Source: Thioclava electrotropha (GTDB lineage: Bacteria > Pseudomonadota > Alphaproteobacteria > Rhodobacterales > Rhodobacteraceae). Taken from it: 64,000 nt of DNA. The notes beneath the pieces are model-generated. The model ran no database searches. It saw only the letters and a program-made list of their open reading frames with translations, and was not told the DNA's origin. Made by a program: the position numbers and the translations under genes. Location of the stretch: NCBI RefSeq assembly GCF_002085925.2, contig NZ_CP053562.1, forward strand, positions 724,001 to 788,000, in the 5' to 3' direction. Below are positions 1 to 64,000 of this stretch, in pieces. How positions within the stretch are numbered: position 1 is the first letter of the stretch; each line of letters opens with the position of its first letter.

Positions 1-1416
1 TTCTGCGTCGGCACGGTCGAGATGGTGAACGCGGCCTGCGAGGCAGCTGAGGAGGCATTCTGGGACTACGGCTATTCGAGCCGTGAGACCCGCGCCAAGT
101 TCCTCGAGACTATCGCCGACGAGATCGACGCACGCGGCGAGGCGATCACCGAGATCGGCACGCAGGAAAGCGGTTTGCCCGAGGCGCGCCTGAATGGCGA
201 GCGCGGGCGCACCGTGGGCCAGCTGCGTCTCTTTGCGAGCCACATCCGCAACGGCGACTATCTCGACCGCCGCCATGACGAGGCACTCCCCGATCGCCAG
301 CCGCTGCCGCGCCCGGATCTGCGGATGATGCAGCGTCCGATCGGTCCGGTCGCGGTCTTCGGCGCGTCGAACTTCCCGCTGGCGTTTTCGACAGCGGGCG
401 GCGACACCGCCGCCGCGCTGGCCGCAGGCTGCCCGGTCGTGGTGAAGGGCCACTCTGCCCATCCAGGCACCGGCGAAATCGTGGCCGAGGCGATCAAGGC
501 CGCAGTCGAGAAGACCGGCATGCCCAAAGGCGTCTTCAGTCTGATCCAGGGCGGACGCCGTGACGTGGGGCAAGGGCTCGTGCAGCATCCGCTGATCAAG
601 GCGGTGGGCTTCACCGGTAGCTTGGGCGGGGGCCGTGCGCTGTTCGATCTGTGTGCCCAACGCCCCGAGCCGATCCCCTTCTTCGGTGAACTCGGTTCGG
701 TCAACCCGATGTTCCTGCTGCCCGAGGCCGCAAAGGCGCGCGGCGCCGAGATCGGCACCGGCTGGGCAGGCTCGCTGACGATGGGCGCGGGCCAGTTCTG
801 CACCAACCCGGGCATCGCCGTGGTCGAGGAAGGCCCGGCAGGCGACGCCTTCGTCGCCGCCGCGAAAGAAGCGCTGTCGGCTTCCGGCCCGCAGGTCATG
901 CTGACAGACGGCATCGCGCAGGCTTATCGCGACGGCAAGGACCGGTTCGATACCCGCAATTCCGTGACTCCGGTGCTGACGACCGAGCAAGAGGGCCGCA
1001 ACGCCTCCCCGAACCTCTACGAGACGAGCGCCGAGAACTATCTGCAGGACCATGCGCTTGGCGAAGAAGTCTTCGGGCCGCTCGGTCTTGTGGTCCGGGT
1101 CTCTGATCCGGCACAGATGGTCGATCTTGCGAAGGGCTTCGAGGGCCAGCTGACAGCAACCATGCATCTCGATGACGGCGATGCGGAGCTTGCCCGCAAG
1201 CTGCTGCCGGTGCTCGAGCGCAAGGCGGGCCGCGTGATGGCCAACGGCTTCCCGACCGGCGTGGAGGTCTGTGACGCAATGGTCCATGGCGGGCCCTACC
1301 CGGCGTCCACGAACTTCGGCGCGACCAGCGTCGGCACGCTCTCGATCCGGCGCTTCCTGCGCCCGGTCTGCTACCAGAACATCCCCGAGGGCGTGCTGCC
1401 CGCGGACCTTGCGTGA
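1..1416 (+). CDS. 2,5-dioxovalerate (alpha-ketoglutaric semialdehyde) dehydrogenase-type aldehyde dehydrogenase, 5' truncated by window edge
   Basis: The reading frame is open from the first base, so the N-terminus lies outside the window. It is an NAD(P)+ aldehyde dehydrogenase of the class that oxidises 2,5-dioxopentanoate to 2-oxoglutarate at the end of non-phosphorylative uronate, glucarate and pentose pathways. Visible marks are the cofactor-binding stretch FGASNFPLAFS, the FTGS loop, the glutamate in FFGELGSVNP and the catalytic cysteine in GAGQFCTNPG (codon 799-801). The subfamily call rests on overall resemblance (FPTGVEV near the C-terminus and the long alpha-ketoglutaric semialdehyde dehydrogenase-type layout) and on the hexuronate locus 2.5 kb downstream. 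The substrate is therefore inferred, the ALDH family membership is secure. Confidence 0.85.
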   Translation, partial: FCVGTVEMVNAACEAAEEAFWDYGYSSRETRAKFLETIADEIDARGEAITEIGTQESGLPEARLNGERGRTVGQLRLFASHIRNGDYLDRRHDEALPDRQPLPRPDLRMMQRPIGPVAVFGASNFPLAFSTAGGDTAAALAAGCPVVVKGHSAHPGTGEIVAEAIKAAVEKTGMPKGVFSLIQGGRRDVGQGLVQHPLIKAVGFTGSLGGGRALFDLCAQRPEPIPFFGELGSVNPMFLLPEAAKARGAEIGTGWAGSLTMGAGQFCTNPGIAVVEEGPAGDAFVAAAKEALSASGPQVMLTDGIAQAYRDGKDRFDTRNSVTPVLTTEQEGRNASPNLYETSAENYLQDHALGEEVFGPLGLVVRVSDPAQMVDLAKGFEGQLTATMHLDDGDAELARKLLPVLERKAGRVMANGFPTGVEVCDAMVHGGPYPASTNFGATSVGTLSIRRFLRPVCYQNIPEGVLPADLA

Positions 1417-1635
1417 GTTTCGTCGGCTTTCGTTTCAGGCAGAACGATGAACAGCCTGAAGTGGTCGCTTAAGCTACACGCTCTTGAGGATGTTGCTGCG
1501 TTTGGGAGGCCTTCGATTTTTGGTCGGGCGAAGTCCTTCCCGGGGGGGGGCGAACTATGGTGCCCCCGCGTGCCGCCTTTTTTGAGCATAAGCCGACGCT
1601 GCCGCGCTGGCCCGCAATCCGGCCGTTCAAAAAAG

Positions 1636-1663
1636 CTAACTATAGTCTTTCGTATAGCTAGTT
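1636..1663. other. imperfect inverted repeat upstream of relaxase gene; candidate oriT in 1417-1758 intergenic region
   Basis: The 342-base gap after the dehydrogenase holds no convincing gene. Close to the relaxase start it has an imperfect inverted repeat (AACTATA, spacer, TATAGCTAGTT) in a locally AT-rich patch, and a run of nine G residues near 1541-1549. Mob_Pre/MobV relaxases are usually encoded just downstream of their nicking site, which contains such repeats, so this is a plausible but unproven oriT. Confidence 0.25.
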
Positions 1664-1758
1664 TTCCTGGCGCCGTTTTTCGTGTGCGCCGTCCTGCCCG
1701 TTTTTTCAGGTCACCCTCTTATCCTCGAGTGAGAGCGAAGGAAGAGAAGAGGTGATCC

Positions 1759-3005
1759 ATGAGCTATCAGTTCGTCCATATCGAATGTTACTCGGCCGCC
1801 CCGCGCAAAGTTAAGGGGGCGCCTGCGCAGGTGAACACGGCCGAGCAGGTCTTTGGCGAGGCGATGCGGGTGCCACGCTATTCGGGCCATTTCGCCGAGC
1901 CAAAGGCTCCCACCAAGCTTGACGGGACGACGACGCTCGAAGAACTCGAAGCGCTCTGGACCGAGAAAGTGGAGACGATCCGTGAGACCGTGAAAAGTGC
2001 GAAAGGCACGAGCTATCAGCGTCGGCTGCGCCGGGATGCGGCGACGCTTTACACGGAGATACACTCGCCCCCCCTTTCGGTGGAGGCCTTCAGGCGTGAT
2101 GAGAAGGGCTATCGTCCGCAAATCCTCAGCTGGGCGGAACGGGTGCTTACGCATTTCAAAAGGCGCGTGCCCAAGGGAACTCAATGGGTGGCCGTGCTGC
2201 ATCTCGATGAGGCCCACGTCCACCTCCACATCCTTGCGATCAATGTCGACGATCCGAAGCTCGATGCGAACAAGCTGCATGCGGGCAAGCGCGCAGCCGC
2301 GGAGGTGCGCGCCTCCTGCGAGACTCCTTCGGCCATTTGCTCTCTCCCGCGCCCCATCCCCCAGGCGCTTCCGCCGAGACCGCGCAAGCGGGCTCTTGGT
2401 AAACGACCGGAGACCATCGCGCACAACAAGGTACATAATGCCACGCGTCTCGATGCGTGGCGCTCGGACTGTCGCGCGGTGGCGCTGAGAATGCCAAGGC
2501 GCTTGCGGCGTGGAAAGAAGAGAACCGTGCCCATCTGAAAGCGGCTCGAAAACTGCGCGGTGAGGTTCCGGAGATAGCCGCCTATCGTGCAGCCATGCGG
2601 GAGTTCCAGAATAACTATCACGCGGCGGTCGGAGCGCCTTGCGGGTTGTTGCGCGACGGGCCGCGAAAAGCGCGGCTAACGACGAAACAACATGCCGCGC
2701 GCAAGGCGATTGCGGCACAGATGCAGGGGACGTCCGCGGAGCTCGACCGAAGAGCTCTGGATTTTGCGCAAAAGCAGGCCGCTCTGCGCGATGTCATCGC
2801 TGCGCTTGCCGAGGGTCGTGCCGAAATCTCGGGTGGCGATATCGTGATGCAGGACATGCCTGCGTTTCTCAAGGAACTCGGTGAGAACAAGGAGGACTGG
2901 ATGATCCAAGCTGTTCTCGATCTTATCGTGCGGGCTGGAGAGGTCGGGGTTGGTGCGATGCAGCCGGCGCGCGTGGAAGAGATCGAAGGGCCGGGGGTTG
3001 GGTAG
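1759..3005 (+). pseudogene. plasmid mobilization relaxase (Mob_Pre/MobV-like), split by a frameshift
   Basis: The first frame (1759-2538) begins MSYQFVHIECY and carries the metal-binding relaxase signature LHLDEAHVHLHILAIN about residue 160, the three-histidine motif of Mob_Pre/MobV enzymes that nick oriT. Near 2460-2490 homology-like sequence passes into another frame: the basic linker RPETIAHNKVHNATRLDAW continues as ENAKALAAWKEENRAHL and an alanine- and charge-rich helical C-terminal part that runs to the stop at 3005. The switch corresponds to loss of one base (or a -1 shift). A good ribosome site (AGAAGAGGTGATCC) precedes the ATG. It is called a pseudogene because the frameshift removes the C-terminal half; a sequencing error or a still active N-terminal nickase cannot be excluded. 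No partner mobilization genes are next to it. Confidence 0.65.
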
Positions 3006-3078
3006 ACGCCCGATGCCGTCACGTTTGTCGACCTTGAGTTCCCAGGTCGAAGTATTCGGCGATCACACCATCCCGACC

Positions 3079-3786
3079 TCAGCTCTGGTGAGGCGCGACC
3101 TCGAAAAGCTCGGTGTGATCGTCCTGAATGCGGTCAATCTGATCGAGGATGCGCGACAAGTGATCGCGCATCGCCTGTGTCGCGCGGTCAAGGTCCCGGC
3201 TTTCGAGCGCGCTCAGAATCTTTACGTGATCGTCGAACGCATCGCGCGAGGCGAAAGACAGCGACAGCATCCGCACGCGATCCATGTGGCCCTTATTCTC
3301 GGCGATCAGTTCCCAGGTGAAGCCGAGCCCGGCCCGGGTGCATATCTCGCGATGAAACTGATCGTCCAGTTCGTGGAATTTGGTCTTCTCTCCCTTTTCC
3401 ATTGCGGCACGCTGTTGCTCGATCAGATCGCGCAACGCCGCGAGATCCTCATCGGTCAATGCGGCGACCGCGACGCGCACAGTTTCAACCTCGAGCGCGT
3501 TGCGAATGAAGCGCGCTTGCAGCACCGCATCGCGAGAAATCAGCGACACCGTCGTCGCGCGCTGAGGTCGAATCACCAGAAATCCGAGCTTCGACAAACG
3601 GTAGAAGGCATCGCGCACCGGCTGACGCGAAACGCCCATCTGCTTGGCGACCTCCACTTCCGAGAGCTTCGTACCCGGCGGCAGGGATAACCCCAGAACC
3701 TGTTGGCGCAAATGTTCGAAAACGACATCGGAGACCGACATGCGTGCGTTCTGATCAAGCTGGGTCAAAGGCAGGGGCGCGGGCAT
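3079..3786 (-). CDS. GntR/FadR-family (FCD domain) transcriptional regulator, probable uronate-locus repressor
   Basis: The protein has an N-terminal winged helix (VFEHLRQQVLGLSLPPGTKLSEVEVAKQMGVSRQPVRDA) and a C-terminal all-helical FCD ligand domain with the expected metal-site pattern (FHELDDQFHREI, then DDHVKILSAL). I take the ATG at 3786 (235 residues) because GAGGAG lies five bases upstream; an upstream ATG at 3822 lacks such a site. It is divergent from uxaC with about 98 bases between the start codons, as expected for a UxuR/ExuR-like regulator that senses a uronate or a pathway intermediate. The ligand is inferred from context only. Confidence 0.85.
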   Translation of the reverse strand: MPAPLPLTQLDQNARMSVSDVVFEHLRQQVLGLSLPPGTKLSEVEVAKQMGVSRQPVRDAFYRLSKLGFLVIRPQRATTVSLISRDAVLQARFIRNALEVETVRVAVAALTDEDLAALRDLIEQQRAAMEKGEKTKFHELDDQFHREICTRAGLGFTWELIAENKGHMDRVRMLSLSFASRDAFDDHVKILSALESRDLDRATQAMRDHLSRILDQIDRIQDDHTELFEVAPHQS

Positions 3787-3838
3787 CGGAACTCCTCGTT
3801 GACGGTCCGGGTATTCTAGCATATTAGTTTATTAGTTC

Positions 3839-3852
3839 GGTGGTAGTCCACC
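3839..3852. promoter_or_regulatory. inverted repeat GGTGG-TAGT-CCACC, candidate GntR operator
   Basis: A perfect 5-base inverted repeat with a 4-base centre lies between the divergent GntR gene and uxaC, 33 bases before the uxaC ATG. It resembles the TGGTNNNACCA-type sites of FadR-subfamily GntR proteins. The flanking stretch (3811-3838) is AT-rich and suits overlapping divergent promoters. Confidence 0.45.
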
Positions 3853-3884
3853 TAAGAAAATAGCGACGGGGGGAGCGATAGACC

Positions 3885-5291
3885 ATGGTGCTGCTGAATA
3901 AAGATCGCCTGCTGCCAGCTGATCCGGGGGTTCGTGCCCTTGCGCGCGATCTCTATGACATGATCAAGGACGCCCCAATCATATCGCCCCATGGCCATAC
4001 CGATCCGCGCTGGTATGCGCAGAACGAAGCCTTTCCCGATCCCGCCCAGCTTTTCGTGACGCCCGATCACTATGTGTTCCGGATGCTTCACAGCCAAGGC
4101 GTGCCGCTGGAAGCGCTTGGCGTGCCGCGCGTCGATGGCGGCGAGACGGAAACCGATGGCCGCAAGATCTGGCGGCTGTTCGCGGAACATTACCACCTGT
4201 TCCGCGCCACGCCCTCGCGGATCTGGCTGGACCATGCGTTCGAGACGATCTTCGGCTTCACCGAGCGGCTCAGCGCCGACACCGCGGACATGTATTACGA
4301 TCGCATCTCGGAGGCGCTTCAGAGCCCGGAGATGCGCCCGCGCGCTTTGTTCGAGCAGTTCAATATCGAGGTGATCGCGACGACGGAAAGTCCGCTCGAT
4401 GATCTGAAATGGCACCGGATGATCCGCGAAAGCGGGTGGGGCGGGCGCGTGATCACCGCCTATCGCCCCGATCCGGTGGTGGATCCCGATTTCGAAGGCT
4501 TCGCGCAGAATGTCGAGACGTTCTGCCAGCTTGGCGGGCAGTCGGGCACATCCTTCGCGGCCTATCTGGACGCCCATCGCGACCGGCGCGCCTATTTCGC
4601 GTCTTTCGGGGCGACCTCGACCGACCACGGTCATCCGAGTGCCGCGACGCTCAATCTGGATCGCGCCGCGGCGGAGGCGCTCTATGACAAGGTGCTCGCG
4701 GGGAAAGCGGATGCGGCGGAGCGCGAGGCGTTTCGCGCTCAGATGCTGACGGAGATGGCGAAGCTGTCCTGCGAGGATGGGTTGGTGATGCAAATCCATC
4801 CCGGCTCGTCGCGCAACCATTCCGATCCTATCCTGTCCCGCTTCGGGCGCGACAAGGGCTGCGATATCCCGACGCGCACCGATTATGTCGCCGCGCTCAA
4901 ACCGCTTCTCGATGCGGTGGGGCAGACCCCCGAGCTGCGCGTCATCCTGTTCACACTCGACGAGACCACCTATGCGCGCGAGCTGGCGCCGCTGGCAGGG
5001 GTCTATCCCTGTCTGCGCCTCGGCCCCGCGTGGTGGTTCCACGACAGCTTCGAGGGCATGTGGCGCTATCGCGAGATGACCACCGAAACGGCGGGCTTCT
5101 ACAACACGGTCGGCTTCAACGACGACACCCGTGCCTATTTGTCGATCCCCGCGCGCCACGACGTCGCGCGCCGGGTCGATGCCGGATTCCTTGCCAACTT
5201 GGTCGCCACCGGGCGGCTGACGGAGGAGGAAGCTTCTGAGGTCATCAACGACCTCACACACAGGCTTGCACGCCAAGCCTACAAGCTCTGA
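3885..5291 (+). CDS. uxaC: glucuronate (uronate) isomerase
   Basis: UxaC converts D-glucuronate to D-fructuronate and D-galacturonate to D-tagaturonate, the first cytoplasmic step of hexuronate breakdown. The 468-residue length and the N-terminal ISPHGHTDPRW metal motif (about residues 33-43) are typical, as are QIHPGSSRNH and GPAWWFHDSFEGMWRYRE, and the C-terminal domain with NDDTRAYLSIPARHDVARR. It opens the operon that continues with a TRAP transporter and the rest of the uronate genes, and is preceded by a G-rich ribosome site (GGGGGAG). A long antisense reading frame over the whole gene is a codon-bias shadow. Confidence 0.96.
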   Translation: MVLLNKDRLLPADPGVRALARDLYDMIKDAPIISPHGHTDPRWYAQNEAFPDPAQLFVTPDHYVFRMLHSQGVPLEALGVPRVDGGETETDGRKIWRLFAEHYHLFRATPSRIWLDHAFETIFGFTERLSADTADMYYDRISEALQSPEMRPRALFEQFNIEVIATTESPLDDLKWHRMIRESGWGGRVITAYRPDPVVDPDFEGFAQNVETFCQLGGQSGTSFAAYLDAHRDRRAYFASFGATSTDHGHPSAATLNLDRAAAEALYDKVLAGKADAAEREAFRAQMLTEMAKLSCEDGLVMQIHPGSSRNHSDPILSRFGRDKGCDIPTRTDYVAALKPLLDAVGQTPELRVILFTLDETTYARELAPLAGVYPCLRLGPAWWFHDSFEGMWRYREMTTETAGFYNTVGFNDDTRAYLSIPARHDVARRVDAGFLANLVATGRLTEEEASEVINDLTHRLARQAYKL

Positions 5292-5319
5292 TTGAGCACT
5301 TTCTGGGAGGAGAGAAGTA

Positions 5320-6300
5320 ATGAAAAAGACACTGACACCTATCGCTGCGCTGCTGATTTCGGCCGCCAGCGTCACGACCGCGTCGGCCTGCGACATGACC
5401 CTGCGCTCGTCGGACACCCACCCCGACGGCTACCCGACCGTCGAGGCGGTGAAATCGATGGCCAAGGAGGTCGAGGCGAAGACCGATGGCCGGATCTGCA
5501 TCGAGGTCTACCCGTCCGCGCAGCTGGGCGAGGAGAAGGATACGATCGAGCAGACCCAGCTGGGCGTGATCGACATGGTGCGCGCCTCGTTCGGCACCTT
5601 CAACGACATCGTTCCGGAAACGCAGCTGTTCTCGCTGCCCTATCTGTTCCGCTCGGTCGAGCATCAGCACCACGTGCTCGACGGTCCGATCGGCGCCGAA
5701 GTCGGCAAGGCGTTCGAGGCACATGATCTGGTGCAGCTGGCCAATTACGACGCAGGCTCGCGCAGCTTCTACAACTCCGAGCACCCGATCAAATCGATCG
5801 ACGATCTTCAGGGCATGAAGTTCCGCGTGATGCAGAACGACGTGTTCGTCGACATGATGAAGGCGATCGGCGCCAATGCTACGCCGATGCCCTATGGCGA
5901 GGTCTACTCCTCGATCCAGACCGGCGTCATCGACGGTGCGGAAAACAACTGGCCCTCCTATGACAGCTCGGGCCATTTCGAAGTCGCTCCCTATTACACG
6001 CAGGATCAGCACCTGATGGTGCCGGAACTGGTGGCGATGTCGCTCACGACCTGGAACAAGCTGAGCCCCGAAGATCAGAATGTCATCAAGGCGGCGGCGA
6101 AGAACTCGGAAACGCTCGAGCGCAAGCTCTGGGCCGAGCAGGAAAAGAAATCCGAGGACAAGGTCGAAGCGGCTGGCGTCAAAGTCGTGAAGGACATCGA
6201 CAAGCAGCCCTTCATCGACGCGATGAAGCCGGTCTACGACAAATACGTGACCACGCCCGAGGCGAAGGATTTGGTGGCGCGCATTCAAGCGACGAAGTGA
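5320..6300 (+). CDS. dctP: TRAP transporter substrate-binding protein (DctP), probable hexuronate receptor
   Basis: This 326-residue protein is the periplasmic receptor of a tripartite ATP-independent periplasmic transporter. It starts with a Sec signal peptide ([23 protein letters not shown]) and has the family segments [18 protein letters not shown] and [22 protein letters not shown], where the arginine that contacts the substrate carboxylate normally sits. The ribosome site GGGAGGAGAGAAGTA is strong. Its place between uxaC and the kdu/uxu genes suggests it binds glucuronate, galacturonate or related uronates, which are known DctP ligands. The exact ligand cannot be read from the sequence. 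Confidence 0.93.
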
Positions 6301-6313
6301 TCTGACCTCTCGA

Positions 6314-6335
6314 CCCCCGCCCATTGCGGCGGGGG
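6314..6335 (+). terminator. GC-rich hairpin between dctP and dctQ
   Basis: CCCCCGCC (6314-6321) pairs with GGCGGGGG (6328-6335) around a 6-base loop, 13 bases after the dctP stop, with a weak T-rich tail (TTCTTTCC). Hairpins at this place in transporter operons often act as partial terminators or 3' stabilisers, giving more receptor than permease mRNA. Confidence 0.6.
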
Positions 6336-6362
6336 CACATTCTTTCCGTGGAGTTCCCACCG

Positions 6363-6920
6363 ATGCGCAACGTTGTGGAAAAACTGGCCGTCTGGACGGG
6401 CTGGTTGGGCCGGGCTGCCCTATGGCTATCAGGGATCGGTCTGGTGCTGATGACGGCTTTCGTCTTCGCCCAGGTCTTCTATCGCTACGTTCTCGGCTCA
6501 AGCCTTTTCTGGGCCGAGCCCGCGAGCGTGATCTTGATGGGCTGGTTCATCTTCCTCGGCGCGGCTGTCGGCATCCGGGAGGGCTACCACCTCAGCTTCG
6601 ACGTGCTGCTTTTCGTGCTGCCCGAAAAGGTGCGCCTGACCTTCTTCTCGATCTCGGACCTCGTTGTCGCGGCTTTCGGTTTCGGGATGCTCAAATACGG
6701 CTGGGAGCTGGCGGACAAGATGGCCGCCACGACGATTTCGGGGCTCGGCGTTTCCGGGGCTTTCCGCTTCGTGCCGGTCGCGGCGGGCGGAGCGCTGCTG
6801 ATGATCTTCTGCGCCGAGCGCATCCTGCGCCGGCTCGCGGGTCTGTCTACGTCGCGGTTCGGCGACGATCACGATGCGGCAGAGCTTGAAGGCAATGCTG
6901 TAACTGGCAAAGGGAACTGA
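6363..6920 (+). CDS. dctQ: TRAP transporter small permease subunit (DctQ)
   Basis: This is the four-helix small membrane subunit of the TRAP transporter, about 185 residues from the ATG at 6363, which I prefer over an upstream start inside the intergenic hairpin. It has the DctQ hallmark FAQVFYRYVLGSSLFWAEPAS at the end of helix 1 and FLGAAVGIREGYHLSFDVL between helices 2 and 3. The C-terminus is cytoplasmic and charged. The next gene, dctM, begins four bases after the stop, so the two are translated together. Confidence 0.92.
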   Translation: MRNVVEKLAVWTGWLGRAALWLSGIGLVLMTAFVFAQVFYRYVLGSSLFWAEPASVILMGWFIFLGAAVGIREGYHLSFDVLLFVLPEKVRLTFFSISDLVVAAFGFGMLKYGWELADKMAATTISGLGVSGAFRFVPVAAGGALLMIFCAERILRRLAGLSTSRFGDDHDAAELEGNAVTGKGN

Positions 6921-6924
6921 ACCG

Positions 6925-8205
6925 ATGGAACTCTGGATCTTGTTCGGGACCTTTACCGTCCTTCTGCTGATCGGAACGCCGGTCGCGTTCTGTCTCGGCG
7001 TGGCCTCCTTCGCGACAGTCACTTATCTCGGGCTTCCCCCGGTGGTGGTGTTCCAGCGTCTGAATTCCGGCGTCTCTGTCTTTGCGCTGATGGCGATCCC
7101 GTTCTTCATCTATGCCGGTGACCTGATGGTGCGCGGCGATATCGCGCGGCGGCTGGTCGCGCTGGCGGGTGCCTTGGTCGGGCATATGCGCGGCGGGCTG
7201 GGGCAGGTGAACATCCTCGCCTCGGTCATGTTCGGCGGCGTGTCGGGCTCGGCTGCGGCGGATGCCTCGGCAGTGGGCGGCCTGATGGTGCCGCAGATGC
7301 GCGAACGAGGTTACGGCGCGGATTACGGCGTGAACATCACGGTCACGGCGGCGATCATCGCGCTGATGCTGCCGCCCAGCCATAACATGATCATCTATTC
7401 GATCTCGGCAGGCGGGAAGATCTCGATCGCCGATCTCTTCACCGCCGGGATCATTCCGGGTCTGGTGCTTGCGCTGTCGCTGATGACCGCCGCCTATTTC
7501 GTCGCCAAACGCCGCGGCTACCCGACCGAACCGTTTCCCGGTCGCAGGGCCCTCGGGCGGTTGTTCTGGAATGCGATGCCCGGTCTGATCATGATCCTGA
7601 TCATCTTCGGCGGCGTGCGCTCGGGCATTTTTACCGCCTCTGAAAGCTCCAATATCGCGGTGGTCTACGCGCTTCTGGTGACCGTCTTCCTGTATCGCAC
7701 GATGAAGCTGTCGGATTTCATCGAAGCGACCAAGGGCGCGGTGCGCACGACGGCGATGGTGCTGATGGTGATCGGCTGCGCGGCCTCCTTCGGCTGGCTG
7801 CTGGCCTATCTGCAAGTGCCGGCCAAGCTGATCAATCTGCTCGAGAATTTCTCGCATAATCCGATCGTCATCCTGCTGCTGATCAACCTGTTGCTGCTGG
7901 TGCTGGGCACGTTCATGGACATGTCGCCGCTGATCGTGATCACCACGCCGATCTTCCTGCCCGTGGCTCAGGCCTTCGGCGTCGATCCGGTGCAGTTCGG
8001 GGTGATCCTCGTGCTCAACCTCGGGATCGGTCTCTGCACGCCGCCGGTCGGTGCGGTGCTGTTCGTCGGCTGCGCAGTGGGCCGGGTGCCGATCACGACG
8101 GTGATGAAATCGATCTGGCCGTTCTATTTCGCGACCTTCGCCACGCTGATGCTGGTGACCTACATCCCCGCGCTTTCGCTCTGGCTGCCGTCGGTCTTCC
8201 ACTGA
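6925..8205 (+). CDS. dctM: TRAP transporter large permease subunit (DctM)
   Basis: DctM is the ion-coupled transport subunit and has about twelve membrane segments in 426 residues, the usual size. Family signatures are ALMAIPFFIYAGDLM, HMRGGLGQVNILASVMFGGVSGSAAADASAVG and, near the end, GVILVLNLGIGLCTPPVGAVLFV. It completes the dctPQM set within the uronate operon. The kdgF gene follows after 13 bases. Confidence 0.95.
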   Translation: MELWILFGTFTVLLLIGTPVAFCLGVASFATVTYLGLPPVVVFQRLNSGVSVFALMAIPFFIYAGDLMVRGDIARRLVALAGALVGHMRGGLGQVNILASVMFGGVSGSAAADASAVGGLMVPQMRERGYGADYGVNITVTAAIIALMLPPSHNMIIYSISAGGKISIADLFTAGIIPGLVLALSLMTAAYFVAKRRGYPTEPFPGRRALGRLFWNAMPGLIMILIIFGGVRSGIFTASESSNIAVVYALLVTVFLYRTMKLSDFIEATKGAVRTTAMVLMVIGCAASFGWLLAYLQVPAKLINLLENFSHNPIVILLLINLLLLVLGTFMDMSPLIVITTPIFLPVAQAFGVDPVQFGVILVLNLGIGLCTPPVGAVLFVGCAVGRVPITTVMKSIWPFYFATFATLMLVTYIPALSLWLPSVFH

Positions 8206-8218
8206 GAGGAGTTTTCCC

Positions 8219-8524
8219 ATGAGCTACCCGATCGCCTATCCCGATGAGGGCATCGCCCGCCAGGTTCTGACCGAAAACGAGCAGATGATGCTGGTCTCGG
8301 TTCGTTTCGAGGCCGGGGCAGAGGGCGCGCTCCACTCCCATCCTCACGTGCAGGCCACCTACTGCAATTCCGGGGAATTTCGATTTGTCCTGGACGGTGC
8401 GGAGCACGTGCTCCGCGCCGGGGACAGCCTGATGATACCGTCCGGCGCCGAACACGGCTGTGTCTGTGTCGAAGCGGGGGAGCTGCTCGACTGCTTCACC
8501 CCGCGCCGCGACGATTTTTTGTGA
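8219..8524 (+). CDS. kdgF: cupin protein KdgF, unsaturated uronate to 5-keto-4-deoxyuronate conversion
   Basis: A 101-residue single-domain cupin. KdgF proteins speed the opening of 4,5-unsaturated monouronates (released by polyuronate lyases) to the linear 5-keto-4-deoxyuronate. The metal-site stretch HSHPHVQATYCNSGEF (residues 39-54) and the C-terminal LLDCFTPRRDDFL match the KdgF pattern. The ribosome site GAGAGGAG is clear, and kduI and kduD follow directly, which are the next two steps. Generic cupins of this size exist, but motif plus context make KdgF likely. Confidence 0.85.
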   Translation: MSYPIAYPDEGIARQVLTENEQMMLVSVRFEAGAEGALHSHPHVQATYCNSGEFRFVLDGAEHVLRAGDSLMIPSGAEHGCVCVEAGELLDCFTPRRDDFL

Positions 8525-8535
8525 AAGGACATTCA

Positions 8536-9360
8536 ATGCTCAGCGTAGAAACCCGCCACGCCATCCATCCCGACCACGCCCGCACGATGGGCACACAGGA
8601 GCTGCGGGAGCATTTCTTGGGCACCGGGCTGTTCGCGCCCGGCGAAATCCGCCTGATCTACACGCATTACGACCGGTTCACGCTCGGGGGCGCGGTGCCG
8701 AACGGCGCGCCGCTCACGCTCGACGTGGTGGACGAGACGCGGACCGCCACCTTCCTCGACCGGCGCGAAATGGGCATCGTGAATATCGGCGGAACGGGAC
8801 GCGTCTCAGCCGCTGGCGACGCTTGGGAGATGGGGCGCGGCGATGTGCTGTATCTGGGCATGGGCGCAGGTCCGGTGACTTTTGAGGGCGACGGTCGGTT
8901 CTATTTGGTCTCCGCACCCGCGCATCGCGCCTGTCCCCATCGCCTGATCAAGCTCGCCGAGGCGAACCGCGTCGAGCTGGGCGAAGCTGCGACCTCCAAC
9001 AAACGCGTCATCAACCAGTTCATCCATCCCACCGTGATGGAAAGCTGCCAACTGGTGCTGGGCTACACGCAACTGGTCGAAGGCTCGGTCTGGAACACGA
9101 TGCCCGCGCATGTCCATGACCGGCGGATGGAAGCCTACCTCTATTGGGGCATGACACCTGAGGCGCGCGTGCTGCATCTGATGGGCGAGCCGACCGAGAC
9201 CCGCCACATGATGATCGCCAATGAAGAGGCCGTGATCTCGCCGCCGTGGTCGATCCACTCCGGGGCCGGGATCGGCGAATACACCTTCATCTGGGCGATG
9301 GCGGGCGACAATGTCGATTACACCGACATGGACTTCGTCCAGCCGGCGGATCTGAAATGA
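8536..9360 (+). CDS. kduI: 5-dehydro-4-deoxy-D-glucuronate isomerase
   Basis: KduI isomerises 5-keto-4-deoxyuronate to 2,5-diketo-3-deoxygluconate. The protein starts MLSVETRHAIHPDHARTMGT, has the first-domain stretch GEIRLIYTHYDRFTLGGAVP and the zinc-binding cupin motif MPAHVHDRRMEAYLYWG, and ends IWAMAGDNVDYTDMD. I take the ATG at 8536 (274 residues), six bases after AAAGGA, over an in-frame GTG at 8521. The stop overlaps the kduD start. Confidence 0.96.
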   Translation: MLSVETRHAIHPDHARTMGTQELREHFLGTGLFAPGEIRLIYTHYDRFTLGGAVPNGAPLTLDVVDETRTATFLDRREMGIVNIGGTGRVSAAGDAWEMGRGDVLYLGMGAGPVTFEGDGRFYLVSAPAHRACPHRLIKLAEANRVELGEAATSNKRVINQFIHPTVMESCQLVLGYTQLVEGSVWNTMPAHVHDRRMEAYLYWGMTPEARVLHLMGEPTETRHMMIANEEAVISPPWSIHSGAGIGEYTFIWAMAGDNVDYTDMDFVQPADLK

Positions 9361-10100
9361 GCCCGTTTTCGCTGGAGAACCGCCGCGCCCTCGTCACCGG
9401 CGCGAATACCGGCATCGGTCAGGCAATCGCGGTGTCGCTGGCTGCGCAAGGCGCGCATGTGACCTGTGCGGGGCGGCGCGAATGCACCGAGACGCTGGAG
9501 ATGATCGCGGATGCGGGCGGGCAGGGCGAGGCGCTGCTCCTCGACTTCGCAGACCCAATGGCCGCGCAGGACAGCTTCACGGATGTGGGCTATTCGATCC
9601 TCGTGAACAACGCGGGCATCATCCGCCGCGAGGACAGTCTGGATTTCACCGAAGCCGATTGGGACGCGGTGATGGACGTGAACCTCAAGGCGCTGTTCTT
9701 CACCACGCAAGCCTTCGCCCGCGCCGCGCTCGAGCAGGGCAATACGCCTTCGGCAGTGGTGAACATCGCCTCGCTGCTATCCTTTCAGGGCGGCATCCGC
9801 GTGCCGTCCTACACCGCATCCAAGCATGGTGTGGCGGGGCTGACCAAGATCCTCGCCAACGAATGGGCGGCCAAAGGGATCAACGTAAACGCCATCGCAC
9901 CCGGCTATATCGCGACCAACAACACCGAGGCTCTGCGCGCCGATCCAGAGCGCAGCGAAGCGATCCTTGCGCGAATTCCGGCCGGGCGCTGGGGCGATCC
10001 TTCCGATATCGGCGGCACCGCCGCCTTCCTGTGTTCCCCCGCCGCGCGCTACATCCATGGTGCGGTGCTGAATGTCGATGGAGGCTGGCTTGCCCGCTGA
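9357..10100 (+). CDS. kduD: 2-dehydro-3-deoxy-D-gluconate 5-dehydrogenase
   Basis: KduD is a short-chain dehydrogenase that reduces 2,5-diketo-3-deoxygluconate to 2-keto-3-deoxygluconate (KDG). It has the Rossmann glycine motif TGANTGIGQ, the NNAG motif, and the catalytic YTASKHG with an upstream serine (NIASLLSF). The C-terminal GRWGDPSDIGGTAAFLCSPAARYIHG is typical of KduD. The 247-residue protein begins at an ATG that overlaps the kduI stop (ATGA), so translation is coupled. Confidence 0.95.
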   Translation: MSPFSLENRRALVTGANTGIGQAIAVSLAAQGAHVTCAGRRECTETLEMIADAGGQGEALLLDFADPMAAQDSFTDVGYSILVNNAGIIRREDSLDFTEADWDAVMDVNLKALFFTTQAFARAALEQGNTPSAVVNIASLLSFQGGIRVPSYTASKHGVAGLTKILANEWAAKGINVNAIAPGYIATNNTEALRADPERSEAILARIPAGRWGDPSDIGGTAAFLCSPAARYIHGAVLNVDGGWLAR

Positions 10101-11517
10101 ACGTCTCACCCGCGAAAGCGCGAAGCTCAAAACCGGTATCGTCCATCTCGGCCTCGGCGCGTTCTTCCGCGCCCATGGGGCGATCTACACGGCTGAGGCT
10201 GCTGCGAAAAGCGGCGGCGACTGGGGGATCACCGGCGTGTCGCTGCAATCGTCGCGGATGCGCGATGCGCTGGCGCCGCAGGATTTCGCCTATAGCGGGC
10301 TGGAGTTCGGCCCCGAGGGCGAAACGCCCGAGCGCATCGAGATCGTCAGCGATATTCTGGTGGCCCGCGAAAATCCGCAAGCAGTGCTCGACGTGATGGC
10401 CGATCCGGATGTGCGCATCGTATCGCTCACGATCACTGAGAAGGGCTATTGCCATTCGCCCGCGACCGGCGCGCTTGACCCCGATCATCCCGATATCGTG
10501 CATGACATGGCCAACGACCTGCCCGTCTCTGCGCCCGGCTATCTTGTGCGTGCGCTGCAGCTGCGCCACGCGCGCGGCCTGCGTCCCTTCACCGCGATGA
10601 GCTGTGATAACCTGCCCGAAAACGGCCGGCTGCTGCGCGGCGTGGTGCTGGATCTGGCGCGCCGGATCGACCCGGAGCTGGCGGACTGGATCGCGGCTGA
10701 GGGGCGGTTCCCCTCGACCATGGTGGACCGCATCGTGCCCGCGACGAAGCCCGAGGACATCGCGCGGCTCGAAGAGCTCGCCGGCTGGCACGACGCCTTG
10801 CCGGTAATGCACGAGCCGTTCCGCCAATGGGTGATCGAGGATGATTTCGTCGATGGCGAGCGGCCCGATTGGGGCGCGGTCGGTGTCGAGATGGTCAGCG
10901 ACGTCACTCCGTTCGAGCATATGAAACTGCGGATGCTGAACGGCACCCACAGCTCTCTGGCCTATCTTGGCTATCTGGCGGGGTTCGAGACGATTTCCGA
11001 CACGATGGACGACGAGGTGATGGCCGACTTCGTGCGCTATCTGTGGCGCGACGAGATCATCCCTTCGCTGACCCCGCCGCCGGGCGTCTCGCTCGAGCGT
11101 TATGCCGACGCGCTCGCAGAGCGCTACGCCAATCCCGCGATCCGTCACCGGACATGGCAAATCGCGATGGATGGCAGCCAGAAACTGCCGCAGCGCATTC
11201 TGGCCACCGTCGCCGATGCGTTGAAGGCAGGGCGGAGCTGCCCGGGCCTGATGCTCGCGATCGCGGCCTGGATGCGCTACGTCAGCGGCGACGACGAGAG
11301 CGGGCAGCCGATCGAGGTGAAAGACCCGCTGGCCGCTGAGTTGCGTGCGCTCTCCGACAGTGCCGCGGATGCCGAGGGCAAGGTTGCGGCGCTTCTGTCG
11401 TTGCGTTCTGTGTTTCCGCCCGAGCTCGCACAATCCCTGCAGGCCCCGGTCACGGAGGCCTATCGCGCGCTCGTCGAAAAAGGCGCGCGCGCCGCGGTGC
11501 GGGAGGTTCTCCAATGA
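10072..11517 (+). CDS. uxuB: D-mannonate oxidoreductase (fructuronate reductase), mannitol dehydrogenase family
   Basis: UxuB reduces D-fructuronate to D-mannonate. The mannitol-dehydrogenase-family marks are GIVHLGLGAFFRAHGA at the N-terminus, ITEKGY, TAMSCDNLPENG and the catalytic KLRMLNGTHSSLAYLG. The start is uncertain: an ATG at 10072 gives 481 residues and overlaps kduD by 29 bases, while GGAGG at 10080-10084 sits ideally before an in-frame TTG at 10090. Reductases of tagaturonate (UxaB) are related, but the adjacent mannonate dehydratase favours UxuB. The next gene overlaps by ATGA. Confidence 0.92.
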   Translation: MSMEAGLPAERLTRESAKLKTGIVHLGLGAFFRAHGAIYTAEAAAKSGGDWGITGVSLQSSRMRDALAPQDFAYSGLEFGPEGETPERIEIVSDILVARENPQAVLDVMADPDVRIVSLTITEKGYCHSPATGALDPDHPDIVHDMANDLPVSAPGYLVRALQLRHARGLRPFTAMSCDNLPENGRLLRGVVLDLARRIDPELADWIAAEGRFPSTMVDRIVPATKPEDIARLEELAGWHDALPVMHEPFRQWVIEDDFVDGERPDWGAVGVEMVSDVTPFEHMKLRMLNGTHSSLAYLGYLAGFETISDTMDDEVMADFVRYLWRDEIIPSLTPPPGVSLERYADALAERYANPAIRHRTWQIAMDGSQKLPQRILATVADALKAGRSCPGLMLAIAAWMRYVSGDDESGQPIEVKDPLAAELRALSDSAADAEGKVAALLSLRSVFPPELAQSLQAPVTEAYRALVEKGARAAVREVLQ

Positions 11518-12698
11518 TCGAGAGCTGGCGTTGGTATGGCCCCGAGCTGGACACGATTTCCCTGCCGCAGATCGCGCAGACGGGCGCATCGGGCATTGTC
11601 ACCGCCCTGCACGAGATCGCCTATGGCGAGGTCTGGTCGCGCGAGGCGATCGCCGATCGGCGCGCCCGGATCGAGGCGGCGGGGCTGCATTGGTATGTGG
11701 TCGAAAGCCTGCCGATCCACGAGCGGATCAAGCGCGGCGAAGGCGATCTGAGCGCGCTTTTCGCCAATTACCGCCAATCGATGGCCAATCTCGCCGCCGA
11801 GGGCATCACCACGATCTGCTACAACTTCATGCCCGTGCTGGACTGGACCCGCACCGATCTGACCGCGCCGCTTGCCACGGGCGGGAGCTGCCTGCGCTTC
11901 GAGGCCTACCGCATGGCGGCGTTCGAGATTCACATGCTGGGGCGCGAAGGGGCCGAGGCTGATTATTCTCCTGAAGTGTGCGCCCGCGCCAAGACCTGGT
12001 TCGAGGGCTCGACACAGGACGAGCGCGATGCACTGTTGCACGCGATCATGTCGGGGCTGCCGGGCGCCTATGACCGCTACGACATCGCCGGCCTGCGGGA
12101 CCAGCTCGCGCTTTATGACGGCATCGATCGCGACGAGATCCGGCGCAATTTCAAACGCTTCCTCGATGAGGTGATCCCCGCGGCAGAGGAGCTGGGCCTG
12201 CGGTTCTGTGTCCATCCCGACGATCCGCCGCGTGACATTCTGGGTCTGCCGCGGATCGTCTCCAATGCCGAGGATATCGACTGGATCTTGCAGGCCCATG
12301 ACAGTCCTGCGAACGGGCTGACGCTCTGCACGGGCTCGCTCGGGGCGAACCCGGCCAACGATCTGCCCGCGATCGCCGAGCGCTTTGCGCCGCGTATCCA
12401 TTTCGCGCATCTTCGTAACGTGCGCAAAGATCCCGATGGCAGTTTCGAGGAGGCCGCGCATCTGGGTGGCGATAGCGATATGGTTGCGGTAGCTGCCGCA
12501 CTGCTCGCTGAGGAAACACGCCGGGCCTCCGAGGGGCGCGCGGACGCACATATCCCATTCCGGCCCGATCACGGTCATGTCCTGCTCGACGACGCCGCCC
12601 GCGGCTCCTTTCCTGGCTACCCGCTTATCGGGCGGATGCGCGGACTGGCTGAAATGCGCGGCGTGATCGCAGGATTGAGGGGGCGTCGCGATGGCTGA
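11514..12698 (+). CDS. uxuA: mannonate dehydratase
   Basis: UxuA dehydrates D-mannonate to KDG and depends on a divalent metal. The 394-residue TIM-barrel protein shows MIESWRWYGPELDTISL, TICYNFMPVLDWTRTDL and the metal-site segments FCVHPDDPPRDILGLPRIVS, LCTGSLGANPAND and IHFAHLRNVR. It overlaps uxuB upstream and uxaA downstream, so the three are translationally coupled. Confidence 0.97.
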   Translation: MIESWRWYGPELDTISLPQIAQTGASGIVTALHEIAYGEVWSREAIADRRARIEAAGLHWYVVESLPIHERIKRGEGDLSALFANYRQSMANLAAEGITTICYNFMPVLDWTRTDLTAPLATGGSCLRFEAYRMAAFEIHMLGREGAEADYSPEVCARAKTWFEGSTQDERDALLHAIMSGLPGAYDRYDIAGLRDQLALYDGIDRDEIRRNFKRFLDEVIPAAEELGLRFCVHPDDPPRDILGLPRIVSNAEDIDWILQAHDSPANGLTLCTGSLGANPANDLPAIAERFAPRIHFAHLRNVRKDPDGSFEEAAHLGGDSDMVAVAAALLAEETRRASEGRADAHIPFRPDHGHVLLDDAARGSFPGYPLIGRMRGLAEMRGVIAGLRGRRDG

Positions 12699-14211
12699 AG
12701 CGATTACACTGCATCCGCGCGACACGGTCGCCGTTCTGCCCGCGCGGGCGGATGCGGGCAGCACTCCGCTCGGCACGGGCGCGCCGCTTGCACATCCGGT
12801 CTCCGCCGGGCACAAGCTGGCGCGCGTCGCGATGGCCGAGGGAGATCCGGTGATCAAGTTCGGTCAGATCATCGGCCGCGCCAGCGCCCCGATCGCGGTG
12901 GGCGAACATGTTCACAGCCATAATGTCAGCTATTCCGAACATGACGAGGCTCACCAGATCGGCGCCGATCTCGCCCGCGCCGAGGCCGCGATCCCCGATA
13001 TCGCGCCGCGCAGTTTCATGGGATACGCGCGGGACGATGGTCGGGTTGGCACGCGCAATTATATCGCGCTCTGCGCCACGGTGAACTGCTCGGCCACGGT
13101 GATCAAATGCGCAGCTTCCGAGATCACGGCCGAGGGCGCGCTCGACCCCTATGACAATGTCGACGGTGTCGTCGCCTTCGCCCATGGCACCGGCTGCGGT
13201 ATGGCGGCGAGCGGGCGCGGGGCGGACAGCCTCGAGCGTGTTCTCTGGGGCCATGCGACCCACCCGAATGTCGGTGCGGCGATCTTCGTGGGCTTGGGCT
13301 GCGAAGTGATGCAGATCGCGCGCATGGAGGCCCATTTCGGGTCTGCGGGGACCGAACGGTTCCATGCGCTGACCATTCAGGAAACCGGCGGCACCCGCGC
13401 CACGATCGAGGCGATCAAGGCGAAGCTGCGCGAGATCCTGCCGCAGGCAAACAAGGCCAGCCGAAGCGCCTGCCCGGTCTCTGCGCTGCGCATCGGGCTG
13501 CAATGCGGCGGCTCGGACGGGTTTTCCGCGATCACCGCGAATCCGGCGCTGGGCGTGGCCTCGGATCTGATCGTGGGGCAGGGCGGTGGCGTGATCCTCT
13601 CCGAGACACCCGAAATCCATGGCGCAGAAGACCTGCTGCTGCGCCGCACCACGCCCGAGGTAGCCGAAAAGCTCCTTGGCTGTCTCGACTGGTGGGAGGT
13701 CTATGCCGCGCAGGGCGGCGGCTCGATGGACAACAACCCGAGCCCCGGCAACAAGCAGGGCGGGATTACCACGATCTTGGAAAAATCTCTTGGCGCGGTC
13801 GCGAAGGCCGGGGCGACGCCGCTGCGGGCTTTCTACGACTATGCCGAACAGGTCCGCACGCCGGGGCTGAGCTTCATGGACAGCCCCGGTTACGATCCGG
13901 TCTCGGCCACGGGCCAGATCGCGGCAGGCGCGCAGATCGTGGTGTTTACCACCGGGCGTGGCTCCGCCTTCGGCTCGAAACCCGCGCCGACGATCAAGCT
14001 GGCGACCTCGGACCGGCTGATGGAGGCGATGCCCGACGATATGGATATCGGCTGCGGTGACATCCTGAGCCAAGGCGTGTCGATCGCTGACAAGGGTGAA
14101 GAAATCTTCGAGGCGATCTTGAGGTTCGCGTCCGGAGAAAAAACCAAATCGGAAGACCTCGGGCTGGGCGATAACGAATTCCAGCCGTGGCAAATCGGAG
14201 CGGTGATGTGA
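12691..14211 (+). CDS. uxaA: altronate dehydratase
   Basis: UxaA converts D-altronate to KDG in the galacturonate branch. The 506-residue protein has both parts of the family: an N-terminal SAF domain (residues 1-100, with GEHVHSHN) and the C-terminal GD_AH catalytic domain with GYARDDGRVGTRNYIAL, AFAHGTGCGMA, QCGGSDGFSAITANPALG and GGSMDNNPSPGNKQGG. Its presence beside uxuAB means both uronate epimers are covered, although the tagaturonate reductase that makes altronate (UxaB) is not seen here. Confidence 0.96.
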   Translation: MAEAITLHPRDTVAVLPARADAGSTPLGTGAPLAHPVSAGHKLARVAMAEGDPVIKFGQIIGRASAPIAVGEHVHSHNVSYSEHDEAHQIGADLARAEAAIPDIAPRSFMGYARDDGRVGTRNYIALCATVNCSATVIKCAASEITAEGALDPYDNVDGVVAFAHGTGCGMAASGRGADSLERVLWGHATHPNVGAAIFVGLGCEVMQIARMEAHFGSAGTERFHALTIQETGGTRATIEAIKAKLREILPQANKASRSACPVSALRIGLQCGGSDGFSAITANPALGVASDLIVGQGGGVILSETPEIHGAEDLLLRRTTPEVAEKLLGCLDWWEVYAAQGGGSMDNNPSPGNKQGGITTILEKSLGAVAKAGATPLRAFYDYAEQVRTPGLSFMDSPGYDPVSATGQIAAGAQIVVFTTGRGSAFGSKPAPTIKLATSDRLMEAMPDDMDIGCGDILSQGVSIADKGEEIFEAILRFASGEKTKSEDLGLGDNEFQPWQIGAVM

Positions 14212-15089
14212 CGAAGAAACCCGTGATCGCCTGCGTCGGGGAAGCGATGGTCGAGCTGTCTTTCGACCGCCCCGAGCAGCAGATCGGCTTTGCCGGAGAT
14301 ACGCTCAACACTGCGGTTTATCTTGCGCGCGCAGCGGGGGAGGCGGCGCAGGTCGAATTCGTCACCGTGCTGGGGCGCGATGCTGTCTCCGATCGCATGA
14401 GCGGCTTCATTGCCGCCCAAGGTGTGGGCTGCGCGCGCATCCGTCGCCATCCCGAGCGCCTGCCCGGCATCTACGCGATCGCACTCGACGCAAAGGGCGA
14501 GCGCAGCTTTTCCTATTGGCGCGGCCACTCCGCGGCGCGCTGCCTGTTCGAGGATGGGTTCGTGCAGCTTGAAGGGGTCGATCTGATCTATCTCAGCGCG
14601 ATCACGCTGGCGATCCTGCCCCATTCGGTGCGCCTCTCGCTCTTGGCACATCTGGAGGCACATCCCGCCCGGGTGGCTTTCGATTCCAACTACCGCTCGC
14701 GGCTCTGGGAAGATATCGAGACCGCCCGCGCCGTGACCGAGGCGGCGTGGCGCATCGCCGATATCGCGCTGCCTTCGCTGGATGACGAGATGGCTCTCTT
14801 CGGTGATCGCGATGCGCAAGCGGTGCGAGCGCGGCTCAACGGCTGGGGCGCGCGCAAAGGCGCGTTGAAGATGGGCGCAGGAGGGGCGATATCGCTCGAT
14901 CCCACCGCCAAGCCGCTCGACCTGCCTGCCGCGCAAAAGGTGGTCGATACCACCGCGGCCGGCGACAGTTTCAACGGTGCATGGCTCGCCGCGCATTTTC
15001 GGGGCGCTTCAGACAGGGACTGCCTTGTTCAGGCTCATGCCTGCGCGCTCGAGGTGATCGCGCAGCCGGGGGCGATCATCGCTGCGTAA
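14208..15089 (+). CDS. kdgK: 2-keto-3-deoxygluconate kinase
   Basis: KdgK phosphorylates KDG to KDPG, where the glucuronate, galacturonate and unsaturated uronate branches meet. It is a PfkB-fold kinase with GEAMVELSFDRPEQQIGFAGDT at the start and the second PfkB signature DTTAAGDSFNGAWLAA. I choose the GTG at 14208 (293 residues), which overlaps the uxaA stop as GTGA and has GGAG seven bases upstream; an in-frame GTG at 14187 is also open. It is the last gene of the operon. KDPG aldolase must be supplied from elsewhere. Confidence 0.94.
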   Translation: MTKKPVIACVGEAMVELSFDRPEQQIGFAGDTLNTAVYLARAAGEAAQVEFVTVLGRDAVSDRMSGFIAAQGVGCARIRRHPERLPGIYAIALDAKGERSFSYWRGHSAARCLFEDGFVQLEGVDLIYLSAITLAILPHSVRLSLLAHLEAHPARVAFDSNYRSRLWEDIETARAVTEAAWRIADIALPSLDDEMALFGDRDAQAVRARLNGWGARKGALKMGAGGAISLDPTAKPLDLPAAQKVVDTTAAGDSFNGAWLAAHFRGASDRDCLVQAHACALEVIAQPGAIIAA

Positions 15090-15324
15090 CTACCAAAGAG
15101 GGGGGCTCGTCTTGCAACTCGCGATGCCGCGATCCCCCGAGTGGCCAAGATTGCCGGTTCCAGCGGCACGCAGCGCGACCCGAGAGGGGATCGGGCTTCA
15201 ATCTCCATTCTTCACCCCAGTCGTCGGCTCAGCTCTTCGGTCTTATGGATTGATTATTGTTAGTTGCTCAGAGTGATACGGCCTCGGTCAAGATTTTTGA
15301 TCTTAAGTCCTCAGGATCGCCGTC
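15090..15324. other. convergent intergenic region, no gene
   Basis: This gap lies between the convergent kdgK and nsrR-like genes. It holds only a weak inverted repeat (AAGAT-TTTTG-ATCTT near 15293) that could aid termination. No coding signal was recognised. Confidence 0.5.
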
Positions 15325-15750
15325 TCATGATGCTGCCAGCCCGAAATCGCGCGGCGAGATCGCGATATCGGCAATCGTGTAGCTGTCGAGCGTCGCCAAG
15401 AAAGCCGCCCGGGCTTCCGCCAAGGGGGAAATCAAACGGCAGGACGCTGTGATCGCGCAATCGCCGCCGCTGCGCATACATTCGACGAGATCGAAATCCG
15501 TCTCCATGTGGCGCACAATTGTTCCGACGCCGATCTCTTGGGCGGCACGTGCAAGCCCCAGGCCGCCGGACCGGCCGCGTTGGGCAGTCAGAAATTCGCC
15601 TCGGGTCAGCGCGTTGACGACCTTCATGACCGTGCTTCGAGGCGCGTGATAGGCCGCGACGAGATGATCGATCGTGAAGCGGCGGTCTTGCATCGATGCC
15701 GCGTAGATCATGACGCGCAAGGCAAGGTCCGTAGTGTCGTTCAAGCGCAT
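15325..15750 (-). CDS. nsrR: Rrf2-family NO-sensing regulator, NsrR-like
   Basis: NsrR is an iron-sulfur repressor that releases nitric-oxide-stress genes. The protein starts MRLNDTTDLALRVMIYAA at 15750 (141 residues), with AGGAG ten bases upstream, has the Rrf2 helix-turn-helix (VAAYHAPRSTVMKVVNALTR, RGRSGGLGLAR) and three cysteines in ECMRSGGDCAITASCRL that would bind the cluster. The spacing of the first two cysteines (six residues between) is slightly wider than in Escherichia coli NsrR. It is divergent from hmp, the classical NsrR target, which supports the call. Confidence 0.88.
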   Translation of the reverse strand: MRLNDTTDLALRVMIYAASMQDRRFTIDHLVAAYHAPRSTVMKVVNALTRGEFLTAQRGRSGGLGLARAAQEIGVGTIVRHMETDFDLVECMRSGGDCAITASCRLISPLAEARAAFLATLDSYTIADIAISPRDFGLAAS

Positions 15751-15824
15751 TCGCACATCTCTCCTGAGCGGTCTCCCAAGCGACCCGTCTCGTGTCGCGA
15801 GTCCGGACAGAATGTCGCACGGGA

Positions 15825-15888
15825 AAAACATACCTGTGATTGGCATCTTAATTCCCGAGAGAATAGATGCGGTTCATTGGTATGTTTT
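15825..15888. promoter_or_regulatory. nested inverted repeats in the nsrR-hmp divergent promoter
   Basis: AAAACATACC (15825-15834) is repeated inverted as GGTATGTTTT (15879-15888). Inside it GCATCT (15843-15848) and AGATGC (15865-15870) form a second inverted pair. On the minus strand the first inner element reads AAGATGCCAATC, close to the AAGATGYNTTT half-site of NsrR. The outer right arm ends eight bases before the hmp Shine-Dalgarno sequence, so binding here could block hmp transcription. Confidence 0.45.
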
Positions 15889-15906
15889 ATAGCCCAGGAG
15901 ACAATG

Positions 15907-17088
15907 ATGGCCAAGCCGCTCTCGGAAAACACACTCATGATCATCGAAGCCACTGCACCCGTCGTCGCCGAGCACGTCGATCAGATCGTGCCGGTCATGT
16001 ATCGCAGGCTGCTCGCTGCTCCCGAAATCCGCGCGCTGTTCAACATGTCGCATCAACATGGCAACTCGCCGCAGCACAAAGCGCTCGCGGGCGCGCTGGT
16101 GGCCTATGCGACCCATATCCGGAATCCCGGGGTCTTGGCCGATGCGCTGGAACGGATCGCACAGAAACATGTCGGATTGCAGATCCTCCCCGAGCATTAC
16201 CCCCATGTCGGCGAAGCGCTGCTGGGCGCTGTCGCCGAGGTGTTGGGCGAGGCCGCGACCCCCGAGATTCTGAATGCCTGGGGCGAGGCCTACTGGTTCC
16301 TTGCCAATACGCTCATCGAGCGAGAAGAAGAGATCTACGCCGGTGCGGAAGAACAGGACGGCGGCTGGCGCGGGTGGCGGCGCTTCAAGGTTGGCGCGAA
16401 GGACAGCGAAACCTCCGAGATCGCGTCCTTCACGCTCTATCCCGTGGATGGGTTGCCTGTTCTCAAGCATCGCCCCGGTCAGTATCTGAGCTTCCGCTTT
16501 GCACCTGCGGAAGGCGAGGAGTATCGGCGCAACTACTCGATCTCCTCGGCGCCGGATGGTCAGTCCTACCGCATCACCGTCAAGCGCGAGCCCGGCGGGC
16601 GGATCTCCAACTGGCTGCATGATGCGGTCGAGGTCGGCGCCGAGTTCGACGTGGCCGCGCCCGCTGGCGAGTTCTTCCTCGATCCCGCAGACAAGCGAGA
16701 GGTGGTTCTGCTGTCAGGCGGCGTTGGCCTCACCCCGATGATCTCGATGCTGGAGAGCTATGGCGGCGGCGATCTGCGGATGGTCTATGTCCACGCGACG
16801 CGGAACGGCCAGTCCCATGCGCTTGCCGCGACCTCCCGTGCGAAGGCGCATGAGAGCCACGTCTTCTATGAGGTGCCGGAAGAGAATGATGTCGCGAATG
16901 GTGTCCATACCGGCCGCGTCGATCCGAACTGGCTCGTGCAGATCAGCGATCCCGCTAGGGCGGACTATTTCATCTGCGGCCCGACGGGCTTCATGCAGGA
17001 GATGGTTTCCGGTCTGAAGGCAGCAAACGTTCCGGACGCTCGCATTCACTATGAGTTCTTCGGCCCCGCATCCGCGCAGATCGGTTGA
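15907..17088 (+). CDS. hmp: flavohemoprotein, nitric oxide dioxygenase
   Basis: Hmp oxidises nitric oxide to nitrate with oxygen and NAD(P)H in the cytoplasm. The N-terminal globin domain (about 1-140) has the distal tyrosine region MYRRLLAAPEIRALFNM and the proximal histidine in IAQKHVGLQILPEHYPHVG. The FAD domain (YRRNYSISSAP) and the NAD domain (LLSGGVGLTPMISML, ending YEFFGP) follow. I take the ATG at 15907 (393 residues), since AGGAG lies six bases before it; the adjacent ATG at 15904 is too close. It is divergent from the NsrR-like gene. Confidence 0.96.
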   Translation: MAKPLSENTLMIIEATAPVVAEHVDQIVPVMYRRLLAAPEIRALFNMSHQHGNSPQHKALAGALVAYATHIRNPGVLADALERIAQKHVGLQILPEHYPHVGEALLGAVAEVLGEAATPEILNAWGEAYWFLANTLIEREEEIYAGAEEQDGGWRGWRRFKVGAKDSETSEIASFTLYPVDGLPVLKHRPGQYLSFRFAPAEGEEYRRNYSISSAPDGQSYRITVKREPGGRISNWLHDAVEVGAEFDVAAPAGEFFLDPADKREVVLLSGGVGLTPMISMLESYGGGDLRMVYVHATRNGQSHALAATSRAKAHESHVFYEVPEENDVANGVHTGRVDPNWLVQISDPARADYFICGPTGFMQEMVSGLKAANVPDARIHYEFFGPASAQIG

Positions 17089-17189
17089 TACCTCGTCCCA
17101 GCGCTCTATCCGTCGAGCGCCGGGCCGCCGCTCTATGTGACCAGAGCTGCTTTGAAGAGATGCCGGTGACTTGAAAAGGGGAGGGGACG

Positions 17190-17300
17190 ATACACGACGG
17201 GCCGCACCTAGAACCGCACCCTCTTGCTGTTGAACGAGCTCCTGCGAGCCCGGAGCTTCACCCGCATGTCGATATACGTTCTGAGCATGATGTGTCGTCG
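17190..17300. repeat. diverged dispersed repeat, copy 1 (partner at 24047-24160)
   Basis: The core GTTGAACGAGCTCCTGCG (from 17229) and about 100 flanking bases align by eye with 24047-24160. Read on the minus strand both copies give a similar short peptide (here YIDMRVKLRARRSSFN, there INEHFKRRARRCSFN), so they may be remnants of one lost gene, possibly from a mobile element. The pair brackets the IS5 scar and the LysR-ben module. Confidence 0.45.
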
Positions 17301-17527
17301 ATCGAACGTCCTAGCTGCCTAAGCTTCATGGCAATCTCTTCCGGCTTGTGCCGCTTATTCGATGTCTCTCGTCCTCCGTTTTCTGAATAGAACGGTGGGT
17401 TCGTGCGACCGGGAGGCTCAAAGCGACGTAATCGCTCTTTGCTTTGGCATGCCTCCGAAAAGATTAGACAATTTGAGCTTCAGAAGCTGACATAGAAGAA
17501 GGCCGGGGAAGGCTCAGATGAACGCGA

Positions 17528-17553
17528 AGCAGCCGGGCGATCGCCCGGCTGCT
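17528..17553. repeat. 26-base perfect palindrome
   Basis: A perfect 26-base palindrome centred on GCGATCGC, with arms AGCAGCCGGGCGA. It would form a very stable hairpin but has no T-tract on either side, so it is not a standard terminator. It stands 440 bases after hmp with no gene in between. Confidence 0.7.
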
Positions 17554-18107
17554 CCCGCCACCAACCTGACAGCTTGAGGGGCTAACTGCGTCAGGTCACT
17601 CGACGATGTGCTTGAAAGGGTGTGGGTGGTTCACGCCGTCGATAGCGGTAGGGTGGAAAAGCCTGGATGGCCTTGAGGGTCTCAAGGCGGGCTGAGAAAA
17701 CGGGATCACATCTCGGGCAAAGCAGAGATATAAGGTAAGAAAAAGACCAAAAAATATGCATTTTAGGCTCCAAGATAACTATTTGGAGAAAGTGTCGTTC
17801 CTTAAATTGAAATGACGACCACTCAACCTTTGAGCGAGAAGGTGGCGAGAGGACGGTGGGAAAGTGACGGATTTGTGTCTGACGTTTTTCTTTCTTGTGC
17901 CGACCATGATTTCGGTCCGATTGCGGCGTTTATAATTGCGTTCGCCGAATTCTACGAGGATCTGCGCGTCTTTGCAGCGAGAGATGTATGCCCTCAGAGC
18001 CCCGCAATCAGATAGGGCGGACTATGAGAGATAGTGGCGCCCCCCATGGCAACTCACGCCTTCAAAGTCCGGTCGAGGTTGCCTCATACGCACCCCGGCT
18101 CCCCGCG

Positions 18108-18345
18108 TCACTCGCCCGTTTGGTCGCCTCTCCGAAGATCGCCGATCCGCCGCTCGATCGCGTCGAGCCGCAGGAGAACTTCATCCCGGTAGGCACCGGT
18201 GCGCTTGGTCTCCTCTTCTGAATGAGCGTCCTGCATAGAATCCACGATCAGGCCCACCAGGAGGTTCACCACTGCGAAGGTCGTGACCATTGTGAAGGGC
18301 AAGAAGAAGGTCCAGGCCAGAGGGTGGGTTTCCATCACTGGGCGC
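18108..18345 (-). pseudogene. 3' fragment of a voltage-gated sodium channel gene (second copy of the one at 40234-41028)
   Basis: The last about 80 codons ([46 protein letters not shown], split here only for naming: [12 protein letters not shown] then [17 protein letters not shown]) correspond to the S6 helix and C-terminal coiled coil of the intact channel at 40234-41028, ending [13 protein letters not shown]. The nucleotide match with 40229-40480 is high, about 85 percent by eye. Everything upstream, including voltage sensor and selectivity filter, is missing and is replaced by an IS5 transposase fragment joined in frame. It cannot be a functional channel. Confidence 0.85.
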
Positions 18346-18605
18346 ACGAAGCCCATCTCGCTCCAACGCTTCCAGCGGTTGTAGAGTGTTTTGGGTGGAC
18401 CGTATTCCTGCGGTGCATCGCGCCAGTGCAACCCATTGCGGTTTATGAAGATTATCCCGCTCAGAATATGACGATCATCAACCCGTGGGCGGCCATGGCT
18501 CTTCGGAAGTGAGGAAGATCAGAAAACAGTCCATTGGACTGTTTTTCTGACGAACGGCTCGAGCAGTGCCATCTTCTCGTCGCTCAGCCAGAGAAGACTG
18601 CTCAC
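18346..18605 (-). mobile_element. IS5-family transposase 5' fragment
   Basis: Read on the minus strand from a GTG at 18605, the sequence gives SSLLWLSDEKMALLEPF, then an inserted palindrome with a stop codon, then [18 protein letters not shown] and [19 protein letters not shown] followed by [16 protein letters not shown]. These are the N-terminal segments of IS5-family (IS427-type) transposases. The fragment ends after RWSEMG, where the channel fragment begins. The catalytic DDE domain is absent, so it is an inactive relic. Confidence 0.85.
18519..18550. repeat. palindromic element inserted in the IS5 transposase fragment
   Basis: TCAGAAAACAGTCCA (18519-18533) is followed by its inverted complement with one extra T (18535-18550). 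It sits between the transposase segments LEPF and LPKSHGR. Together with a few flanking bases it adds about 42 bases, a multiple of three, although it brings a stop codon. A related palindrome lies in the IS5 relic at 61923-61945. Confidence 0.65.
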
Positions 18606-18935
18606 CACACGCGCCTATATCTAGTCAAGCGGACGATCGAGAGCGGTCTTCCCTGCTTTTGAGCTGAATTGGTCGTCTCGGCAAAGAAGCTTTCCTCCAG
18701 GGGTATGGCTTGCGTCCTTTTGCCGACCCACTCGGTTCGATTTTTGGTAAATCCGGCCCCCCCATCTTTCCCACAGCGGGTATCCTTCGGCGTGGGTGTT
18801 TTTCCCTCCGGCAGATCGCGCGGGCACGAGGAACGTATCGCGAGAAAGGTCATGCCCCGACGCGGTCGTATTTCTTCCTCTGACACGTGCTTCATAGGGC
18901 CGCGCTCGCTTAGAATGAAACTGCTCCGCAAGGGG
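18606..18935. other. 330 bases, no gene recognised
   Basis: This gap lies between the IS5 relic and the 3' end of the LysR gene. Open frames here show no family resemblance and no ribosome site. It may contain the outer end of the IS element, but no terminal inverted repeat could be assigned. Confidence 0.4.
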
Positions 18936-19856
18936 TCAGGGTTCGCGCAGGCCCTCAGGCACGGCGTAACCCCAGTCGGGATACATTTCGCAGATGACTT
19001 CCTTCATCAGGCAGATGGGCGGCGAGGTGTCTCCTTGCCGGTAATTCATGAAGATTGGCGAAGTGGGGTGTTCCTCGATGGGACGATAGCAGATGCCTTC
19101 CATCCGGAGCCTGTCCAGAGAAGCAGGCACGACCGCGATACCCTCCTCGGCCGCGACGAGGCCGAGGGCGATGTGCAGTTCGCGGGCTTCATGGGCGATC
19201 ATCGGCGTCAGTCCGTGGTCGTGGAAAACCGTCAGAACCTGATCGGCGTAGCTCGGGCGCGGCTTGCTCGGGTAAAGGATCTGCGGCTCTTCGGCGACCC
19301 GCGACAGGGGCAGCGGCGCGTCGGTTCCGGCCAGGGGATGCGTGATCGGAAGAGCGACGATCATTTGTTCTTCACGCAGCAGAACGCGCCGGATGTCAGT
19401 GTCCTCGAACCGCTGGGTGCCAAAACCCGCGTCGATCCTTCCTTCCTTCAAGGCGTTAATCTGTTCAAGGCTGCTCATCTCGACGAGATGCACTTCGATA
19501 TCGCTGGCTTTCTTGCGAAAACCTCGGATGAGTGCTGGAAATCGACCATACATCGTCGAGGCGACGAAGCCGAAGACCACGCTGCGCTTGGCGCTCTTGA
19601 TCGTTCGCGTCATCATCACCTTCGTCGCTTCGGCATGGCCGAGTATCTGTTCGGCCTGCTTCAGGAACAGACGCCCAGCCGGGCTCAGGCGCAACGGACG
19701 CACCGAGCGGTCGATCAGCTCCGCGCCCATCTCCGCCTCGAGCATCTGAATCTGCCGGCTCAGAGGAGGCTGTGCCATGTTGAGTGTGTTCGCCGCACGC
19801 GAGAAGCTCCTCTCCCGCGCCACCGCCACGAAATAGCGGAGCTGCCGCATTTCCAT
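18936..19856 (-). CDS. LysR-family regulator of benzoate degradation (BenM/CatR-like)
   Basis: A 306-residue LysR-type regulator. The N-terminal helix-turn-helix (MEMRQLRYFVAVARERSFSR, then LNMAQPPLSRQIQMLEAEMG) is of the BenM/CatM kind, followed by a periplasmic-binding-like effector domain. The ATG at 19856 has GGGAGGG six bases upstream and is preferred over an earlier start. It is divergent from benABCD, so it probably activates that operon in response to benzoate or cis,cis-muconate. The effector is inferred from the family. Confidence 0.88.
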   Translation of the reverse strand: MEMRQLRYFVAVARERSFSRAANTLNMAQPPLSRQIQMLEAEMGAELIDRSVRPLRLSPAGRLFLKQAEQILGHAEATKVMMTRTIKSAKRSVVFGFVASTMYGRFPALIRGFRKKASDIEVHLVEMSSLEQINALKEGRIDAGFGTQRFEDTDIRRVLLREEQMIVALPITHPLAGTDAPLPLSRVAEEPQILYPSKPRPSYADQVLTVFHDHGLTPMIAHEARELHIALGLVAAEEGIAVVPASLDRLRMEGICYRPIEEHPTSPIFMNYRQGDTSPPICLMKEVICEMYPDWGYAVPEGLREP

Positions 19857-19943
19857 ACTATACCCTCCCGGCATAAAGGCAGACTTACTTGGTCTTGGCC
19901 AAACGCCTCTCACTTTGTCAGTTTAGCCGAAGCTTGATTGAGC

Positions 19944-19989
19944 CGGGTAGAGGAGGACGCTACCCGTCGGGAGGTATCGCTCGATACCT
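19944..19989. promoter_or_regulatory. two inverted repeats in the LysR-benA promoter, candidate LysR operators
   Basis: CGGGTAG (19944-19950) pairs with CTACCCG (19960-19966), and AGGTATCG (19972-19979) with CGATACCT (19982-19989). The second contains GTAT-N6-ATAC, close in form to the ATAC-N7-GTAT sites of BenM and CatM. Their position 88-130 bases beyond the regulator start and about 150-195 before benA suits an activator site. Confidence 0.45.
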
Positions 19990-20139
19990 ATTAGGTCTGA
20001 AGAGCCGCGAGATGGCTCTGAAACCCGGTTTTTCGGGAACGACCTCTTGCACCCTGACGGTCGGTCTCCCAGCCGCTCGGCCCGACGATCCAGCCAAGAC
20101 CCTGCCGTTGCAGGAACGCGCCAGATTGGAGGAGGACCT

Positions 20140-21492
20140 ATGGCAAACGACCTGAAATCCCGTATCGAGAACGCGGTGATCGAGAACCCAGAGACCGGTA
20201 TTCACCGCTGTCGCCGCGACATCTTCACCGATGAAGAGATGTTCGAACTCGAGATGAAGCATATCTTCGAGGGTAACTGGGTTTATCTTGCCCACGAGAG
20301 CCAGATCCCGCAGAACAACGACTACTTTACCACCTGGATCGGGCGTGTGCCGATCATCATCACCCGCGACAAGGAAGGTGAGTTGCACGCCGTGGTCAAC
20401 GCCTGCGCGCATCGCGGCGCCACGCTCTGCCGTCGCAAGCATGGCAACAAGTCGAGTTTCACCTGCCAGTTTCATGGGTGGACCTTCAACAACGCGGGCA
20501 AGCTGCTGAAGGTGAAAGACGGCAAGACCGGTGCCTACCCGGAAGCCTTCAACCGGGATGGGTCGCATAACCTCAAGAAGGTTGCGAAATTCGCCAGCTA
20601 CAAGGGCTTCCTCTTCGGGTCTCTAAACCCCGACGTGGCGGACTTGGAAGAGCATCTTGGCGAAACCCGTGTCATCATCGATCAGATCGTCGATCAGGCA
20701 CCTGAGGGGCTCGAGGTTCTGCGCGGAAATTCCAGCTACACTTTCGACGGGAACTGGAAGCTGCAGATGGAGAACGGCGCAGACGGCTATCACGTCAGCT
20801 CGGTTCACTGGAACTATTCCGCCACGATGGGGCACCGCAAGGAAGAGGGCACCAAGGCCGTCGATGCCAATGGTTGGTCGAAATCCACGGGTGGTGTCTA
20901 CGGCTTCGAGCAGGGGCATATCCTTTTGTGGACCCGGACACTGAACCCGGAGGTGCGCCCGATCTGGAATCACAAGGACGCGCTGGCCGAACGGCTGGGC
21001 GAGGAGAAGACGAGCTTCATCGTCAACCAGACGCGAAATCTCGGCCTCTATCCCAATGTCTACCTTATGGATCAGTTCTCGACCCAGATCCGGGTGGTGC
21101 GTCCGATCTCCGTCGATAAGACCGAGATCACAATCTACTGCTTCGCCCCCGTCGGCGAGCCGCCGGAAGAGCGCGCGCTGCGCCTGCGGCAATACGAGGA
21201 CTTCTTCAACGTCTCAGGCATGGGCACGCCCGACGATCTCGAAGAGTTCCGCGCGTGCCAAGAGGCCTACGCCGCCGCGGATGGCGTCTGGAACGACTTG
21301 AGCCGCGGGGCCACCCGCTGGGAGAACGGCCCCGATGAAAACGCCAAGGCGATGGGCATGAACCCGATCCTCAGCGCAGAGCGTGCCGAAGATGAGGGGC
21401 TTTTCGTTCGTCAGCACGAATTCTGGGCCGAGACCCTTCTGAAGGCGCTTGAGGCAGAAAAGGCAGAGAGCCGCGTGGAGGAACTGGCATGA
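20140..21492 (+). CDS. benA: benzoate 1,2-dioxygenase, large (alpha) subunit
   Basis: BenA is the oxygenase subunit of the Rieske non-heme iron enzyme that turns benzoate into the cis-dihydrodiol carboxylate. The Rieske ligands are visible as CAHRGATLC and CQFH (C89, H91, C109, H112). The mononuclear iron site is in [14 protein letters not shown] (H218, H223). The protein has 450 residues from the ATG at 20140, preceded by GGAGGAGGAC. Related toluate and anthranilate dioxygenases share these motifs; the neighbouring benBCD favour benzoate or a simple substituted benzoate. Confidence 0.94.
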
Positions 21493-21989
21493 ACGCGCCT
21501 TTGACAAATGATCTGACCGCACTCACGCAGTTTCTCTATCGCGAAGCGCGCTTGCTCGATGATCGGGAATGGGATCGCTGGCTCGAATGTTACGCGCCCG
21601 AGGCGAGCTTCTGGATGCCGTCCTGGGACGATGACGATCAGCTGATCGAGGATCCGCAAAGCCAAGTCTCGCTGATCTATTACCCCGATCGGGCCGGGCT
21701 CGAAGACCGGGTTTTTCGGATCAAGACCGAACGCTCCGGCGCGACGATGCCTGAGCCGCGCACCAATCATATGATCAGCAATGTCGAAATCCTCGAGCGG
21801 CGCGAAACGGAGATCGATCTGCGGTTCAACTGGCACACGCTGAGCCACCGCTACAAGACGACGACGAGCTTTTTCGGAACGTCTTTCTATACGGTGGATC
21901 TGTCGGGCGACACGCCGCTGATTGCCGCCAAGAAAGTGATCCTGAAGGACGATTACATCCATCAGGTCATCGACGTCTATCATGTGTGA
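21489..21989 (+). CDS. benB: benzoate 1,2-dioxygenase, small (beta) subunit
   Basis: The 166-residue beta subunit assembles with BenA as an alpha3beta3 hexamer and has a structural role. It has the ring-hydroxylating beta-subunit features [28 protein letters not shown], and the C-terminal [19 protein letters not shown]. Its ATG overlaps the benA stop (ATGA). Confidence 0.94.
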
Positions 21990-22001
21990 TCGGAGGCAAT
22001 C

Positions 22002-23033
22002 ATGAGCTATCGCGTAGCGCTCAATTTCGAAGATGGCGTGACCCGTGTCATCGAGGTCAAGCCGATGGAAACGGTGATGGACGCAGCCTATCGGCAGAAG
22101 GTGAATCTGCCGGTCGACTGTTCGGACGGGGTTTGCGGCACCTGCAAGTGCCGTTGCGAGCAGGGGGCTTTCGATCTCGGGGATGATTTCCTCGAGGAAG
22201 CCTTGTCGGAAGACGAGGCGCAGGAGGGGTATGTTCTCTCCTGCCAGATGGTGCCCTCGGGGGATTGCATCGTCTCGGTCCCTGTGCCCTCGTCGAGCTG
22301 CAAGCTGACCCCTGCGGAGTTCGCGGCCGAGGTGAGCACGCTCGATCGTGTATCGGCGACGACGATCCGGCTGGGGTTGACGCTGCCTGACCCAGGGACA
22401 CTCGACTTCCTGCCGGGGCAATACGTGAATATCGCTCTCCCGGATGGGCAAACCCGCTCCTATTCCTTCAGCTCGGCACCCGGTGCGTCCGAGGCGTCGT
22501 TCCTCATTCGCAACGTGCCCGGCGGGGCGATGAGCACGCATCTGACAGAGACAGTGACACTCGGAGAGAAGATGTCGTTCACAGGCCCTTATGGGAGCTT
22601 CTTCCTGCGGCAGGTTCAGCGCCCGGTGCTGATGCTGGCCGGTGGGACCGGCCTTGCGCCACTTTTGTCGATGCTCGAAGTTATGGCCGAGACCGGGGAA
22701 ACCTCGCAACCGGTTCACCTCGTCTACGGTGTGACGACGGATGACGATCTGGTGGAGGTTGCGCGGCTCGAGGCGCTGTCTCAGCGTTTGCCGAACCTGA
22801 CATTCGCCTGCTGTGTGGCCGATGAGGCCAGTGTCCATCCGCAGAAAGGTTATGTCACCCATCACCTAAGCGATGCGGATCTGCGTGGCGGCGATCTGGA
22901 CGTATATCTTTGCGGGCCACCTGCGATGGTGGAGGCGGTGCGCAACTTCCTCGCGGAGAAGAACATCGTGCCTGCGAGCTTCCATTACGAGAAGTTCACG
23001 CCCGCAGATATCAGCACCTCGGAGGCCGCATGA
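22002..23033 (+). CDS. benC: benzoate 1,2-dioxygenase electron transfer component
   Basis: BenC carries electrons from NADH to the Rieske centre of BenA. The N-terminal plant-type [2Fe-2S] ferredoxin domain has the ligands in CSDGVCGTCKCRC and a further cysteine in YVLSCQM. The FAD domain contains RSYSFSSAPG, and the NAD domain LMLAGGTGLAPLLSMLE and LCGPPAMVEA. It has 343 residues, 12 bases after benB, with GGAGG upstream. Confidence 0.95.
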   Translation: MSYRVALNFEDGVTRVIEVKPMETVMDAAYRQKVNLPVDCSDGVCGTCKCRCEQGAFDLGDDFLEEALSEDEAQEGYVLSCQMVPSGDCIVSVPVPSSSCKLTPAEFAAEVSTLDRVSATTIRLGLTLPDPGTLDFLPGQYVNIALPDGQTRSYSFSSAPGASEASFLIRNVPGGAMSTHLTETVTLGEKMSFTGPYGSFFLRQVQRPVLMLAGGTGLAPLLSMLEVMAETGETSQPVHLVYGVTTDDDLVEVARLEALSQRLPNLTFACCVADEASVHPQKGYVTHHLSDADLRGGDLDVYLCGPPAMVEAVRNFLAEKNIVPASFHYEKFTPADISTSEAA

Positions 23034-23830
23034 GCGCAACGGATCATTTCCCGGAACGCTTTGCGGGGCAGGTCATGGTCGTGACCGGGGCGGCGCAAGG
23101 CATCGGTCTTGGCGTGGCCGCCCGAGCCTGTGCGGAAGGGGCTGATGTGTTTCTTGCGGACCGGGCGGAGTTCGTCTCCGAGGTCGCAGCTGAAATCAAC
23201 GCTGCGAGTCCGGGCCGGGCAAAAGCGGTGGTGGCCGATCTTGAAACCTATGAGGGCGCCGAGGCGGTCATGGAGGGAGCGATAGATGCGTTCGGCGGGA
23301 TCGACATCCTCGTGACGGGTGTCGGGGGCGCAATCCGGATGCGGCCTTACGCAGAGTTCGAGCCTGCGCAGATCAAGGCCGAGATTCAACGTTCCTTGAT
23401 GCCAACGCTTTGGTCCTGCCATGCGGTCCTGCCGCATCTGCGCGCGCGGGGTGGGGGCGTCATCGTGAATGTCTCCAGCAACGCCACGCGCGGCATCCAT
23501 CGCGTGCCTTATTCGGCGGCCAAGGGAGGGGTGAATGCGCTGACGGCCAGCCTCGCGATGGAAGTCGCAGGCGAAAATATCCGGGTCGTGGCCTCCGCTC
23601 CGGGGGGCACGGAAGCGCCGCCTCGCCGTATCCCGCGTAATGCCAAAGGCGACACCGAGGCTGAGCAAGGCTGGATGGCGGAGGCGGTCGAACAGGTCAA
23701 GAATTCGACCATGATGGGACGCTATGGTTCACTCGATGAGCAGGTCGCGCCTATTCTCTTCCTTGCGTCACGAGAGGCGTCCTACATCACCGGCAGCACT
23801 CTGGTGGTTGCAGGTGGTGATACCGGGTGA
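23030..23830 (+). CDS. benD: cis-1,2-dihydroxybenzoate (benzoate diol) dehydrogenase
   Basis: BenD is a short-chain dehydrogenase that oxidises and decarboxylates the benzoate dihydrodiol to catechol. It shows the cofactor motif TGAAQGIGLG, NVSSNA, the catalytic YSAAKGG and APGGTEAPPRRIPRN, which is characteristic of BenD. I take the ATG at 23030 (266 residues), which overlaps the benC stop. No catechol dioxygenase genes lie in the window, so the catechol branch must be encoded elsewhere. Confidence 0.93.
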   Translation: MSATDHFPERFAGQVMVVTGAAQGIGLGVAARACAEGADVFLADRAEFVSEVAAEINAASPGRAKAVVADLETYEGAEAVMEGAIDAFGGIDILVTGVGGAIRMRPYAEFEPAQIKAEIQRSLMPTLWSCHAVLPHLRARGGGVIVNVSSNATRGIHRVPYSAAKGGVNALTASLAMEVAGENIRVVASAPGGTEAPPRRIPRNAKGDTEAEQGWMAEAVEQVKNSTMMGRYGSLDEQVAPILFLASREASYITGSTLVVAGGDTG

Positions 23831-24264
23831 TTCATCGTTTCTCTCGAGGCTGCGGGCTCCTGCTCGCGGCCTTCCTGCGGCGATACGACGACGAAGCGGT
23901 CCGACCACATTGTTCTTTGAGTAACCAAGCAGCCGATCACCTTGCCGGCGGCTAGACTTCGCCAAATCCGGGGTGCTCGTTTTGCTGTATTTCATAAACC
24001 CCGGTTTCAAAGCATATCAATGGCTTACGGCGGGGTAAGGGTGCTTGATAGACGGTATGCCACGGCGCGAATCGCGCACCCCCGTGAAGTTGAACGAGCA
24101 CCTGCGGGCCCGGCGCTTAAAGTGCTCGTTTATATGCAGTTCGGGTGTGGCATGTCGTTGAACGAGCACCGAAGCCGACTGACAGCGGCAATTGCGACGG
24201 TTCGCGACTTCGGGCAACTGAGGTTTCAGAGGCCCGACCATCTCTGACCTTGCCGCGCGAAACT
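23831..24264. other. 434 bases after benD, repeats only
   Basis: No gene was recognised. The region holds the second copy of the 17.2 kb repeat and four copies of the 9-mer AACGAGCAC in alternating orientation, listed separately. It separates the ben module from the helicase region. Confidence 0.5.
23973..24169. repeat. four alternating copies of AACGAGCAC, including dispersed repeat copy 2
   Basis: The 9-mer occurs at 23973-23981 (minus), 24093-24101 (plus), 24122-24130 (minus) and 24161-24169 (plus). The second and third copies form an inverted pair with a 20-base spacer. The part 24047-24160 aligns by eye with 17190-17300. The arrangement resembles mobile-element ends or a cluster of protein binding sites, but no transposase is adjacent. 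Confidence 0.55.
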
Positions 24265-24474
24265 TTACTCGCCGGCGTCATCATCACCGTCTTCGAAGTA
24301 GGCATCGTCGGAGATCGGTTGGCTCTTGAGCCATTGCACTTCTTCCTCGGTGAGGCCACCAAAATCAGCCGCGAGACGCTTGTAGTCGCGAGCGCGTTCA
24401 ATCAAGACAGGAATGATCGCCGCCGCGCAAAAAGCGAGGAACCCGAGCATTCCGACGATCTCATGTGCGCCCAT
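24265..24474 (-). CDS. small single-helix membrane protein, function unknown
   Basis: A 69-residue protein with one N-terminal membrane helix (MGAHEIVGMLGFLAFCAAAI, with further hydrophobic residues) and an acidic tail ending AYFEDGDDDAGE. GGAGG five bases before the ATG at 24474 sets the start. It follows the large helicase gene on the same strand but is separated by a strong terminator-like hairpin, so co-transcription is doubtful. It is reminiscent of small phage-shock-type membrane proteins, without a firm match. Confidence 0.6.
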   Translation of the reverse strand: MGAHEIVGMLGFLAFCAAAIIPVLIERARDYKRLAADFGGLTEEEVQWLKSQPISDDAYFEDGDDDAGE

Positions 24475-24508
24475 GGCGACCTCCATTGAAGGCGTCAATC
24501 TCACAGAG

Positions 24509-24540
24509 AAAGTCCGGAAAAGTCAAATTTTCCGGACTTT
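24509..24540 (-). terminator. terminator-like hairpin after the helicase gene
   Basis: AAAGTCCGGAAAA pairs perfectly with TTTTCCGGACTTT over 13 base pairs around a 6-base loop. On the minus strand it is followed by TTTCTCT. It lies 85 bases past the helicase stop and 35 bases before the small membrane protein gene, and by symmetry could act in both directions. Confidence 0.8.
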
Positions 24541-24624
24541 GGCGCCGGCGAGAGGATGTCCGAGAATGGCTTTTCGGCTGCATGGCTTCCCTTGCTAATG
24601 AGGGAAAGTAGCCGTTGCGGTGAA

Positions 24625-27600
24625 TTAATCCGCCTCGAATACCAGTTCCGGTATCACCACCTCCCAAGCATCGCGCTTGAGCATATGGTGATAGGCCTCG
24701 TCGCCGTTTTCCTTCCGCCAGCGCAGAATTGCGGCGATTTCGCCTCGGGCAAAACGTGTATTCGGTGGCGGAGCAAAACTCTTCGACATTCGACCGAGGC
24801 TGCGGCCCTGAGCATCCATTAGATGCCAGCGATCATTCTCCAGCGTCAGGGAGATCGCGTTTCCAACATTCGCTTCATGGATTGCACGTAGGGCGGGGTG
24901 ACCTGCGCGTTGTCGGCCCGCGAAGGATAGATCGACCATCCGCATCTCTGCCGACTGATAGTAGCGCCGCGGGCCCGGGAAGCCTGTCAAATCCGGGTTT
25001 GCCGTCCGGCTCACGATAGAGGCCGACTGCGCGGGCAGATATTCGTGATTGTCGTTGCTCATGACGATCAGGTTGCGGCGGGCCCGCGTCATGGCGACGT
25101 AGAACAGGCGGCGCGGCGCATCCTGATCTTCGTTGCGCGAGGGGCGTTCCCAACCACCATCGAGAATGACAACATCGTCGAATTCGAGCCCCTTGGCCCG
25201 ATGCGCTGTCAGGAGCTTGAGACCGCGTTGTTCGCCCCAGGCCTCGCGTGACCATTCGGCGAACCACTCGATCACATCCGGTGCCGGTAGGTTTCGACCA
25301 TCCACTTCTCGCGCGAGCAGGCCAAGACCCTCGCCGATGCGATCGGTCCAGCGCGAGGACGGGATCGCATTGAGAATTTCGGTGAGATCGCCCAGCGAGA
25401 CGACGCGCCCATGGTCCGCGCGAAGCGCCTCTATGAAGCTCTGCATCTCGCGCATGCGCCACAGCCCGGGCAGTTTTTCGTTCGCGAACTCGACCGGAAT
25501 GCCGAGCGCTTCCGCAAAGTCGCGCACTGGCGCGAGTTTGCGCCAGTCTCGCGAGATGATTGCGGCCCGCGACCACGTCCAGTCCGGGATCAATTGCGAC
25601 AGGCGCACCATTTCCTCTAGCGCCGCCATCGCCTGTGCGTCATTTCCTGACGGGCAACCCAGGATCTGCACACGCCCCTGTGCCACGGGATCCAGACTCT
25701 CCATAACGCCGCCGGGTGGGGCTTTGGCCCGGTCTTTGTCGACCGTGATGTCGTGACCCAGTTTCATTCGCTCGGAGGCCGCCTCGATCACGGCATTCGC
25801 GGCGGTGATGATATGATGGCTCGAGCGATAGTTTTCGGTCAGGAAGAATGGCTTGGCGCTGTAGTCCTGCTCGAATTGTCGGATATGGCGGATGGACGCA
25901 CCTGCGAAGGAATAGATGTTCTGGTCGTCATCGCCGACGGCAAAAAGGCTGATCCGCAGATCCGGGTCCTCTAAGCTCCGCCCGGCCACGGCTGAGATCA
26001 GGGCATATTCTTCCGGGCCGACATCCTGATACTCATCGACGAGTATCCAGCGGTAGCCTTGAATGAGCGTGTCGCGCAGCGCCTCTGCTTCGACCTTGTC
26101 CAGCCCGTCACCGCGAAGCAAGCGCACCGCATCCATCAGGAGCGTGTCGAAATCTTGGTCCTCCGCACTGGCGCGGCCGGCAAAGCTTGCGCCGACGAGC
26201 CGCATTGCGAGCGCATGAATGGTGGAGACGGTCACGAAACGCGCATCGTCGCCTATGAGGCGACGAAGCCGTTCACGGATTTCCGCAGCGGCGTGTCGGT
26301 TATAGGCGAGAACGAGAATTCCACTTGGATCCTCGCGTTTGATTTTCACTAGATACGCGATGCGATGAACGAGCACGCGGGTCTTGCCCGAACCTGGCCC
26401 GGCAAGAACCAGCACATTCGTCTGTTCGCGTTCGTCCTGAACGATTTTTTCCTGCGTGCTGTTGCCCAGGTCTTCAACGATCTGCTTCCAGACCTCGCCC
26501 GTGGCTTGCCGCCGAAATTCGGTCCCGCGCCCGGGCATCCAGCGGCGCATGAACGCGTCGCGATCGAGCACGAAGTAATCGGCCGCCAACCGTTCTGCAT
26601 CATTGATGCTATTGAGACCTTTCTCGCCATAGGCAGCCATCACATGCGTCTGGATGGTTTGTTCGGTGTAATGATCCTCCAGAGGGGCGAAGTGCTGCGT
26701 CGTGAATTGACCGCCCTTCGGATTGAGATGCAGGGTTATGGTAGGACGGAAGACGGATAGCCCTTTGCCCAAAGCTACGACCTGCTGCTCGTGCAACCAG
26801 AGCAAGGCGCGATCCATCAGCTTGTTCGGATCGTTGACGGAGCCGCGCAGCATCGCATCTCCGGTGATGGCGCTGAGCAACGCGCCCAAGGTGGTTTCGA
26901 CGGCGATGTCTTTCCCGCGCAACCCCTTCTGAACGCGACCGACGAGATGCTCGAGAAGGCGTTCCGCACCGAGCCTGCGTAATTCTGCAGTCTTCTCGAT
27001 CACGGACCATGAGCGTTGCAGCCGCACGAACAGGCTCGAACGCGAGGCTTTGCGCAAATGCAGGTTGCCACGCCCGCCTTCCATGTCGCGCCCGTCCTGC
27101 GCCATCCCGCGCAGGAGGCTTTCGACGAGATCCGGACGGACCGTGCCGTGGCCCTTCTCGCGCAGTGCCTGGCTCGTCGCGGCAAGATTGAATGCCGATA
27201 GTTCGCCATTATCGGCATCGGGTGCGTCCTCGCGCATCTGCGCGATCAGGTCGCGCTCCAACCGCGCTGCAGCCTCGAAGCGTGCGCGTGAAGACGTTGC
27301 GCCGCCAATATGTATATGGATCGTGATGTTGGTATCGTTGTTGGCGATCCCGAGCGCTTCGAGATCGGTCATCGCCTTTCGCAATGCCGGCCCGGTGAGG
27401 CCGCTTGTGCCGCTCAGCTGATCGGTCGAGATACCCTCATCTGCTGGCGCGTTGATGATATGCTGAACGATGCCGAGAAGTTGCTTCTTGCGATTTCCGG
27501 TTATCTCCGCAGCATCGAGGATCTTGCGGACCTGATCGACGCTTCGCACGAGAAGCGAAGCAGGGAAGACCTGAACGCGGTTTTCTTCCCGCCGGAGAAG

Positions 27601-29739
27601 TGTCGCCTCTTCGAGCCAAGCCACAGCTGTCTTCACGCGGGTGTCTTCGGTGGCGCTGTCCCGCTGGAAATCCCGGTCCTTTTCCTCGTGGACGATTTCG
27701 CCTGGGGAGGCGATGACTTCACCCTTTTTACCCGATCGAACATCGAGCCTTCGGACTGCCTTCAAGATCGCTCCGATCTCGTGACGGGCGAGGCGAGAGC
27801 GAGCACTCAGATTGAACTGCCGGTCAACATCTTCCGAATTGAATAGGAGGATACATTTCGCAGGATCCCGATCTCGTCCCGCACGCCCGGCTTCTTGCAG
27901 GTAATTCTCCAGAGAACCCGGCACATCCCCATGCACGACGAGCCGGATGTCGGGTTTGTCGATGCCCATTCCGAAGGCGTTGGTGGCGGCGATGACACGC
28001 AACTCACCCACTCGGAACGCTTCCTGGATTTCGCGCTTCTCATCGGCGGTAAGCCCCGCATGATAGCGCTCCGCCGCAAGCCCCTGCTGTCGAAGAAATT
28101 CCGCCACACGTTCGGTGGAGTTTCGAGTGGCACAATAAACAACAGCCCCTGAAACCCCGCTTGCCGGTAAATCCTCTTCAAGCGCAGTAAGGATATCGGC
28201 CAGCTTCGTCTGCCTCTGGGTCGGCAACACGCTGAAGCTCAGGTTCGTCCGTGATGCACCACCGTCCAGCAGAGTGAGTTCGCACCCGAGACGCGTGCTG
28301 AAATGCTCGCGAATGTCCCGAACGACATCGGGTTTCGCTGTGGCGGTCAGACAGAGAACGGGGGCTACGTCTTCGCCTGAACTTTCCTTGATGAAGCGAC
28401 TGACATAGCGGTAGTCCGGCCGGAAATCATGCCCCCATTTGGATACGCAATGTGCCTCGTCGAGAACCCAGAGGCCGACCTCGCGCTGGGCGAGCACGGA
28501 GCGGACCGAAGTGCTGCGCAACTGCTCGGGCGAGATCAGCAAGATCGCAGCCTCGCCGAGACGCACCTTGTCCAAGGCGTCTTGCCGTTCGGGAAGCGAA
28601 AGCAGGCCGTTGATAGTGACCGCAGTGGAAATTCCGGCGCGTGCAAGGCCCTGAACCTGATCTGCCATGAGCGCGACCAGAGGGGAAATCACAACGGTCA
28701 GCGCCCCAGTCTTGTCGAAGCGCGAAAGGGCAGGGATCTGATAGCAGATGGATTTTCCCGTGCCGGTCGGAAGAATTCCGAGAAGGCTTTCGCGCCGCAT
28801 CGCAGTTTCGACGATACGTTCCTGAAGAGGTCGACCGAATTCATCGACAGGCTCCGGACGAAAGCTTTCGAAGCCGAACCAGCGGCTCAGCGCTTGCTCG
28901 GGGTCATTGTGAGCCGCGCAATATTGGCAGGCAGTGTCGCCGCATCTCGTGTCGCGCAAGGTGCGAACGATCCGCGCGGCGTCGCGGAACTGCGCGCGGA
29001 CCCAAGGGGGCATCACGGAGTCGCCGCCGGCAACGGATATCCAGGACAGTGCATAAGCCAGGGGCCAGCTGAGCGAGCTGTCATCGAGATCGCTCAGGAC
29101 TTCCTTCCGCTGGGTTGCACAGGATGACGCCTCAAGCAGACGTTCAATCGCAGCGCGGGCCTTTGCCATATCGGGCATCGGCGCGCCTCGAATTGCTGTG
29201 AAGAGCCGATCGAACCCATCGCTGCGGGGCATCCGGCTACAGAGATAGTGGTAGGCGACCAAGGCGTCGGGAGATCGCCGCCCGATCTCCGCGAAGGCGC
29301 CGATTTGATTGCTCAAGACTTCTAAGACGAGCCTCGCGTCGAACTCGGGATCATTCACATGACCGCTCTGCAATCGTCCGTCATGATAATGCTTCACCAG
29401 GTGGTGGTAGGGATTACGTGGAAAAGCGAGCGGGTTAAGCCAAAGCGTGTCTATTGGAGCTTGGGCGAGACGCGCGAGGCGAGGCGATGCCGCCATCAAA
29501 TGGGGCAGGTCGTGGCGCAGGATATTATGTCCGATCACGTGGTCGAAGTCGGCGCAGAATTCCTCGAGCCTGGGTAAACCGGCGTCAACGCGGGCACCTA
29601 GAACGAGAGCTTCGCTCCCGACGGCGGCGCTCGCAGCTGCAAGGGAGAATATGCGGGCCGTCGATGGGTCGACCTCGATGTCGATTGCCACACATCGTTC
29701 CAGAAATACTGAACCTGTCTTGTCGGTGCCCCAATGCAT
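24625..29739 (-). CDS. giant fusion: DnaQ-like exonuclease - RecQ helicase - UvrD-type helicase
   Basis: A 1704-residue protein with three nucleic-acid modules. Residues 1-190 form a DEDD exonuclease-like domain (AIDIEVD at 18-24, HVIGHNILRHDLPHL at 67-81, DPEFDARL at 130-137). A cysteine cluster (C266, C271, C274) precedes a complete RecQ core: Walker A GILPTGTGKS (321-330), DEAH (427-430), ATNAFGMGIDKPD and QEAGRAGRDRD. After a helical RQC-like linker, residues 1090-1580 hold an SF1 UvrD/Rep helicase: GPGSGKT (1114-1120), DEYQD (1235-1239), GDDDQNIYSF, TAHRAKGLEF (1511-1520) and VAMTRARRNL. Every ATPase motif is intact. The gene stands alone between repeats and a truncated dehydrogenase. 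A role in DNA repair, recombination or phage defence is inferred only from the domains. Confidence 0.93.
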   Translation of the reverse strand: MHWGTDKTGSVFLERCVAIDIEVDPSTARIFSLAAASAAVGSEALVLGARVDAGLPRLEEFCADFDHVIGHNILRHDLPHLMAASPRLARLAQAPIDTLWLNPLAFPRNPYHHLVKHYHDGRLQSGHVNDPEFDARLVLEVLSNQIGAFAEIGRRSPDALVAYHYLCSRMPRSDGFDRLFTAIRGAPMPDMAKARAAIERLLEASSCATQRKEVLSDLDDSSLSWPLAYALSWISVAGGDSVMPPWVRAQFRDAARIVRTLRDTRCGDTACQYCAAHNDPEQALSRWFGFESFRPEPVDEFGRPLQERIVETAMRRESLLGILPTGTGKSICYQIPALSRFDKTGALTVVISPLVALMADQVQGLARAGISTAVTINGLLSLPERQDALDKVRLGEAAILLISPEQLRSTSVRSVLAQREVGLWVLDEAHCVSKWGHDFRPDYRYVSRFIKESSGEDVAPVLCLTATAKPDVVRDIREHFSTRLGCELTLLDGGASRTNLSFSVLPTQRQTKLADILTALEEDLPASGVSGAVVYCATRNSTERVAEFLRQQGLAAERYHAGLTADEKREIQEAFRVGELRVIAATNAFGMGIDKPDIRLVVHGDVPGSLENYLQEAGRAGRDRDPAKCILLFNSEDVDRQFNLSARSRLARHEIGAILKAVRRLDVRSGKKGEVIASPGEIVHEEKDRDFQRDSATEDTRVKTAVAWLEEATLLRREENRVQVFPASLLVRSVDQVRKILDAAEITGNRKKQLLGIVQHIINAPADEGISTDQLSGTSGLTGPALRKAMTDLEALGIANNDTNITIHIHIGGATSSRARFEAAARLERDLIAQMREDAPDADNGELSAFNLAATSQALREKGHGTVRPDLVESLLRGMAQDGRDMEGGRGNLHLRKASRSSLFVRLQRSWSVIEKTAELRRLGAERLLEHLVGRVQKGLRGKDIAVETTLGALLSAITGDAMLRGSVNDPNKLMDRALLWLHEQQVVALGKGLSVFRPTITLHLNPKGGQFTTQHFAPLEDHYTEQTIQTHVMAAYGEKGLNSINDAERLAADYFVLDRDAFMRRWMPGRGTEFRRQATGEVWKQIVEDLGNSTQEKIVQDEREQTNVLVLAGPGSGKTRVLVHRIAYLVKIKREDPSGILVLAYNRHAAAEIRERLRRLIGDDARFVTVSTIHALAMRLVGASFAGRASAEDQDFDTLLMDAVRLLRGDGLDKVEAEALRDTLIQGYRWILVDEYQDVGPEEYALISAVAGRSLEDPDLRISLFAVGDDDQNIYSFAGASIRHIRQFEQDYSAKPFFLTENYRSSHHIITAANAVIEAASERMKLGHDITVDKDRAKAPPGGVMESLDPVAQGRVQILGCPSGNDAQAMAALEEMVRLSQLIPDWTWSRAAIISRDWRKLAPVRDFAEALGIPVEFANEKLPGLWRMREMQSFIEALRADHGRVVSLGDLTEILNAIPSSRWTDRIGEGLGLLAREVDGRNLPAPDVIEWFAEWSREAWGEQRGLKLLTAHRAKGLEFDDVVILDGGWERPSRNEDQDAPRRLFYVAMTRARRNLIVMSNDNHEYLPAQSASIVSRTANPDLTGFPGPRRYYQSAEMRMVDLSFAGRQRAGHPALRAIHEANVGNAISLTLENDRWHLMDAQGRSLGRMSKSFAPPPNTRFARGEIAAILRWRKENGDEAYHHMLKRDAWEVVIPELVFEAD

Positions 29740-30060
29740 GCCCGGATGGGATCCGTCTTTTACACGTTAATGTGACGACCCTATCCTCTTTAGGAAGAAA
29801 GGAAAGATGTTCGCATCTTTTTCGTGGTGACCCGCGACTGAAGTTTCATCCATCTGCGCGGGAGCCCGGTTGGCGGCGAGCTACCGGCGCTAGTGTATGG
29901 GCAGAGAAGCGACCTCAACCAACCCGATCAGAAGGTGCAACGAGTAGGTTATATTGTGCCAGATTCTGTTCAACGATCAGAGAGCAGGTCACCTACTCAC
30001 CGATGTGCTGCGCGCAGTTTTAGTATGCGGCGCGCGCAGCTGAGATCGAGCGGTAAGGTT
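29740..30060. other. intergenic region upstream of the helicase gene with a UUCG-loop hairpin
   Basis: No gene was recognised in this 321-base gap. AAAGATG (29803-29809), TTCG and CATCTTT (29814-29820) form a hairpin with a tetraloop, 64 bases upstream of the helicase start codon. A GC-rich inverted repeat (CTGCGCGC and GCGCGCAG near 30007-30036) precedes the 3' end of the truncated dehydrogenase and may terminate it. Confidence 0.45.
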
Positions 30061-30672
30061 TCACTCTGACGCTTCCACCAAGATCTTCACCTGGGATTTC
30101 TCTGCGACGAGCGCTTCGAAGCCTTGCTCCACGATCTGATCGATCTTGATCCGCTTGGTCACCAGCTTGTCGGCGCTGAAATAGCCCTGCACCATCAACT
30201 CCATCACTGCCGGGTAGACATTGCGGTATGCGATGGTGCCTTGCAGTTGGCGCTCTTTCAGAACGGCCGTATTGGGTTGGAAGGAAGCGTCTCCCTCCCA
30301 GATCGAGACGATCAGCGTCTGACCTTCGTGGCGGGTGCTGTCGATGCATTGCGGCAGAACGCGCGGCACACCTGTCACCTCGAAAGCGACATGAACACCG
30401 CCGGTGGCCGCCCGAATTTTCGCGACGGGGTCTTCCGCCATCGGGTCGATGACACTGGTGGCGCCGAGTTCGAGCGCTTTCTCGCGGCGTTCAACTGAGG
30501 GGTCTACGACATGGATCTGGGCCGCGCCCGCGACGCGCAGCGCCTCGACGACCAAAAGCCCGATCGGCCCCGCGCCGAAGACCGCAGCCATGTCACCCGC
30601 CCTGATCTTCGACATGCGCACCGCATGCAGCGCGACGACGGCGGGCTCAACTAACGCATCCTGTTCCATCAC
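30061..30672 (-). pseudogene. zinc-type alcohol dehydrogenase (butanediol dehydrogenase-like), N-terminal half missing
   Basis: The 203 residues cover only the nucleotide-binding half of a medium-chain dehydrogenase: VEPAVVALHAVRMSKIRAGD, then the Rossmann motif AVFGAGPIGLLVVEALR and VDPSVERREKALELGATSVIDP. The GroES-like domain with the zinc ligands, about 140 residues, is absent; the sequence upstream of 30672 is unrelated. Full-length relatives have about 350 residues. It is therefore a 5'-truncated remnant, probably cut by a past rearrangement. Confidence 0.8.
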
Positions 30673-30751
30673 AGCGTTTAAGGTAAACGCTCTGATTGCC
30701 CAGGCCGTAGCATGGGCTAAGAGGCGAGGCGCCGTCGAGGATTGAGGGCAC

Positions 30752-31414
30752 TTAATCTCGCTTTCTAAAATCCTTTAAGAATAGCTGAGTTAGCGGTGAG
30801 GCGACTCTCGGCTCCCAGATTATTTTAAGTCTGTAGATCTCGTCCTCGCTTTCAAGGGGCCTGATTAGCCAAAGTCTTCGCAGGTATTCGTGCGCGTTTA
30901 TCCGTCGCGGTGGCGAGATTGGCACTCCTGACATATAAAGAGCAGTCTGCGCTATTCTAATAGGAACCCGGTAGGGTGAATTTTCTTCATCCTCCCAAGC
31001 TTCTGGTGGTAGCGCTCGGACTTTGCGCTGGTTGGTTATTCCTATTCGTATCTTGTTATAAAGGCAGATGGTTATTAGTGCGCGAATGACATCCGTTTCG
31101 AGGCTTTTCCAGAGCTGTTGGCGAATTTCTTGGTTTAGATCCACGATGAGGTTTTGGGTCACGTAGAGGATAACTGTTCCAAAGCCCTGTTTGCGAATGC
31201 TTTCGCGTATTCTGCGATTTAAATTTTCCGCTTCTCCACAGTAAATTTTACCTCCACTAAGCAAAACATACAGCCCTGGGACCCTAGGTATGAGGTGTAG
31301 GTCATCCTTGGTGGCATTGTATATTAAATACGTGAAAGTGAGAGGGCCGGTTTCTTCCTGGAACTTTTTGTCTGGTGTTATGCTGCCAAGACTATCATTG
31401 TGGTCATATGCCAT
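30752..31414 (-). CDS. GIY-YIG nuclease-domain protein
   Basis: A 220-residue protein with a GIY-YIG-type motif: PGLYVLLSGGKIYCGEAENL at residues 46-65 followed by NRRIRES, which provides the paired tyrosines and arginine of the nuclease core. The C-terminal half (KVRALPPEAWEDEENSPYRV and a hydrophobic helix) is not recognised. The ATG at 31414 is preceded by AAAGGAAAG; an ATG at 31429 that overlaps the phosphoesterase stop is the alternative. The gene is clearly richer in A and T than its neighbours, which suggests recent transfer. Its substrate is unknown. Confidence 0.72.
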   Translation of the reverse strand: MAYDHNDSLGSITPDKKFQEETGPLTFTYLIYNATKDDLHLIPRVPGLYVLLSGGKIYCGEAENLNRRIRESIRKQGFGTVILYVTQNLIVDLNQEIRQQLWKSLETDVIRALITICLYNKIRIGITNQRKVRALPPEAWEDEENSPYRVPIRIAQTALYMSGVPISPPRRINAHEYLRRLWLIRPLESEDEIYRLKIIWEPRVASPLTQLFLKDFRKRD

Positions 31415-31425
31415 CTTCTTTCCTT

Positions 31426-32163
31426 TCATTTTGGATATCCTATCGAGACGTTCTTCAGCTGCGTGCGCCCGACCCGAAATTCCGCAGCATGGTGGGTATG
31501 GCCGAAAAGCCATTTCTCGGGCTGGTATTCCTCGATGAGTGCAGTCAGGTCTGAGGCGTAGCACCAGGGAAGCGGCGCGCCCGGAGGGAGCGCAGCCGGG
31601 TGCGGGGCATGATGCGTGACGACGACGGTTTCGCCCTCGAAGGGTGTCGCCAATTGCCCTCGCAGCCAATCGAGATGCTCATGGTGTTTCGCGATGGTGT
31701 CGACTGGCCGCGCCTTGCGGTAGCCGCTTCCTGCGACGCGAATATAGCGATAGTCATTCATCACCCAGTCGCTGCGGGACGACTTTTCCGCAACGCTTCC
31801 CGGCCCGAGCGCGAAGTCGGTCCAGAGCGTCACGCAGACGAATCGCGTGCGCTCATGGGTGATCACACGTTTCTGCGCGAGATGCGCGCCGGCTTCATGC
31901 GCGAGATCTGCGAGGCGGTCGTCGCCATCGAGCCGAAAATCGTAATAGTCATGATTGCCCGGGATGATATGAACCCGATCGAGATCGACGTGCTGGCCGA
32001 TCAGCTGAAGCGCCGGACGCCAACGGATCTTGGGCTTATTGGCGAGGTCGCCAGCTATGATGAGAAGCTCAGCGTGCTCGAGCTCAAGGTCGTCGAATGG
32101 GTTGCGGTTTTTCTGCATCCAGAGATCGAGATGCAAGTCTCCTAAAATAAGCACGTCGGGCAT
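31426..32163 (-). CDS. calcineurin-like metallophosphoesterase
   Basis: The 245-residue protein has the full set of metal-site motifs in order: GDLHLD (8-13), IAGDLANKP, IIPGNHDYYD, VVVTHHAPH and FGHTHHAAEF. The family includes nucleotidases, phosphodiesterases and DNA nucleases, so the substrate is open. It is sandwiched in an operon: the upstream gene ends two bases before its ATG and the downstream GIY-YIG gene overlaps its stop. Confidence 0.9.
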   Translation of the reverse strand: MPDVLILGDLHLDLWMQKNRNPFDDLELEHAELLIIAGDLANKPKIRWRPALQLIGQHVDLDRVHIIPGNHDYYDFRLDGDDRLADLAHEAGAHLAQKRVITHERTRFVCVTLWTDFALGPGSVAEKSSRSDWVMNDYRYIRVAGSGYRKARPVDTIAKHHEHLDWLRGQLATPFEGETVVVTHHAPHPAALPPGAPLPWCYASDLTALIEEYQPEKWLFGHTHHAAEFRVGRTQLKNVSIGYPK

Positions 32164-32165
32164 GA

Positions 32166-32708
32166 TCAGGAGCTCCGATCAGCGCGCAGGAGTTGAACGC
32201 TAGGAGAAAGCCGTCCATCTCTCTTCAATGTCTCGAAGAAGCCCTCATCGCGTGCGCCCAAGCGATAGAAGCGGTTGCAGCTCCGCGCCCAACCCTCATT
32301 CGGTTGAAGGTTCATGAGAGGAGATGTCCGAACCCGCGCACCCTCACGCAGATGCGGGTGGCCGGAGACTCGCCCGACAAGCAGGGGCACGGCGTCTTCG
32401 ACTATCGCGCACCACGAATCGAGCAGAGGCGCGGCTGATAGCTCCCCGATTGACGGCCTTTGGTGACTTAGATCCCTGATCCAGGAGAGCACCAGTGTGG
32501 CGTCGAATGCTCCATCGCCGACCGACCCTCCCTGTCCGCCGAGGGCGCGATCAGCGAGATAGGTCTGCAGGAGTGGAACAAGCGCCGGATGTTCTCTAAT
32601 GCGCTGCTGGGGGCTGCCGAAATCCATCATTGCGGGCGAACCTGGTGGCACTAAGTCATTAATTATTGCAAGGTAAGGCTGTATTGGCGGTTGGGAATTT
32701 TTTGTCAT
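32166..32708 (-). CDS. hypothetical protein, first gene of the phosphoesterase/GIY-YIG operon
   Basis: I do not recognise this protein (180 residues from the ATG at 32708, 206 if an upstream in-frame start at 32786 is used). It has a proline-rich N-terminus (MTKNSQPPIQPYLAIINDLV) and a stretch resembling a small helical domain (LVLSWIRDLSHQRPSIGELS). It ends two bases before the phosphoesterase start, so it is surely co-transcribed. Confidence 0.6.
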   Translation of the reverse strand: MTKNSQPPIQPYLAIINDLVPPGSPAMMDFGSPQQRIREHPALVPLLQTYLADRALGGQGGSVGDGAFDATLVLSWIRDLSHQRPSIGELSAAPLLDSWCAIVEDAVPLLVGRVSGHPHLREGARVRTSPLMNLQPNEGWARSCNRFYRLGARDEGFFETLKRDGRLSPSVQLLRADRSS

Positions 32709-33831
32709 CTGTAGGTCTCTCTTGCACATGCGCACACGCACGCGCCTCGAAGTGGTCGGGCAGGGAATTAATATCGCGTCAGGCATTGCGTTTTCGGCAG
32801 TGGAGCGCCTCCGGACAATGCTATGGCTAGATTGGTTTCCGTGGCAAAAGGCGCAGGCCGAAGTGTTGTCGATGCTGATGCTGGGCTACTTTTCGGAGCC
32901 GAGCGTAGCCGCTATGCGTTTCGAGTGGTGGATTCGACCCACTCGAGCGTAAAGTTTAGATTTCATACATGGGGCGATCCGTGCTTGTGAAGTAGAATGG
33001 CGTCGTCGCTATTTATATAGCGATGTCCCTTTTACGTATAGCGGCGCAAAAAGAAAATTGAGCGCGTTTTTCGCGGAGTCCTTCAAAGACGATAATTTCT
33101 TTATTCTGCTCGCTGGGGAGCATTACGGTCGGCAAAAAAACAGAATTTTTCGCACCGATTGTAAAAATAAAAATTTTTCGAAATTTTATTGGTAAGGGCG
33201 TGTTCGCCACCAATCGCGCGAATCATTTGGCGCGTGCATGGGCTAACCGGACTGGATAGCATGATGAGGGGGCGTTCGGACCGTGTTGGGGGCGACTTAG
33301 TGAGGGATAAATTGGGCGATAGGTGAAGGCAGCGGGCGCACCGAACCTTTTTCGCACGTGGTAGCGAAGCTTCCTCCCAGCCGTGCGAAGGGAGCTGGTC
33401 GGACGGTTCGCGGCGAGAGCAGATCGAGCTTTGGGCGGACCATATGAATTGATGCGGTGCAGCAACGGGCATGGCGAGCACCTCGAAATGGCGCTTGCGC
33501 TGCGAGAGGCCAAAGTGAAGCTTCGACGTTGCTCGCACAAGTGGGCCTTTGTGTTGCTGGGCCTGGTGGTAGTAGCCTTGCGCCCGGATACGAGGAACGC
33601 CTTCTTACAAGAGGTCCCGATTTTCACATGCAATCTAGGAGTTGCCGGCAGCCTTTAGCTGCGCGGCCAGGCGATGCTTGTTCGGTCTGCTTGGTATTTT
33701 CGAGCATTTTTAGCTTCGTGTTTTTAAGCTAGAGAGCTTTTTTGATTTTTTGCCTTTCGTTTTTCGCATGACGGCTGAGCTGCCCGGTGCATTCGGGATC
33801 CTCGTCGCATCGGCAAGTGAGATCGTTTGAC
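32709..33831. other. 1.1 kb with no recognised gene
   Basis: Several open frames exist here but none shows a family resemblance or good ribosome site. The part 33010-33220 is strikingly AT-rich with A/T runs, and would suit promoters, an origin-like or integration site, or decayed DNA of foreign origin. Confidence 0.4.
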
Positions 33832-34128
33832 CTACCATGGCTCAGGGGTATCGTCTTGATCCTCTGACGGGGAGGTCGCGTCACTTGGCTGTCCACGCAG
33901 GATCGCCCTTGCGCGGGCCAGAGGATCTTCGATCCGGCGCGCCTCGACGGCCGCGATCTCGTGTTCCAGTCTCTCGAAGATCGGGGCATAAATTGATTTT
34001 TCCAGCATCAGTTCGGCGACCTGCAGCCGGGCTTTCACGAGCCGCTCGAGAAGCTCTTCATCGGATTTGGTGAACCCAGTTGCGCGATGAGATTTTCGCA
34101 TATTTGGCGCAAAAGGGCGCTGGGCCAT
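33832..34128 (-). CDS. small hypothetical protein
   Basis: A 98-residue protein, MAQRPFAPNMRKSHRATGFT followed by a charged, mainly helical region (ELLERLVKARLQVAELMLEK) and an acidic C-terminus. AGGAG nine bases before the ATG at 34128 supports this start. It is divergent from the HTH-methyltransferase gene. Function unknown. Confidence 0.55.
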   Translation of the reverse strand: MAQRPFAPNMRKSHRATGFTKSDEELLERLVKARLQVAELMLEKSIYAPIFERLEHEIAAVEARRIEDPLARARAILRGQPSDATSPSEDQDDTPEPW

Positions 34129-34229
34129 GGCATGCATCTCCTGAGGCCGCGCAAGCGAGGCTCGGCGGGGACGGGTAGGGCGATCCGGAGCGGATCTTGA
34201 CGATGCGTTCAGTCTAGGTGCCGCGGGTG

Positions 34230-34251
34230 AAAAAACGGGTTTCCGTTTTTT
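34230..34251. terminator. symmetrical hairpin AAAAAACGG-GTTT-CCGTTTTTT
   Basis: A 9-base-pair stem with a GTTT loop and A/T runs on both sides, the form of a bidirectional terminator. It stands between two divergent genes, so it may insulate their promoters. Confidence 0.6.
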
Positions 34252-34343
34252 TAGGAAGTAGAGAAAATTTCGCTGGAGCTCATTGCCGCTCGTTTTCGGG
34301 AGCGCCTAGGGTGCAGCGCTAGCGGTTGCGCTTTGTCTCTATT

Positions 34344-34374
34344 TCTTTCTATCTGTGAGCTTTCGATAGAAAGA
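34344..34374. promoter_or_regulatory. inverted repeat TCTTTCTATC - N11 - GATAGAAAGA, candidate operator
   Basis: A perfect 10-base inverted repeat ends ten bases before the ATG of the HTH-methyltransferase gene. Its position over the likely ribosome site or promoter suggests autoregulation by the HTH domains of the encoded protein. Confidence 0.55.
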
Positions 34375-34383
34375 TTTTCGCAC

Positions 34384-35289
34384 ATGTCATTTTCCGAGCT
34401 CCTGAGAGCCGAACGCGCGGAGCGCGGGCTCACACAGGCTGACCTTGCCTCCCGCGCCAATATCAGCATCCCGACGGTGCGCGCTCTCGAGAGCGGGGCG
34501 GGCACGATCCTTTCGCTCGAGGCCATCTTGCCGATACTTGGCTTGCGCTGGCGTGTTACCAAGGCGGGTGAGCATATGGGACGCGCGCTCGCGGAGCGGC
34601 GGCGTGCGCGCGGTTTTTCGCAGCAGGCTCTCGCCCGCAAGATCGGCTGCAGTCGCGTGACGGTCATTGCCTTGGAAAGGGAGTTTTCCGGACGGGTTGC
34701 GACGCTTGCCGCGGCCTTGCGGCTACTCCGCCTCCGCAGCCCACTGGAACGGAGCGATCTCGCGAAAGGACGCGGGTTGGTGCCGCCTAAGAATGACGCG
34801 GAACAGGACCGGGTCATGACGCCGCCTAACCTCGCCAAGGCGATCATCGAACATTTTTCGCATGCGCTGGAGGGTCGCGTTCTCGATCCGTCGCGCGGAG
34901 AAGGGGCATTCTACAATCACTATCCGGATCACGTGGAGAGCCACTGGTGTGAGATCAGTGAGGGGCGCGACTTTCTCTCTTGGTCCGATCGCGTGGAGTG
35001 GGTGGTCACAAACCCACCCTGGTCCGAGCTGCGGACATTCACGCGACACGCGATGCGAGTCTCAGAAAATATCGTCTGGCTCGCGCCGCTGACCAATCTG
35101 ACGACGAAGGCGCGGTTGCGGGATCTCCAGGAGGCCGGATTCGGAATTGCGGAATTGCTCTTCGTCGACACACCGAAGAGCTGGCCACAGAGCGGCTTTC
35201 AGATCGTCGCGGCCCATTTGAAGAAAGGGTATACCGGGCATTGGAAGGTAGTCCAGCTTCGAGGGGGAGGGGGCGCAAAAGCCTCTTAG
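34384..35289 (+). CDS. tandem XRE helix-turn-helix fused to a DNA methyltransferase-like domain
   Basis: The 301-residue protein begins with two XRE-type helix-turn-helix units (LTQADLASRANISIPTVRAL at 16-35 and FSQQALARKIGCSRVTVIAL at 78-97). The C-terminal 150 residues look like a compact SAM-dependent DNA methyltransferase: motif I DPSRGEGAF (168-176) and catalytic motif IV NPPW (210-213). The ATG at 34384 follows AGAAAGA. No restriction endonuclease gene is adjacent. The combination suggests a self-controlled orphan methyltransferase, or a regulator that reuses a methyltransferase fold; a clear target-recognition domain is not seen. Confidence 0.78.
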   Translation: MSFSELLRAERAERGLTQADLASRANISIPTVRALESGAGTILSLEAILPILGLRWRVTKAGEHMGRALAERRRARGFSQQALARKIGCSRVTVIALEREFSGRVATLAAALRLLRLRSPLERSDLAKGRGLVPPKNDAEQDRVMTPPNLAKAIIEHFSHALEGRVLDPSRGEGAFYNHYPDHVESHWCEISEGRDFLSWSDRVEWVVTNPPWSELRTFTRHAMRVSENIVWLAPLTNLTTKARLRDLQEAGFGIAELLFVDTPKSWPQSGFQIVAAHLKKGYTGHWKVVQLRGGGGAKAS

Positions 35290-35333
35290 TGCGCGCTGCG
35301 ATTTGTCTTCTGCTTGGCCTGGTTCGAGCACTT

Positions 35334-35678
35334 TCAGATCTCGTCCAGCTCGTCCAGAGATCCCATATCTTGAGCCGTGCCCCCATGGGGCTCGCGCCAT
35401 GGACGAATGTCATAGACGTCGCGTCCCTCCTGAAGTTCGATCGATATGCCGCGTTCCAGAAGCCAGGCTGTCGCAAATTTCATCAGCCGGGATCTGCGTT
35501 CGTGGTCGTCCTCGATGCCATAGAGATGGAGATGCGCCAATCCGGGCTCGCCATAATGGGCGCGGGCCGAGACGAAGAGGTTGAGGTCTGGATTGCCTGC
35601 TCGCAGCAGTGCCTCCAGCTCGCCGAGGACCCTTGGGCGTTGAGTTCTCGCTCGAGCAAGTTTCTGATCGATAGACAT
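35334..35678 (-). CDS. hypothetical protein, 114 residues
   Basis: Not recognised. It starts MSIDQKLARARTQRPRVLGE, is predicted mixed alpha/beta and ends acidic (GSLDELDEI). GAGG lies five bases upstream of the ATG. It follows the small gene at 35686-35880 by seven bases, so the two form an operon, convergent with the HTH-methyltransferase gene. Confidence 0.55.
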   Translation of the reverse strand: MSIDQKLARARTQRPRVLGELEALLRAGNPDLNLFVSARAHYGEPGLAHLHLYGIEDDHERRSRLMKFATAWLLERGISIELQEGRDVYDIRPWREPHGGTAQDMGSLDELDEI

Positions 35679-35685
35679 AGCAGCC

Positions 35686-35880
35686 TCAAAGGCTGAGGAA
35701 CTTGACGGATTTTGGCTCGCGGCTCTTCACGAAGCCGACCCGGTCGGCTCGGACTTTCTTGAATACTAAATTCTGATGCTGCAACTCGCTGGGGCTGACC
35801 TCGCCTCTCGCCAGACGTTCTTCATCCTTCGCGCGGCTTCGCGCCTTTTCCTCTTGCCGCTTCCTGAAAAGATCTTCCAT
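35686..35880 (-). CDS. small highly charged hypothetical protein, 64 residues
   Basis: MEDLFRKRQEEKARSRAKDE and the following residues form a strongly charged helix; the C-terminus ends KSREPKSVKFLSL. GGAGG seven bases before the ATG at 35880 decides the start. The longer open frame upstream of it is not considered coding. Function unknown, possibly nucleic-acid binding. Confidence 0.5.
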   Translation of the reverse strand: MEDLFRKRQEEKARSRAKDEERLARGEVSPSELQHQNLVFKKVRADRVGFVKSREPKSVKFLSL

Positions 35881-36123
35881 GCGGTGCCCTCCGTAAAACT
35901 TAATTATAGCCTGAAAGCCCGTGCTTTGTCTCGTTTGATCGGGGACACCGGCTTTGCGATTTTTGAGCTGTGCGACTGCGTGCGCCTGGTGAGCGACTAC
36001 CACGGCTGCTCCGAGGCCTCGACGCGCGTCAGTATTCCGCAAAGAAGGCGGGACCAACCCGAGCAATTCCGAGTTTGATCTTTTTGATGTTTCGTCGCTA
36101 CAGTTCTGAGGAAAGGATGTGTC

Positions 36124-36408
36124 ATGGATCTGGCCGAATACATCATTGCGGGCGTGCTCACCGTGCTCTCCGGGGGAGCGGCGGTGGCCGCTTATGTCTT
36201 GCGAGCCACCCTTTCGGAGCCAGCGAAGATGACGGAAGAAGATCTCAGGGCACTTGAGGCCTGTGACCTTCCCGAACCTCGATTCATCAAGATTGATGGC
36301 CAACTCAAAGCTCCGCGCACCCGTCTTACGCCTCAGCCAACAGGCCCTAACAGACGTCTGTGCCTGACGGGGCCTCGCCGGACCAAGAAAGCGCGACGCC
36401 CGGTGTAG
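36124..36408 (+). CDS. small hypothetical membrane protein, 94 residues
   Basis: It has one N-terminal membrane helix (IIAGVLTVLSGGAAVAAYVL), a short cytoplasmic or periplasmic region (AKMTEEDLRALEACDLPEPR) and a basic proline-rich tail. AAAGGA six bases before the ATG supports translation. No family recognised. Confidence 0.5.
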   Translation: MDLAEYIIAGVLTVLSGGAAVAAYVLRATLSEPAKMTEEDLRALEACDLPEPRFIKIDGQLKAPRTRLTPQPTGPNRRLCLTGPRRTKKARRPV

Positions 36409-37363
36409 GTCGCCTTTGTCCTTCCGGCCAGACCGACGATCACGTTTGTGCGCCCGTGTGCCTCGCATTTCGCAAACAACAATCTCTCTCGGGTATCCAG
36501 CGTGCCGCGCAGCCGCTTCGATGCTCTTTCGAGCTCGTTCGGTGCGCCCGATAGCCGGCCGCAGAAAACCCCAGCCCGCCCCCGTTTTGGATGGGCGATC
36601 CCCCGGGCAGGTCTCTCATGGTTTCGACGGGTGTTTTCGATAGGGCCGAGCCTCGATGGACTTCTTCGATCCTGAGCTGGGCGCCCACATTGAGACCGCA
36701 GGTGGATCCGTTGGGCGCGATGAGTCCGAGCGAGTAGGCTGGCTCCCAGGCATTAGTCAGTGAGCCCGATAACTGCTCGGGTCATCTGCGAGACGCGGAA
36801 AGTCTTCGACCTCGGAGAGAGTCCGGATCCGAGCAGTCGCAGCCGTTGAGCGATCAGAGCGACGATGCCTCAAATATCTGGATCACCCGGAGGTGAAATG
36901 TTGGAATGCCTCACAAGGCTTCCGGCGGAGAATTTCGCCGTGCGATAGGCGGTTTGCTACAAGTGGAAGGCCCGGTCTCTATAACGCGCGCTGCCTCGCA
37001 ATGTCTCTTTGAGGCGGCTTAACTCTTCCGCATGTATGTTCTAGACGAATCAAATTACGTAGAGCATTTGCAATTTGCGATAATCAGACACCGAACATCC
37101 AAGTTCCGAAAATTTTATGCACGCAATAATTGTGCGGCGATGAGAAATTTATGAAAATACAACTCAAGGTGGCGGGTTCGCGTTGCCGGGTGTGAAAATT
37201 TAAATTACTTTTGCTATTTCTTAGAAAGCCTGCATTAACCTCTCGGGAAGTGACCTTCGACTGCTTCGGCGCCTCTCGCACAGCGAAAGTTTCTGCGTTT
37301 CGAGGCGTTCAACGTTCATAAAATCTACTAACAACACCTCGTTCCTACATTTCAGATATATCA
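36409..37363. other. 955 bases without a recognised gene, including a repeat
   Basis: Besides the repeat at 36713-36801 there is a degraded minus-strand coding-like stretch (SLGLIAPNGSTCGLN and on) that is broken by a stop and a frameshift. A 16-codon open frame with an excellent ribosome site (GGAGGTGAA, ATG at 36899) is noted but too short to call. From 37020 on the DNA is AT-rich. Confidence 0.4.
36713..36801. repeat. direct repeat flanking the integrase region, copy 1 (partner 40118-40208)
   Basis: About 89 bases align by eye with 40118-40208. The final 21 bases of the core (36775-36795 and 40182-40202) are identical, beginning GCTCGGGTCATC and ending GCGAGACG. Both copies lie in the same orientation on either side of the tyrosine integrase. 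Confidence 0.6.
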
Positions 37364-37558
37364 ATGCGTGAATTTCAAAAAGCCAAAGGCCGGTCGCTGC
37401 GAATTTTTACATGCGAGTCTTGTTCGCATCGGTTGCGTTTCGGAGCAAGCCGATGTGGGGCTTGCGGTCGGAGCGCGCCTCTCCTGAACCGGTCCGGTGT
37501 GTGGGGCTTCCTGCTGATCTTTGCGATTTTCGTAGGGGTTGTGCTGATCACGCGGTGA
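37364..37558 (+). CDS. small zinc-ribbon membrane protein
   Basis: A 64-residue protein with a short zinc ribbon (CESCSHRLRFGASRCGAC, residues 17-34) and one C-terminal membrane helix (GVWGFLLIFAIFVGVVLITR). Proteins of this layout occur widely as unknown small membrane proteins. No strong ribosome site was seen. Confidence 0.5.
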   Translation: MREFQKAKGRSLRIFTCESCSHRLRFGASRCGACGRSAPLLNRSGVWGFLLIFAIFVGVVLITR

Positions 37559-37607
37559 GTTGGTCTCGAGCACGGCGCTGCTTTAGCAAAACTTAGAGGG
37601 TGAAAAC

Positions 37608-38121
37608 TTGAATGGTTTAGGTCTTACAAGCCCACCCATGGTCGGTTTAGAGGCTGTTATTCTCGTCGTAACTCTTTCCCTCTTGGCGCTCGCGTTGCGG
37701 CGAAAGTTGACCATAGCCGCTGCGTGTTTCGTTATTTTTTTGTTTTTCGATGTTGGGCGCTCTACTCACCTGGGGGCTCATTTATGCCCCCGATGGATCT
37801 TCTTTGCGGGAATTTGTCTTCTATCTGATCGGTGTCTGTGGCGGTTTTCTCGGGCTCTCGCTTTTCATGCTTGTTGTCTCGCCTTACGGATATTTGGTGA
37901 TGTCTGGTGTTCTCGCAGTTGCGTCGACGGTGATGTTTGTTGAGGATATTTCCTATGTTTGGGAGAGCGCGTCACTGCGTGAGACGGCTCTCATCGCCTC
38001 ACTTCTCATCTTTGGGTTGGCAGTTTACTTGGAAGCGACGGAGGGTGCGCTTCGGCCGATGGTGCGAAAATTTCTAAGAGGTGTTATCTCTCGTTTCGCG
38101 TCGAGAGAGCCTCAGCGATAG
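37608..38121 (+). pseudogene. multi-helix membrane protein interrupted by a frameshift in a T-run
   Basis: The first frame, from 37608, encodes MNGLGLTSPPMVGLEAVILV and hydrophobic helices up to about 37735. There the hydrophobic coding character passes to another frame that continues with MLGALLTWGLIYAPDGSSLR and further helices to the stop at 38121. The switch falls in TTATTTTTTTGTTTTTC, and removing one T restores one reading frame of about 170 residues with four to five membrane helices. A real mutation, phase variation or sequencing error are all possible. Confidence 0.45.
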
Positions 38122-38463
38122 CGCGGGGGGGCGAAATTTACGCAAGGGGTAAAGGTGGTTGCGTGCCTGAGCGTCTCTAGCGCAATTGCGGCATAGCGTT
38201 TGCCGTGCATTCGGTCTTCGGCGCAGCGACCATGCGGGATTGATGCCCAATTGCTTAAATCGAACGCAGGTCCGCTCACTCTCGTGAATGGAACTTCCGA
38301 GTGAGGATGATTTCTGGTCGCGGCGGGTTTCGGGTGTCGTTCCCCATTCTAAATTCGGTCCGAGCTGTGATCTAAGGCAGGCTTGAAGACATGCGTCACG
38401 TTTTCCAGAAAATGGCGGCTCAGTGTGTTCGTAAGCGTTCTCCGCACTAAGGCGGCGAATGCC
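38122..38463. other. 342 bases, nothing recognised
   Basis: This gap separates the broken membrane protein from the 3' end of the integrase. No tRNA gene, terminator or coding signal was recognised. Confidence 0.4.
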
Positions 38464-39879
38464 TCAGGCTCCTCTGCGGCTGACGAACTGAAGCTCGTCG
38501 CCTCGACACAAGGCGAAGTTGCTCCGTGGCCAAGACGCGACGGGGATCGACGGAGGCGGAGCTTGCAGCGATTTCCGTAACGAGCGCGTTCGCACGTCAT
38601 ATTCCCGAGGCTGATCTTCCAACGCGGCAAATCGTAGAGCGAGCTCACGTTCGATGCTCTCGCAAGACAGATGGCCGTAGGTCCGGCTCACCGTGTCTGT
38701 GTTCGCGTGGCCGAGTTGACGCGCGACGATGGCAAGCGGCGCGCCGGCCTGCACAAGCTGACTGGCATAAGTGTGCCGCAATCCGTGGAACACGAATTCA
38801 TGCGGCAGCCCGGCCTTCTCGACAGCTGCTTTGAAGAGATGTTTGTGACGGGTTTTCCAGATCTGGCCTGCGCCAGTGCGAAAGACGATGTCATCGTCTG
38901 CTTTCCCGGCGCATTTGGCCAAGAAAAATCGCATCCCTTCCTCGGGGAGATACACATAGCGTGGTCGCCAGCCTTTGGGAGAGGAGACGTAAATGCCAAA
39001 GATGTCTTTTCCGACATCGCACACGCGAAGCGCTGAAAGCTCGGACACGCGACAGCCCGTATAAAGCGCTGCACGCACCAAGTCCGCAAGATCTGGGCGG
39101 CATGCGGCGATCAGCTCACGACACTGCGCGCGTGTGAGGAATATCTGACGAGGAACTTCCAAATTCGGGACGCGGTGGATGCAGCGCCAAGAGCGTTCCG
39201 AGGCGGTGTGGCCGTTCTCCCATGCCATCTGCATGGCAGTTCGCAATATCCCCAGCAGCGTGTTCAGTGTTCCTTTCCGGCGGCGCAATGCATCCGGGTC
39301 GAGGCTTTCAATCTTTACCCTTGCCTTGAGCGCCTGGTTCCCCCGCTTGGGTGGCGTCTCAAGGATGGCACGACAGAAATTGGTGATTGTGTTGCCGGTC
39401 AGCTCGTCGAGCTGAACCGCTCCGAGGCGCGGCAGGATATGAAAGTTGATCAATGCGACCAGAGTCTCAAAGGTCGTCTTCGTGGCAGCTATGCGCTTCC
39501 ATTCCACATAGTCGATCAGGGCGTCGCCCACAGTGAAGCCAGCGTCACTCTTCGAATATCGCAGATGCTGTGTGGTTCCCACTGGGAAGCTCGCAGAGGC
39601 GATGCCCCGCAATTCCTGCTCGGCGAACCAGGCGCGCGCGAGCGTGATCGCCGCTTCGTAGGAAAAGCCCTGTGAGTTTTCCGAAGCTGCGGGTCCGAGT
39701 CGCTGCTGTTTATAGCGACCATCCTTCTTGCGGATTCGAGCGACCCAATGAAGGGGCTTCTCTGGTTTCTTCTCGAGCCCAATGTGACGGCAATACTCGA
39801 GAATGTTCCAGTAGGGCTCCCGTCTTTCAGGAAGAGCTTTGATCGTCTTTTGGGTGTCGAGCTTCGGCGCGTGATCCAT
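38464..39879 (-). CDS. tyrosine-type site-specific recombinase (integrase)
   Basis: This 471-residue phage-type integrase has an N-terminal DNA-binding arm, a SAM-like core-binding domain (FTVGDALIDYVEWKRIAATK) and the C-terminal catalytic domain. The catalytic residues are visible: R in YTGCRVSELSALRV, HGLRHTYAS, GHANTDTVSRTYGH with the nucleophilic tyrosine in the last. AAGGAA eight bases before the ATG at 39879 sets the start. It is likely the integration enzyme of an island here; direct repeats lie at 36.7 and 40.1 kb. Substrate att sites are not proven. Confidence 0.92.
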   Translation of the reverse strand: MDHAPKLDTQKTIKALPERREPYWNILEYCRHIGLEKKPEKPLHWVARIRKKDGRYKQQRLGPAASENSQGFSYEAAITLARAWFAEQELRGIASASFPVGTTQHLRYSKSDAGFTVGDALIDYVEWKRIAATKTTFETLVALINFHILPRLGAVQLDELTGNTITNFCRAILETPPKRGNQALKARVKIESLDPDALRRRKGTLNTLLGILRTAMQMAWENGHTASERSWRCIHRVPNLEVPRQIFLTRAQCRELIAACRPDLADLVRAALYTGCRVSELSALRVCDVGKDIFGIYVSSPKGWRPRYVYLPEEGMRFFLAKCAGKADDDIVFRTGAGQIWKTRHKHLFKAAVEKAGLPHEFVFHGLRHTYASQLVQAGAPLAIVARQLGHANTDTVSRTYGHLSCESIERELALRFAALEDQPREYDVRTRSLRKSLQAPPPSIPVASWPRSNFALCRGDELQFVSRRGA

Positions 39880-40000
39880 CGGATGCTTCCTTCTGGCCAA
39901 GATTGAGGAAGTATCTTCGTGCCCTGTCCGTTAAGCCATATCGCTCGACATAGTCGAGTAAAACGGCTTCCGCCGTGTCAGGTTGGGTCGGGTCTTTCAT
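39827..40000 (-). CDS. 57-residue small ORF overlapping the integrase start
   Basis: MKDPTQPDTAEAVLLDYVER and YGLTDRARRYFLNLGQKEAS are encoded from an ATG at 40000 with AGGAGA five bases upstream, a better ribosome site than that of many neighbours. The frame overlaps the integrase gene by 53 bases in another phase. Small genes in this place next to integrases can be excisionases or translational leaders; no helix-turn-helix is obvious, so the role is unknown. Confidence 0.5.
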   Translation of the reverse strand: MKDPTQPDTAEAVLLDYVERYGLTDRARRYFLNLGQKEASDGSRAEARHPKDDQSSS

Positions 40001-40033
40001 TGCATTCTCCTATCAACTGCACGAGTGGGCAGG

Positions 40034-40208
40034 CTAACAATTTGAGAGTAAATGAGCCGTTAACACAACGAAGACACTGTTGCGGCTACTCGTGTAAAAG
40101 CCAGGAGTGAGGCCGCCAGGCGCGATGAGCCCGAGCGTGCCGACAGGCTCCCCAGTCATGTAGCTAGTGAGCCTGATATCCGCTCGGGTCATCTGCGAGA
40201 CGTGGAGG
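40034..40208 (-). repeat. direct repeat copy 2, with a 52-codon open frame
   Basis: The part 40118-40208 is the partner of 36713-36801. Read on the minus strand from an ATG at 40192 it encodes MTRADIRLTSYMTGEPVGTL and GLIAPGGLTPGF; the other copy encodes related peptides (MTRAVIGLT, then LGLIAPNG after a stop and frameshift). Both may derive from one small gene of unknown function. It lies directly downstream of the sodium channel gene. Confidence 0.45.
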
Positions 40209-40233
40209 GTCAGGCACGCTTCTGCCCCTCGCG

Positions 40234-41028
40234 TCAGCCGCCCGTTTGGTTGCCTTTCCGAAGATCTCCGATCCGCCGCTCGATCGCATCGAGCCGCAGG
40301 AGAACCTCGTCGCGGTAGGCGTCGGTGCGTGTGGTCTCCTCTTCGGAATGGGCATCCTGCATCGAATTTACGATGAGGCCCACCAGAAGGTTCACCACTG
40401 CGAAGGTCGTGACCATGATGAAAGGCACGAAGAAGGCCCAAGCCAGAGGGTGGGTTTCCATCACCGGGCGCACAATCCCCATCGACCAGCTCTCGAGCGT
40501 CATGATCTGAAACAGTGAATAGGCTGATTGTCCGAGCGAGCCGAACCACTGCGGGAAACTCGCGCCGAACAACTTTGTCGCCATCACGCTCGCGATATAG
40601 AAGATGATGCCCATCAAGAGGAAGACGCTGCCCATGCCCGGCAGGGCGTTGATGAGCCCCTCGACCACGCGCCGCAGGCGCGGCGCGACCGAAATGATGC
40701 GCAAGAGCCTCAGCACTCGAAGCGCCCGCAGCACGCTGAAGACCTGCGCGCCGGGCAGAAGCGACACGCCGACAATGGTGAAATCGAAGAGGTTCCAGCC
40801 AGACCGGAAGAAGCCCAATCTCTGCACCACGAGCTTAAGTCCAATCTCGATCACGAAAACCGACAGGCAAAGCATGTCGAGGAGCCGGATCAGATCGCCA
40901 GCCAAGGCCATCGCGCGCTCCGAAGTCTCCAGTCCAAGAAGCAATGCGTTGAAAAGGATCACGGCCGTGATCGTGTTCCTGAAAGTTGATGTGTCGAGCG
41001 CCATCGCGATCCGGTCGCGCAAAGTCAT
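40234..41028 (-). CDS. bacterial voltage-gated sodium channel (NaChBac/NavBac type)
   Basis: The 264-residue protein is one six-helix channel subunit that works as a tetramer in the inner membrane. S4 carries the regularly spaced arginines of a voltage sensor (VLRALRVLRLLR, R101, R104, R107, R110). The pore has the bacterial sodium selectivity filter TLESWSM (177-183), followed by S6 and a C-terminal coiled coil ([17 protein letters not shown]). Such channels serve motility, pH or chemotaxis in marine and alkaliphilic bacteria. A truncated second copy lies at 18108-18345. Confidence 0.95.
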   Translation of the reverse strand: MTLRDRIAMALDTSTFRNTITAVILFNALLLGLETSERAMALAGDLIRLLDMLCLSVFVIEIGLKLVVQRLGFFRSGWNLFDFTIVGVSLLPGAQVFSVLRALRVLRLLRIISVAPRLRRVVEGLINALPGMGSVFLLMGIIFYIASVMATKLFGASFPQWFGSLGQSAYSLFQIMTLESWSMGIVRPVMETHPLAWAFFVPFIMVTTFAVVNLLVGLIVNSMQDAHSEEETTRTDAYRDEVLLRLDAIERRIGDLRKGNQTGG

Positions 41029-41402
41029 ACAGTCCCCCTCTTATCGGCGGGAGGGATATGGTTCTCGGACGGGGTTTGCGCAACCTCACCTTTCAGGATT
41101 GAGCACTTCGACGCAGTCGCCGCGCGCGATGTCGGCTTCAAGAGGGCACCAGACGCGTATGACGACAGACTTCAGTATATCGAGGCGCTCGGCTTGCAGG
41201 TGATCAGCGCCACTGGAGTGGCCCGGCTTGAGTGTTAGTTCATGACCGGCCTCAGGTCCGCCGCTCGGCTTTGGGATCACGCTCCCGACCACCGCGACAA
41301 GCAGTGTGCTCGGTCCGGTGGTTGCAGGCCGGGTGGCCCACGGTGTCGGGTCGGTGGCGATGTTCTGGAGGACTGCCGGTCAGGGCGTGCCTTCGCCGGG
41401 GT
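41029..41402 (-). other. intergenic stretch with a low-confidence 68-codon frame
   Basis: On the minus strand a 68-codon frame (41086-41292, ending SVVIRVWCPLEADIARGDCV and EVLNPER) could be a small gene or a decayed remnant. It has no clear ribosome site or known family. Confidence 0.3.
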
Positions 41403-43271
41403 CTAAAGTGGCCAAACGATCAGCAGCAGCGGCAAGCTTACGGCAACGACGATCACCTCGAGCGGCAGTCCAAGCTTCCAGTAGTCGCCGAAGCGAAAGC
41501 CGCCTGACCCGAGGATGAGAGTGTTGTTCTGATGGCCGATCGGCGTGAGGAAAGCACAAGATGCCCCGATCGCCACCGCCATCAGGAAGCTGTCGGGGTT
41601 CACGTCGAGTGAAGCGGCGATGCCCAAGGCAACTGGCGACAGCACCGCTGCCGTGGCCGCATTGTTCATCAAATCCGAGAGAAACATCGTGGTGACCAGA
41701 ATTGCCGCCAGAGCCGCGATGGCGTTCCCGCGCGCGATCGTCTCGACCAGAAAACGCGCCAGAACATCTGCCGCGCCAGTGGTCTGCATCGCGCCGGCCA
41801 CCGGGATAAGCGATCCCAGCAGGACGATGACTGGCCAGTCGATGGCTTTGTAGACCTGCCCGGGCGGCACGGTTCGCAGGAGCATCGAGCCCAGAACCCC
41901 CAACGTAAAGGCCACGGATGCCGGCAGCAGGCCGAAGGTGGCAATTCCGATAGAGCCAAGCAAGAGGGCGCTGGCGATGATTGCCATTCGCGCATTTGGA
42001 AGATGCAATTCGCGCTCTCCCAAAGGCGCGCAGCCGGTCTCATTCATGAAATCGGCCATGATCTCGGCGGGCCCCTGCAACATCAGCAGATCGCCAGGTT
42101 TCAGCTTCAGTGTGCGCAGCCGCGTCCGCGGGGGACGCCCTTCGCGTGAGACAGCCAGAAGATTGAGCCCGTAGCGCGTCCGCAGCCGCAGGTCTGTCGC
42201 GGACTGCCCGACGATCGTGGAGCCCGGCAGCACCGCGAATTCGCGCAACACGATATCCTCGTCGCGGTCCGAAGGCTTCGTCGCTGCATCGGTGTCCTCG
42301 GCGGACTTGTTGCTCTCGGCTTCGTCGTTTTCAGTCTTCGGTGTTGTCTCTCCGGCTTTCCTTTCCGCTCGCGCCGATCCGCTCTCCTCCTCTTCAAGCG
42401 TGATGCCGAAGGCCGACAATACTTCGGCCAGCTCTTGAGCCTCGGCCTCCAGGATCAGAACGTCGTCCGCCTGTATGCGCCGTCCACCATGTGGCGCGGT
42501 CATCCGCACGTCGTTGCGGACCAGCCCAATGATCTGCGCGCCGCTTTTTTCAATCCCGCGTTCGAACTTGCGCAGGGTCAGTCCCACGGCCTTACTTTTA
42601 TCCGGCACCCGAACCTCGGTCAGATAGCTGCCAGTGTCGAAACCTGCCTTGCTCATCGGTTTGCGCGCAGGCACGATGCGCCATCCCAGAAGCGCGATGA
42701 AAGCCACGCCGACGAAGGCGACCGCCACACCTACGGGGGCATAATCGAACATACCGAACTGCCCCAATCCGGCTTCGGCGCGAAAACCCGAGACGATCAG
42801 GTTAGGCGGTGTGCCGACCAGCGTGGTCATGCCGCCGAGGATCGTGCCAAAGGCCAGGGGCATCAGCATCTGCCCAGGTGTCAGGTCCAGCCGCCCGGCG
42901 AGCCGGATCGCGATCGGCATGAGAAGCGCCAGCGCTCCGACGTTGTTCATGAAGCCAGAAAGAACAGCCGAAAGAGCCACAAGCGCCGTCATGCTGGTCA
43001 GACGGTTCGCCTCGGATGGTAGGACTGCCCGCGCCAGCCAGTCCACCGCCCCGGTATTTTGTAAACCCTGACTTAGTATGAGCACGCAGGCCACGGTAAT
43101 CACGGCGGGATGGCCAAACCCCGCAAACGCCGCATCCGCCGGAACCAATCCGGTCAAGACGCAGGCCATCAGCGAGGCCAAGGCAACCAGGTCGTGGCGA
43201 AACCTCCCCCACAAGAACAACGAAAGGGTTCCGCCGAGAATCGCGAACAAGGTGATTTGTGGCGCTGTCAT
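41403..43271 (-). CDS. SLC13/DASS-type anion symporter with central TrkA_C domains
   Basis: A 622-residue membrane protein. Two hydrophobic halves of the divalent anion/sodium symporter type, with the repeated motifs SGFMNNVGALALLMP and SDLMNNAATAAVLSP and the GTPPNLIVSG and TPIGHQNNTLI loops, flank a cytoplasmic insert. The insert has two TrkA_C-like units (about residues 215-290 and 345-420) divided by an unusually acidic, low-complexity stretch. Relatives transport sulfate, dicarboxylates or similar anions. AAGGAGG lies just upstream; I take the ATG at 43271. The likely substrate is an inorganic or sulfonated anion, but this is inference. Confidence 0.9.
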   Translation of the reverse strand: MTAPQITLFAILGGTLSLFLWGRFRHDLVALASLMACVLTGLVPADAAFAGFGHPAVITVACVLILSQGLQNTGAVDWLARAVLPSEANRLTSMTALVALSAVLSGFMNNVGALALLMPIAIRLAGRLDLTPGQMLMPLAFGTILGGMTTLVGTPPNLIVSGFRAEAGLGQFGMFDYAPVGVAVAFVGVAFIALLGWRIVPARKPMSKAGFDTGSYLTEVRVPDKSKAVGLTLRKFERGIEKSGAQIIGLVRNDVRMTAPHGGRRIQADDVLILEAEAQELAEVLSAFGITLEEEESGSARAERKAGETTPKTENDEAESNKSAEDTDAATKPSDRDEDIVLREFAVLPGSTIVGQSATDLRLRTRYGLNLLAVSREGRPPRTRLRTLKLKPGDLLMLQGPAEIMADFMNETGCAPLGERELHLPNARMAIIASALLLGSIGIATFGLLPASVAFTLGVLGSMLLRTVPPGQVYKAIDWPVIVLLGSLIPVAGAMQTTGAADVLARFLVETIARGNAIAALAAILVTTMFLSDLMNNAATAAVLSPVALGIAASLDVNPDSFLMAVAIGASCAFLTPIGHQNNTLILGSGGFRFGDYWKLGLPLEVIVVAVSLPLLLIVWPL

Positions 43272-43338
43272 CACGGCCTCCTTGCCTCAAAATTAGCGAA
43301 GAAGGCGTCCATGATACACGGGGCTATTCATTCATACC

Positions 43339-44493
43339 TCAGAGCGCTGTCCAGACACCTCCTGCCTGCGAGGATCGCAAGGCCGCCGAGATGAAGCGCA
43401 TCCCGGCTAGGCCATCCGCCACACCCGGCAGCAGCCCGAGCGGCCTGGGCTCGCCGCGCTCATGGGCCAGGATCGCGTCAGCTGTCGCGCTATAGAGGTT
43501 GCCGAAGGCCTCGAGGAACCCCTCCGGGTGGCCGGCCGGAACACGGCCCATCTCGGCAACCTCGGGCGTGAGGCCCGGTCCGCCCCGAGACAGGAGATAT
43601 GGGGGCTCTCCGAAGGGGGACACGCGTAGACTATCGGGCGCGGTTTGCAGCCATTCGAGCCCCGCCGACTCGCCGTAAATACGCAGTTTCAGCCCATTCT
43701 CATTGCCCGGGGAGACCTGGCTGGCCCAGAGCATACCCTTCGCCCCGCTCGCATAACGGATCAACATCTGCACGTCGTCATCGACCGCGCGCCCTGGCAC
43801 GAAACTGGTGAGTTCGGCGCAGATCTCGCGCGGCTCGAGCCCCGAGACAAAGCTCGCGAGGTTCATTGCGTGGGTGCCGATATCTCCAAGCGACCCCGCT
43901 GCACCGGCCCGCGTGGGATCGGTCCGCCAGACGGCCTGTTTCGCGCCATCCGTTCCCACCGGCTCGGTGAGCCAATCCTGCGGATACTCGACCTGAACGA
44001 CCCGGATGCGCCCGAGCTGTCCGGCTCCCACCATTGCGCGGGCCTGTCGCACCATCGCGTAGCCTGTGTAATTATGCGTAAGCACGAAGAGCGCGTTTGA
44101 GGCGCGCACCTCTTCCGCCAACGCTTCCGCCTCTTCGAGTGTGCGCGTCATCGGCTTGTCGCAGATCACGTGAATGCCCGCGCGCAGGAAGGCGGTCGCG
44201 ACAGGCGCATGCATATGATTGGGGGTCACGATCGACACAACCTCGATCCCATCGGGCCGGGCCGCTTCTTCTCGCGCCATCACCTCGAAATCCGCGTAGC
44301 TGCGCGTGGGGTCCAACCCCAGTGCTGCCGCAGAGCGATGGGCGCGCGCAGGCTCAGAAGCAAGCGCGCCCGCGACCAGATCAAACCGGTCGTCGAGCCG
44401 CGCCGCGATGCGATGAACGCCGCCGATGAAGGCGCCCTCGCCGCCGCCGACCATGCCGAGGCGCAGTTTGCGATGTCCGTTCGTGTCGTTCAC
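43339..44493 (-). CDS. Gfo/Idh/MocA-family oxidoreductase
   Basis: A 384-residue NAD(P)-dependent sugar dehydrogenase. It has the N-terminal Rossmann motif GMVGGGEGAFIGGVHR, the conserved CDKPMTRTLEEA lysine loop and the C-terminal GFO_IDH_MocA beta-sheet domain. It is the last gene of the nine-gene sugar operon, and its ATG overlaps the preceding stop. Relatives oxidise sugars at C1 or C3 or cyclitols; the substrate here is unknown. Confidence 0.9.
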   Translation of the reverse strand: MNDTNGHRKLRLGMVGGGEGAFIGGVHRIAARLDDRFDLVAGALASEPARAHRSAAALGLDPTRSYADFEVMAREEAARPDGIEVVSIVTPNHMHAPVATAFLRAGIHVICDKPMTRTLEEAEALAEEVRASNALFVLTHNYTGYAMVRQARAMVGAGQLGRIRVVQVEYPQDWLTEPVGTDGAKQAVWRTDPTRAGAAGSLGDIGTHAMNLASFVSGLEPREICAELTSFVPGRAVDDDVQMLIRYASGAKGMLWASQVSPGNENGLKLRIYGESAGLEWLQTAPDSLRVSPFGEPPYLLSRGGPGLTPEVAEMGRVPAGHPEGFLEAFGNLYSATADAILAHERGEPRPLGLLPGVADGLAGMRFISAALRSSQAGGVWTAL

Positions 44494-45554
44494 GTCGTGC
44501 CCTCCAGCCCGAGAATACGCCGATTGGCACCTTCGTCGGTGCCCGCGCCTGCGAAATCGTCGAAAGCGTGATCGGTCACGCGGATGATGTGGCGGGCGAT
44601 GAACTCCGCCCCCTCGCGCGCACCGTCCTCAGGATGTTTGAGCGCGCATTCCCATTCAAGCACGGCCCAGCCGTCGAAGTCATGCGCCGCCATCTGCGAG
44701 AAGATCCGCCCGAAATCCACCTGTCCGTCGCCGAGCGACCGGAACCGCCCCGCGCGGTCCACCCAGGACTGGTAGCCACCATAGACGCCCTGGCGCCCCG
44801 AGGGCACGAATTCCGCATCCTTGACGTGGAAGGCCCGGATACGGTCGCGGTAGATCTCGAGATGCTCGAGATAATCGAGCTGCTGCAGAACGAAATGCGA
44901 GGGATCGTAGAGTAGGTTGGCGCGGGTGTGATTGTCCACCCGGTCGAGGAACATCTCATAGCTGACCCCGTCATGCAGGTCTTCGCCGGGATGCAGCTCG
45001 AAACAGGCATCGACGCCGCTCTCCTCGCAGGCGTCGAGCAGCGGGCGCCAGCGCGCGGCCAGCTCGTCGAAGGCGCTCTCGATCAGCCCCGGCGGGCGTT
45101 GCGGGAAGGGGTAGAGGAAGGGCCAAGCCAGCGCGCCCGAGAAGGTCGGCATCGCCGAGAGCCCCATCCGGCGCGAGGCACGCGCGGCAAGCCGAACCTG
45201 CTCGCAGGCCCATGCCTGCCGCGCCGCGGGCTTGCCGTGCAGCTCGGGTGGGGCGAAGCCGTCGAGCAGCTCGTCATAGACCGGGTGTGCAGCTACGAGC
45301 TGGCCCTGCAGATGCGTCGAAAGCTCCGTCACCTCCATTCCGTGGGCGGCGACTGTTCCGGTGATCTCATCGCAGTAATCCTGCGAGCTGGCGGCGCGCT
45401 CGAGATCGATCAGGCGGCGGTCCCATGTCGGGATCTGCACGCCCTTGTAGCCGAGCCCGGCCGCCCAGCCGCAGATCGCGTCGAGACTGTTGAAGGGCGC
45501 ATCATCGCCCACGAATTGCGCGAGAAAGAGGGCAGGCCCCTTGATCGTCTTCAT
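44490..45554 (-). CDS. sugar isomerase/epimerase or lyase, AP-endonuclease-2 TIM-barrel family
   Basis: The 354-residue protein has the xylose-isomerase-like barrel with metal ligands in CFELHPGEDLHDG, NLLYDPSHFVLQQLDY, FHVKDAEFV and VLEWECALK. Enzymes of this Pfam family isomerise or epimerise keto-sugars, and some act as hydrolases or lyases of 3-keto-glycosides. It overlaps the downstream dehydrogenase gene by four bases, which supports a shared pathway. Confidence 0.88.
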   Translation of the reverse strand: MKTIKGPALFLAQFVGDDAPFNSLDAICGWAAGLGYKGVQIPTWDRRLIDLERAASSQDYCDEITGTVAAHGMEVTELSTHLQGQLVAAHPVYDELLDGFAPPELHGKPAARQAWACEQVRLAARASRRMGLSAMPTFSGALAWPFLYPFPQRPPGLIESAFDELAARWRPLLDACEESGVDACFELHPGEDLHDGVSYEMFLDRVDNHTRANLLYDPSHFVLQQLDYLEHLEIYRDRIRAFHVKDAEFVPSGRQGVYGGYQSWVDRAGRFRSLGDGQVDFGRIFSQMAAHDFDGWAVLEWECALKHPEDGAREGAEFIARHIIRVTDHAFDDFAGAGTDEGANRRILGLEGTT

Positions 45555-45621
45555 CTGGGAATACTCCTGTCGGGTCCTTTCAGGCCAAGCGCGAGGGGCC
45601 GTCCCCTGCGCTTGGCCGGGT

Positions 45622-46764
45622 TCAGTCTGGTTTGCGCAAGAGCGCCCGCGCGCCCTCTGGGTCGAGCGCCGGGGCGCGGGTGCAGGTCGTGGTCATCTCC
45701 ACGAAGCCACCTTCCTCGCCCGAGCGCAGGATCGCCGTCATGATCTCGATCCCGTGCAGCGCGCGGTCGATGGAACACCGCGCCTCGCGGCCCTCGATCA
45801 CAGAGAGCGCCATATCGGCAAGGCCCGCCGCGCGGTAGTTGGCGACCATGCCATGCGGGTGCTCCTGGTTGGGCTTGCCGAACGGGTGGGCCCAGGGCTC
45901 CACGGGCGCGATCTTCCCGTCGCGCCCCGCGATCTCCACCGGGCCGCCGAAGAAGTTCGGATCCGGCAGAAAGAGCGAGCCCTCGGTCCCGTAGATCTCC
46001 ATCGGGCCGTGACGGTGCGCCCAGACATCCCAGCTCGTGGACAGGGTGACGGTGGCCCCTCGCGCAAATTCGAGCAACGCATGGATGTTGGTGGGCGTCT
46101 CGACATCGATCGTCTCGCCATTGCGCGGCTCAGACGTAATCCTGCGCGTGGGCGTCGCAGTGGAGGTCAGTGCCGCCACCCGTTTCACCGGGCCGATCAG
46201 GTTGATAAGGTTCGCAAGGTAATAGGGCCCGAGATCGAGCATCGGACCGCCGCCCGGCTTGAAGAAGAAATCCGGGTTCGGGTGCCAATGCTCCATGCCG
46301 TGGCTCATCACATGGGCCGTGCCCGCCGTGATCGTGCCGAGGCGACCCTCGTCGATCAGCGCGCGTGCCTGCTGATGCGCGCCGCCAAGGAAGGTGTCGG
46401 GCGAACTGCCCACCGAGAGCCCCTTGGCCTGCGCAAGCTCGCGCAGCGCCTTTCCGTCTTCGGCCGAGAGAACGAAGGGCTTTTCGCTGTAGACATGCTT
46501 GCCTGCCTCAAGCGCCGCTTTCGCGACCTCGAAATGCGCCGCAGGGACGGTGAGGTTGATGATGACATCAATCGCAGGGTTCGCGAGGAGGGCCTCCACG
46601 CTTTGCGCCTCGACGCCGTATTCCTCCGCGCGTGCCTTGGCGGCTGCCGGGTTCAGGTCAGCGCAGGCGATGAGTTTGATGCCGCGAAAGAGCGGCGCGA
46701 AACCGAGATAGGTGGTCGAGATATTGCCGCAGCCGATGATGCCGATACCGAGTTCAGTGCTCAT
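45622..46764 (-). CDS. Gfo/Idh/MocA-family oxidoreductase
   Basis: A 380-residue dehydrogenase with the cofactor motif GIIGCGNISTTY, YSEKPFVLSAEDG as the catalytic lysine loop, and the substrate-domain sequences GGGPMLDLGPYYLANLINL and HPHGMVANYRAAGLADM. It is distinct in sequence from the two other Gfo/Idh/MocA enzymes of the window. The operon position, between two TIM-barrel isomerases, points to a step such as oxidation or reduction of a keto-sugar. Confidence 0.9.
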   Translation of the reverse strand: MSTELGIGIIGCGNISTTYLGFAPLFRGIKLIACADLNPAAAKARAEEYGVEAQSVEALLANPAIDVIINLTVPAAHFEVAKAALEAGKHVYSEKPFVLSAEDGKALRELAQAKGLSVGSSPDTFLGGAHQQARALIDEGRLGTITAGTAHVMSHGMEHWHPNPDFFFKPGGGPMLDLGPYYLANLINLIGPVKRVAALTSTATPTRRITSEPRNGETIDVETPTNIHALLEFARGATVTLSTSWDVWAHRHGPMEIYGTEGSLFLPDPNFFGGPVEIAGRDGKIAPVEPWAHPFGKPNQEHPHGMVANYRAAGLADMALSVIEGREARCSIDRALHGIEIMTAILRSGEEGGFVEMTTTCTRAPALDPEGARALLRKPD

Positions 46765-47540
46765 GCCACGCTCCCTTTAGAGAGCTTGCGCGCGTTGTCG
46801 ATCGAGCTGCGGGCGAAGCGCGCGTCGTCGGACGGGTTGTCATGCTCCATTACGAAATGGGCGGCCTTGCTGTCGCGGCGCAGGGCCTCGAGCAGCTGGG
46901 CCCAGTCCATGATGCCGGTGCCCACGTCGGCCCAGCCGTCCTCCTCGGCTTTCTCGCCTTCGGGGGCGATATCCTTCACATGCGCTGCCGTAATCCGGTT
47001 GCCATGCCGCGCGATCCAGTCGAGCGGGTCGGCCCCTCCGCGCGTGATCCAGGCGATATCGGCCTCCCAGTCGAGGTCGCCCGCAGCGAGGATATGCTCC
47101 ATCGGCAGCGTGCCGTCGGCGAGCGGCTTGAACTCGAAGTCGTGGTTGTGCCAGCCGAAGCCGAACCCGGCGGCGCGGATCGGGGCACCAGCGCGGGCGA
47201 GCCGAATGCCGAGCTCCTGCCAGCCTTTCGTATCGGTGGGCCGGTCATCGGGCATCAGGAAGGGCACGTAGAGCGCCTCCATCCCCAGCGCGCGCGCGAT
47301 TGCAATTGCACGGTCCGGGTCGGTCTCCACGACATCGAGGCTGAAATGTCCCGTCGGCATCTTCAGCCCGGCCGCGTCGAGCTGGGCGCGGAACGCATCT
47401 AGGTCAGACGTTCCGAGTTTTTCATAGAGCCCGCCGAACCCCTCGACGCTTGCATAGCCTGCCTGTGCCAGCATCCCGAGCGTCTGGTCGAGTGGACCCG
47501 CATTGCGCGAACTGTAAAGCTGGTAACTGAAATCGGTCAT
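46761..47540 (-). CDS. sugar isomerase/epimerase, AP-endonuclease-2 TIM-barrel family
   Basis: A 259-residue barrel protein that begins MTDFSYQLYSSRNAGPLDQT, with GWHNHDFEF, EADIAWITRGGADPL, AAHVKDIAPEG and VMEHDNPSDD giving the expected metal ligands. It is smaller than the other barrel enzyme of this operon and not closely similar to it. It begins the catabolic half of the operon just after the transporter genes, and its stop overlaps the next gene. Confidence 0.88.
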   Translation of the reverse strand: MTDFSYQLYSSRNAGPLDQTLGMLAQAGYASVEGFGGLYEKLGTSDLDAFRAQLDAAGLKMPTGHFSLDVVETDPDRAIAIARALGMEALYVPFLMPDDRPTDTKGWQELGIRLARAGAPIRAAGFGFGWHNHDFEFKPLADGTLPMEHILAAGDLDWEADIAWITRGGADPLDWIARHGNRITAAHVKDIAPEGEKAEEDGWADVGTGIMDWAQLLEALRRDSKAAHFVMEHDNPSDDARFARSSIDNARKLSKGSVA

Positions 47541-47574
47541 GTTTCTCTCCTCCTAGGAAAAATCAGGTGCGCAC

Positions 47575-48666
47575 CTAGAGGCGCTTTTCGCTTTGCGTGT
47601 CGAAGATCGACGCGCGCGTAATGTCGAAGGCGATGGGGACACGGTCACCGGGGCGGTAGCGTTTGCCGGAGGCGCAGCGCACCGAGAGCTTGGCCTCGCC
47701 ATAGGTCAGCCAGACGAGGCTGTCCGCGCCCATCGGCTCTTCCAGTTCTACGACGGCCTCGACCTCTCCCGGTTGGCCTGCCGCATCCCGGTCGAACAGC
47801 ACGTGTTCCGGGCGCACGCCAAGGATCACGTCGCGATTAACCGGCAGGGGGCCGTTGCCGTCATAGCCCGCGAGACCCGTGGCAAAGCCTTGCCCTTCGA
47901 AGATCGGGCCGTCTTGTCCGGCGACCAGACGCCCATCGAAGAAGTTCATGGCTGGTGACCCGATGAAGCCCGCAACGAACATGTTGCATGGTCGGTTGTA
48001 GATCGTGAGAGGCTCGTCGAGCTGCTGGATCTCGCCGCCATGCATCACCGCGATCCGGTCAGCCAGCGTGAGCGCCTCGATCTGATCGTGGGTGACGTAG
48101 ATCATCGTCGAGCGTAGCCGCTGGTGGAGCCGCTTGATCTCCACGCGAAGGTCGACGCGCAGCTTGGCGTCGAGGTTGGAAAGCGGCTCGTCGAACAGGA
48201 AGACATCCGCGTCGCGCACCAGCGCCCGACCGATCGCGACCCGCTGGCGCTGCCCGCCCGACAGGTTCGAGGGGCGACGCTTCAAAAGAGGCTCGATCTG
48301 CAGGATCTCGGCTGCGCGCGAGACGCGCTCCGCGATGTCCTTCTTGGAATGCCGCGCGACGCGCAGCCCGAAGCTTAGATTCCTCTCCACCGACATCTGC
48401 GGATAGAGCGCGTAGGATTGGAACACCATGCCGATCCCGCGATCCTTGGGTTCGTCCCATGTGACGTTCTTGCCCGAAATCCAGACCTCGCCGTCGGAGA
48501 TGTCGATCAGGCCTGCGATCGCGTTGAGAAGGGTGGACTTGCCACAGCCAGAGGGCCCCAGCAGCACGAGGAATTCCCCCGGCGTGATGTCCAGTTGCAG
48601 ATTGTCGATGACGTCCAGCGCGCCGTAGCTGATGCGCAGGTCGCGGACACTTACGGAAGGTTCCAT
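47575..48666 (-). CDS. sugar ABC transporter ATPase (UgpC/MsmK/MalK type)
   Basis: The ATP-binding subunit (363 residues) has Walker A GPSGCGKST, the signature LSGGQRQRVAIGRAL, Walker B DVFLFDEPLSNLD and the switch histidine in IYVTHDQ. A C-terminal TOBE regulatory domain with ILGVRPEHVLFD follows. It belongs to the CUT1 class and follows the two permease genes with four bases between. Confidence 0.95.
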   Translation of the reverse strand: MEPSVSVRDLRISYGALDVIDNLQLDITPGEFLVLLGPSGCGKSTLLNAIAGLIDISDGEVWISGKNVTWDEPKDRGIGMVFQSYALYPQMSVERNLSFGLRVARHSKKDIAERVSRAAEILQIEPLLKRRPSNLSGGQRQRVAIGRALVRDADVFLFDEPLSNLDAKLRVDLRVEIKRLHQRLRSTMIYVTHDQIEALTLADRIAVMHGGEIQQLDEPLTIYNRPCNMFVAGFIGSPAMNFFDGRLVAGQDGPIFEGQGFATGLAGYDGNGPLPVNRDVILGVRPEHVLFDRDAAGQPGEVEAVVELEEPMGADSLVWLTYGEAKLSVRCASGKRYRPGDRVPIAFDITRASIFDTQSEKRL

Positions 48667-48670
48667 TGCA

Positions 48671-49558
48671 TTATCCTTTCACGGCGCCGGCGGCGATGCC
48701 GCGGACGAACCAGCGGCCCGAGACGAAGTAGACGATCAGCGGCACCAGCGCCGTCAGGATCGTCGCGGCCATGTTGACGTTGTAGGCCTTGGTGCCGGTG
48801 GTTGTGTTGACGATGTTGTTGAGCTCGACGGTCATCGGCAGGTGATCGCGCCCGGCGAAGATCAGGCCGAAGAGGAAGTCGTTCCAGATGCCTGTGACCT
48901 GCAGGATCGCGGCGACGACGAGGATCGGACCGGACATCGGGATCATCAGTTGGAAGAAGATCGTCCAGAAGCCGCCCCCGTCGATCCGCGCAGCCTTAAA
49001 CAGGTCCACGGGCACGGCGACGTAGTAATTGCGAAACAGCAGCGTCATTACCGGCAGGCCGAAGATCACATGCACGGTGATGATGCCCGGCAGCGTGTTG
49101 TAGAGCGACACTTTCGAGAGCATCCGCACCAACGGGTAAAGGTAGACCTGGTAAGGAATGAACGCACCCAGCAGCAGCACCGCAAAGATCAGGTTGCCCC
49201 CGCGCGGGCGCCAGAATGACAGCGCGTAGCCGTTGATCGCGCCCAGCAGGATCGAGAGCGTCGCAGCCGGGATCATGATCTCGAAGGAGTTCAGCACACC
49301 CACCCGGATGCCCTCGCAGTTCACGCCCGTGCAGGCATGGGCCCAGGCCGTGGACCAGGGCTTGAGGGTGAAGTCCGTGGGCAGGCCGAAGATATTACCC
49401 TGCTGGATCTCGGGCATCGTTTTGAACGATGTCACGATCATCACGTAGAAGGGCAGCAGGAAGAACGCGGCTGCGAGCACGAGAAAGGCATAGATGCCGA
49501 TCCGGCTGGCGGTGAGCCGCCGGGGCTTGCGCCCGCGCGGTTGGGTCTCAGCGGTCAT
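48671..49558 (-). CDS. sugar ABC transporter permease (MalG type)
   Basis: A 295-residue inner-membrane protein with six membrane helices and the EAA-loop equivalent VPVDLFKAARIDGGGFWTIF that contacts the ATPase. I take the ATG at 49558, which overlaps the stop of the preceding permease gene (ATGA). Its C-terminus VSGRWFVRGIAAGAVKG is typical for MalG-type subunits. Confidence 0.94.
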   Translation of the reverse strand: MTAETQPRGRKPRRLTASRIGIYAFLVLAAAFFLLPFYVMIVTSFKTMPEIQQGNIFGLPTDFTLKPWSTAWAHACTGVNCEGIRVGVLNSFEIMIPAATLSILLGAINGYALSFWRPRGGNLIFAVLLLGAFIPYQVYLYPLVRMLSKVSLYNTLPGIITVHVIFGLPVMTLLFRNYYVAVPVDLFKAARIDGGGFWTIFFQLMIPMSGPILVVAAILQVTGIWNDFLFGLIFAGRDHLPMTVELNNIVNTTTGTKAYNVNMAATILTALVPLIVYFVSGRWFVRGIAAGAVKG

Positions 49559-50439
49559 GACGCCCTCCGGTCCTGGCGGAAATACTGGTTGTAGAGCCAC
49601 GGCCCCAGCACCACGAGCACGGCCACGAACATCACTGAGGCGGCCGCGGTCGCGAGCGCGATGTTCTGTCGGTTGAAGAGGTAATCGATGACGAATTTGG
49701 CGGGCACCTCCGTCGAGATGCCGGGACCGCCTCCGGTCATCGCGACCACGATGTCGTAGACTTTGACCACCGCGATCGCGAGCAGCACCACCGCGGTGAC
49801 GAACATGCTCGAGAGCATCGGGATCACAATCGAGAGGTAGACGCGCCACGGCGGGATGCCGTCGACACGGGCGGCCTTCCAGATGTCTTCATCCACGCCA
49901 CGCAAACCGGCCAGCAGGATCGCCATCACAAGACCCGCCGATTGCCACATGCCGGCAAATCCTACGAGATAGATCGCCCGGTCACCGCGTGACAGCCAGT
50001 CGAAGGTGAAGCCGTTCCAGCCCCAGTTCTGAACCGCCTGCTGGATGCCCAGCGTCGGGTTCAGAATCCAGGCCCAGACGAGGCCTGTGACGATGAAGGA
50101 CATCGCGTAGGGGTAGAGGAAGATCGTGCGGAAAATCCCTTCCCCCTTGATCCTCTGATCGAGGAACACCGCCATCAGGAAGCCTAGCACGAGACAGCCG
50201 ATGACGAAGATCAGGCCGAAGATCGCGAGGTTCTCGACTGAGATCGTCCAGCGGGAAGATTGGAATAGCCGGTCATATTGCTTGAATCCGACGAAGTCGT
50301 ATTTGGGCAGGATGCCGGAACTGGTGAAGGAGATGCGGATCGTCCAGAGGATCGTGCCGATATAGGCGAAGATGACGATGATCCATGTCGGGACGAGCGC
50401 AACTTGTGCGCTCAGGCGGCGCAGTCGAAGCGGCTTCAT
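49555..50439 (-). CDS. sugar ABC transporter permease (MalF type)
   Basis: A 294-residue membrane protein with the permease loop EDIWKAARVDGIPPWRVYLS and six predicted helices; the start MKPLRLRRLSAQVALVPTWI at 50439 is basic, as expected for the cytoplasmic end. Together with the MalG-type partner it forms the channel of the CUT1 transporter. About 105 bases separate it from the binding-protein gene upstream. Confidence 0.93.
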   Translation of the reverse strand: MKPLRLRRLSAQVALVPTWIIVIFAYIGTILWTIRISFTSSGILPKYDFVGFKQYDRLFQSSRWTISVENLAIFGLIFVIGCLVLGFLMAVFLDQRIKGEGIFRTIFLYPYAMSFIVTGLVWAWILNPTLGIQQAVQNWGWNGFTFDWLSRGDRAIYLVGFAGMWQSAGLVMAILLAGLRGVDEDIWKAARVDGIPPWRVYLSIVIPMLSSMFVTAVVLLAIAVVKVYDIVVAMTGGGPGISTEVPAKFVIDYLFNRQNIALATAAASVMFVAVLVVLGPWLYNQYFRQDRRAS

Positions 50440-50544
50440 GTCGTGATGTCCTGTCTCGTGACGGTCTCGGGAGAGGGCGCGCGCCCGGGGAGGCTGGGCG
50501 CGCCGGGGCCGCGACCCCAAGGGACGGATCGCGGCCCCGTCCGC

Positions 50545-51789
50545 TTAGCCGCCGATGATCTGGGCGAAGCGGTTCACGAAGTTCTCGGGCGTCTGGCTCT
50601 TGTCGGTGAAGAACGAAGCCACGAGATCGGTTATGGAGCCGCTCATGTCGGGCGAGATCAGGATGTCCGAACTGGGCACGTAGTCGCCCTTCTTGAGCAG
50701 CGCGAGCCCTTGCTGCGCGCATTGGTCCATATCCTGACTCGGCACGTCCTTGAGCACGGGCACCGCGCCTTTCTTCTCATTGAAGGCCAGCTGCACCTTG
50801 GGTTCGAGCAGCACCTTGGCAAGCAGGTCCTGTGCCTTGATCTCGGCCTTGTCGTTCAGCTTGGGGAAGACGAAGACATCGCCGCCGACCCAGTAGGTAT
50901 TGTGCCCCAGTGCCGGAATGCAGCCTACGTCCTTGCCGGGCACTTTGTTCTGGAGTTCCATCTCGCCCTTGGCCCAGTCGCCCATGAAGTTGAAGCCGGC
51001 CTTGTCGTTGATCACCAGCGCGGTCGCCTGATTCCACTGCCGACCCTGCATCCCGCTATCCACGTAGTCACGCAGTTTGCCGAACGTCTGAGCGACCTTG
51101 AGGAACTCCGGGGATTTCACCGCCGCGACGTCGCGATCCTTGAGCACCTTCATGTAAAGGTCCTTGCCACCCTCGCCGATCATGACGTTGAAGAACGTCA
51201 GGGCTTGCGTCCAGGCGCTGCCCGCCTGCGCGAGCGGGATCACGCCCTGCTTCTTGAGCGCGTCGAGATCGGTGAACAGGTCGTCCCAGGTCTTGGGTGG
51301 CTCGACGCCCGCTTTCTTCAGCAGTTCGGGCGAATACCAGAGCCAGATGTTGGAGTGGATATCGACCGGCACGGCATACATGTGCCCATCTTGGCTCACC
51401 GCGTTCAGCAGCACCGGGTTGATCTTGTCCTTCCAGCCATATTCCTTCGCCAGCGGATCTAGGTTGCGTAACAGCCCGTTCGAGACCAGCTCGTCGAACT
51501 GCTTGCCGGTGTTGAACTGCATGGCGGCAGGCGGATTGCCCCCGATGATGCGGTTGATCCCGTCGGCGCGCGCGGAATCTCCGCCGCCCCCGGCAACCGC
51601 GGCATCGACCCATTTGCCGCCCTGCGCGTCGAACGCCTTCTCGAATTCCTTGACCGCGGCATGTTCGCCGCCCGAGGTCCACCAGTGGATCACCTCTGCC
51701 TTTTCGGCCGCCTGCGCCTGTGCTGCGGCGAGACCGAGTGCCAGAGATGCGGCGATGCCGAGGGCGTGCCGTCCTTTATGAGCTTGCAT
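50545..51789 (-). CDS. sugar ABC transporter substrate-binding protein (glucose/mannose-type)
   Basis: The 414-residue periplasmic receptor begins with a signal peptide (MQAHKGRHALGIAASLALGL and AAAQAQA) and continues EVIHWWTSGGEHAAVKEFEK and AVAGGGGDSARADG, close to the glucose/mannose-binding GtsA type. GGGAGGAATTC precedes the ATG at 51789. It is the first gene of the operon, as usual, and its promoter carries two LacI-type operators. The exact sugar remains open. Confidence 0.92.
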   Translation of the reverse strand: MQAHKGRHALGIAASLALGLAAAQAQAAEKAEVIHWWTSGGEHAAVKEFEKAFDAQGGKWVDAAVAGGGGDSARADGINRIIGGNPPAAMQFNTGKQFDELVSNGLLRNLDPLAKEYGWKDKINPVLLNAVSQDGHMYAVPVDIHSNIWLWYSPELLKKAGVEPPKTWDDLFTDLDALKKQGVIPLAQAGSAWTQALTFFNVMIGEGGKDLYMKVLKDRDVAAVKSPEFLKVAQTFGKLRDYVDSGMQGRQWNQATALVINDKAGFNFMGDWAKGEMELQNKVPGKDVGCIPALGHNTYWVGGDVFVFPKLNDKAEIKAQDLLAKVLLEPKVQLAFNEKKGAVPVLKDVPSQDMDQCAQQGLALLKKGDYVPSSDILISPDMSGSITDLVASFFTDKSQTPENFVNRFAQIIGG

Positions 51790-51858
51790 GAATTCCTCCC
51801 AGAATTGATCGCGACTCCTCAATCGCGCGTCTCGACGTCATCCGGGATCTATCCCGTA

Positions 51859-51904
51859 TGCAATCGATTACATTTCACGCTAATCGCGCATGTAATCGAT
51901 TGCA
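51859..51904. promoter_or_regulatory. paired LacI-family operators
   Basis: TGCAATCGATTACA (51859-51872) and TGTAATCGATTGCA (51891-51904) are exact reverse complements and each is itself nearly palindromic around ATCGAT. Their centres are 32 bases apart, about three helix turns, so two dimers could bind one DNA face. They lie between the binding-protein gene and the divergent LacI gene, and both operons are probably controlled here. Confidence 0.8.
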
Positions 51905-51987
51905 ATCATGAAATTTCCGAGTAAATACAGGAGGTGTAGCGCTCTGCCACTGGTGAAGGCGGACCGGCAAGGCCTATAGAAAATGAA

Positions 51988-53064
51988 ATGAAAGGGACGA
52001 ATGTGAGCGGTGAGTCGGGTGAGGGCGGAATGGCGGGGGCAGGGGCGAGTGGTCCGCGCCACACGATGGCCGACGTGGCGCGCCGCGCCGGTGTCTCGAC
52101 CGCGACGGTGTCGCGTGCGCTCACCCGTCCCGACCAAGTCAGCCCCAAGACCCGCGAGCTGGTGCATGAGATCGCCGAGGAGCTCGGTTTCCGTCCCAAC
52201 CTGATCGGACGCCAACTGCGCGCCCAGGCGGCCAATTCGCTGTTGATCCTCGTGCAGGACCTTGAAAACCCGTTCTACGCCGAGCTGATCAAGGGCGCGG
52301 AATATGTCGCGCGTGAGCGTCAGTTTTCGGTGGTGGTGGGCGGAACGGATGGGCTCGAAGACGTCGAACGTCTCTACGCCGAGCAATATCTGGGGCGGCG
52401 CGTGGACGGCCTGATCCTGCTGACCGGCCATCTGCCCGCGGGTCTCTCGCGCAAAATGGCCGAGCAAGGTCCGGTCGTGCTGGTGTCAGAAGACAATCCC
52501 GAACTCGCGCTCTGCGCGGTGCTGGTAGACAATGTCGGCTGGGCCGCGCAGGCGGTGGCCCATCTTCATGCACTGGGACATCGCCGGATCGCGCATCTGT
52601 GCGGCCCGATGGCGCGGATCATCAGCCGCGAACGACGCGAGGGGTATCGGCGCGCCCTCTCGCAGGCAGGACTGCCAGCGGATCCCGCCCTCGAAGCGCC
52701 GGGGGATTTCAGCTTCGAGACCGGACGGCGCGCAACCCGCGCCCTGCTTGCCTTGCCGGATCCGCCAACCGCAATCTTCTGCGCCAATGACGAATCCGCC
52801 CTGGGTGCGATTCGTGCCGCACAGCAAGCCGGTCTGGACGTGCCGCGCGACCTCTCCGTCATCGGCTTCGATGACACGATGCTGGCCGAGATCTCCGACC
52901 CGCCGCTCACTACAATTCGCCAGCCGCGGCAGCAAATGGGAGCGGTCGCGGCCGAGATGGTGATCGACATGCTCGAAAACGGGCCGGGGCAGTGCGCCCG
53001 TCGGATCCTCGACTGCGAACTTGTCGAGCGCAGCACTGTTGCCGCCCCGGCCGCGAAAAGCTGA
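51988..53064 (+). CDS. LacI-family transcriptional regulator
   Basis: The helix-turn-helix TMADVARRAGVSTATVSRAL (about residues 26-45) and hinge helix precede a periplasmic-binding-protein-like sugar domain with FCANDESALGAI and SVIGFDDTMLAEISDPPLTT. The start is unsure: an ATG at 51988 gives 358 residues, while a GTG at 52003 has the better ribosome site (AAAGGG). It is divergent from the sugar ABC operon and very likely its repressor, released by the transported sugar or a product. Confidence 0.92.
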   Translation: MKGTNVSGESGEGGMAGAGASGPRHTMADVARRAGVSTATVSRALTRPDQVSPKTRELVHEIAEELGFRPNLIGRQLRAQAANSLLILVQDLENPFYAELIKGAEYVARERQFSVVVGGTDGLEDVERLYAEQYLGRRVDGLILLTGHLPAGLSRKMAEQGPVVLVSEDNPELALCAVLVDNVGWAAQAVAHLHALGHRRIAHLCGPMARIISRERREGYRRALSQAGLPADPALEAPGDFSFETGRRATRALLALPDPPTAIFCANDESALGAIRAAQQAGLDVPRDLSVIGFDDTMLAEISDPPLTTIRQPRQQMGAVAAEMVIDMLENGPGQCARRILDCELVERSTVAAPAAKS

Positions 53065-53244
53065 GGCGCGATCCGAGTGTCCTCAAAGCACAGCGATGTC
53101 GCTGTCGAATATCTTCAGGCCCAGGCACCAGCTCGCTTGAATGGCCCCGTGTATCGTAGACGTCTTCTTCGCTAATTTTGAGGCAAGGAGGCCGTGCGTT
53201 AATCGGTTGGCGCGGGGTCCGCGGATCTAAGCCATTGAAGTCAA
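53065..53244. other. 180 bases, nothing recognised
   Basis: This stretch, between the LacI gene and the regulator remnant, has mixed composition with no coding or structural signal that I recognise. Confidence 0.4.
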
Positions 53245-53580
53245 ATGTTTTATTGTCTCTGCGGCCGGTGGCTTTGCTGTGGGCGCAACAAATGTATTAA
53301 ATTCAAACGCTTGCAAAAATTCGGGCCCTTGAGCCCCAAGATCGAAGAAGTGGACCTATCGAAGAAGAACCCGAATGGCTGGCTCGTCCGGCAGACACCC
53401 TATACTCCCGGCAGGATGGAATTCCTGGCGGAATCTGCCGGGGTGGCTGCAAAACCTCTTGTCTGCGCGCCCGACGATCCGGTGCTCACGATGCTCCGGG
53501 TGACCTGGCTCGATGCGCAACCGATTACCTATGCGCGGCAAGCCTTCTCGCCGTCTCATCGGATGCGCCTGGAGCCGTGA
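53245..53580 (+). pseudogene. C-terminal remnant of a GntR/HutC (UTRA) regulator
   Basis: The last 45 codons (DDPVLTMLRVTWLDAQPITY and ARQAFSPSHRMRLEP) match the end of a UTRA ligand domain, where a strand pairing DPVL...RVTWLD.rPi.Y is conserved. The N-terminal winged helix and most of UTRA are missing; the upstream part of the frame is cysteine-rich and unlike the family. It is a decayed regulator fragment. Confidence 0.55.
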
Positions 53581-53911
53581 AGGGGGGCGGATCAAACGTT
53601 AACTTGTCTTCAATCGCGACTGGGCGAACCGCCGGTGGCTGGTCAGATTCACGAGATGAATCCCTCACAGGATTTGTTCAGCAGAGCCCCACCAATCGGC
53701 CCCCGCTTCGAACGGGCAAGTTTCCGGTGATCAGATCGGGTCTATTCCGCGCTTGCCGATGTTGTGGCGCGGCCTGAGCGCGCAATGCGGCTATCGAAGC
53801 GAACGCGAGCTCGAGGGGTGGCCTCGGTCCGACTTAGCAAGGCTTCTCCGCTGTGCCTTCTCGAGGGAGGGCACAGCGGTTTTCGTTTTCGGGGAGCGTC
53901 GCTTGTGGCGT
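53581..53911. other. intergenic region with a terminator
   Basis: No gene recognised in these 331 bases. They contain the hairpin at 53848-53879 and lie between the regulator remnant and the 3' end of the Gfo/Idh/MocA gene. Confidence 0.45.
53848..53879 (+). terminator. rho-independent terminator
   Basis: CCGCTGTGCC (53848-53857) pairs with GGCACAGCGG (53870-53879) over ten base pairs, followed on the plus strand by TTTTCGTTTTC. It would end rightward transcription before it runs antisense into the Gfo/Idh/MocA gene. Confidence 0.8.
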
Positions 53912-55045
53912 TCAGGCGTCTTGGCTCACGCGCTGCCAAGGCTGGTCGGCGAGGCGCACCACCTCACTGGTCTCGATCGAGCGCTGCACCGCTTGGCCGA
54001 TAGCGACGGCAGCCCAGCCATCTTCCAGCGTGACCTCAGGCGCGCTGCGTTCCCCGCGCACGAGGGCGATGAAGCCTACATGCTGGTGATAGGTGGACCC
54101 GTTGTGATCGCCCGCGGCGAGCAGTTCCTCGGGCACCGGCAGCTCGCGCTCCACCGGGCCTTTCGGATCGCGCGGCGAGATCACCAGTTTCGGCACCGGC
54201 GGCGCGCCCAGATGTGCGGGCCAGAACCGGGTCGGGCCGGGCACCAGCGCCTCGATCTTGCCATTGGGTCCGACGGCGGTGACCTCCTCCTGATAGCGCG
54301 CGCCCTCGGCATACATGCACAGCTCCAGCATCGCCCGCGCGCCGCTCTCGAATTCGACGATGGCGAAGCCCGCATCGAGGATATCAGGCGCGTCGGCCTC
54401 GGTGACGTGGTTCACCGGCGCAGGAGCCGAGGCCATGACGCGCACCGGCTCGGATTTCAGGGCGAGCCGCATCAGATCGAAGAAATGGCAGCATTTCTCG
54501 ACGAAGGTGCCGCCCGTGTAGCGGTTGAAGCGGTTCCAGTTGCCGACCTTGAACAGGAATGGGAAGCGGTGTTCGCGGACCATGAGCATGGTGATCCCGC
54601 CCGTCGCTGCCTCGGCCTCGTCGAGGAAGGCGGCGATCGGCGGCATGTAGCGATATTCCATCGCGACCCAAACCGGAGCGGGGTAGCTGTCGCGGAAGGC
54701 TTGCAGCCGCTCCGCATGGGTCGGATCGGTAAAAAGCGGCTTTTCCACGAGCACCGGCAGCGGGCGGGTCGATGCGATCTCTTCGAGCTGTTCGAGATGG
54801 CGGAAATTCGGGCTGGTGATGACGAGGCAGTCGAGCGCCTCCACCGCCAGAAGCTCCGCCACCGACCCCGCCATCTTCGCCCCGGGGGCGAGCGTCTGCG
54901 CGGCCTGCGCCATCTCCGCGTCGGGTTCGAAGATCGCCGCGACCTCCGCTCCGTCCAGCAGCGCAATATTGCGCAGGTGTTCCTGTCCCATCATGCCGCA
55001 GCCGATCATGCCGTAGCGAACGGGTCCCGTCTTGGTGACGCTCAT
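53912..55045 (-). CDS. Gfo/Idh/MocA-family oxidoreductase
   Basis: A 377-residue dehydrogenase with GMIGCGMMGQEHLRNIAL at the N-terminus, VLVEKPLFTDPTHAERL as the lysine loop, and FVEKCCHFFDLMRLAL in the substrate domain. It follows the GntR-UTRA gene by ten bases on the same strand and is divergent from the monooxygenase operon. In a sulfoquinovose or related sugar pathway it could oxidise or reduce the free sugar, but its substrate is unknown. Confidence 0.9.
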   Translation of the reverse strand: MSVTKTGPVRYGMIGCGMMGQEHLRNIALLDGAEVAAIFEPDAEMAQAAQTLAPGAKMAGSVAELLAVEALDCLVITSPNFRHLEQLEEIASTRPLPVLVEKPLFTDPTHAERLQAFRDSYPAPVWVAMEYRYMPPIAAFLDEAEAATGGITMLMVREHRFPFLFKVGNWNRFNRYTGGTFVEKCCHFFDLMRLALKSEPVRVMASAPAPVNHVTEADAPDILDAGFAIVEFESGARAMLELCMYAEGARYQEEVTAVGPNGKIEALVPGPTRFWPAHLGAPPVPKLVISPRDPKGPVERELPVPEELLAAGDHNGSTYHQHVGFIALVRGERSAPEVTLEDGWAAVAIGQAVQRSIETSEVVRLADQPWQRVSQDA

Positions 55046-55055
55046 CCGAGCCTCC

Positions 55056-55772
55056 TCATCTCATGCGTTGAACGTAATGTGCGCGGCTGGTGTCGAACCA
55101 TGTGCGCGAAAATTCGACCGGGGCAGGGCCGTCGGCCCAGCTGAAGCGCTCGATATAGCCAGCGGTCTCACCGGGGCGGCAGTCGAGCTCCGACGGCCCC
55201 CAGTCCGGCATCGGCGCGAAGCTGACCCGATCCTCGGCGCTCGCGATCCAGAAGCCGAGCGCGCGTTGGTAGTAGGCGTAAAGCGAGTCCTCGAGATCCT
55301 CGGCTTTCACCTCGCCTTTCGAGGCGTCGAGCCAGATTTCCTCCGCTGCGACCGGCGTCTCGTCGAGAAAGCGCAGGCGGCGCACCCGGCTCGCGCGCTT
55401 GGACGTGCCAAACTCCGGCAGGTCGGCGGGCTTGTCCATCACATCGACCGAGAGGATGCGGGCATTCGGAAATCCGCCTCCCGACAGGAGCTCGATCCGC
55501 AGCATGGAGTAGAAATGGTCGCGAAGGTTGCGGGTGCGGATGTAATTGCCCGAGCCCTGAACCCGCTCCAGTAGACCTTTCTCCTTCAGATCCTCCAGCG
55601 CGCGCCGCAAAGTGCCCACCGCGATCTTCAGCTGCGCGGCCATCGTCCGTTCGGGGGGGAGGCGCTCCCCGTCGGTCAGCCGGCCCGCCGCGATATCTCG
55701 AATCAGCACTTCGGAAACCTGCTTGTAGATCGGCAGTCCGGTGCGCTCTGACCCTTGATTTGCCTGTGTCAC
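55056..55772 (-). CDS. GntR-family regulator with UTRA domain (HutC subfamily)
   Basis: The 238-residue protein has a winged helix (IYKQVSEVLIRDIAAGRLTD, RLPPERTMAAQLKIAVGTLR) and a UTRA effector domain (RVRRLRFLDETPVAAEEIWL, ending EFSRTWFDTSRAHYVQRMR). It starts at a GTG at 55772; no better ATG is available. It probably controls both its own operon and the divergent monooxygenase-TRAP operon in response to the imported substrate. Confidence 0.9.
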   Translation of the reverse strand: MTQANQGSERTGLPIYKQVSEVLIRDIAAGRLTDGERLPPERTMAAQLKIAVGTLRRALEDLKEKGLLERVQGSGNYIRTRNLRDHFYSMLRIELLSGGGFPNARILSVDVMDKPADLPEFGTSKRASRVRRLRFLDETPVAAEEIWLDASKGEVKAEDLEDSLYAYYQRALGFWIASAEDRVSFAPMPDWGPSELDCRPGETAGYIERFSWADGPAPVEFSRTWFDTSRAHYVQRMR

Positions 55773-55799
55773 TTGGTCGCCCCAAAAATTGATACAGTA

Positions 55800-55813
55800 T
55801 TGATCTACATCAA
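55800..55813. promoter_or_regulatory. perfect FNR/FnrL-type box TTGAT-N4-ATCAA
   Basis: TTGATCTACATCAA matches the consensus of FNR-type oxygen regulators (FnrL in Rhodobacterales) at all ten fixed positions. It lies 28 bases beyond the GntR start and 52 before the monooxygenase ATG. A GntR site could use the same symmetry; a neighbouring partial repeat (ATTGATACAGT at 55788) would fit that. Confidence 0.55.
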
Positions 55814-55864
55814 GGCGGCTGCTAAGTGAAGGGAAATCGAACGGGAATCGCGAGGGAGGAACGC

Positions 55865-57019
55865 ATGACTGTTGTGCCGGTGAGATCGGGTGATCTCGAT
55901 GCCGCGGAGGTGTCCTGGTTTTCTGCCCTGTGTTCGGATGATTACCGCTATCTCGGCCAGCCCGAGGGCGATCTCCGCTCCAGCTGGGCGCATTGTTCCG
56001 ATATCGTGCGAGAGGCCGAGCGGCAGGGCTTCCGTAACATCCTGTGCCCGTCGAGCTATCAGGTGGGCCAAGACACGCTGAGCTTTGTGGCCGGCGCCAG
56101 CCAGATCACCAACCGGATGAATTTCCTCGCCGCCGTGCGCTGCGGGGAAATGCAACCGATCATGCTGGCGCGCACCATCGCGACGCTCGACCACATGCTC
56201 GAAGGCCGTCTGACGGTGAACATCATCTCGTCGGATTTCCCGGGCGAGAAGGAAGAGAGCGAATTCCGCTACCAGCGCTCGCGCGAGGTGGTGGAGATTC
56301 TCAAGCAGGCCTGGACCCAAGACGAGATCAATTACGAAGGTCAGGTCTACAATTTCAAAGGCCTCACGACCGACCCGGCGAAGCCCTATCAGCAGGGCGG
56401 CCCGCTTCTCTATTTCGGCGGCTATTCCCCGGCGGCGGTCGAGCTGTGCGCAGAGCATTGCGACGTCTACCTGATGTGGCCCGAGACGAAGGAAGAGCTG
56501 GAAGGCCGGATGAAGGTGGTCAACGAGGCCGCCGAGCGGCACGGGCGCGTTCTCGACTACGGGCTGCGAGTCCATGTGATCGTGCGCGACACCGAGGCCG
56601 AGGCGAAGGAATACGCGCAGGAACTTGTCTCGAAGCTCGATGACGAGGAAGGCCGGAAAATCCGCGAGCGGGCGCATGATGCGGGCTCGCTCGGCGTGTC
56701 GAAGCAGGCGCGCAACCGCGAGATCGCTGATGAGAGCGGCTATGTCGAGCCGAACCTCTGGACCGGGGTGGGGCGCGCGCGTTCGGGCTGCGGCGCGGCG
56801 CTGGTGGGCTCGGCCGATCAGGTGCTCTCGAAGCTCGAGGAATATCGCAAGATGGGCATTCGCGCCTTCATCCTGTCGGGCTATCCGCATATCGACGAGG
56901 CTCGCCAGTTCGGCCGTCTCGTGATGCCGCATCTCGACACGGTCTCGCTGCCCGAAATCTATGGTCGCGTCCCGATGGGGCCGCCGGCAACACCGCTCGC
57001 AGAAGGGGAACGCCGCTAA
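55865..57019 (+). CDS. FMNH2-dependent LLM-class monooxygenase, sulfoquinovose/alkanesulfonate monooxygenase-like
   Basis: A 384-residue bacterial-luciferase-like enzyme of the alkanesulfonate monooxygenase (SsuD) group: AEVSWFSALCSDDYRYLG, RLTVNIISSDFPGEKEESEF, GLRVHVIVRDTEAEA, and the conserved YVEPNLWTGVGRARSGCGAA. Such enzymes use reduced flavin and oxygen to split a C-S bond and release sulfite. The neighbours, an aldo/keto reductase and a flavin reductase, are the same trio as SmoC-SmoB-SmoA of the sulfoquinovose monooxygenase pathway, so sulfoquinovose is my preferred substrate. GGAGGAACGC precedes the ATG. Confidence 0.85.
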   Translation: MTVVPVRSGDLDAAEVSWFSALCSDDYRYLGQPEGDLRSSWAHCSDIVREAERQGFRNILCPSSYQVGQDTLSFVAGASQITNRMNFLAAVRCGEMQPIMLARTIATLDHMLEGRLTVNIISSDFPGEKEESEFRYQRSREVVEILKQAWTQDEINYEGQVYNFKGLTTDPAKPYQQGGPLLYFGGYSPAAVELCAEHCDVYLMWPETKEELEGRMKVVNEAAERHGRVLDYGLRVHVIVRDTEAEAKEYAQELVSKLDDEEGRKIRERAHDAGSLGVSKQARNREIADESGYVEPNLWTGVGRARSGCGAALVGSADQVLSKLEEYRKMGIRAFILSGYPHIDEARQFGRLVMPHLDTVSLPEIYGRVPMGPPATPLAEGERR

Positions 57020-57909
57020 TGGAGAAGATCGACCTTACCTCGGATGTCGCACTCAGCCGGATCGTCTATGGCATGTGGCGACTGGCCGACGATGCTGACA
57101 CCTCGCCCGCCCATGTCCGCGCCAAGATCGACGCCTGTCTGGAGCAGGGGATCACCACGTTCGATCATGCCGATATCTATGGCGGCTACACGGCTGAGGG
57201 GGTCTTCGGCGCGGCGATGCGCGAGGACCCGTCGCTGCGCGACCAGATGGAGATCGTCACGAAATGTGACATCATCGTCGCGGCGGGCCGTCATTCGCAT
57301 CGCAAGGTGAAGCATTACGACACCTCGCGCGCCCATATCGAAGCCTCGGTCGAGGCCTCGCTGCGGGAGCTGGCCACCGACCGGATCGACCTGCTGCTTA
57401 TCCACCGGCCCGATCCGCTGATGGACCATCACGAGACAGGGGCCACGCTCGATGATCTGGTCGCCTCGGGCAAGGTGCGCGCGGTGGGCGTATCGAACTT
57501 CCGCCCGTGGGACTGGGAGCTGCTGCAATCGGGGATGAAGACGCCGCTGGTGACCAACCAGATCGAGATCAGCCTTGGCTGTCTGCAGCCCTTCACCAAT
57601 GGCGATCTGGCCTTCCACCAGCGTCAGTCCCAGCCCGTGATGGCATGGTCGCCGCTGGGTGGCGGCGCGCTGATGACCGGCGAGGGGCCGGTGCAGGCGG
57701 TTCTCGATGAGATCGCGCAGACGCAGGGCGTGGATCGTGCGGCTGTCGCGACGGCCTTCCTGCTGGCGCATCCGGCGCGGATCATCCCGGTGATGGGGAC
57801 GAATAACCTTGAGCGGATCGCGAAGCTTTCCGATGCGCTCAAGGTTCGGATCGACAGGGAGACCTGGTTCCGCCTCTACGAGGCCGGGCTCGGTCAGGAG
57901 GTCCCATGA
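57019..57909 (+). CDS. aldo/keto reductase, SmoB-like
   Basis: The 296-residue (beta/alpha)8 reductase has the AKR tetrad in FDHADIYGGYTAEG (Asp, Tyr), VTKCDI (Lys) and LLIHRPDPL (His), and the cofactor segment near PVMGTNNLERI. In the sulfo-SMO pathway SmoB reduces 6-dehydro-D-glucose to glucose after desulfonation. The TAATG overlap with the monooxygenase gene and the flavin reductase downstream strongly couple these functions. Other AKR substrates are possible. Confidence 0.88.
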   Translation: MEKIDLTSDVALSRIVYGMWRLADDADTSPAHVRAKIDACLEQGITTFDHADIYGGYTAEGVFGAAMREDPSLRDQMEIVTKCDIIVAAGRHSHRKVKHYDTSRAHIEASVEASLRELATDRIDLLLIHRPDPLMDHHETGATLDDLVASGKVRAVGVSNFRPWDWELLQSGMKTPLVTNQIEISLGCLQPFTNGDLAFHQRQSQPVMAWSPLGGGALMTGEGPVQAVLDEIAQTQGVDRAAVATAFLLAHPARIIPVMGTNNLERIAKLSDALKVRIDRETWFRLYEAGLGQEVP

Positions 57910-58427
57910 TGAACGCAACCCGCCAGTTCACCCCGCGCACTTTCGTGCCGGGCCCAGAGAATACCCGCTTGCTGCGCGACGCCTTCGGGCGGTTTGCCAC
58001 GGGCATCACCATCGTGACCGCCGCCAGCGAGAACGGCCCTGTCGCGATCACGGCGAACAGTTTCTCTTCGGTCTCGCTCGATCCGCCGCTGGTGATCTGG
58101 GCCCCGGATCGCAACTCGCGCCGCTTCGTGCATTTCGAGAAGGCCGAGCATTACGCGATCCACGTGCTGGCCGCCGATCAGGACGATCTGTGTTTCGCGA
58201 CGACGAAGAACGCCCATGCGCTGCTCGATCACGCCTATCACCTCAACGATCATGGCGTGCCGCTGATCGACGGCTGTCTCGCGCGGTTCGAGTGTCATCG
58301 CGTCGCCTGCCACGAGGGCGGCGATCACCTGCTGGTGCTGGGTCAAGTCGAGCGCGCGGTGATGCGCGACGATGGTGACGCGCTGGCCTTCTACCGTGGG
58401 CAGGTGCGGCGGATCGAGATGAACTGA
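57906..58427 (+). CDS. flavin (FMN) reductase, SmoA-like
   Basis: The 173-residue split-barrel flavin reductase has LRDAFGRFATGITIVTA, ITANSFSSVSLDPPLVIW and a C-terminal FECHRVACHEGGDHLLVLGQ, which are hallmarks of the family that supplies FMNH2 to two-component monooxygenases. Its start overlaps the AKR stop, so it is the third gene of the coupled trio and the obvious partner of the LLM monooxygenase. Confidence 0.93.
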   Translation: MMNATRQFTPRTFVPGPENTRLLRDAFGRFATGITIVTAASENGPVAITANSFSSVSLDPPLVIWAPDRNSRRFVHFEKAEHYAIHVLAADQDDLCFATTKNAHALLDHAYHLNDHGVPLIDGCLARFECHRVACHEGGDHLLVLGQVERAVMRDDGDALAFYRGQVRRIEMN

Positions 58428-58509
58428 GGCGCTGACATATCCGGCCCGGACCGCGCAGGAGGAGCGCGGCGCCGGGGCTTCAAGGGATCGCGAGGGAGGA
58501 GACGCGCGC

Positions 58510-59097
58510 ATGACCCTGCTGACAATTCTGGCCAGGCCGCTGGTCCGGCTGAACGACATCCTGCTCGCCATCGGTCGGTGGGCGGGTGTTTTCGCCGTGG
58601 CGGCGATGGTCATCGCGATCCTGATCCAGATCTGGTTCCGCTATGTGCTCAACAGCGCGCTGCCCTGGCCCGATGAGGCGGCGCGGTTCTGCATGCTCTG
58701 GATGGCGGGTCTGATGGCGCCCTCGGCGTTTCGCTCGGGCGGCTTCGTGGCGATCGACATGCTGGCGGTGATGCTGCCGAAGCTGGTGGGGCGCGGGCTG
58801 ACGCTGGTGCTTTTGGTGTTCTCGCTGCTGGTCTCGGTCGCGGCACTGAAACTCGGCTGGGCCGGGATCACCGGCTTTGGCGGGAAATTCGCGACCGCCT
58901 CGCTCTGGGTGCCGGAAAATCTGGCCTTCGACGCTTGGATTCGCGTGCCGCGGAGCTGGATGATGGCCTCGCTCGTGGTGGGCTTCGCGCTTCTCGTGCT
59001 GGTCAATATCGAGCTGATCCTGCGCAATCTGCTCGCCTTCCGCACCGGGGACGATCCGCTGCCGCCGGTCTGGTCCGTCGCCGGAGGGGCCGAGTGA
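58510..59097 (+). CDS. dctQ: TRAP transporter small permease subunit (DctQ)
   Basis: A 195-residue four-helix protein with the DctQ segments IQIWFRYVLNSALPWPDEAARFC (first part within helix 1 and loop) and MAPSAFRSGGFVAIDMLAVM. It starts 82 bases after the flavin reductase, with GAGGGAGGAG upstream. It is the membrane partner of the DctM that follows with a one-base overlap. Confidence 0.93.
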   Translation: MTLLTILARPLVRLNDILLAIGRWAGVFAVAAMVIAILIQIWFRYVLNSALPWPDEAARFCMLWMAGLMAPSAFRSGGFVAIDMLAVMLPKLVGRGLTLVLLVFSLLVSVAALKLGWAGITGFGGKFATASLWVPENLAFDAWIRVPRSWMMASLVVGFALLVLVNIELILRNLLAFRTGDDPLPPVWSVAGGAE

Positions 59098-60386
59098 TGC
59101 TGGTCTGGTTCCTGCCCCTTTTCCTCGTCCTGATCCTGATCGGCTTCCCGATCTTCTTCGCGCTTCTGGCAGCGCCCGGCGCGATGCTGCTCCTGAACGG
59201 ACAAGAGCGCGATTTCGCGCTGCTTTACCGCAACCTTTACAACGGGATGGATAGCTTCCCGCTGCTCGCGATCCCGTTCTTCATGCTGGCGGGCGAGATG
59301 ATGAATTCGGGCGGCATCACGCGCCGTCTGGTGGAGTTCTCGGAAGCGATGATGGGCCATCTGCGCGGCGGGCTCGCGCATGTGAATGTCCTGTCCTCGA
59401 TGCTGTTCGCGGGGCTTTCGGGCTCGGCGGTGGCCGACACTTCGGCACTGGGTTCGATGCTGATCCCGGCGATGGAACAGCAGGGCTACACCCGCAAATT
59501 CGCCGCCGCCATCACCGCGGCCAGCTCGGTGATTGGCCCGATCATCCCGCCTTCGGGCATCATGATCATCTACGCCTATGTCATGGGCCAGTCGGTCGCG
59601 GCGCTGTTCCTCGCGGGGATCGTGCCAGGGGCGCTCGTCGGTATCGGGCTGATGCTGATGGTCAAGTTCATGGCCAACAAGCACGGGTTTCCCCCCGCCT
59701 CGAAGAAACACACCTGGCCCGAGCGCGGGCAGGCATCCTTGCGCGCGTTTTTCCCGCTGATGACGCCGGTGATCATTCTAGGCGGTATCTTGGGCGGTGT
59801 CTTCACGCCGACCGAGGCGGCGGCAATCGCCGTGGCCTATGCGCTGATCGTCGGTCTCTTCATCCTGCGCACGCTGCGCTGGGGCGACCTGCCGCATATC
59901 CTGATGCGGGCGGGGCTGACCTCTTCGGTGGTGCTTTTGCTGGTGGGCGCGGCGATGGCGTTCAAGACCGTCGTCAGCCTTGCGCACGCCCCCGAGGCGC
60001 TGGCGGAATTCATCCTCGGCCTGTCGCAGAACCCGCTGATCCTGCTGTTCCTGATCAATATCCTGCTGTTCATCGTGGGCATGTTCCTCGACGCGGGCCC
60101 CGCGATCATCGTGCTGGGACCGATCCTCGCGCCGATCTTCACCGGGCTCGGCGTCGATCCGATCCATTTCGCGATCATCATGAGCGTGAACCTGACCGTG
60201 GGCCTCGCGACGCCGCCGATGGGGTTGGTGCTGTTCGTCGCCGCCGCCGTCTCGAAAGAGCGGGTCGAGACCATCGCCCGCGCGATCCTGCCGTTCCTCG
60301 CGGTCGAAGTGGCCGTGATCTTCCTGATTACCTATTTTCCCGCGATTTCGATGACCATCCCCCGCCTGACGGGGTTCGCCAACTAA
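59097..60386 (+). CDS. dctM: TRAP transporter large permease subunit (DctM)
   Basis: The 429-residue transport subunit has DSFPLLAIPFFMLAGEMMNS, HLRGGLAHVNVLSSMLFAGL, VIGPIIPPSGIMIIYAYV and VNLTVGLATPPMGLVLFV, all typical of DctM. The start at 59097 overlaps the dctQ stop. It belongs to the monooxygenase operon and is clearly different in sequence from the DctM at 6925-8205. Confidence 0.95.
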   Translation: MLVWFLPLFLVLILIGFPIFFALLAAPGAMLLLNGQERDFALLYRNLYNGMDSFPLLAIPFFMLAGEMMNSGGITRRLVEFSEAMMGHLRGGLAHVNVLSSMLFAGLSGSAVADTSALGSMLIPAMEQQGYTRKFAAAITAASSVIGPIIPPSGIMIIYAYVMGQSVAALFLAGIVPGALVGIGLMLMVKFMANKHGFPPASKKHTWPERGQASLRAFFPLMTPVIILGGILGGVFTPTEAAAIAVAYALIVGLFILRTLRWGDLPHILMRAGLTSSVVLLLVGAAMAFKTVVSLAHAPEALAEFILGLSQNPLILLFLINILLFIVGMFLDAGPAIIVLGPILAPIFTGLGVDPIHFAIIMSVNLTVGLATPPMGLVLFVAAAVSKERVETIARAILPFLAVEVAVIFLITYFPAISMTIPRLTGFAN

Positions 60387-60416
60387 GACAAGACTGAAGC
60401 ATATAGGGAGGAAACG

Positions 60417-61487
60417 ATGCTCAGAACTTTTGTGAAATCGCTTGCGTTGGGGGCCGTGCTGGCCTCGGGGCTCGGCATGGCCGCGCAGGCTCAGGACGAT
60501 ACGATCACCCTGCGCGCGGTCGCCAACTCCAACACCAATGACGAGGATTACGACGGTCTCGTCGTGTTCAAGAACTATGTCGAGAATGCCTCGAACGGGA
60601 AGATCAAGGTCGACCTCTTCATCGGCACGCAGCTCTGCTCGAACGGGGCGGAGTGCCTGCAGGGCATCGCGGATGGCTCGCTCGATATCTACATCTCGAC
60701 CTCGGGCGGCGCCGCGGGGATCTTTCCTTACGTGCAGGTCCTCGACCTGCCGTATCTGATGCCGAACGACCGGGTGGCCGAGGAAGTGCTGACCCATACC
60801 GACTTCACCTCCGAGCTGCGCAAGATGGCGCTGGCGGATAGCGACGACATGATCCGCCTGATGAAGATCGGGAATACCGGCGGCTGGCGCAACTTCGCCA
60901 ACACCAAGAAGACGGTGAAGACGCCCGCAGATCTGAAGGGGATGAAGATCCGCACCATCGTCGCCGATCTGCCGCAAGAGTTGGTGAAGGCGATGGGTGC
61001 TTCGCCGACCCCGATCCCGTGGCCGGAGCTGTTCACCGCGATGCAGACCGGCGTTGTGGACGGCACCAAGAACGGCATCACCGACATCATGAACATGAAA
61101 TTCCCCGAGGCCGGGCTGAAGCATCTGACGCTCGACGGGCATGCCTACATGGCGGCGCTGTGGTGGATGAACAACCAAAAGTTCAAGGAGATGTCGCCCG
61201 ACATGCAGCGTGTGATCGTAGACGGGTTCGCCGCGCTCCAGCAGGCGACCTTCGCCTCGCCCAAGCGCAAGTCGATCGCCGCCTATGAGGAGTTCAAGAA
61301 GGACGGCGGCGAGATATACGTGCCGACGCCCGAGGAAAAGCAGCAGTTCCAGGACGCGGCGAAGCCGGTCTATGGCTGGTTCAAGGACAACGTCCAGAAC
61401 GGTGGCGAAGTATTCGATGACCTGCAATCAGCCGTCGATCAGGCATCGAAGACCGTCGATGCAGAGCGTGCGAACGAGCTGAACTGA
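60417..61487 (+). CDS. dctP: TRAP transporter substrate-binding protein (DctP)
   Basis: A 356-residue periplasmic receptor with signal peptide (MLRTFVKSLALGAVLASGLG, MAAQAQ) and the family segments GMKIRTIVADLPQELVKAMG and WPELFTAMQTGVVDGTKNGI. It has two extra cysteines (LCSNGAEC) that could form a disulfide. AGGGAGGAAACG precedes the ATG. It ends the operon before a clear terminator. By context its ligand is the substrate of the monooxygenase, for example sulfoquinovose or a related sulfonate; TRAP receptors bind acidic ligands, which fits. Confidence 0.93.
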   Translation: MLRTFVKSLALGAVLASGLGMAAQAQDDTITLRAVANSNTNDEDYDGLVVFKNYVENASNGKIKVDLFIGTQLCSNGAECLQGIADGSLDIYISTSGGAAGIFPYVQVLDLPYLMPNDRVAEEVLTHTDFTSELRKMALADSDDMIRLMKIGNTGGWRNFANTKKTVKTPADLKGMKIRTIVADLPQELVKAMGASPTPIPWPELFTAMQTGVVDGTKNGITDIMNMKFPEAGLKHLTLDGHAYMAALWWMNNQKFKEMSPDMQRVIVDGFAALQQATFASPKRKSIAAYEEFKKDGGEIYVPTPEEKQQFQDAAKPVYGWFKDNVQNGGEVFDDLQSAVDQASKTVDAERANELN

Positions 61488-61510
61488 GCCTTTGCTCCCG
61501 ATGAAGAGCG

Positions 61511-61534
61511 AACCCGCGCCTCGTGGCGCGGGTT
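61511..61534 (+). terminator. rho-independent terminator of the monooxygenase-TRAP operon
   Basis: AACCCGCGCC (61511-61520) and GGCGCGGGTT (61525-61534) form a ten-base-pair stem with a TCGT loop, followed by TGTCATTTTC. It lies 24 bases after the dctP stop. Confidence 0.85.
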
Positions 61535-61556
61535 TGTCATTTTCTAGGCTTAGGAT

Positions 61557-62090
61557 TCATAACCAGTAGATGACGAGAGCCGCCAGGGCGATGGCGGAGA
61601 GGAAGACCTTCGGAGATCGGTCATAGCGAGTCGCCACACGCCTCCAGTCTTTGAGACTGCCGAACATTATCTCAATCCGGTTACGGCGCTTGTAGCGGCG
61701 TTTGTCATATTTGATGGGCGTCTTGCGTTGCTTTCGGCCCGGGATGCAGGCGCGTATCCCCTTGTCCTGAAACGCGTCTCGGAACCAGTCGACCTTGGGT
61801 AGGCTGCTCAGCAGCGCCCGCGCACCGATGTAGTCGCCGACCTGCCCAGCGGTGACGAACAGGCTGAGCGGTCGCCCTTGGCTGTCGCAGATGGCATCCA
61901 GTTTGGTATTCCGTTTTCGGGCGAAACTGCCCCCCGGACAGTTTCTTTTTCCCTCAAACCCCTTGGTTCGCTCGATCAGGCGACCGCGCCCCCCTTTTTC
62001 GCGGCCAGGCTGGTCGCGGTGCGGTGTGCCTTCAGGTAGGTTGCGTCGATCATCACGGTCTTTTTCTCTCCGTTTTCGGAGCCGTGAATC
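61557..62090 (-). mobile_element. IS5-family transposase remnant, 5' truncated
   Basis: Read on the minus strand it contains KKTVMIDATYLKAHRTATSL, AICDSQGRPLSLFVTAGQVG, DYIGARALLSSLPKVDWF, IKYDKRRYKRRNRIEIMFGS and LKDWRRVATRYDR, ending LSAIALAALVIYWL. These are the DDE-domain segments of IS5-family transposases. The N-terminal part is missing beyond about 62090, and the usual dipeptide order GDRGYD is lost between KVDWF and FQDKGIRAC, so a segment was also deleted. It is inactive and separates two transport loci. Confidence 0.85.
61923..61945. repeat. palindromic element inside the IS5 remnant
   Basis: GAAACTG (61923-61929) and CAGTTTC (61939-61945) flank CCCCCCGGA; with one mismatch the arms extend to ten bases. 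The insertion lies between the transposase motifs LIERTKG and NTKLDAICD and adds about 48 bases in frame (peptide FEGKRNCPGGSFARKR). It shares the AAACWGTCC core with the element at 18519-18550. Confidence 0.65.
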
Positions 62091-62249
62091 ACGCGACGCA
62101 ACACAAATCGATGCATCCTGACCCTAGGCCTCGGTCGCGCTCGACCGGCAGCGCGCAACGAATGTCGGCTTCGTTCCATATCGCTTCGACCGAACGAAAA
62201 GACAAAAGCCGGGTGGCGCAAGACGCGCGCACCCGGCCAGGTTGGTCTC

Positions 62250-63257
62250 TTAGCCCTTCACGATCATCCGGTAGCGCAGCTGGTCGAAGATCACGGCGCA
62301 GATGAGCAACAGACCGATGAGCACCATCTGCATGTAGGAGCTGACCTGCGCGAGGTTCATCCCGTTTTGCATAAGAATGATGAAGAAGGCGCCGAGCACG
62401 ACATTCTCCACCCGGCCGATCCCGCCGCGCAGCGAGACCCCGGCGATGACGCAGGCCGCGATGCTCTCCATTGCGATCGTGCCGCCAAGGTTCGCATCGC
62501 CGCTCTCGACGCGCGCGGTCAGCAACAGACCGGTCAGGGCCGCGATCACGGCGCAAAGCCCATAGACGAGGATCAGCGTGCCGCGGGTGTTGATCGCCGA
62601 CAGATGCGCCGCCTTTATATTGCCGCCGACGGCATAGATCCGGGCGCCGACGCGGGTGCGGGCCATCAGCACCCACATCACGATGATGGCGATCACGGCG
62701 ATCACCACGGGCACGGGCACCCCGAACACCCTACCGAAGCCGAACGTGTCACCGAAGGCGAAGGGCAGGCCCGAAACCGGCACGCCCCCGGTCAGGAACA
62801 GCGCAAGCCCGGTGCCGACAGACGAGACGCCCAGCGTCATGATGAAGGGCGAGACGTCGAATAGCGCGACGCCGATCCCGTTCACCGCACCCACGATCAG
62901 CGCGACCGCGAAGCCTGCGAAGGCCCCGATCAGGATCACGAGCCAGATCGCATCGGGGAAGATCTGTGCGGCCCATGTCATCGCCAGCGCCGAGACGACG
63001 GAGCTGAGCGCGATCACCGTGCCCACAGAGAGGTCGAAGCCCCCCGAGATCAGCACCAGCATCTGGCCCAGCGACACGAGCACCAGATAGACCGATTGCC
63101 TTGCCACGTTGATCAGGTTCTGCGGCGACAGGAAGTTCGGCGCGGCGAGGGTGAAGATCACGACGGCCGCGATGAGGAAGAACGGCAGCACGCCGAGCTT
63201 GATGAAGATACGCAGCGGCAGCGCCGCCAGCGAAGGCTTGGAATTGGCCTGCATCAT
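62250..63257 (-). CDS. sugar ABC transporter permease, CUT2 (RbsC) type
   Basis: The 335-residue permease has about nine membrane helices and the RbsC-type segments QMLVLISGGFDLSVGTVIAL, RTRVGARIYAVGGNIKAAHL and ESIAACVIAGVSLRGGIGRV. The last carries the ATPase-contact loop. Its start overlaps the stop of the ATPase gene. CUT2 systems import monosaccharides such as ribose, xylose or galactose; the ligand here is not known since the binding protein lies outside the window. Confidence 0.93.
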   Translation of the reverse strand: MMQANSKPSLAALPLRIFIKLGVLPFFLIAAVVIFTLAAPNFLSPQNLINVARQSVYLVLVSLGQMLVLISGGFDLSVGTVIALSSVVSALAMTWAAQIFPDAIWLVILIGAFAGFAVALIVGAVNGIGVALFDVSPFIMTLGVSSVGTGLALFLTGGVPVSGLPFAFGDTFGFGRVFGVPVPVVIAVIAIIVMWVLMARTRVGARIYAVGGNIKAAHLSAINTRGTLILVYGLCAVIAALTGLLLTARVESGDANLGGTIAMESIAACVIAGVSLRGGIGRVENVVLGAFFIILMQNGMNLAQVSSYMQMVLIGLLLICAVIFDQLRYRMIVKG

Positions 63258-64000
63258 GCGGGGCTTCCTTCTGTGTCTTTTTGTGTCTGTTGGGAGGCGC
63301 CGGGCTGGTCGAAGAAATAGCGCAGGACGATGTCCTCGCGCAGATCCTCGCGCGGCAGCTCGGCGGTGATCTTGCCATTGGCGAGCACGATGGCGCGGTG
63401 GGCGAGGTTCATCACCTCGGGCAGATCCGACGAGATCACCACCACGGCCTTTCCGGCCTCGGCCAGTTCCGCGATCAGCCGGTAGAGCGCCGCGCGGGTG
63501 CCCATGTCGACGCCCACGGTCGGCTCGTCGAAGATGTAGAGATCGGCCTCATGCCCGAAGGCCTTGCCGAACAGCACCTTCTGCTGATTGCCGCCCGAGA
63601 GCTTGCCGACGACGCGGCTGCGGTAGCTCTCATGCAGTTCGACATGGCCGAAGATTTCCGCCGCGCGGGTGCTCAGCTGACGCGAGCGCAGCAGCGGGCC
63701 GCCCTCGGCCATCAGGTCCATCACCAGATTGCCGCGCGGCGTCTCGGCGAGGATCAGGCCCTCGTGCTTGCGGTCGGGCGAGAGATACCACGCGCCCGCC
63801 TTCACCAGCTTGCGGGTCTGTGCGCCGGTGACGTCCCGGCCCTTGAAGCGGACCTGTCCGGTATGGGTCGGATTGAGCCCCATCACCGAGCGGAACAGCC
63901 GCGACTTGCCCGAGCCCACGAGGCCCGCGACGCCGAGCACCTCGCCCCGGCGCACCCCGAAGGAGGCATGATCTATGCCGGGGGCGCTGAGGTTTTGCAC
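63254..64000 (-). CDS. sugar ABC transporter ATPase, CUT2 (RbsA/MglA) type, 5' end outside window
   Basis: The window holds the C-terminal ATPase half of a double-domain CUT2 ATPase: the degenerate-type P-loop GLVGSGKSRLFRSVMG, the signature KLSGGNQQKVLFGKAF and Walker B LYIFDEPTVGVDMGTR. Family members have about 500 residues with two nucleotide-binding domains, so about half is missing beyond 64000. It overlaps the permease gene by four bases. Confidence 0.93.
   Translation of the reverse strand: MQNLSAPGIDHASFGVRRGEVLGVAGLVGSGKSRLFRSVMGLNPTHTGQVRFKGRDVTGAQTRKLVKAGAWYLSPDRKHEGLILAETPRGNLVMDLMAEGGPLLRSRQLSTRAAEIFGHVELHESYRSRVVGKLSGGNQQKVLFGKAFGHEADLYIFDEPTVGVDMGTRAALYRLIAELAEAGKAVVVISSDLPEVMNLAHRAIVLANGKITAELPREDLREDIVLRYFFDQPGASQQTQKDTEGSPA

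Follow-up and report, generated by a model that had tools for sequence, protein, structure and literature searches.

A predicted sulfo-SMO operon with a GH188 gene in Thioclava electrotropha, and a TRAP importer that appears common to chemically different sulfoquinovose pathways

The 64,000-nucleotide stretch of Thioclava electrotropha DNA analysed here (the window) carries eight genes that we read, with a probability of about 0.8, as a sulfo-SMO operon, complete in itself, for the use of sulfolipid head groups; it would be fed by a TRAP transporter whose genes form a module not specific to SMO and whose substrate is probably sulfoquinovose (SQ) or its glycoside. The importer is the new part of the locus, the SMO set with GH188 being already known, and it appears to be common to SMO and a chemically different SQ pathway. 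The distribution of its binding protein, DctP, among sequenced genomes suggests that several pathways draw on a TRAP importer with SQ or sulfoquinovosyl glycerol (SQGro) as its substrate. SQ is turned over by marine bacteria. Its production is put at some 10 billion tons per year (PMC10755693, available text), and the literature examined says little, in its available text, about how it is transported. No paper linking TRAP to SQ was found among the literature matches listed, as far as their text was available; Liu 2023 or PMC10755693 may already name TRAP genes in figures. If the reading is correct, this would be the first sulfosugar TRAP system, and its genes would mark SQ use in genomes whatever the pathway, also where the downstream enzymes are incomplete or unknown; in four Rhodobacteraceae genomes, the genes that accompany the importer match no recognised route. 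If one TRAP family feeds pathways that free sulfite and pathways that leave a three-carbon sulfonate, uptake and fate would be separable in metagenomes.

All eight genes (Table 1) are open frames, each with its expected Pfam domain above the cut-off (GFO_IDH_MocA, GntR plus UTRA, Bac_luciferase, Aldo_ket_red, Flavin_Reduct, DctQ, DctM and DctP). The gene set and order agree with an earlier, sequence-only reading of this DNA, which had placed an LLM monooxygenase, aldo/keto reductase and flavin reductase trio before dctQ-dctM-dctP, faced by GntR-UTRA and Gfo/Idh/MocA genes. Coordinates overlap by 1 base between smoC and smoB, 4 bases between smoB and smoA, and 1 base between dctQ and dctM. The start of the LLM gene was corrected from GTG 55826 to ATG 55865; alignment to the two SmoC structures begins at residue 14 of the longer frame, and this ATG is closely preceded by a GGAGGA box. 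At the lower edge, the terminator scan called the hairpin on the + strand and made no call on the − strand, that of the GH188 gene, so that the hairpin would stop transcription arriving towards the locus. The scan of the region found 12 such sites, against a shuffle mean of 4.8. A homolog of the GntR/UTRA regulator is present in all 80 named loci, a set made up of the best 80 among 576 confirmed loci and therefore biased to close relatives. With at most 4 mismatches, the pattern TTGATACNGTATCAA, derived from this window itself, was found 5' of smoC at 90 of 119 loci, as against 28 of 1190 segments drawn at random from those loci.

Table 1. Features of the predicted sulfo-SMO locus (positions in the window)
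Feature	Position	Strand	Basis or remark
Terminator-like hairpin, lower edge, pointing towards the unit	53848..53879	+	14-pair stem, then TTTTCGTTTT
Predicted GH188 NAD+-dependent sulfoquinovosidase, SqgA-like (Gfo/Idh/MocA gene of the sequence-only reading)	53912..55045	-	Homology to 8zn9, 8qc3, 8qc2
GntR/UTRA-family regulator, divergent from smoC	55056..55772	-	Domain matches
Candidate operator TTGATACAGTATTGA, in the GntR-smoC intergenic region	55789..55803	.	Unique in the window at <=1 mismatch
smoC, predicted FMNH2-dependent SQ monooxygenase, LLM family	55865..57019	+	74.5% to 7olf, 73.4% to 7oh2
smoB, aldo/keto reductase, predicted 6-dehydroglucose to glucose	57019..57909	+	63.9% identity to 7bby
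smoA, predicted flavin reductase	57906..58427	+	Flavin_Reduct domain; nearest solved protein 4xhy, 138 bits
dctQ, TRAP small permease	58510..59097	+	PF04290
dctM, TRAP large permease	59097..60386	+	TIGR00786, 436.9 bits
dctP, TRAP substrate-binding protein, family tied to SQ clusters	60417..61487	+	Domain, surveys, trees, predicted fold
Terminator-like hairpin 3' of dctP	61508..61537	+	13-pair stem

The TRAP set at the locus is complete (DctP, DctQ and DctM), and its binding protein was surveyed in 395 Rhodobacteraceae genomes. SmoC orthologs were found in 165 genomes, DctP in 147 and both in 114 (Fisher p 3e-29, relatedness ignored; the 2x2 table was transcribed by hand, with five weak SmoC matches, E 4e-61 to 3e-95, scored negative). 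One of these five (G231) has an SMO locus in which smoC reads in two frames. Relatives 47-54% identical to SmoC were treated as another group and stand outside the SmoC counts, and the surveys within and beyond the family scored no more than the top 4-5 candidates in each genome, which leaves room for misses. The 147 DctP genomes divide into 114 with SmoC, 24 of sulfo-EMP type, five of SMO type without intact smoC and four unexplained; the 33 without a counted SmoC ortholog are thus the 24 of sulfo-EMP type, four of SMO type lacking smoC, the one with the two-frame smoC and four others. The sulfo-EMP-type clusters with DctP encode an SQ-isomerase-like protein, a PfkB kinase and/or a LacD-like aldolase, and GH188 is present in 24 of 24. 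Four DctP loci (L188, L197, L201 and L208) showed neither SQ desulfonation genes nor sulfo-EMP genes that could be recognised, although L188 has GH188. Beyond Rhodobacteraceae, two full sulfo-EMP clusters with TRAP, one combination of EMP, GH31 and TRAP and one of EMP, GH188 and TRAP were found, and a locus outside the class combines a TauD dioxygenase, GH188, SmoB and TRAP. No complete known SQ set was seen at another ten loci, whose DctPs are more distant (37-50%). Since the same importer family occurs in sulfo-EMP-type clusters and in one dioxygenase-type set, its substrate is probably a shared molecule, SQ or its glycoside.

The DctP tree required 12 changes between the SMO and EMP pathways, at least seven of them forced by strong branches. 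Constraining the EMP-linked DctPs to one clade gave an AU p of 0.0033; a single origin of these proteins was ruled out by this value and the swaps in the tree. The 58-row tree kept 26 of 94 SMO rows (pairwise identity below 82%), and its bootstrap had not converged. In the GH188 tree there was one pathway change, the EMP-linked and SMO-linked proteins forming two separate groups. The DctM tree (111 rows, 18 of 24 EMP loci) showed four pathway swaps, fewer than that of DctP. No position of the DctP alignment had differing majority residues (each above 80%) in the SMO and EMP groups. R158, R179, W202 and N219 are present in 126 of 126 DctP rows; R158, R179 and N219 are the anion-binding Arg/Arg/Asn of TRAP binding proteins. 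The equivalent residues hold the sulfonate in the isethionate protein IseP (8t9t/8te9; PMC11668362, available text), which has a small substrate and is 22-23% identical to DctP over the aligned part. Because this triad is general among TRAP proteins, SiaP and 4p47 included, it selects no sulfonate by itself. The family is marked by invariant C74/C80 and D240/W249, which are absent from SiaP and 4p47 in an alignment without IseP. The predicted DctP fold is that of a TRAP P protein, the fold comparison being generic with many rows near-tied. It is likely that the family with these residues and the triad is a general SQ and/or SQGro importer in Alphaproteobacteria, swapped as a module between sulfolytic (SMO; one TauD set) and sulfoglycolytic (EMP) clusters.

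The enzymes could act on SQ while the TRAP system is a mere neighbour importing a different acid, for instance a uronate or a short sulfonate like DHPS or sulfolactate. TRAP proteins carry mostly carboxylates, the related solved proteins 7bbr and 7bco bind sugar acids, a TRAP system has been proposed for sulfolactate (PMC10507020, available text), and uronate-type genes occur elsewhere in the window. In addition, TRAP is missing from some smoC loci, and in two genomes outside Rhodobacteraceae TRAP and smoC are on different contigs, with no recognised SQ genes beside TRAP. However, the DctP family accompanies the SQ genes of two pathways that are unrelated to each other and has swapped between them repeatedly, and none of 19 sampled SmoC-positive genomes without adjacent TRAP appears on the DctP list. 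That list is sharply bounded in Rhodobacteraceae (weakest listed match 1.6e-148, limit 1e-120), and 15 same-genus genomes gave no match between 1e-233 and the limit of 1e-60. This explanation is therefore considered unlikely, and uptake of SQ or its glycoside is preferred.

The Gfo/Idh/MocA gene, which the sequence-only reading had regarded as extra to the classical set, is by homology a GH188 NAD+-dependent sulfoquinovosidase. Its product scored 515 bits (66% identity) against PDB 8zn9, 328.7 bits (45%) against ArSqgA (8qc3) and 327.1 bits against FlSqgA (8qc2), and all nine active-site and sulfonate residues aligned with SqgA (8QC2/8QC3/8QC6) are kept (K102, Y131, E158, R160, L164, K166, E183, H187 and H314). 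The catalytic Lys107, Tyr136, Glu189, His193 and His321 of ArSqgA correspond to K102, Y131, E183, H187 and H314, and the sulfonate-binding Arg166, Leu170 and Lys172 of the literature to R160, L164 and K166. The nine residues are kept in 91 of 92 SMO-linked copies (one row is gapped at one site) and in 24 of 24 EMP-linked copies. FlSqgA, ArSqgA and CrSqgA cleave SQ glycosides (PMC10755693, available text), and by this homology the locus would code for the use of such glycosides. A whole-genome search found no GH31 gene, in line with the absence noted by the sequence-only reading; its suggestion that free SQ is perhaps imported for that reason did not hold, a GH188 being predicted at the locus. 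A scheme in which free SQ or a different sulfonate is the sole form used, with the Gfo/Idh/MocA enzyme acting as a sugar dehydrogenase, would fit the lack of GH31 and the Pfam and NCBIfam assignments (Gfo/Idh/MocA or inositol-dehydrogenase-like only), but is very improbable; the dehydrogenase role was rejected on the GH188 identity and the nine kept residues.

The LLM enzyme is 73-74% identical over 384 columns to 7olf and 7oh2, which we take to be SmoC structures. It scored 650-664 bits against them, 204-213 against SsuD-type alkanesulfonate monooxygenases, 98 against a dimethylsulfone monooxygenase and 42 against a nitrilotriacetate-type enzyme. It is thus far nearer to SmoC than to the SsuD-type, dimethylsulfone and nitrilotriacetate-type enzymes, and these scores give no sign of the grouping with nitrilotriacetate or alkane monooxygenases that the sequence-only reading had named as evidence against its proposal. 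By likeness, the enzyme is a SmoC-type SQ monooxygenase. The adjoining, overlapping gene encodes a SmoB ortholog, with 417 bits to 7bby and 216 bits to the next best solved relative; genomes with SmoB and SmoC count as sulfo-SMO-positive (PMC13372026, available text). The smoA product shows only weak likeness to any solved protein and is assigned as a flavin reductase from its domain and gene position. smoC has SmoB as a neighbour in all 80 named loci (best 80 of 576) and in 46 of 50 sampled loci, and GH188 in 77 and 46, respectively. An alkanesulfonate or methanesulfonate monooxygenase for sulfur scavenging, as suggested by the best NCBIfam model (alkanesulfonate monooxygenase) and the depositor's name of one SmoC entry (methanesulfonate sulfonatase), is a very improbable identity and was rejected on the sub-cut-off NCBIfam score (264.7 against 518.2), the SmoC likeness and these neighbours. 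A sulfo-SMO enzyme set beside a TRAP rather than an ABC importer, as originally proposed, is thus supported (SmoC 74%, SmoB 64%, dctQ-dctM-dctP next).

In the proposed route, DctP would bind SQGro and/or SQ in the periplasm, its R158, R179 and N219 gripping the sulfonate, and an ion gradient would drive import of the ligand by DctQM. The cytoplasmic GH188, whose active site is complete, is predicted by homology to release SQ and glycerol from the glycoside through a transient oxidation at C3 by NAD+. SmoA would supply reduced flavin, SmoC would oxidatively cut the C6-S bond to yield sulfite and 6-dehydroglucose (74% identity), and SmoB would reduce the latter to glucose (64% identity), which would be open to a glucokinase encoded elsewhere in the genome. 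The GntR-UTRA protein may control the divergent promoter from the conserved candidate site.

The sulfo-SMO pathway of Agrobacterium, reportedly described by Sharma et al. in 2022 as SmoA-SmoI, is said to use an ABC importer, a GH31 sulfoquinovosidase and a LacI-type regulator. SmoC, SmoB, the flavin reductase and oxidative C-S cleavage to glucose are shared with it, whereas TRAP, GH188 and a GntR regulator occur here; TRAP genes, and not SmoEFGH, follow smoA, and GH31 (SmoI) is lacking at the locus as in the genome search. Liu et al. are said to have described in 2023 Roseobacter-clade sulfo-SMO clusters with GH188. Such clusters, already published in PMC10755693 (available text), have the same enzyme set, and the window belongs with them; their importer is not named in the available text of that paper, the figures of which may show TRAP genes. 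The sulfo-EMP clusters of Arthrobacter AK01 and others (same text) share GH188 and the SQ substrate, and those of Rhodobacteraceae the same TRAP, but the carbon chain is split there and the C-S bond is cut here.

Full eight-gene synteny was found in 57 of 80 named relatives (best 80 of 576) and in 27 of 50 Rhodobacteraceae loci sampled as about every third row among the matches listed, a listing that covers part of the 170 genomes; the gene-order survey called for by the sequence-only reading thus showed a conserved order. The TRAP layout occurs in 59 of 80 named (best 80 of 576) and 29 of 50 sampled loci, and is the majority form in both sets; a unique TRAP variant was therefore ruled out, and the earlier view of an unusual variant was overstated. 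Ruegeria sp. TM1040, a roseobacter, also shows this layout. The sulfo-SMO, GH188 and TRAP kit is common in marine bacteria. On the other hand, 19 of the 50 sampled smoC loci have no adjoining TRAP, and in the same-genus genome G014 the enzymes are present and no DctP of this type was found at E <= 1e-60, which indicates that TRAP is dispensable for the pathway. A MalK-like gene (at least 40%) lies within 7 kb at 3 of 80 named (best 80 of 576) and 4 of 50 sampled loci. Among TRAP-less loci, the stretches retrieved held a gene for an ABC-type sugar-binding protein at 11 of the 19 named loci and at 5 of the 19 sampled ones, whose stretches are shorter; the queries came from L057 and L072 and had been judged ABC-type from gene order and visual inspection. 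It looks as if ABC-type and TRAP importers replace each other across smoC loci. The window also contains an ABC sugar importer at 47-52 kb, which sits with other partner genes.

The SmoC of the window shares 74.5% and 73.4% identity with the solved proteins 7olf and 7oh2, respectively, which we take to be the SmoC of the sulfo-SMO work (sulfolysis of sulfoquinovose, SQ, via the SmoC monooxygenase); the depositors named the two entries methanesulfonate sulfonatase and alkanesulfonate monooxygenase. Among the remaining solved relatives, the highest score is 213 bits, and the nearest named SmoC proteins, at 90%, are from Thioclava. SmoB shares 64% identity with 7bby, which was deposited as an aryl-alcohol dehydrogenase and is presumably SmoB, and SmoA is a flavin reductase with distant solved relatives only. 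With dctQ-dctM-dctP downstream, these results uphold the sulfo-SMO set with a TRAP transporter proposed in the sequence-only reading. A TRAP-fed sulfo-SMO operon predicted to serve SQ glycosides explains the locus with a probability of about 0.8.

The same reading had counted the Gfo/Idh/MocA enzyme as an extra one and a sulfoquinovosidase as missing. However, this minus-strand protein shows 66% identity to 8zn9 and 45% to ArSqgA (8qc3), which is among the NAD+-dependent sulfoquinovosidases on which family GH188 was founded, so that both claims are wrong. In the alignment it keeps every residue that PMC10755693 links to SQ chemistry and to the sulfonate triad: K102, Y131, E158, R160, L164, K166, E183, H187, and H314; the paper numbers Glu163, and our alignment puts the glutamate at 164 with R166 fixed. 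A search of the whole genome (4.4 Mb, two contigs) for GH31 domains gave no match, and its control was positive in 6 of 14 genomes. Since no signal sequence is apparent in the GH188 protein on visual inspection and the family works with NAD+, the SQ glycoside probably enters the cell intact, which makes sulfoquinovosyl glycerol (SQGro) the likelier TRAP cargo. Elsewhere, the genome encodes a glucokinase and a protein that carries the Mo-co dimerisation domain of SoxC/SorA-type enzymes, so that onward routes for the glucose and sulfite from the locus are plausible.

The start codon of smoC was assigned because both SmoC structures align from that point. Among 119 relatives, 90 carried a site resembling TTGATACAGTATTGA in front of smoC, versus 28 of 1190 random windows; the pattern was derived from the window itself, and the counts thus indicate conservation, not function.

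Features of the window and their positions
Feature	Position	Strand	Remark
GH188 and GntR-UTRA		minus	divergent unit facing the smoC unit
smoC-smoB-smoA-dctQ-dctM-dctP		plus	divergent unit facing GH188/GntR-UTRA
TTGATACAGTATTGA	55789-55803		intergenic region of the divergent units
smoC start (ATG)	55865
Hairpin with T-run	61508-61537		3' of dctP
Second hairpin	53848-53879	plus only	directed towards the locus
IS5-like transposase remnant	61560-62110	minus	immediately past the dctP terminator; read by eye
1704-residue helicase protein	24625-29739
Sugar ABC importer region	43339-53064
Three consecutive reductase- and dehydratase-like genes	10072-14211

The eight-gene layout is not unusual for the clade. 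The SmoC search threshold gave 170 of 395 sampled Rhodobacteraceae genomes, five of them weak, and orthologs were counted in 165. TRAP genes adjoin SmoC in 59 of 80 named loci (the best 80 of 576), with the full order in 57, and in 29 of 50 sampled family loci, with the full order in 27. GH188 is near-universal in Roseobacter-clade sulfo-SMO clusters, according to PMC10755693. The annotated locus lies on plasmids or megaplasmids in Ruegeria sp. TM1040, Roseivivax sp. THAF197b, and Paracoccus seriniphilus, and with a different gene order in Rhizobium sp. SL42. Among TRAP-less loci, the fetched stretch includes an ABC-type sugar-binding protein gene in 11 of the 19 named ones and in 5 of the 19 sampled ones. 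SmoC was found in 4 of 16 Thioclava genomes, three of them with the TRAP genes; the fourth, G014, has the enzymes, whereas no DctP of this kind reaches E <= 1e-60. The distribution within the genus is thus patchy, and a locus may lack the importer. On a Spirosoma oryzicola plasmid (L120, 8986-13417), an LLM enzyme with 52% identity to SmoC lies next to cytochrome c and SoxC; SusCD and an amidohydrolase precede these genes, and the group may be a further set for sulfonate desulfonation.

DctP orthologs (E <= 1e-120) were present in 147 of the 395 family genomes, 114 of which were SmoC-positive; of 19 sampled SmoC-positive genomes whose smoC has no TRAP next to it, none was among the 147. All 33 DctP-only genomes were covered. 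In 24, the TRAP genes cluster with a PfkB kinase, a LacD-like aldolase (absent from L199), GH188, and an SQ-isomerase-like protein that matches NCBIfam NF048012 at 258 bits, below the cut-off of 700; many also have a mutarotase, an aldehyde dehydrogenase, and a DeoR regulator. By homology, these clusters are a predicted set of the sulfoglycolytic sulfo-EMP type. Four others are SMO-type loci without smoC, and in one SMO locus smoC reads in two frames. The last four (L188, L197, L201, and L208) have no recognised SQ desulfonation or sulfo-EMP genes and are possible further SQ routes; L188 retains GH188 and GntR, a PhyH-type protein adjoins the TRAP in L197 and L208, and all four carry a MauG-like gene. 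MauG-like di-heme cytochrome genes also occur in the fetched stretches of 52 of 135 SMO and 21 of 24 EMP loci, and none was seen beside the TRAP of the window. L177, L195, L200, and L206 retain the TRAP with smoB and/or smoA and lack a smoC match; in L206, the gap from GntR to smoB is only about 290 bases.

A single EMP clade of DctP was rejected by the AU test (p 0.0033) and appeared in 0 of 200 bootstrap trees, the bootstrap not having settled. On a carefully built tree of 58 DctPs, placing the SMO and EMP labels takes 12 changes, no fewer than seven of them on strongly supported branches. The quick DctP tree of all 126 rows needs 11 when the four unexplained loci are unassigned and 13 when they count as SMO, and the DctM quick tree (111 rows) needs 4. 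In contrast, the GH188 quick tree (117 rows) has exactly one SMO/EMP change. Judged from these trees, the glycosidase is tied to its pathway while the binding protein passes from one pathway to the other. At the 80% level, the SMO and EMP groups are not separated by any DctP position. The importer is best read as one TRAP family that would serve chemically different SQ pathways as a predicted importer of SQ or SQGro, and a general role of this kind for the family has a good chance of being correct. The evidence for such a common family is possibly new; no published account was found in the literature covered, outside which the two likeliest papers lie.

Within the class, DctP at 67% identity or more was found in 11 of 387 sampled genomes, the genome of the window included. 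Six lie outside the family: L230 and L231 have a complete sulfo-EMP and TRAP cluster, in G595 and G641 the coordinates place DctP about 5 kb or less from smoC, and two further genomes have the TRAP on a different contig from smoC. DctPs of 52-53% identity stand in EMP-type clusters, with GH31 in L236 and GH188 in L250. In L248, from another class of the phylum, a DctP at 64-65% follows SmoB opposite GntR and GH188, with a TauD-family dioxygenase nearby and no smoC in the stretch. The sulfo-SDO route uses an iron/alpha-ketoglutarate SQ dioxygenase, as described in PMC12890257, and the TauD protein of L248 may be this enzyme. Ten further loci have DctPs of 37-50% identity, and none of them showed a complete known SQ set. 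Of these, L251 and L253 have TauD relatives (33-36%), and L240 and L241 have kinase- and aldolase-like genes.

Elsewhere in the window, the 1704-residue protein joins a RecQ-type helicase part to a UvrD-type part, which match the PADLOC models DpdF (378 bits) and GajB. The ABC importer region, which also encodes two IolE-like proteins, two of the Gfo/Idh/MocA type, and a LacI regulator, is probably another glycoside route. The three consecutive genes resemble those for fructuronate reductase, mannonate dehydratase, and galactarate dehydratase.
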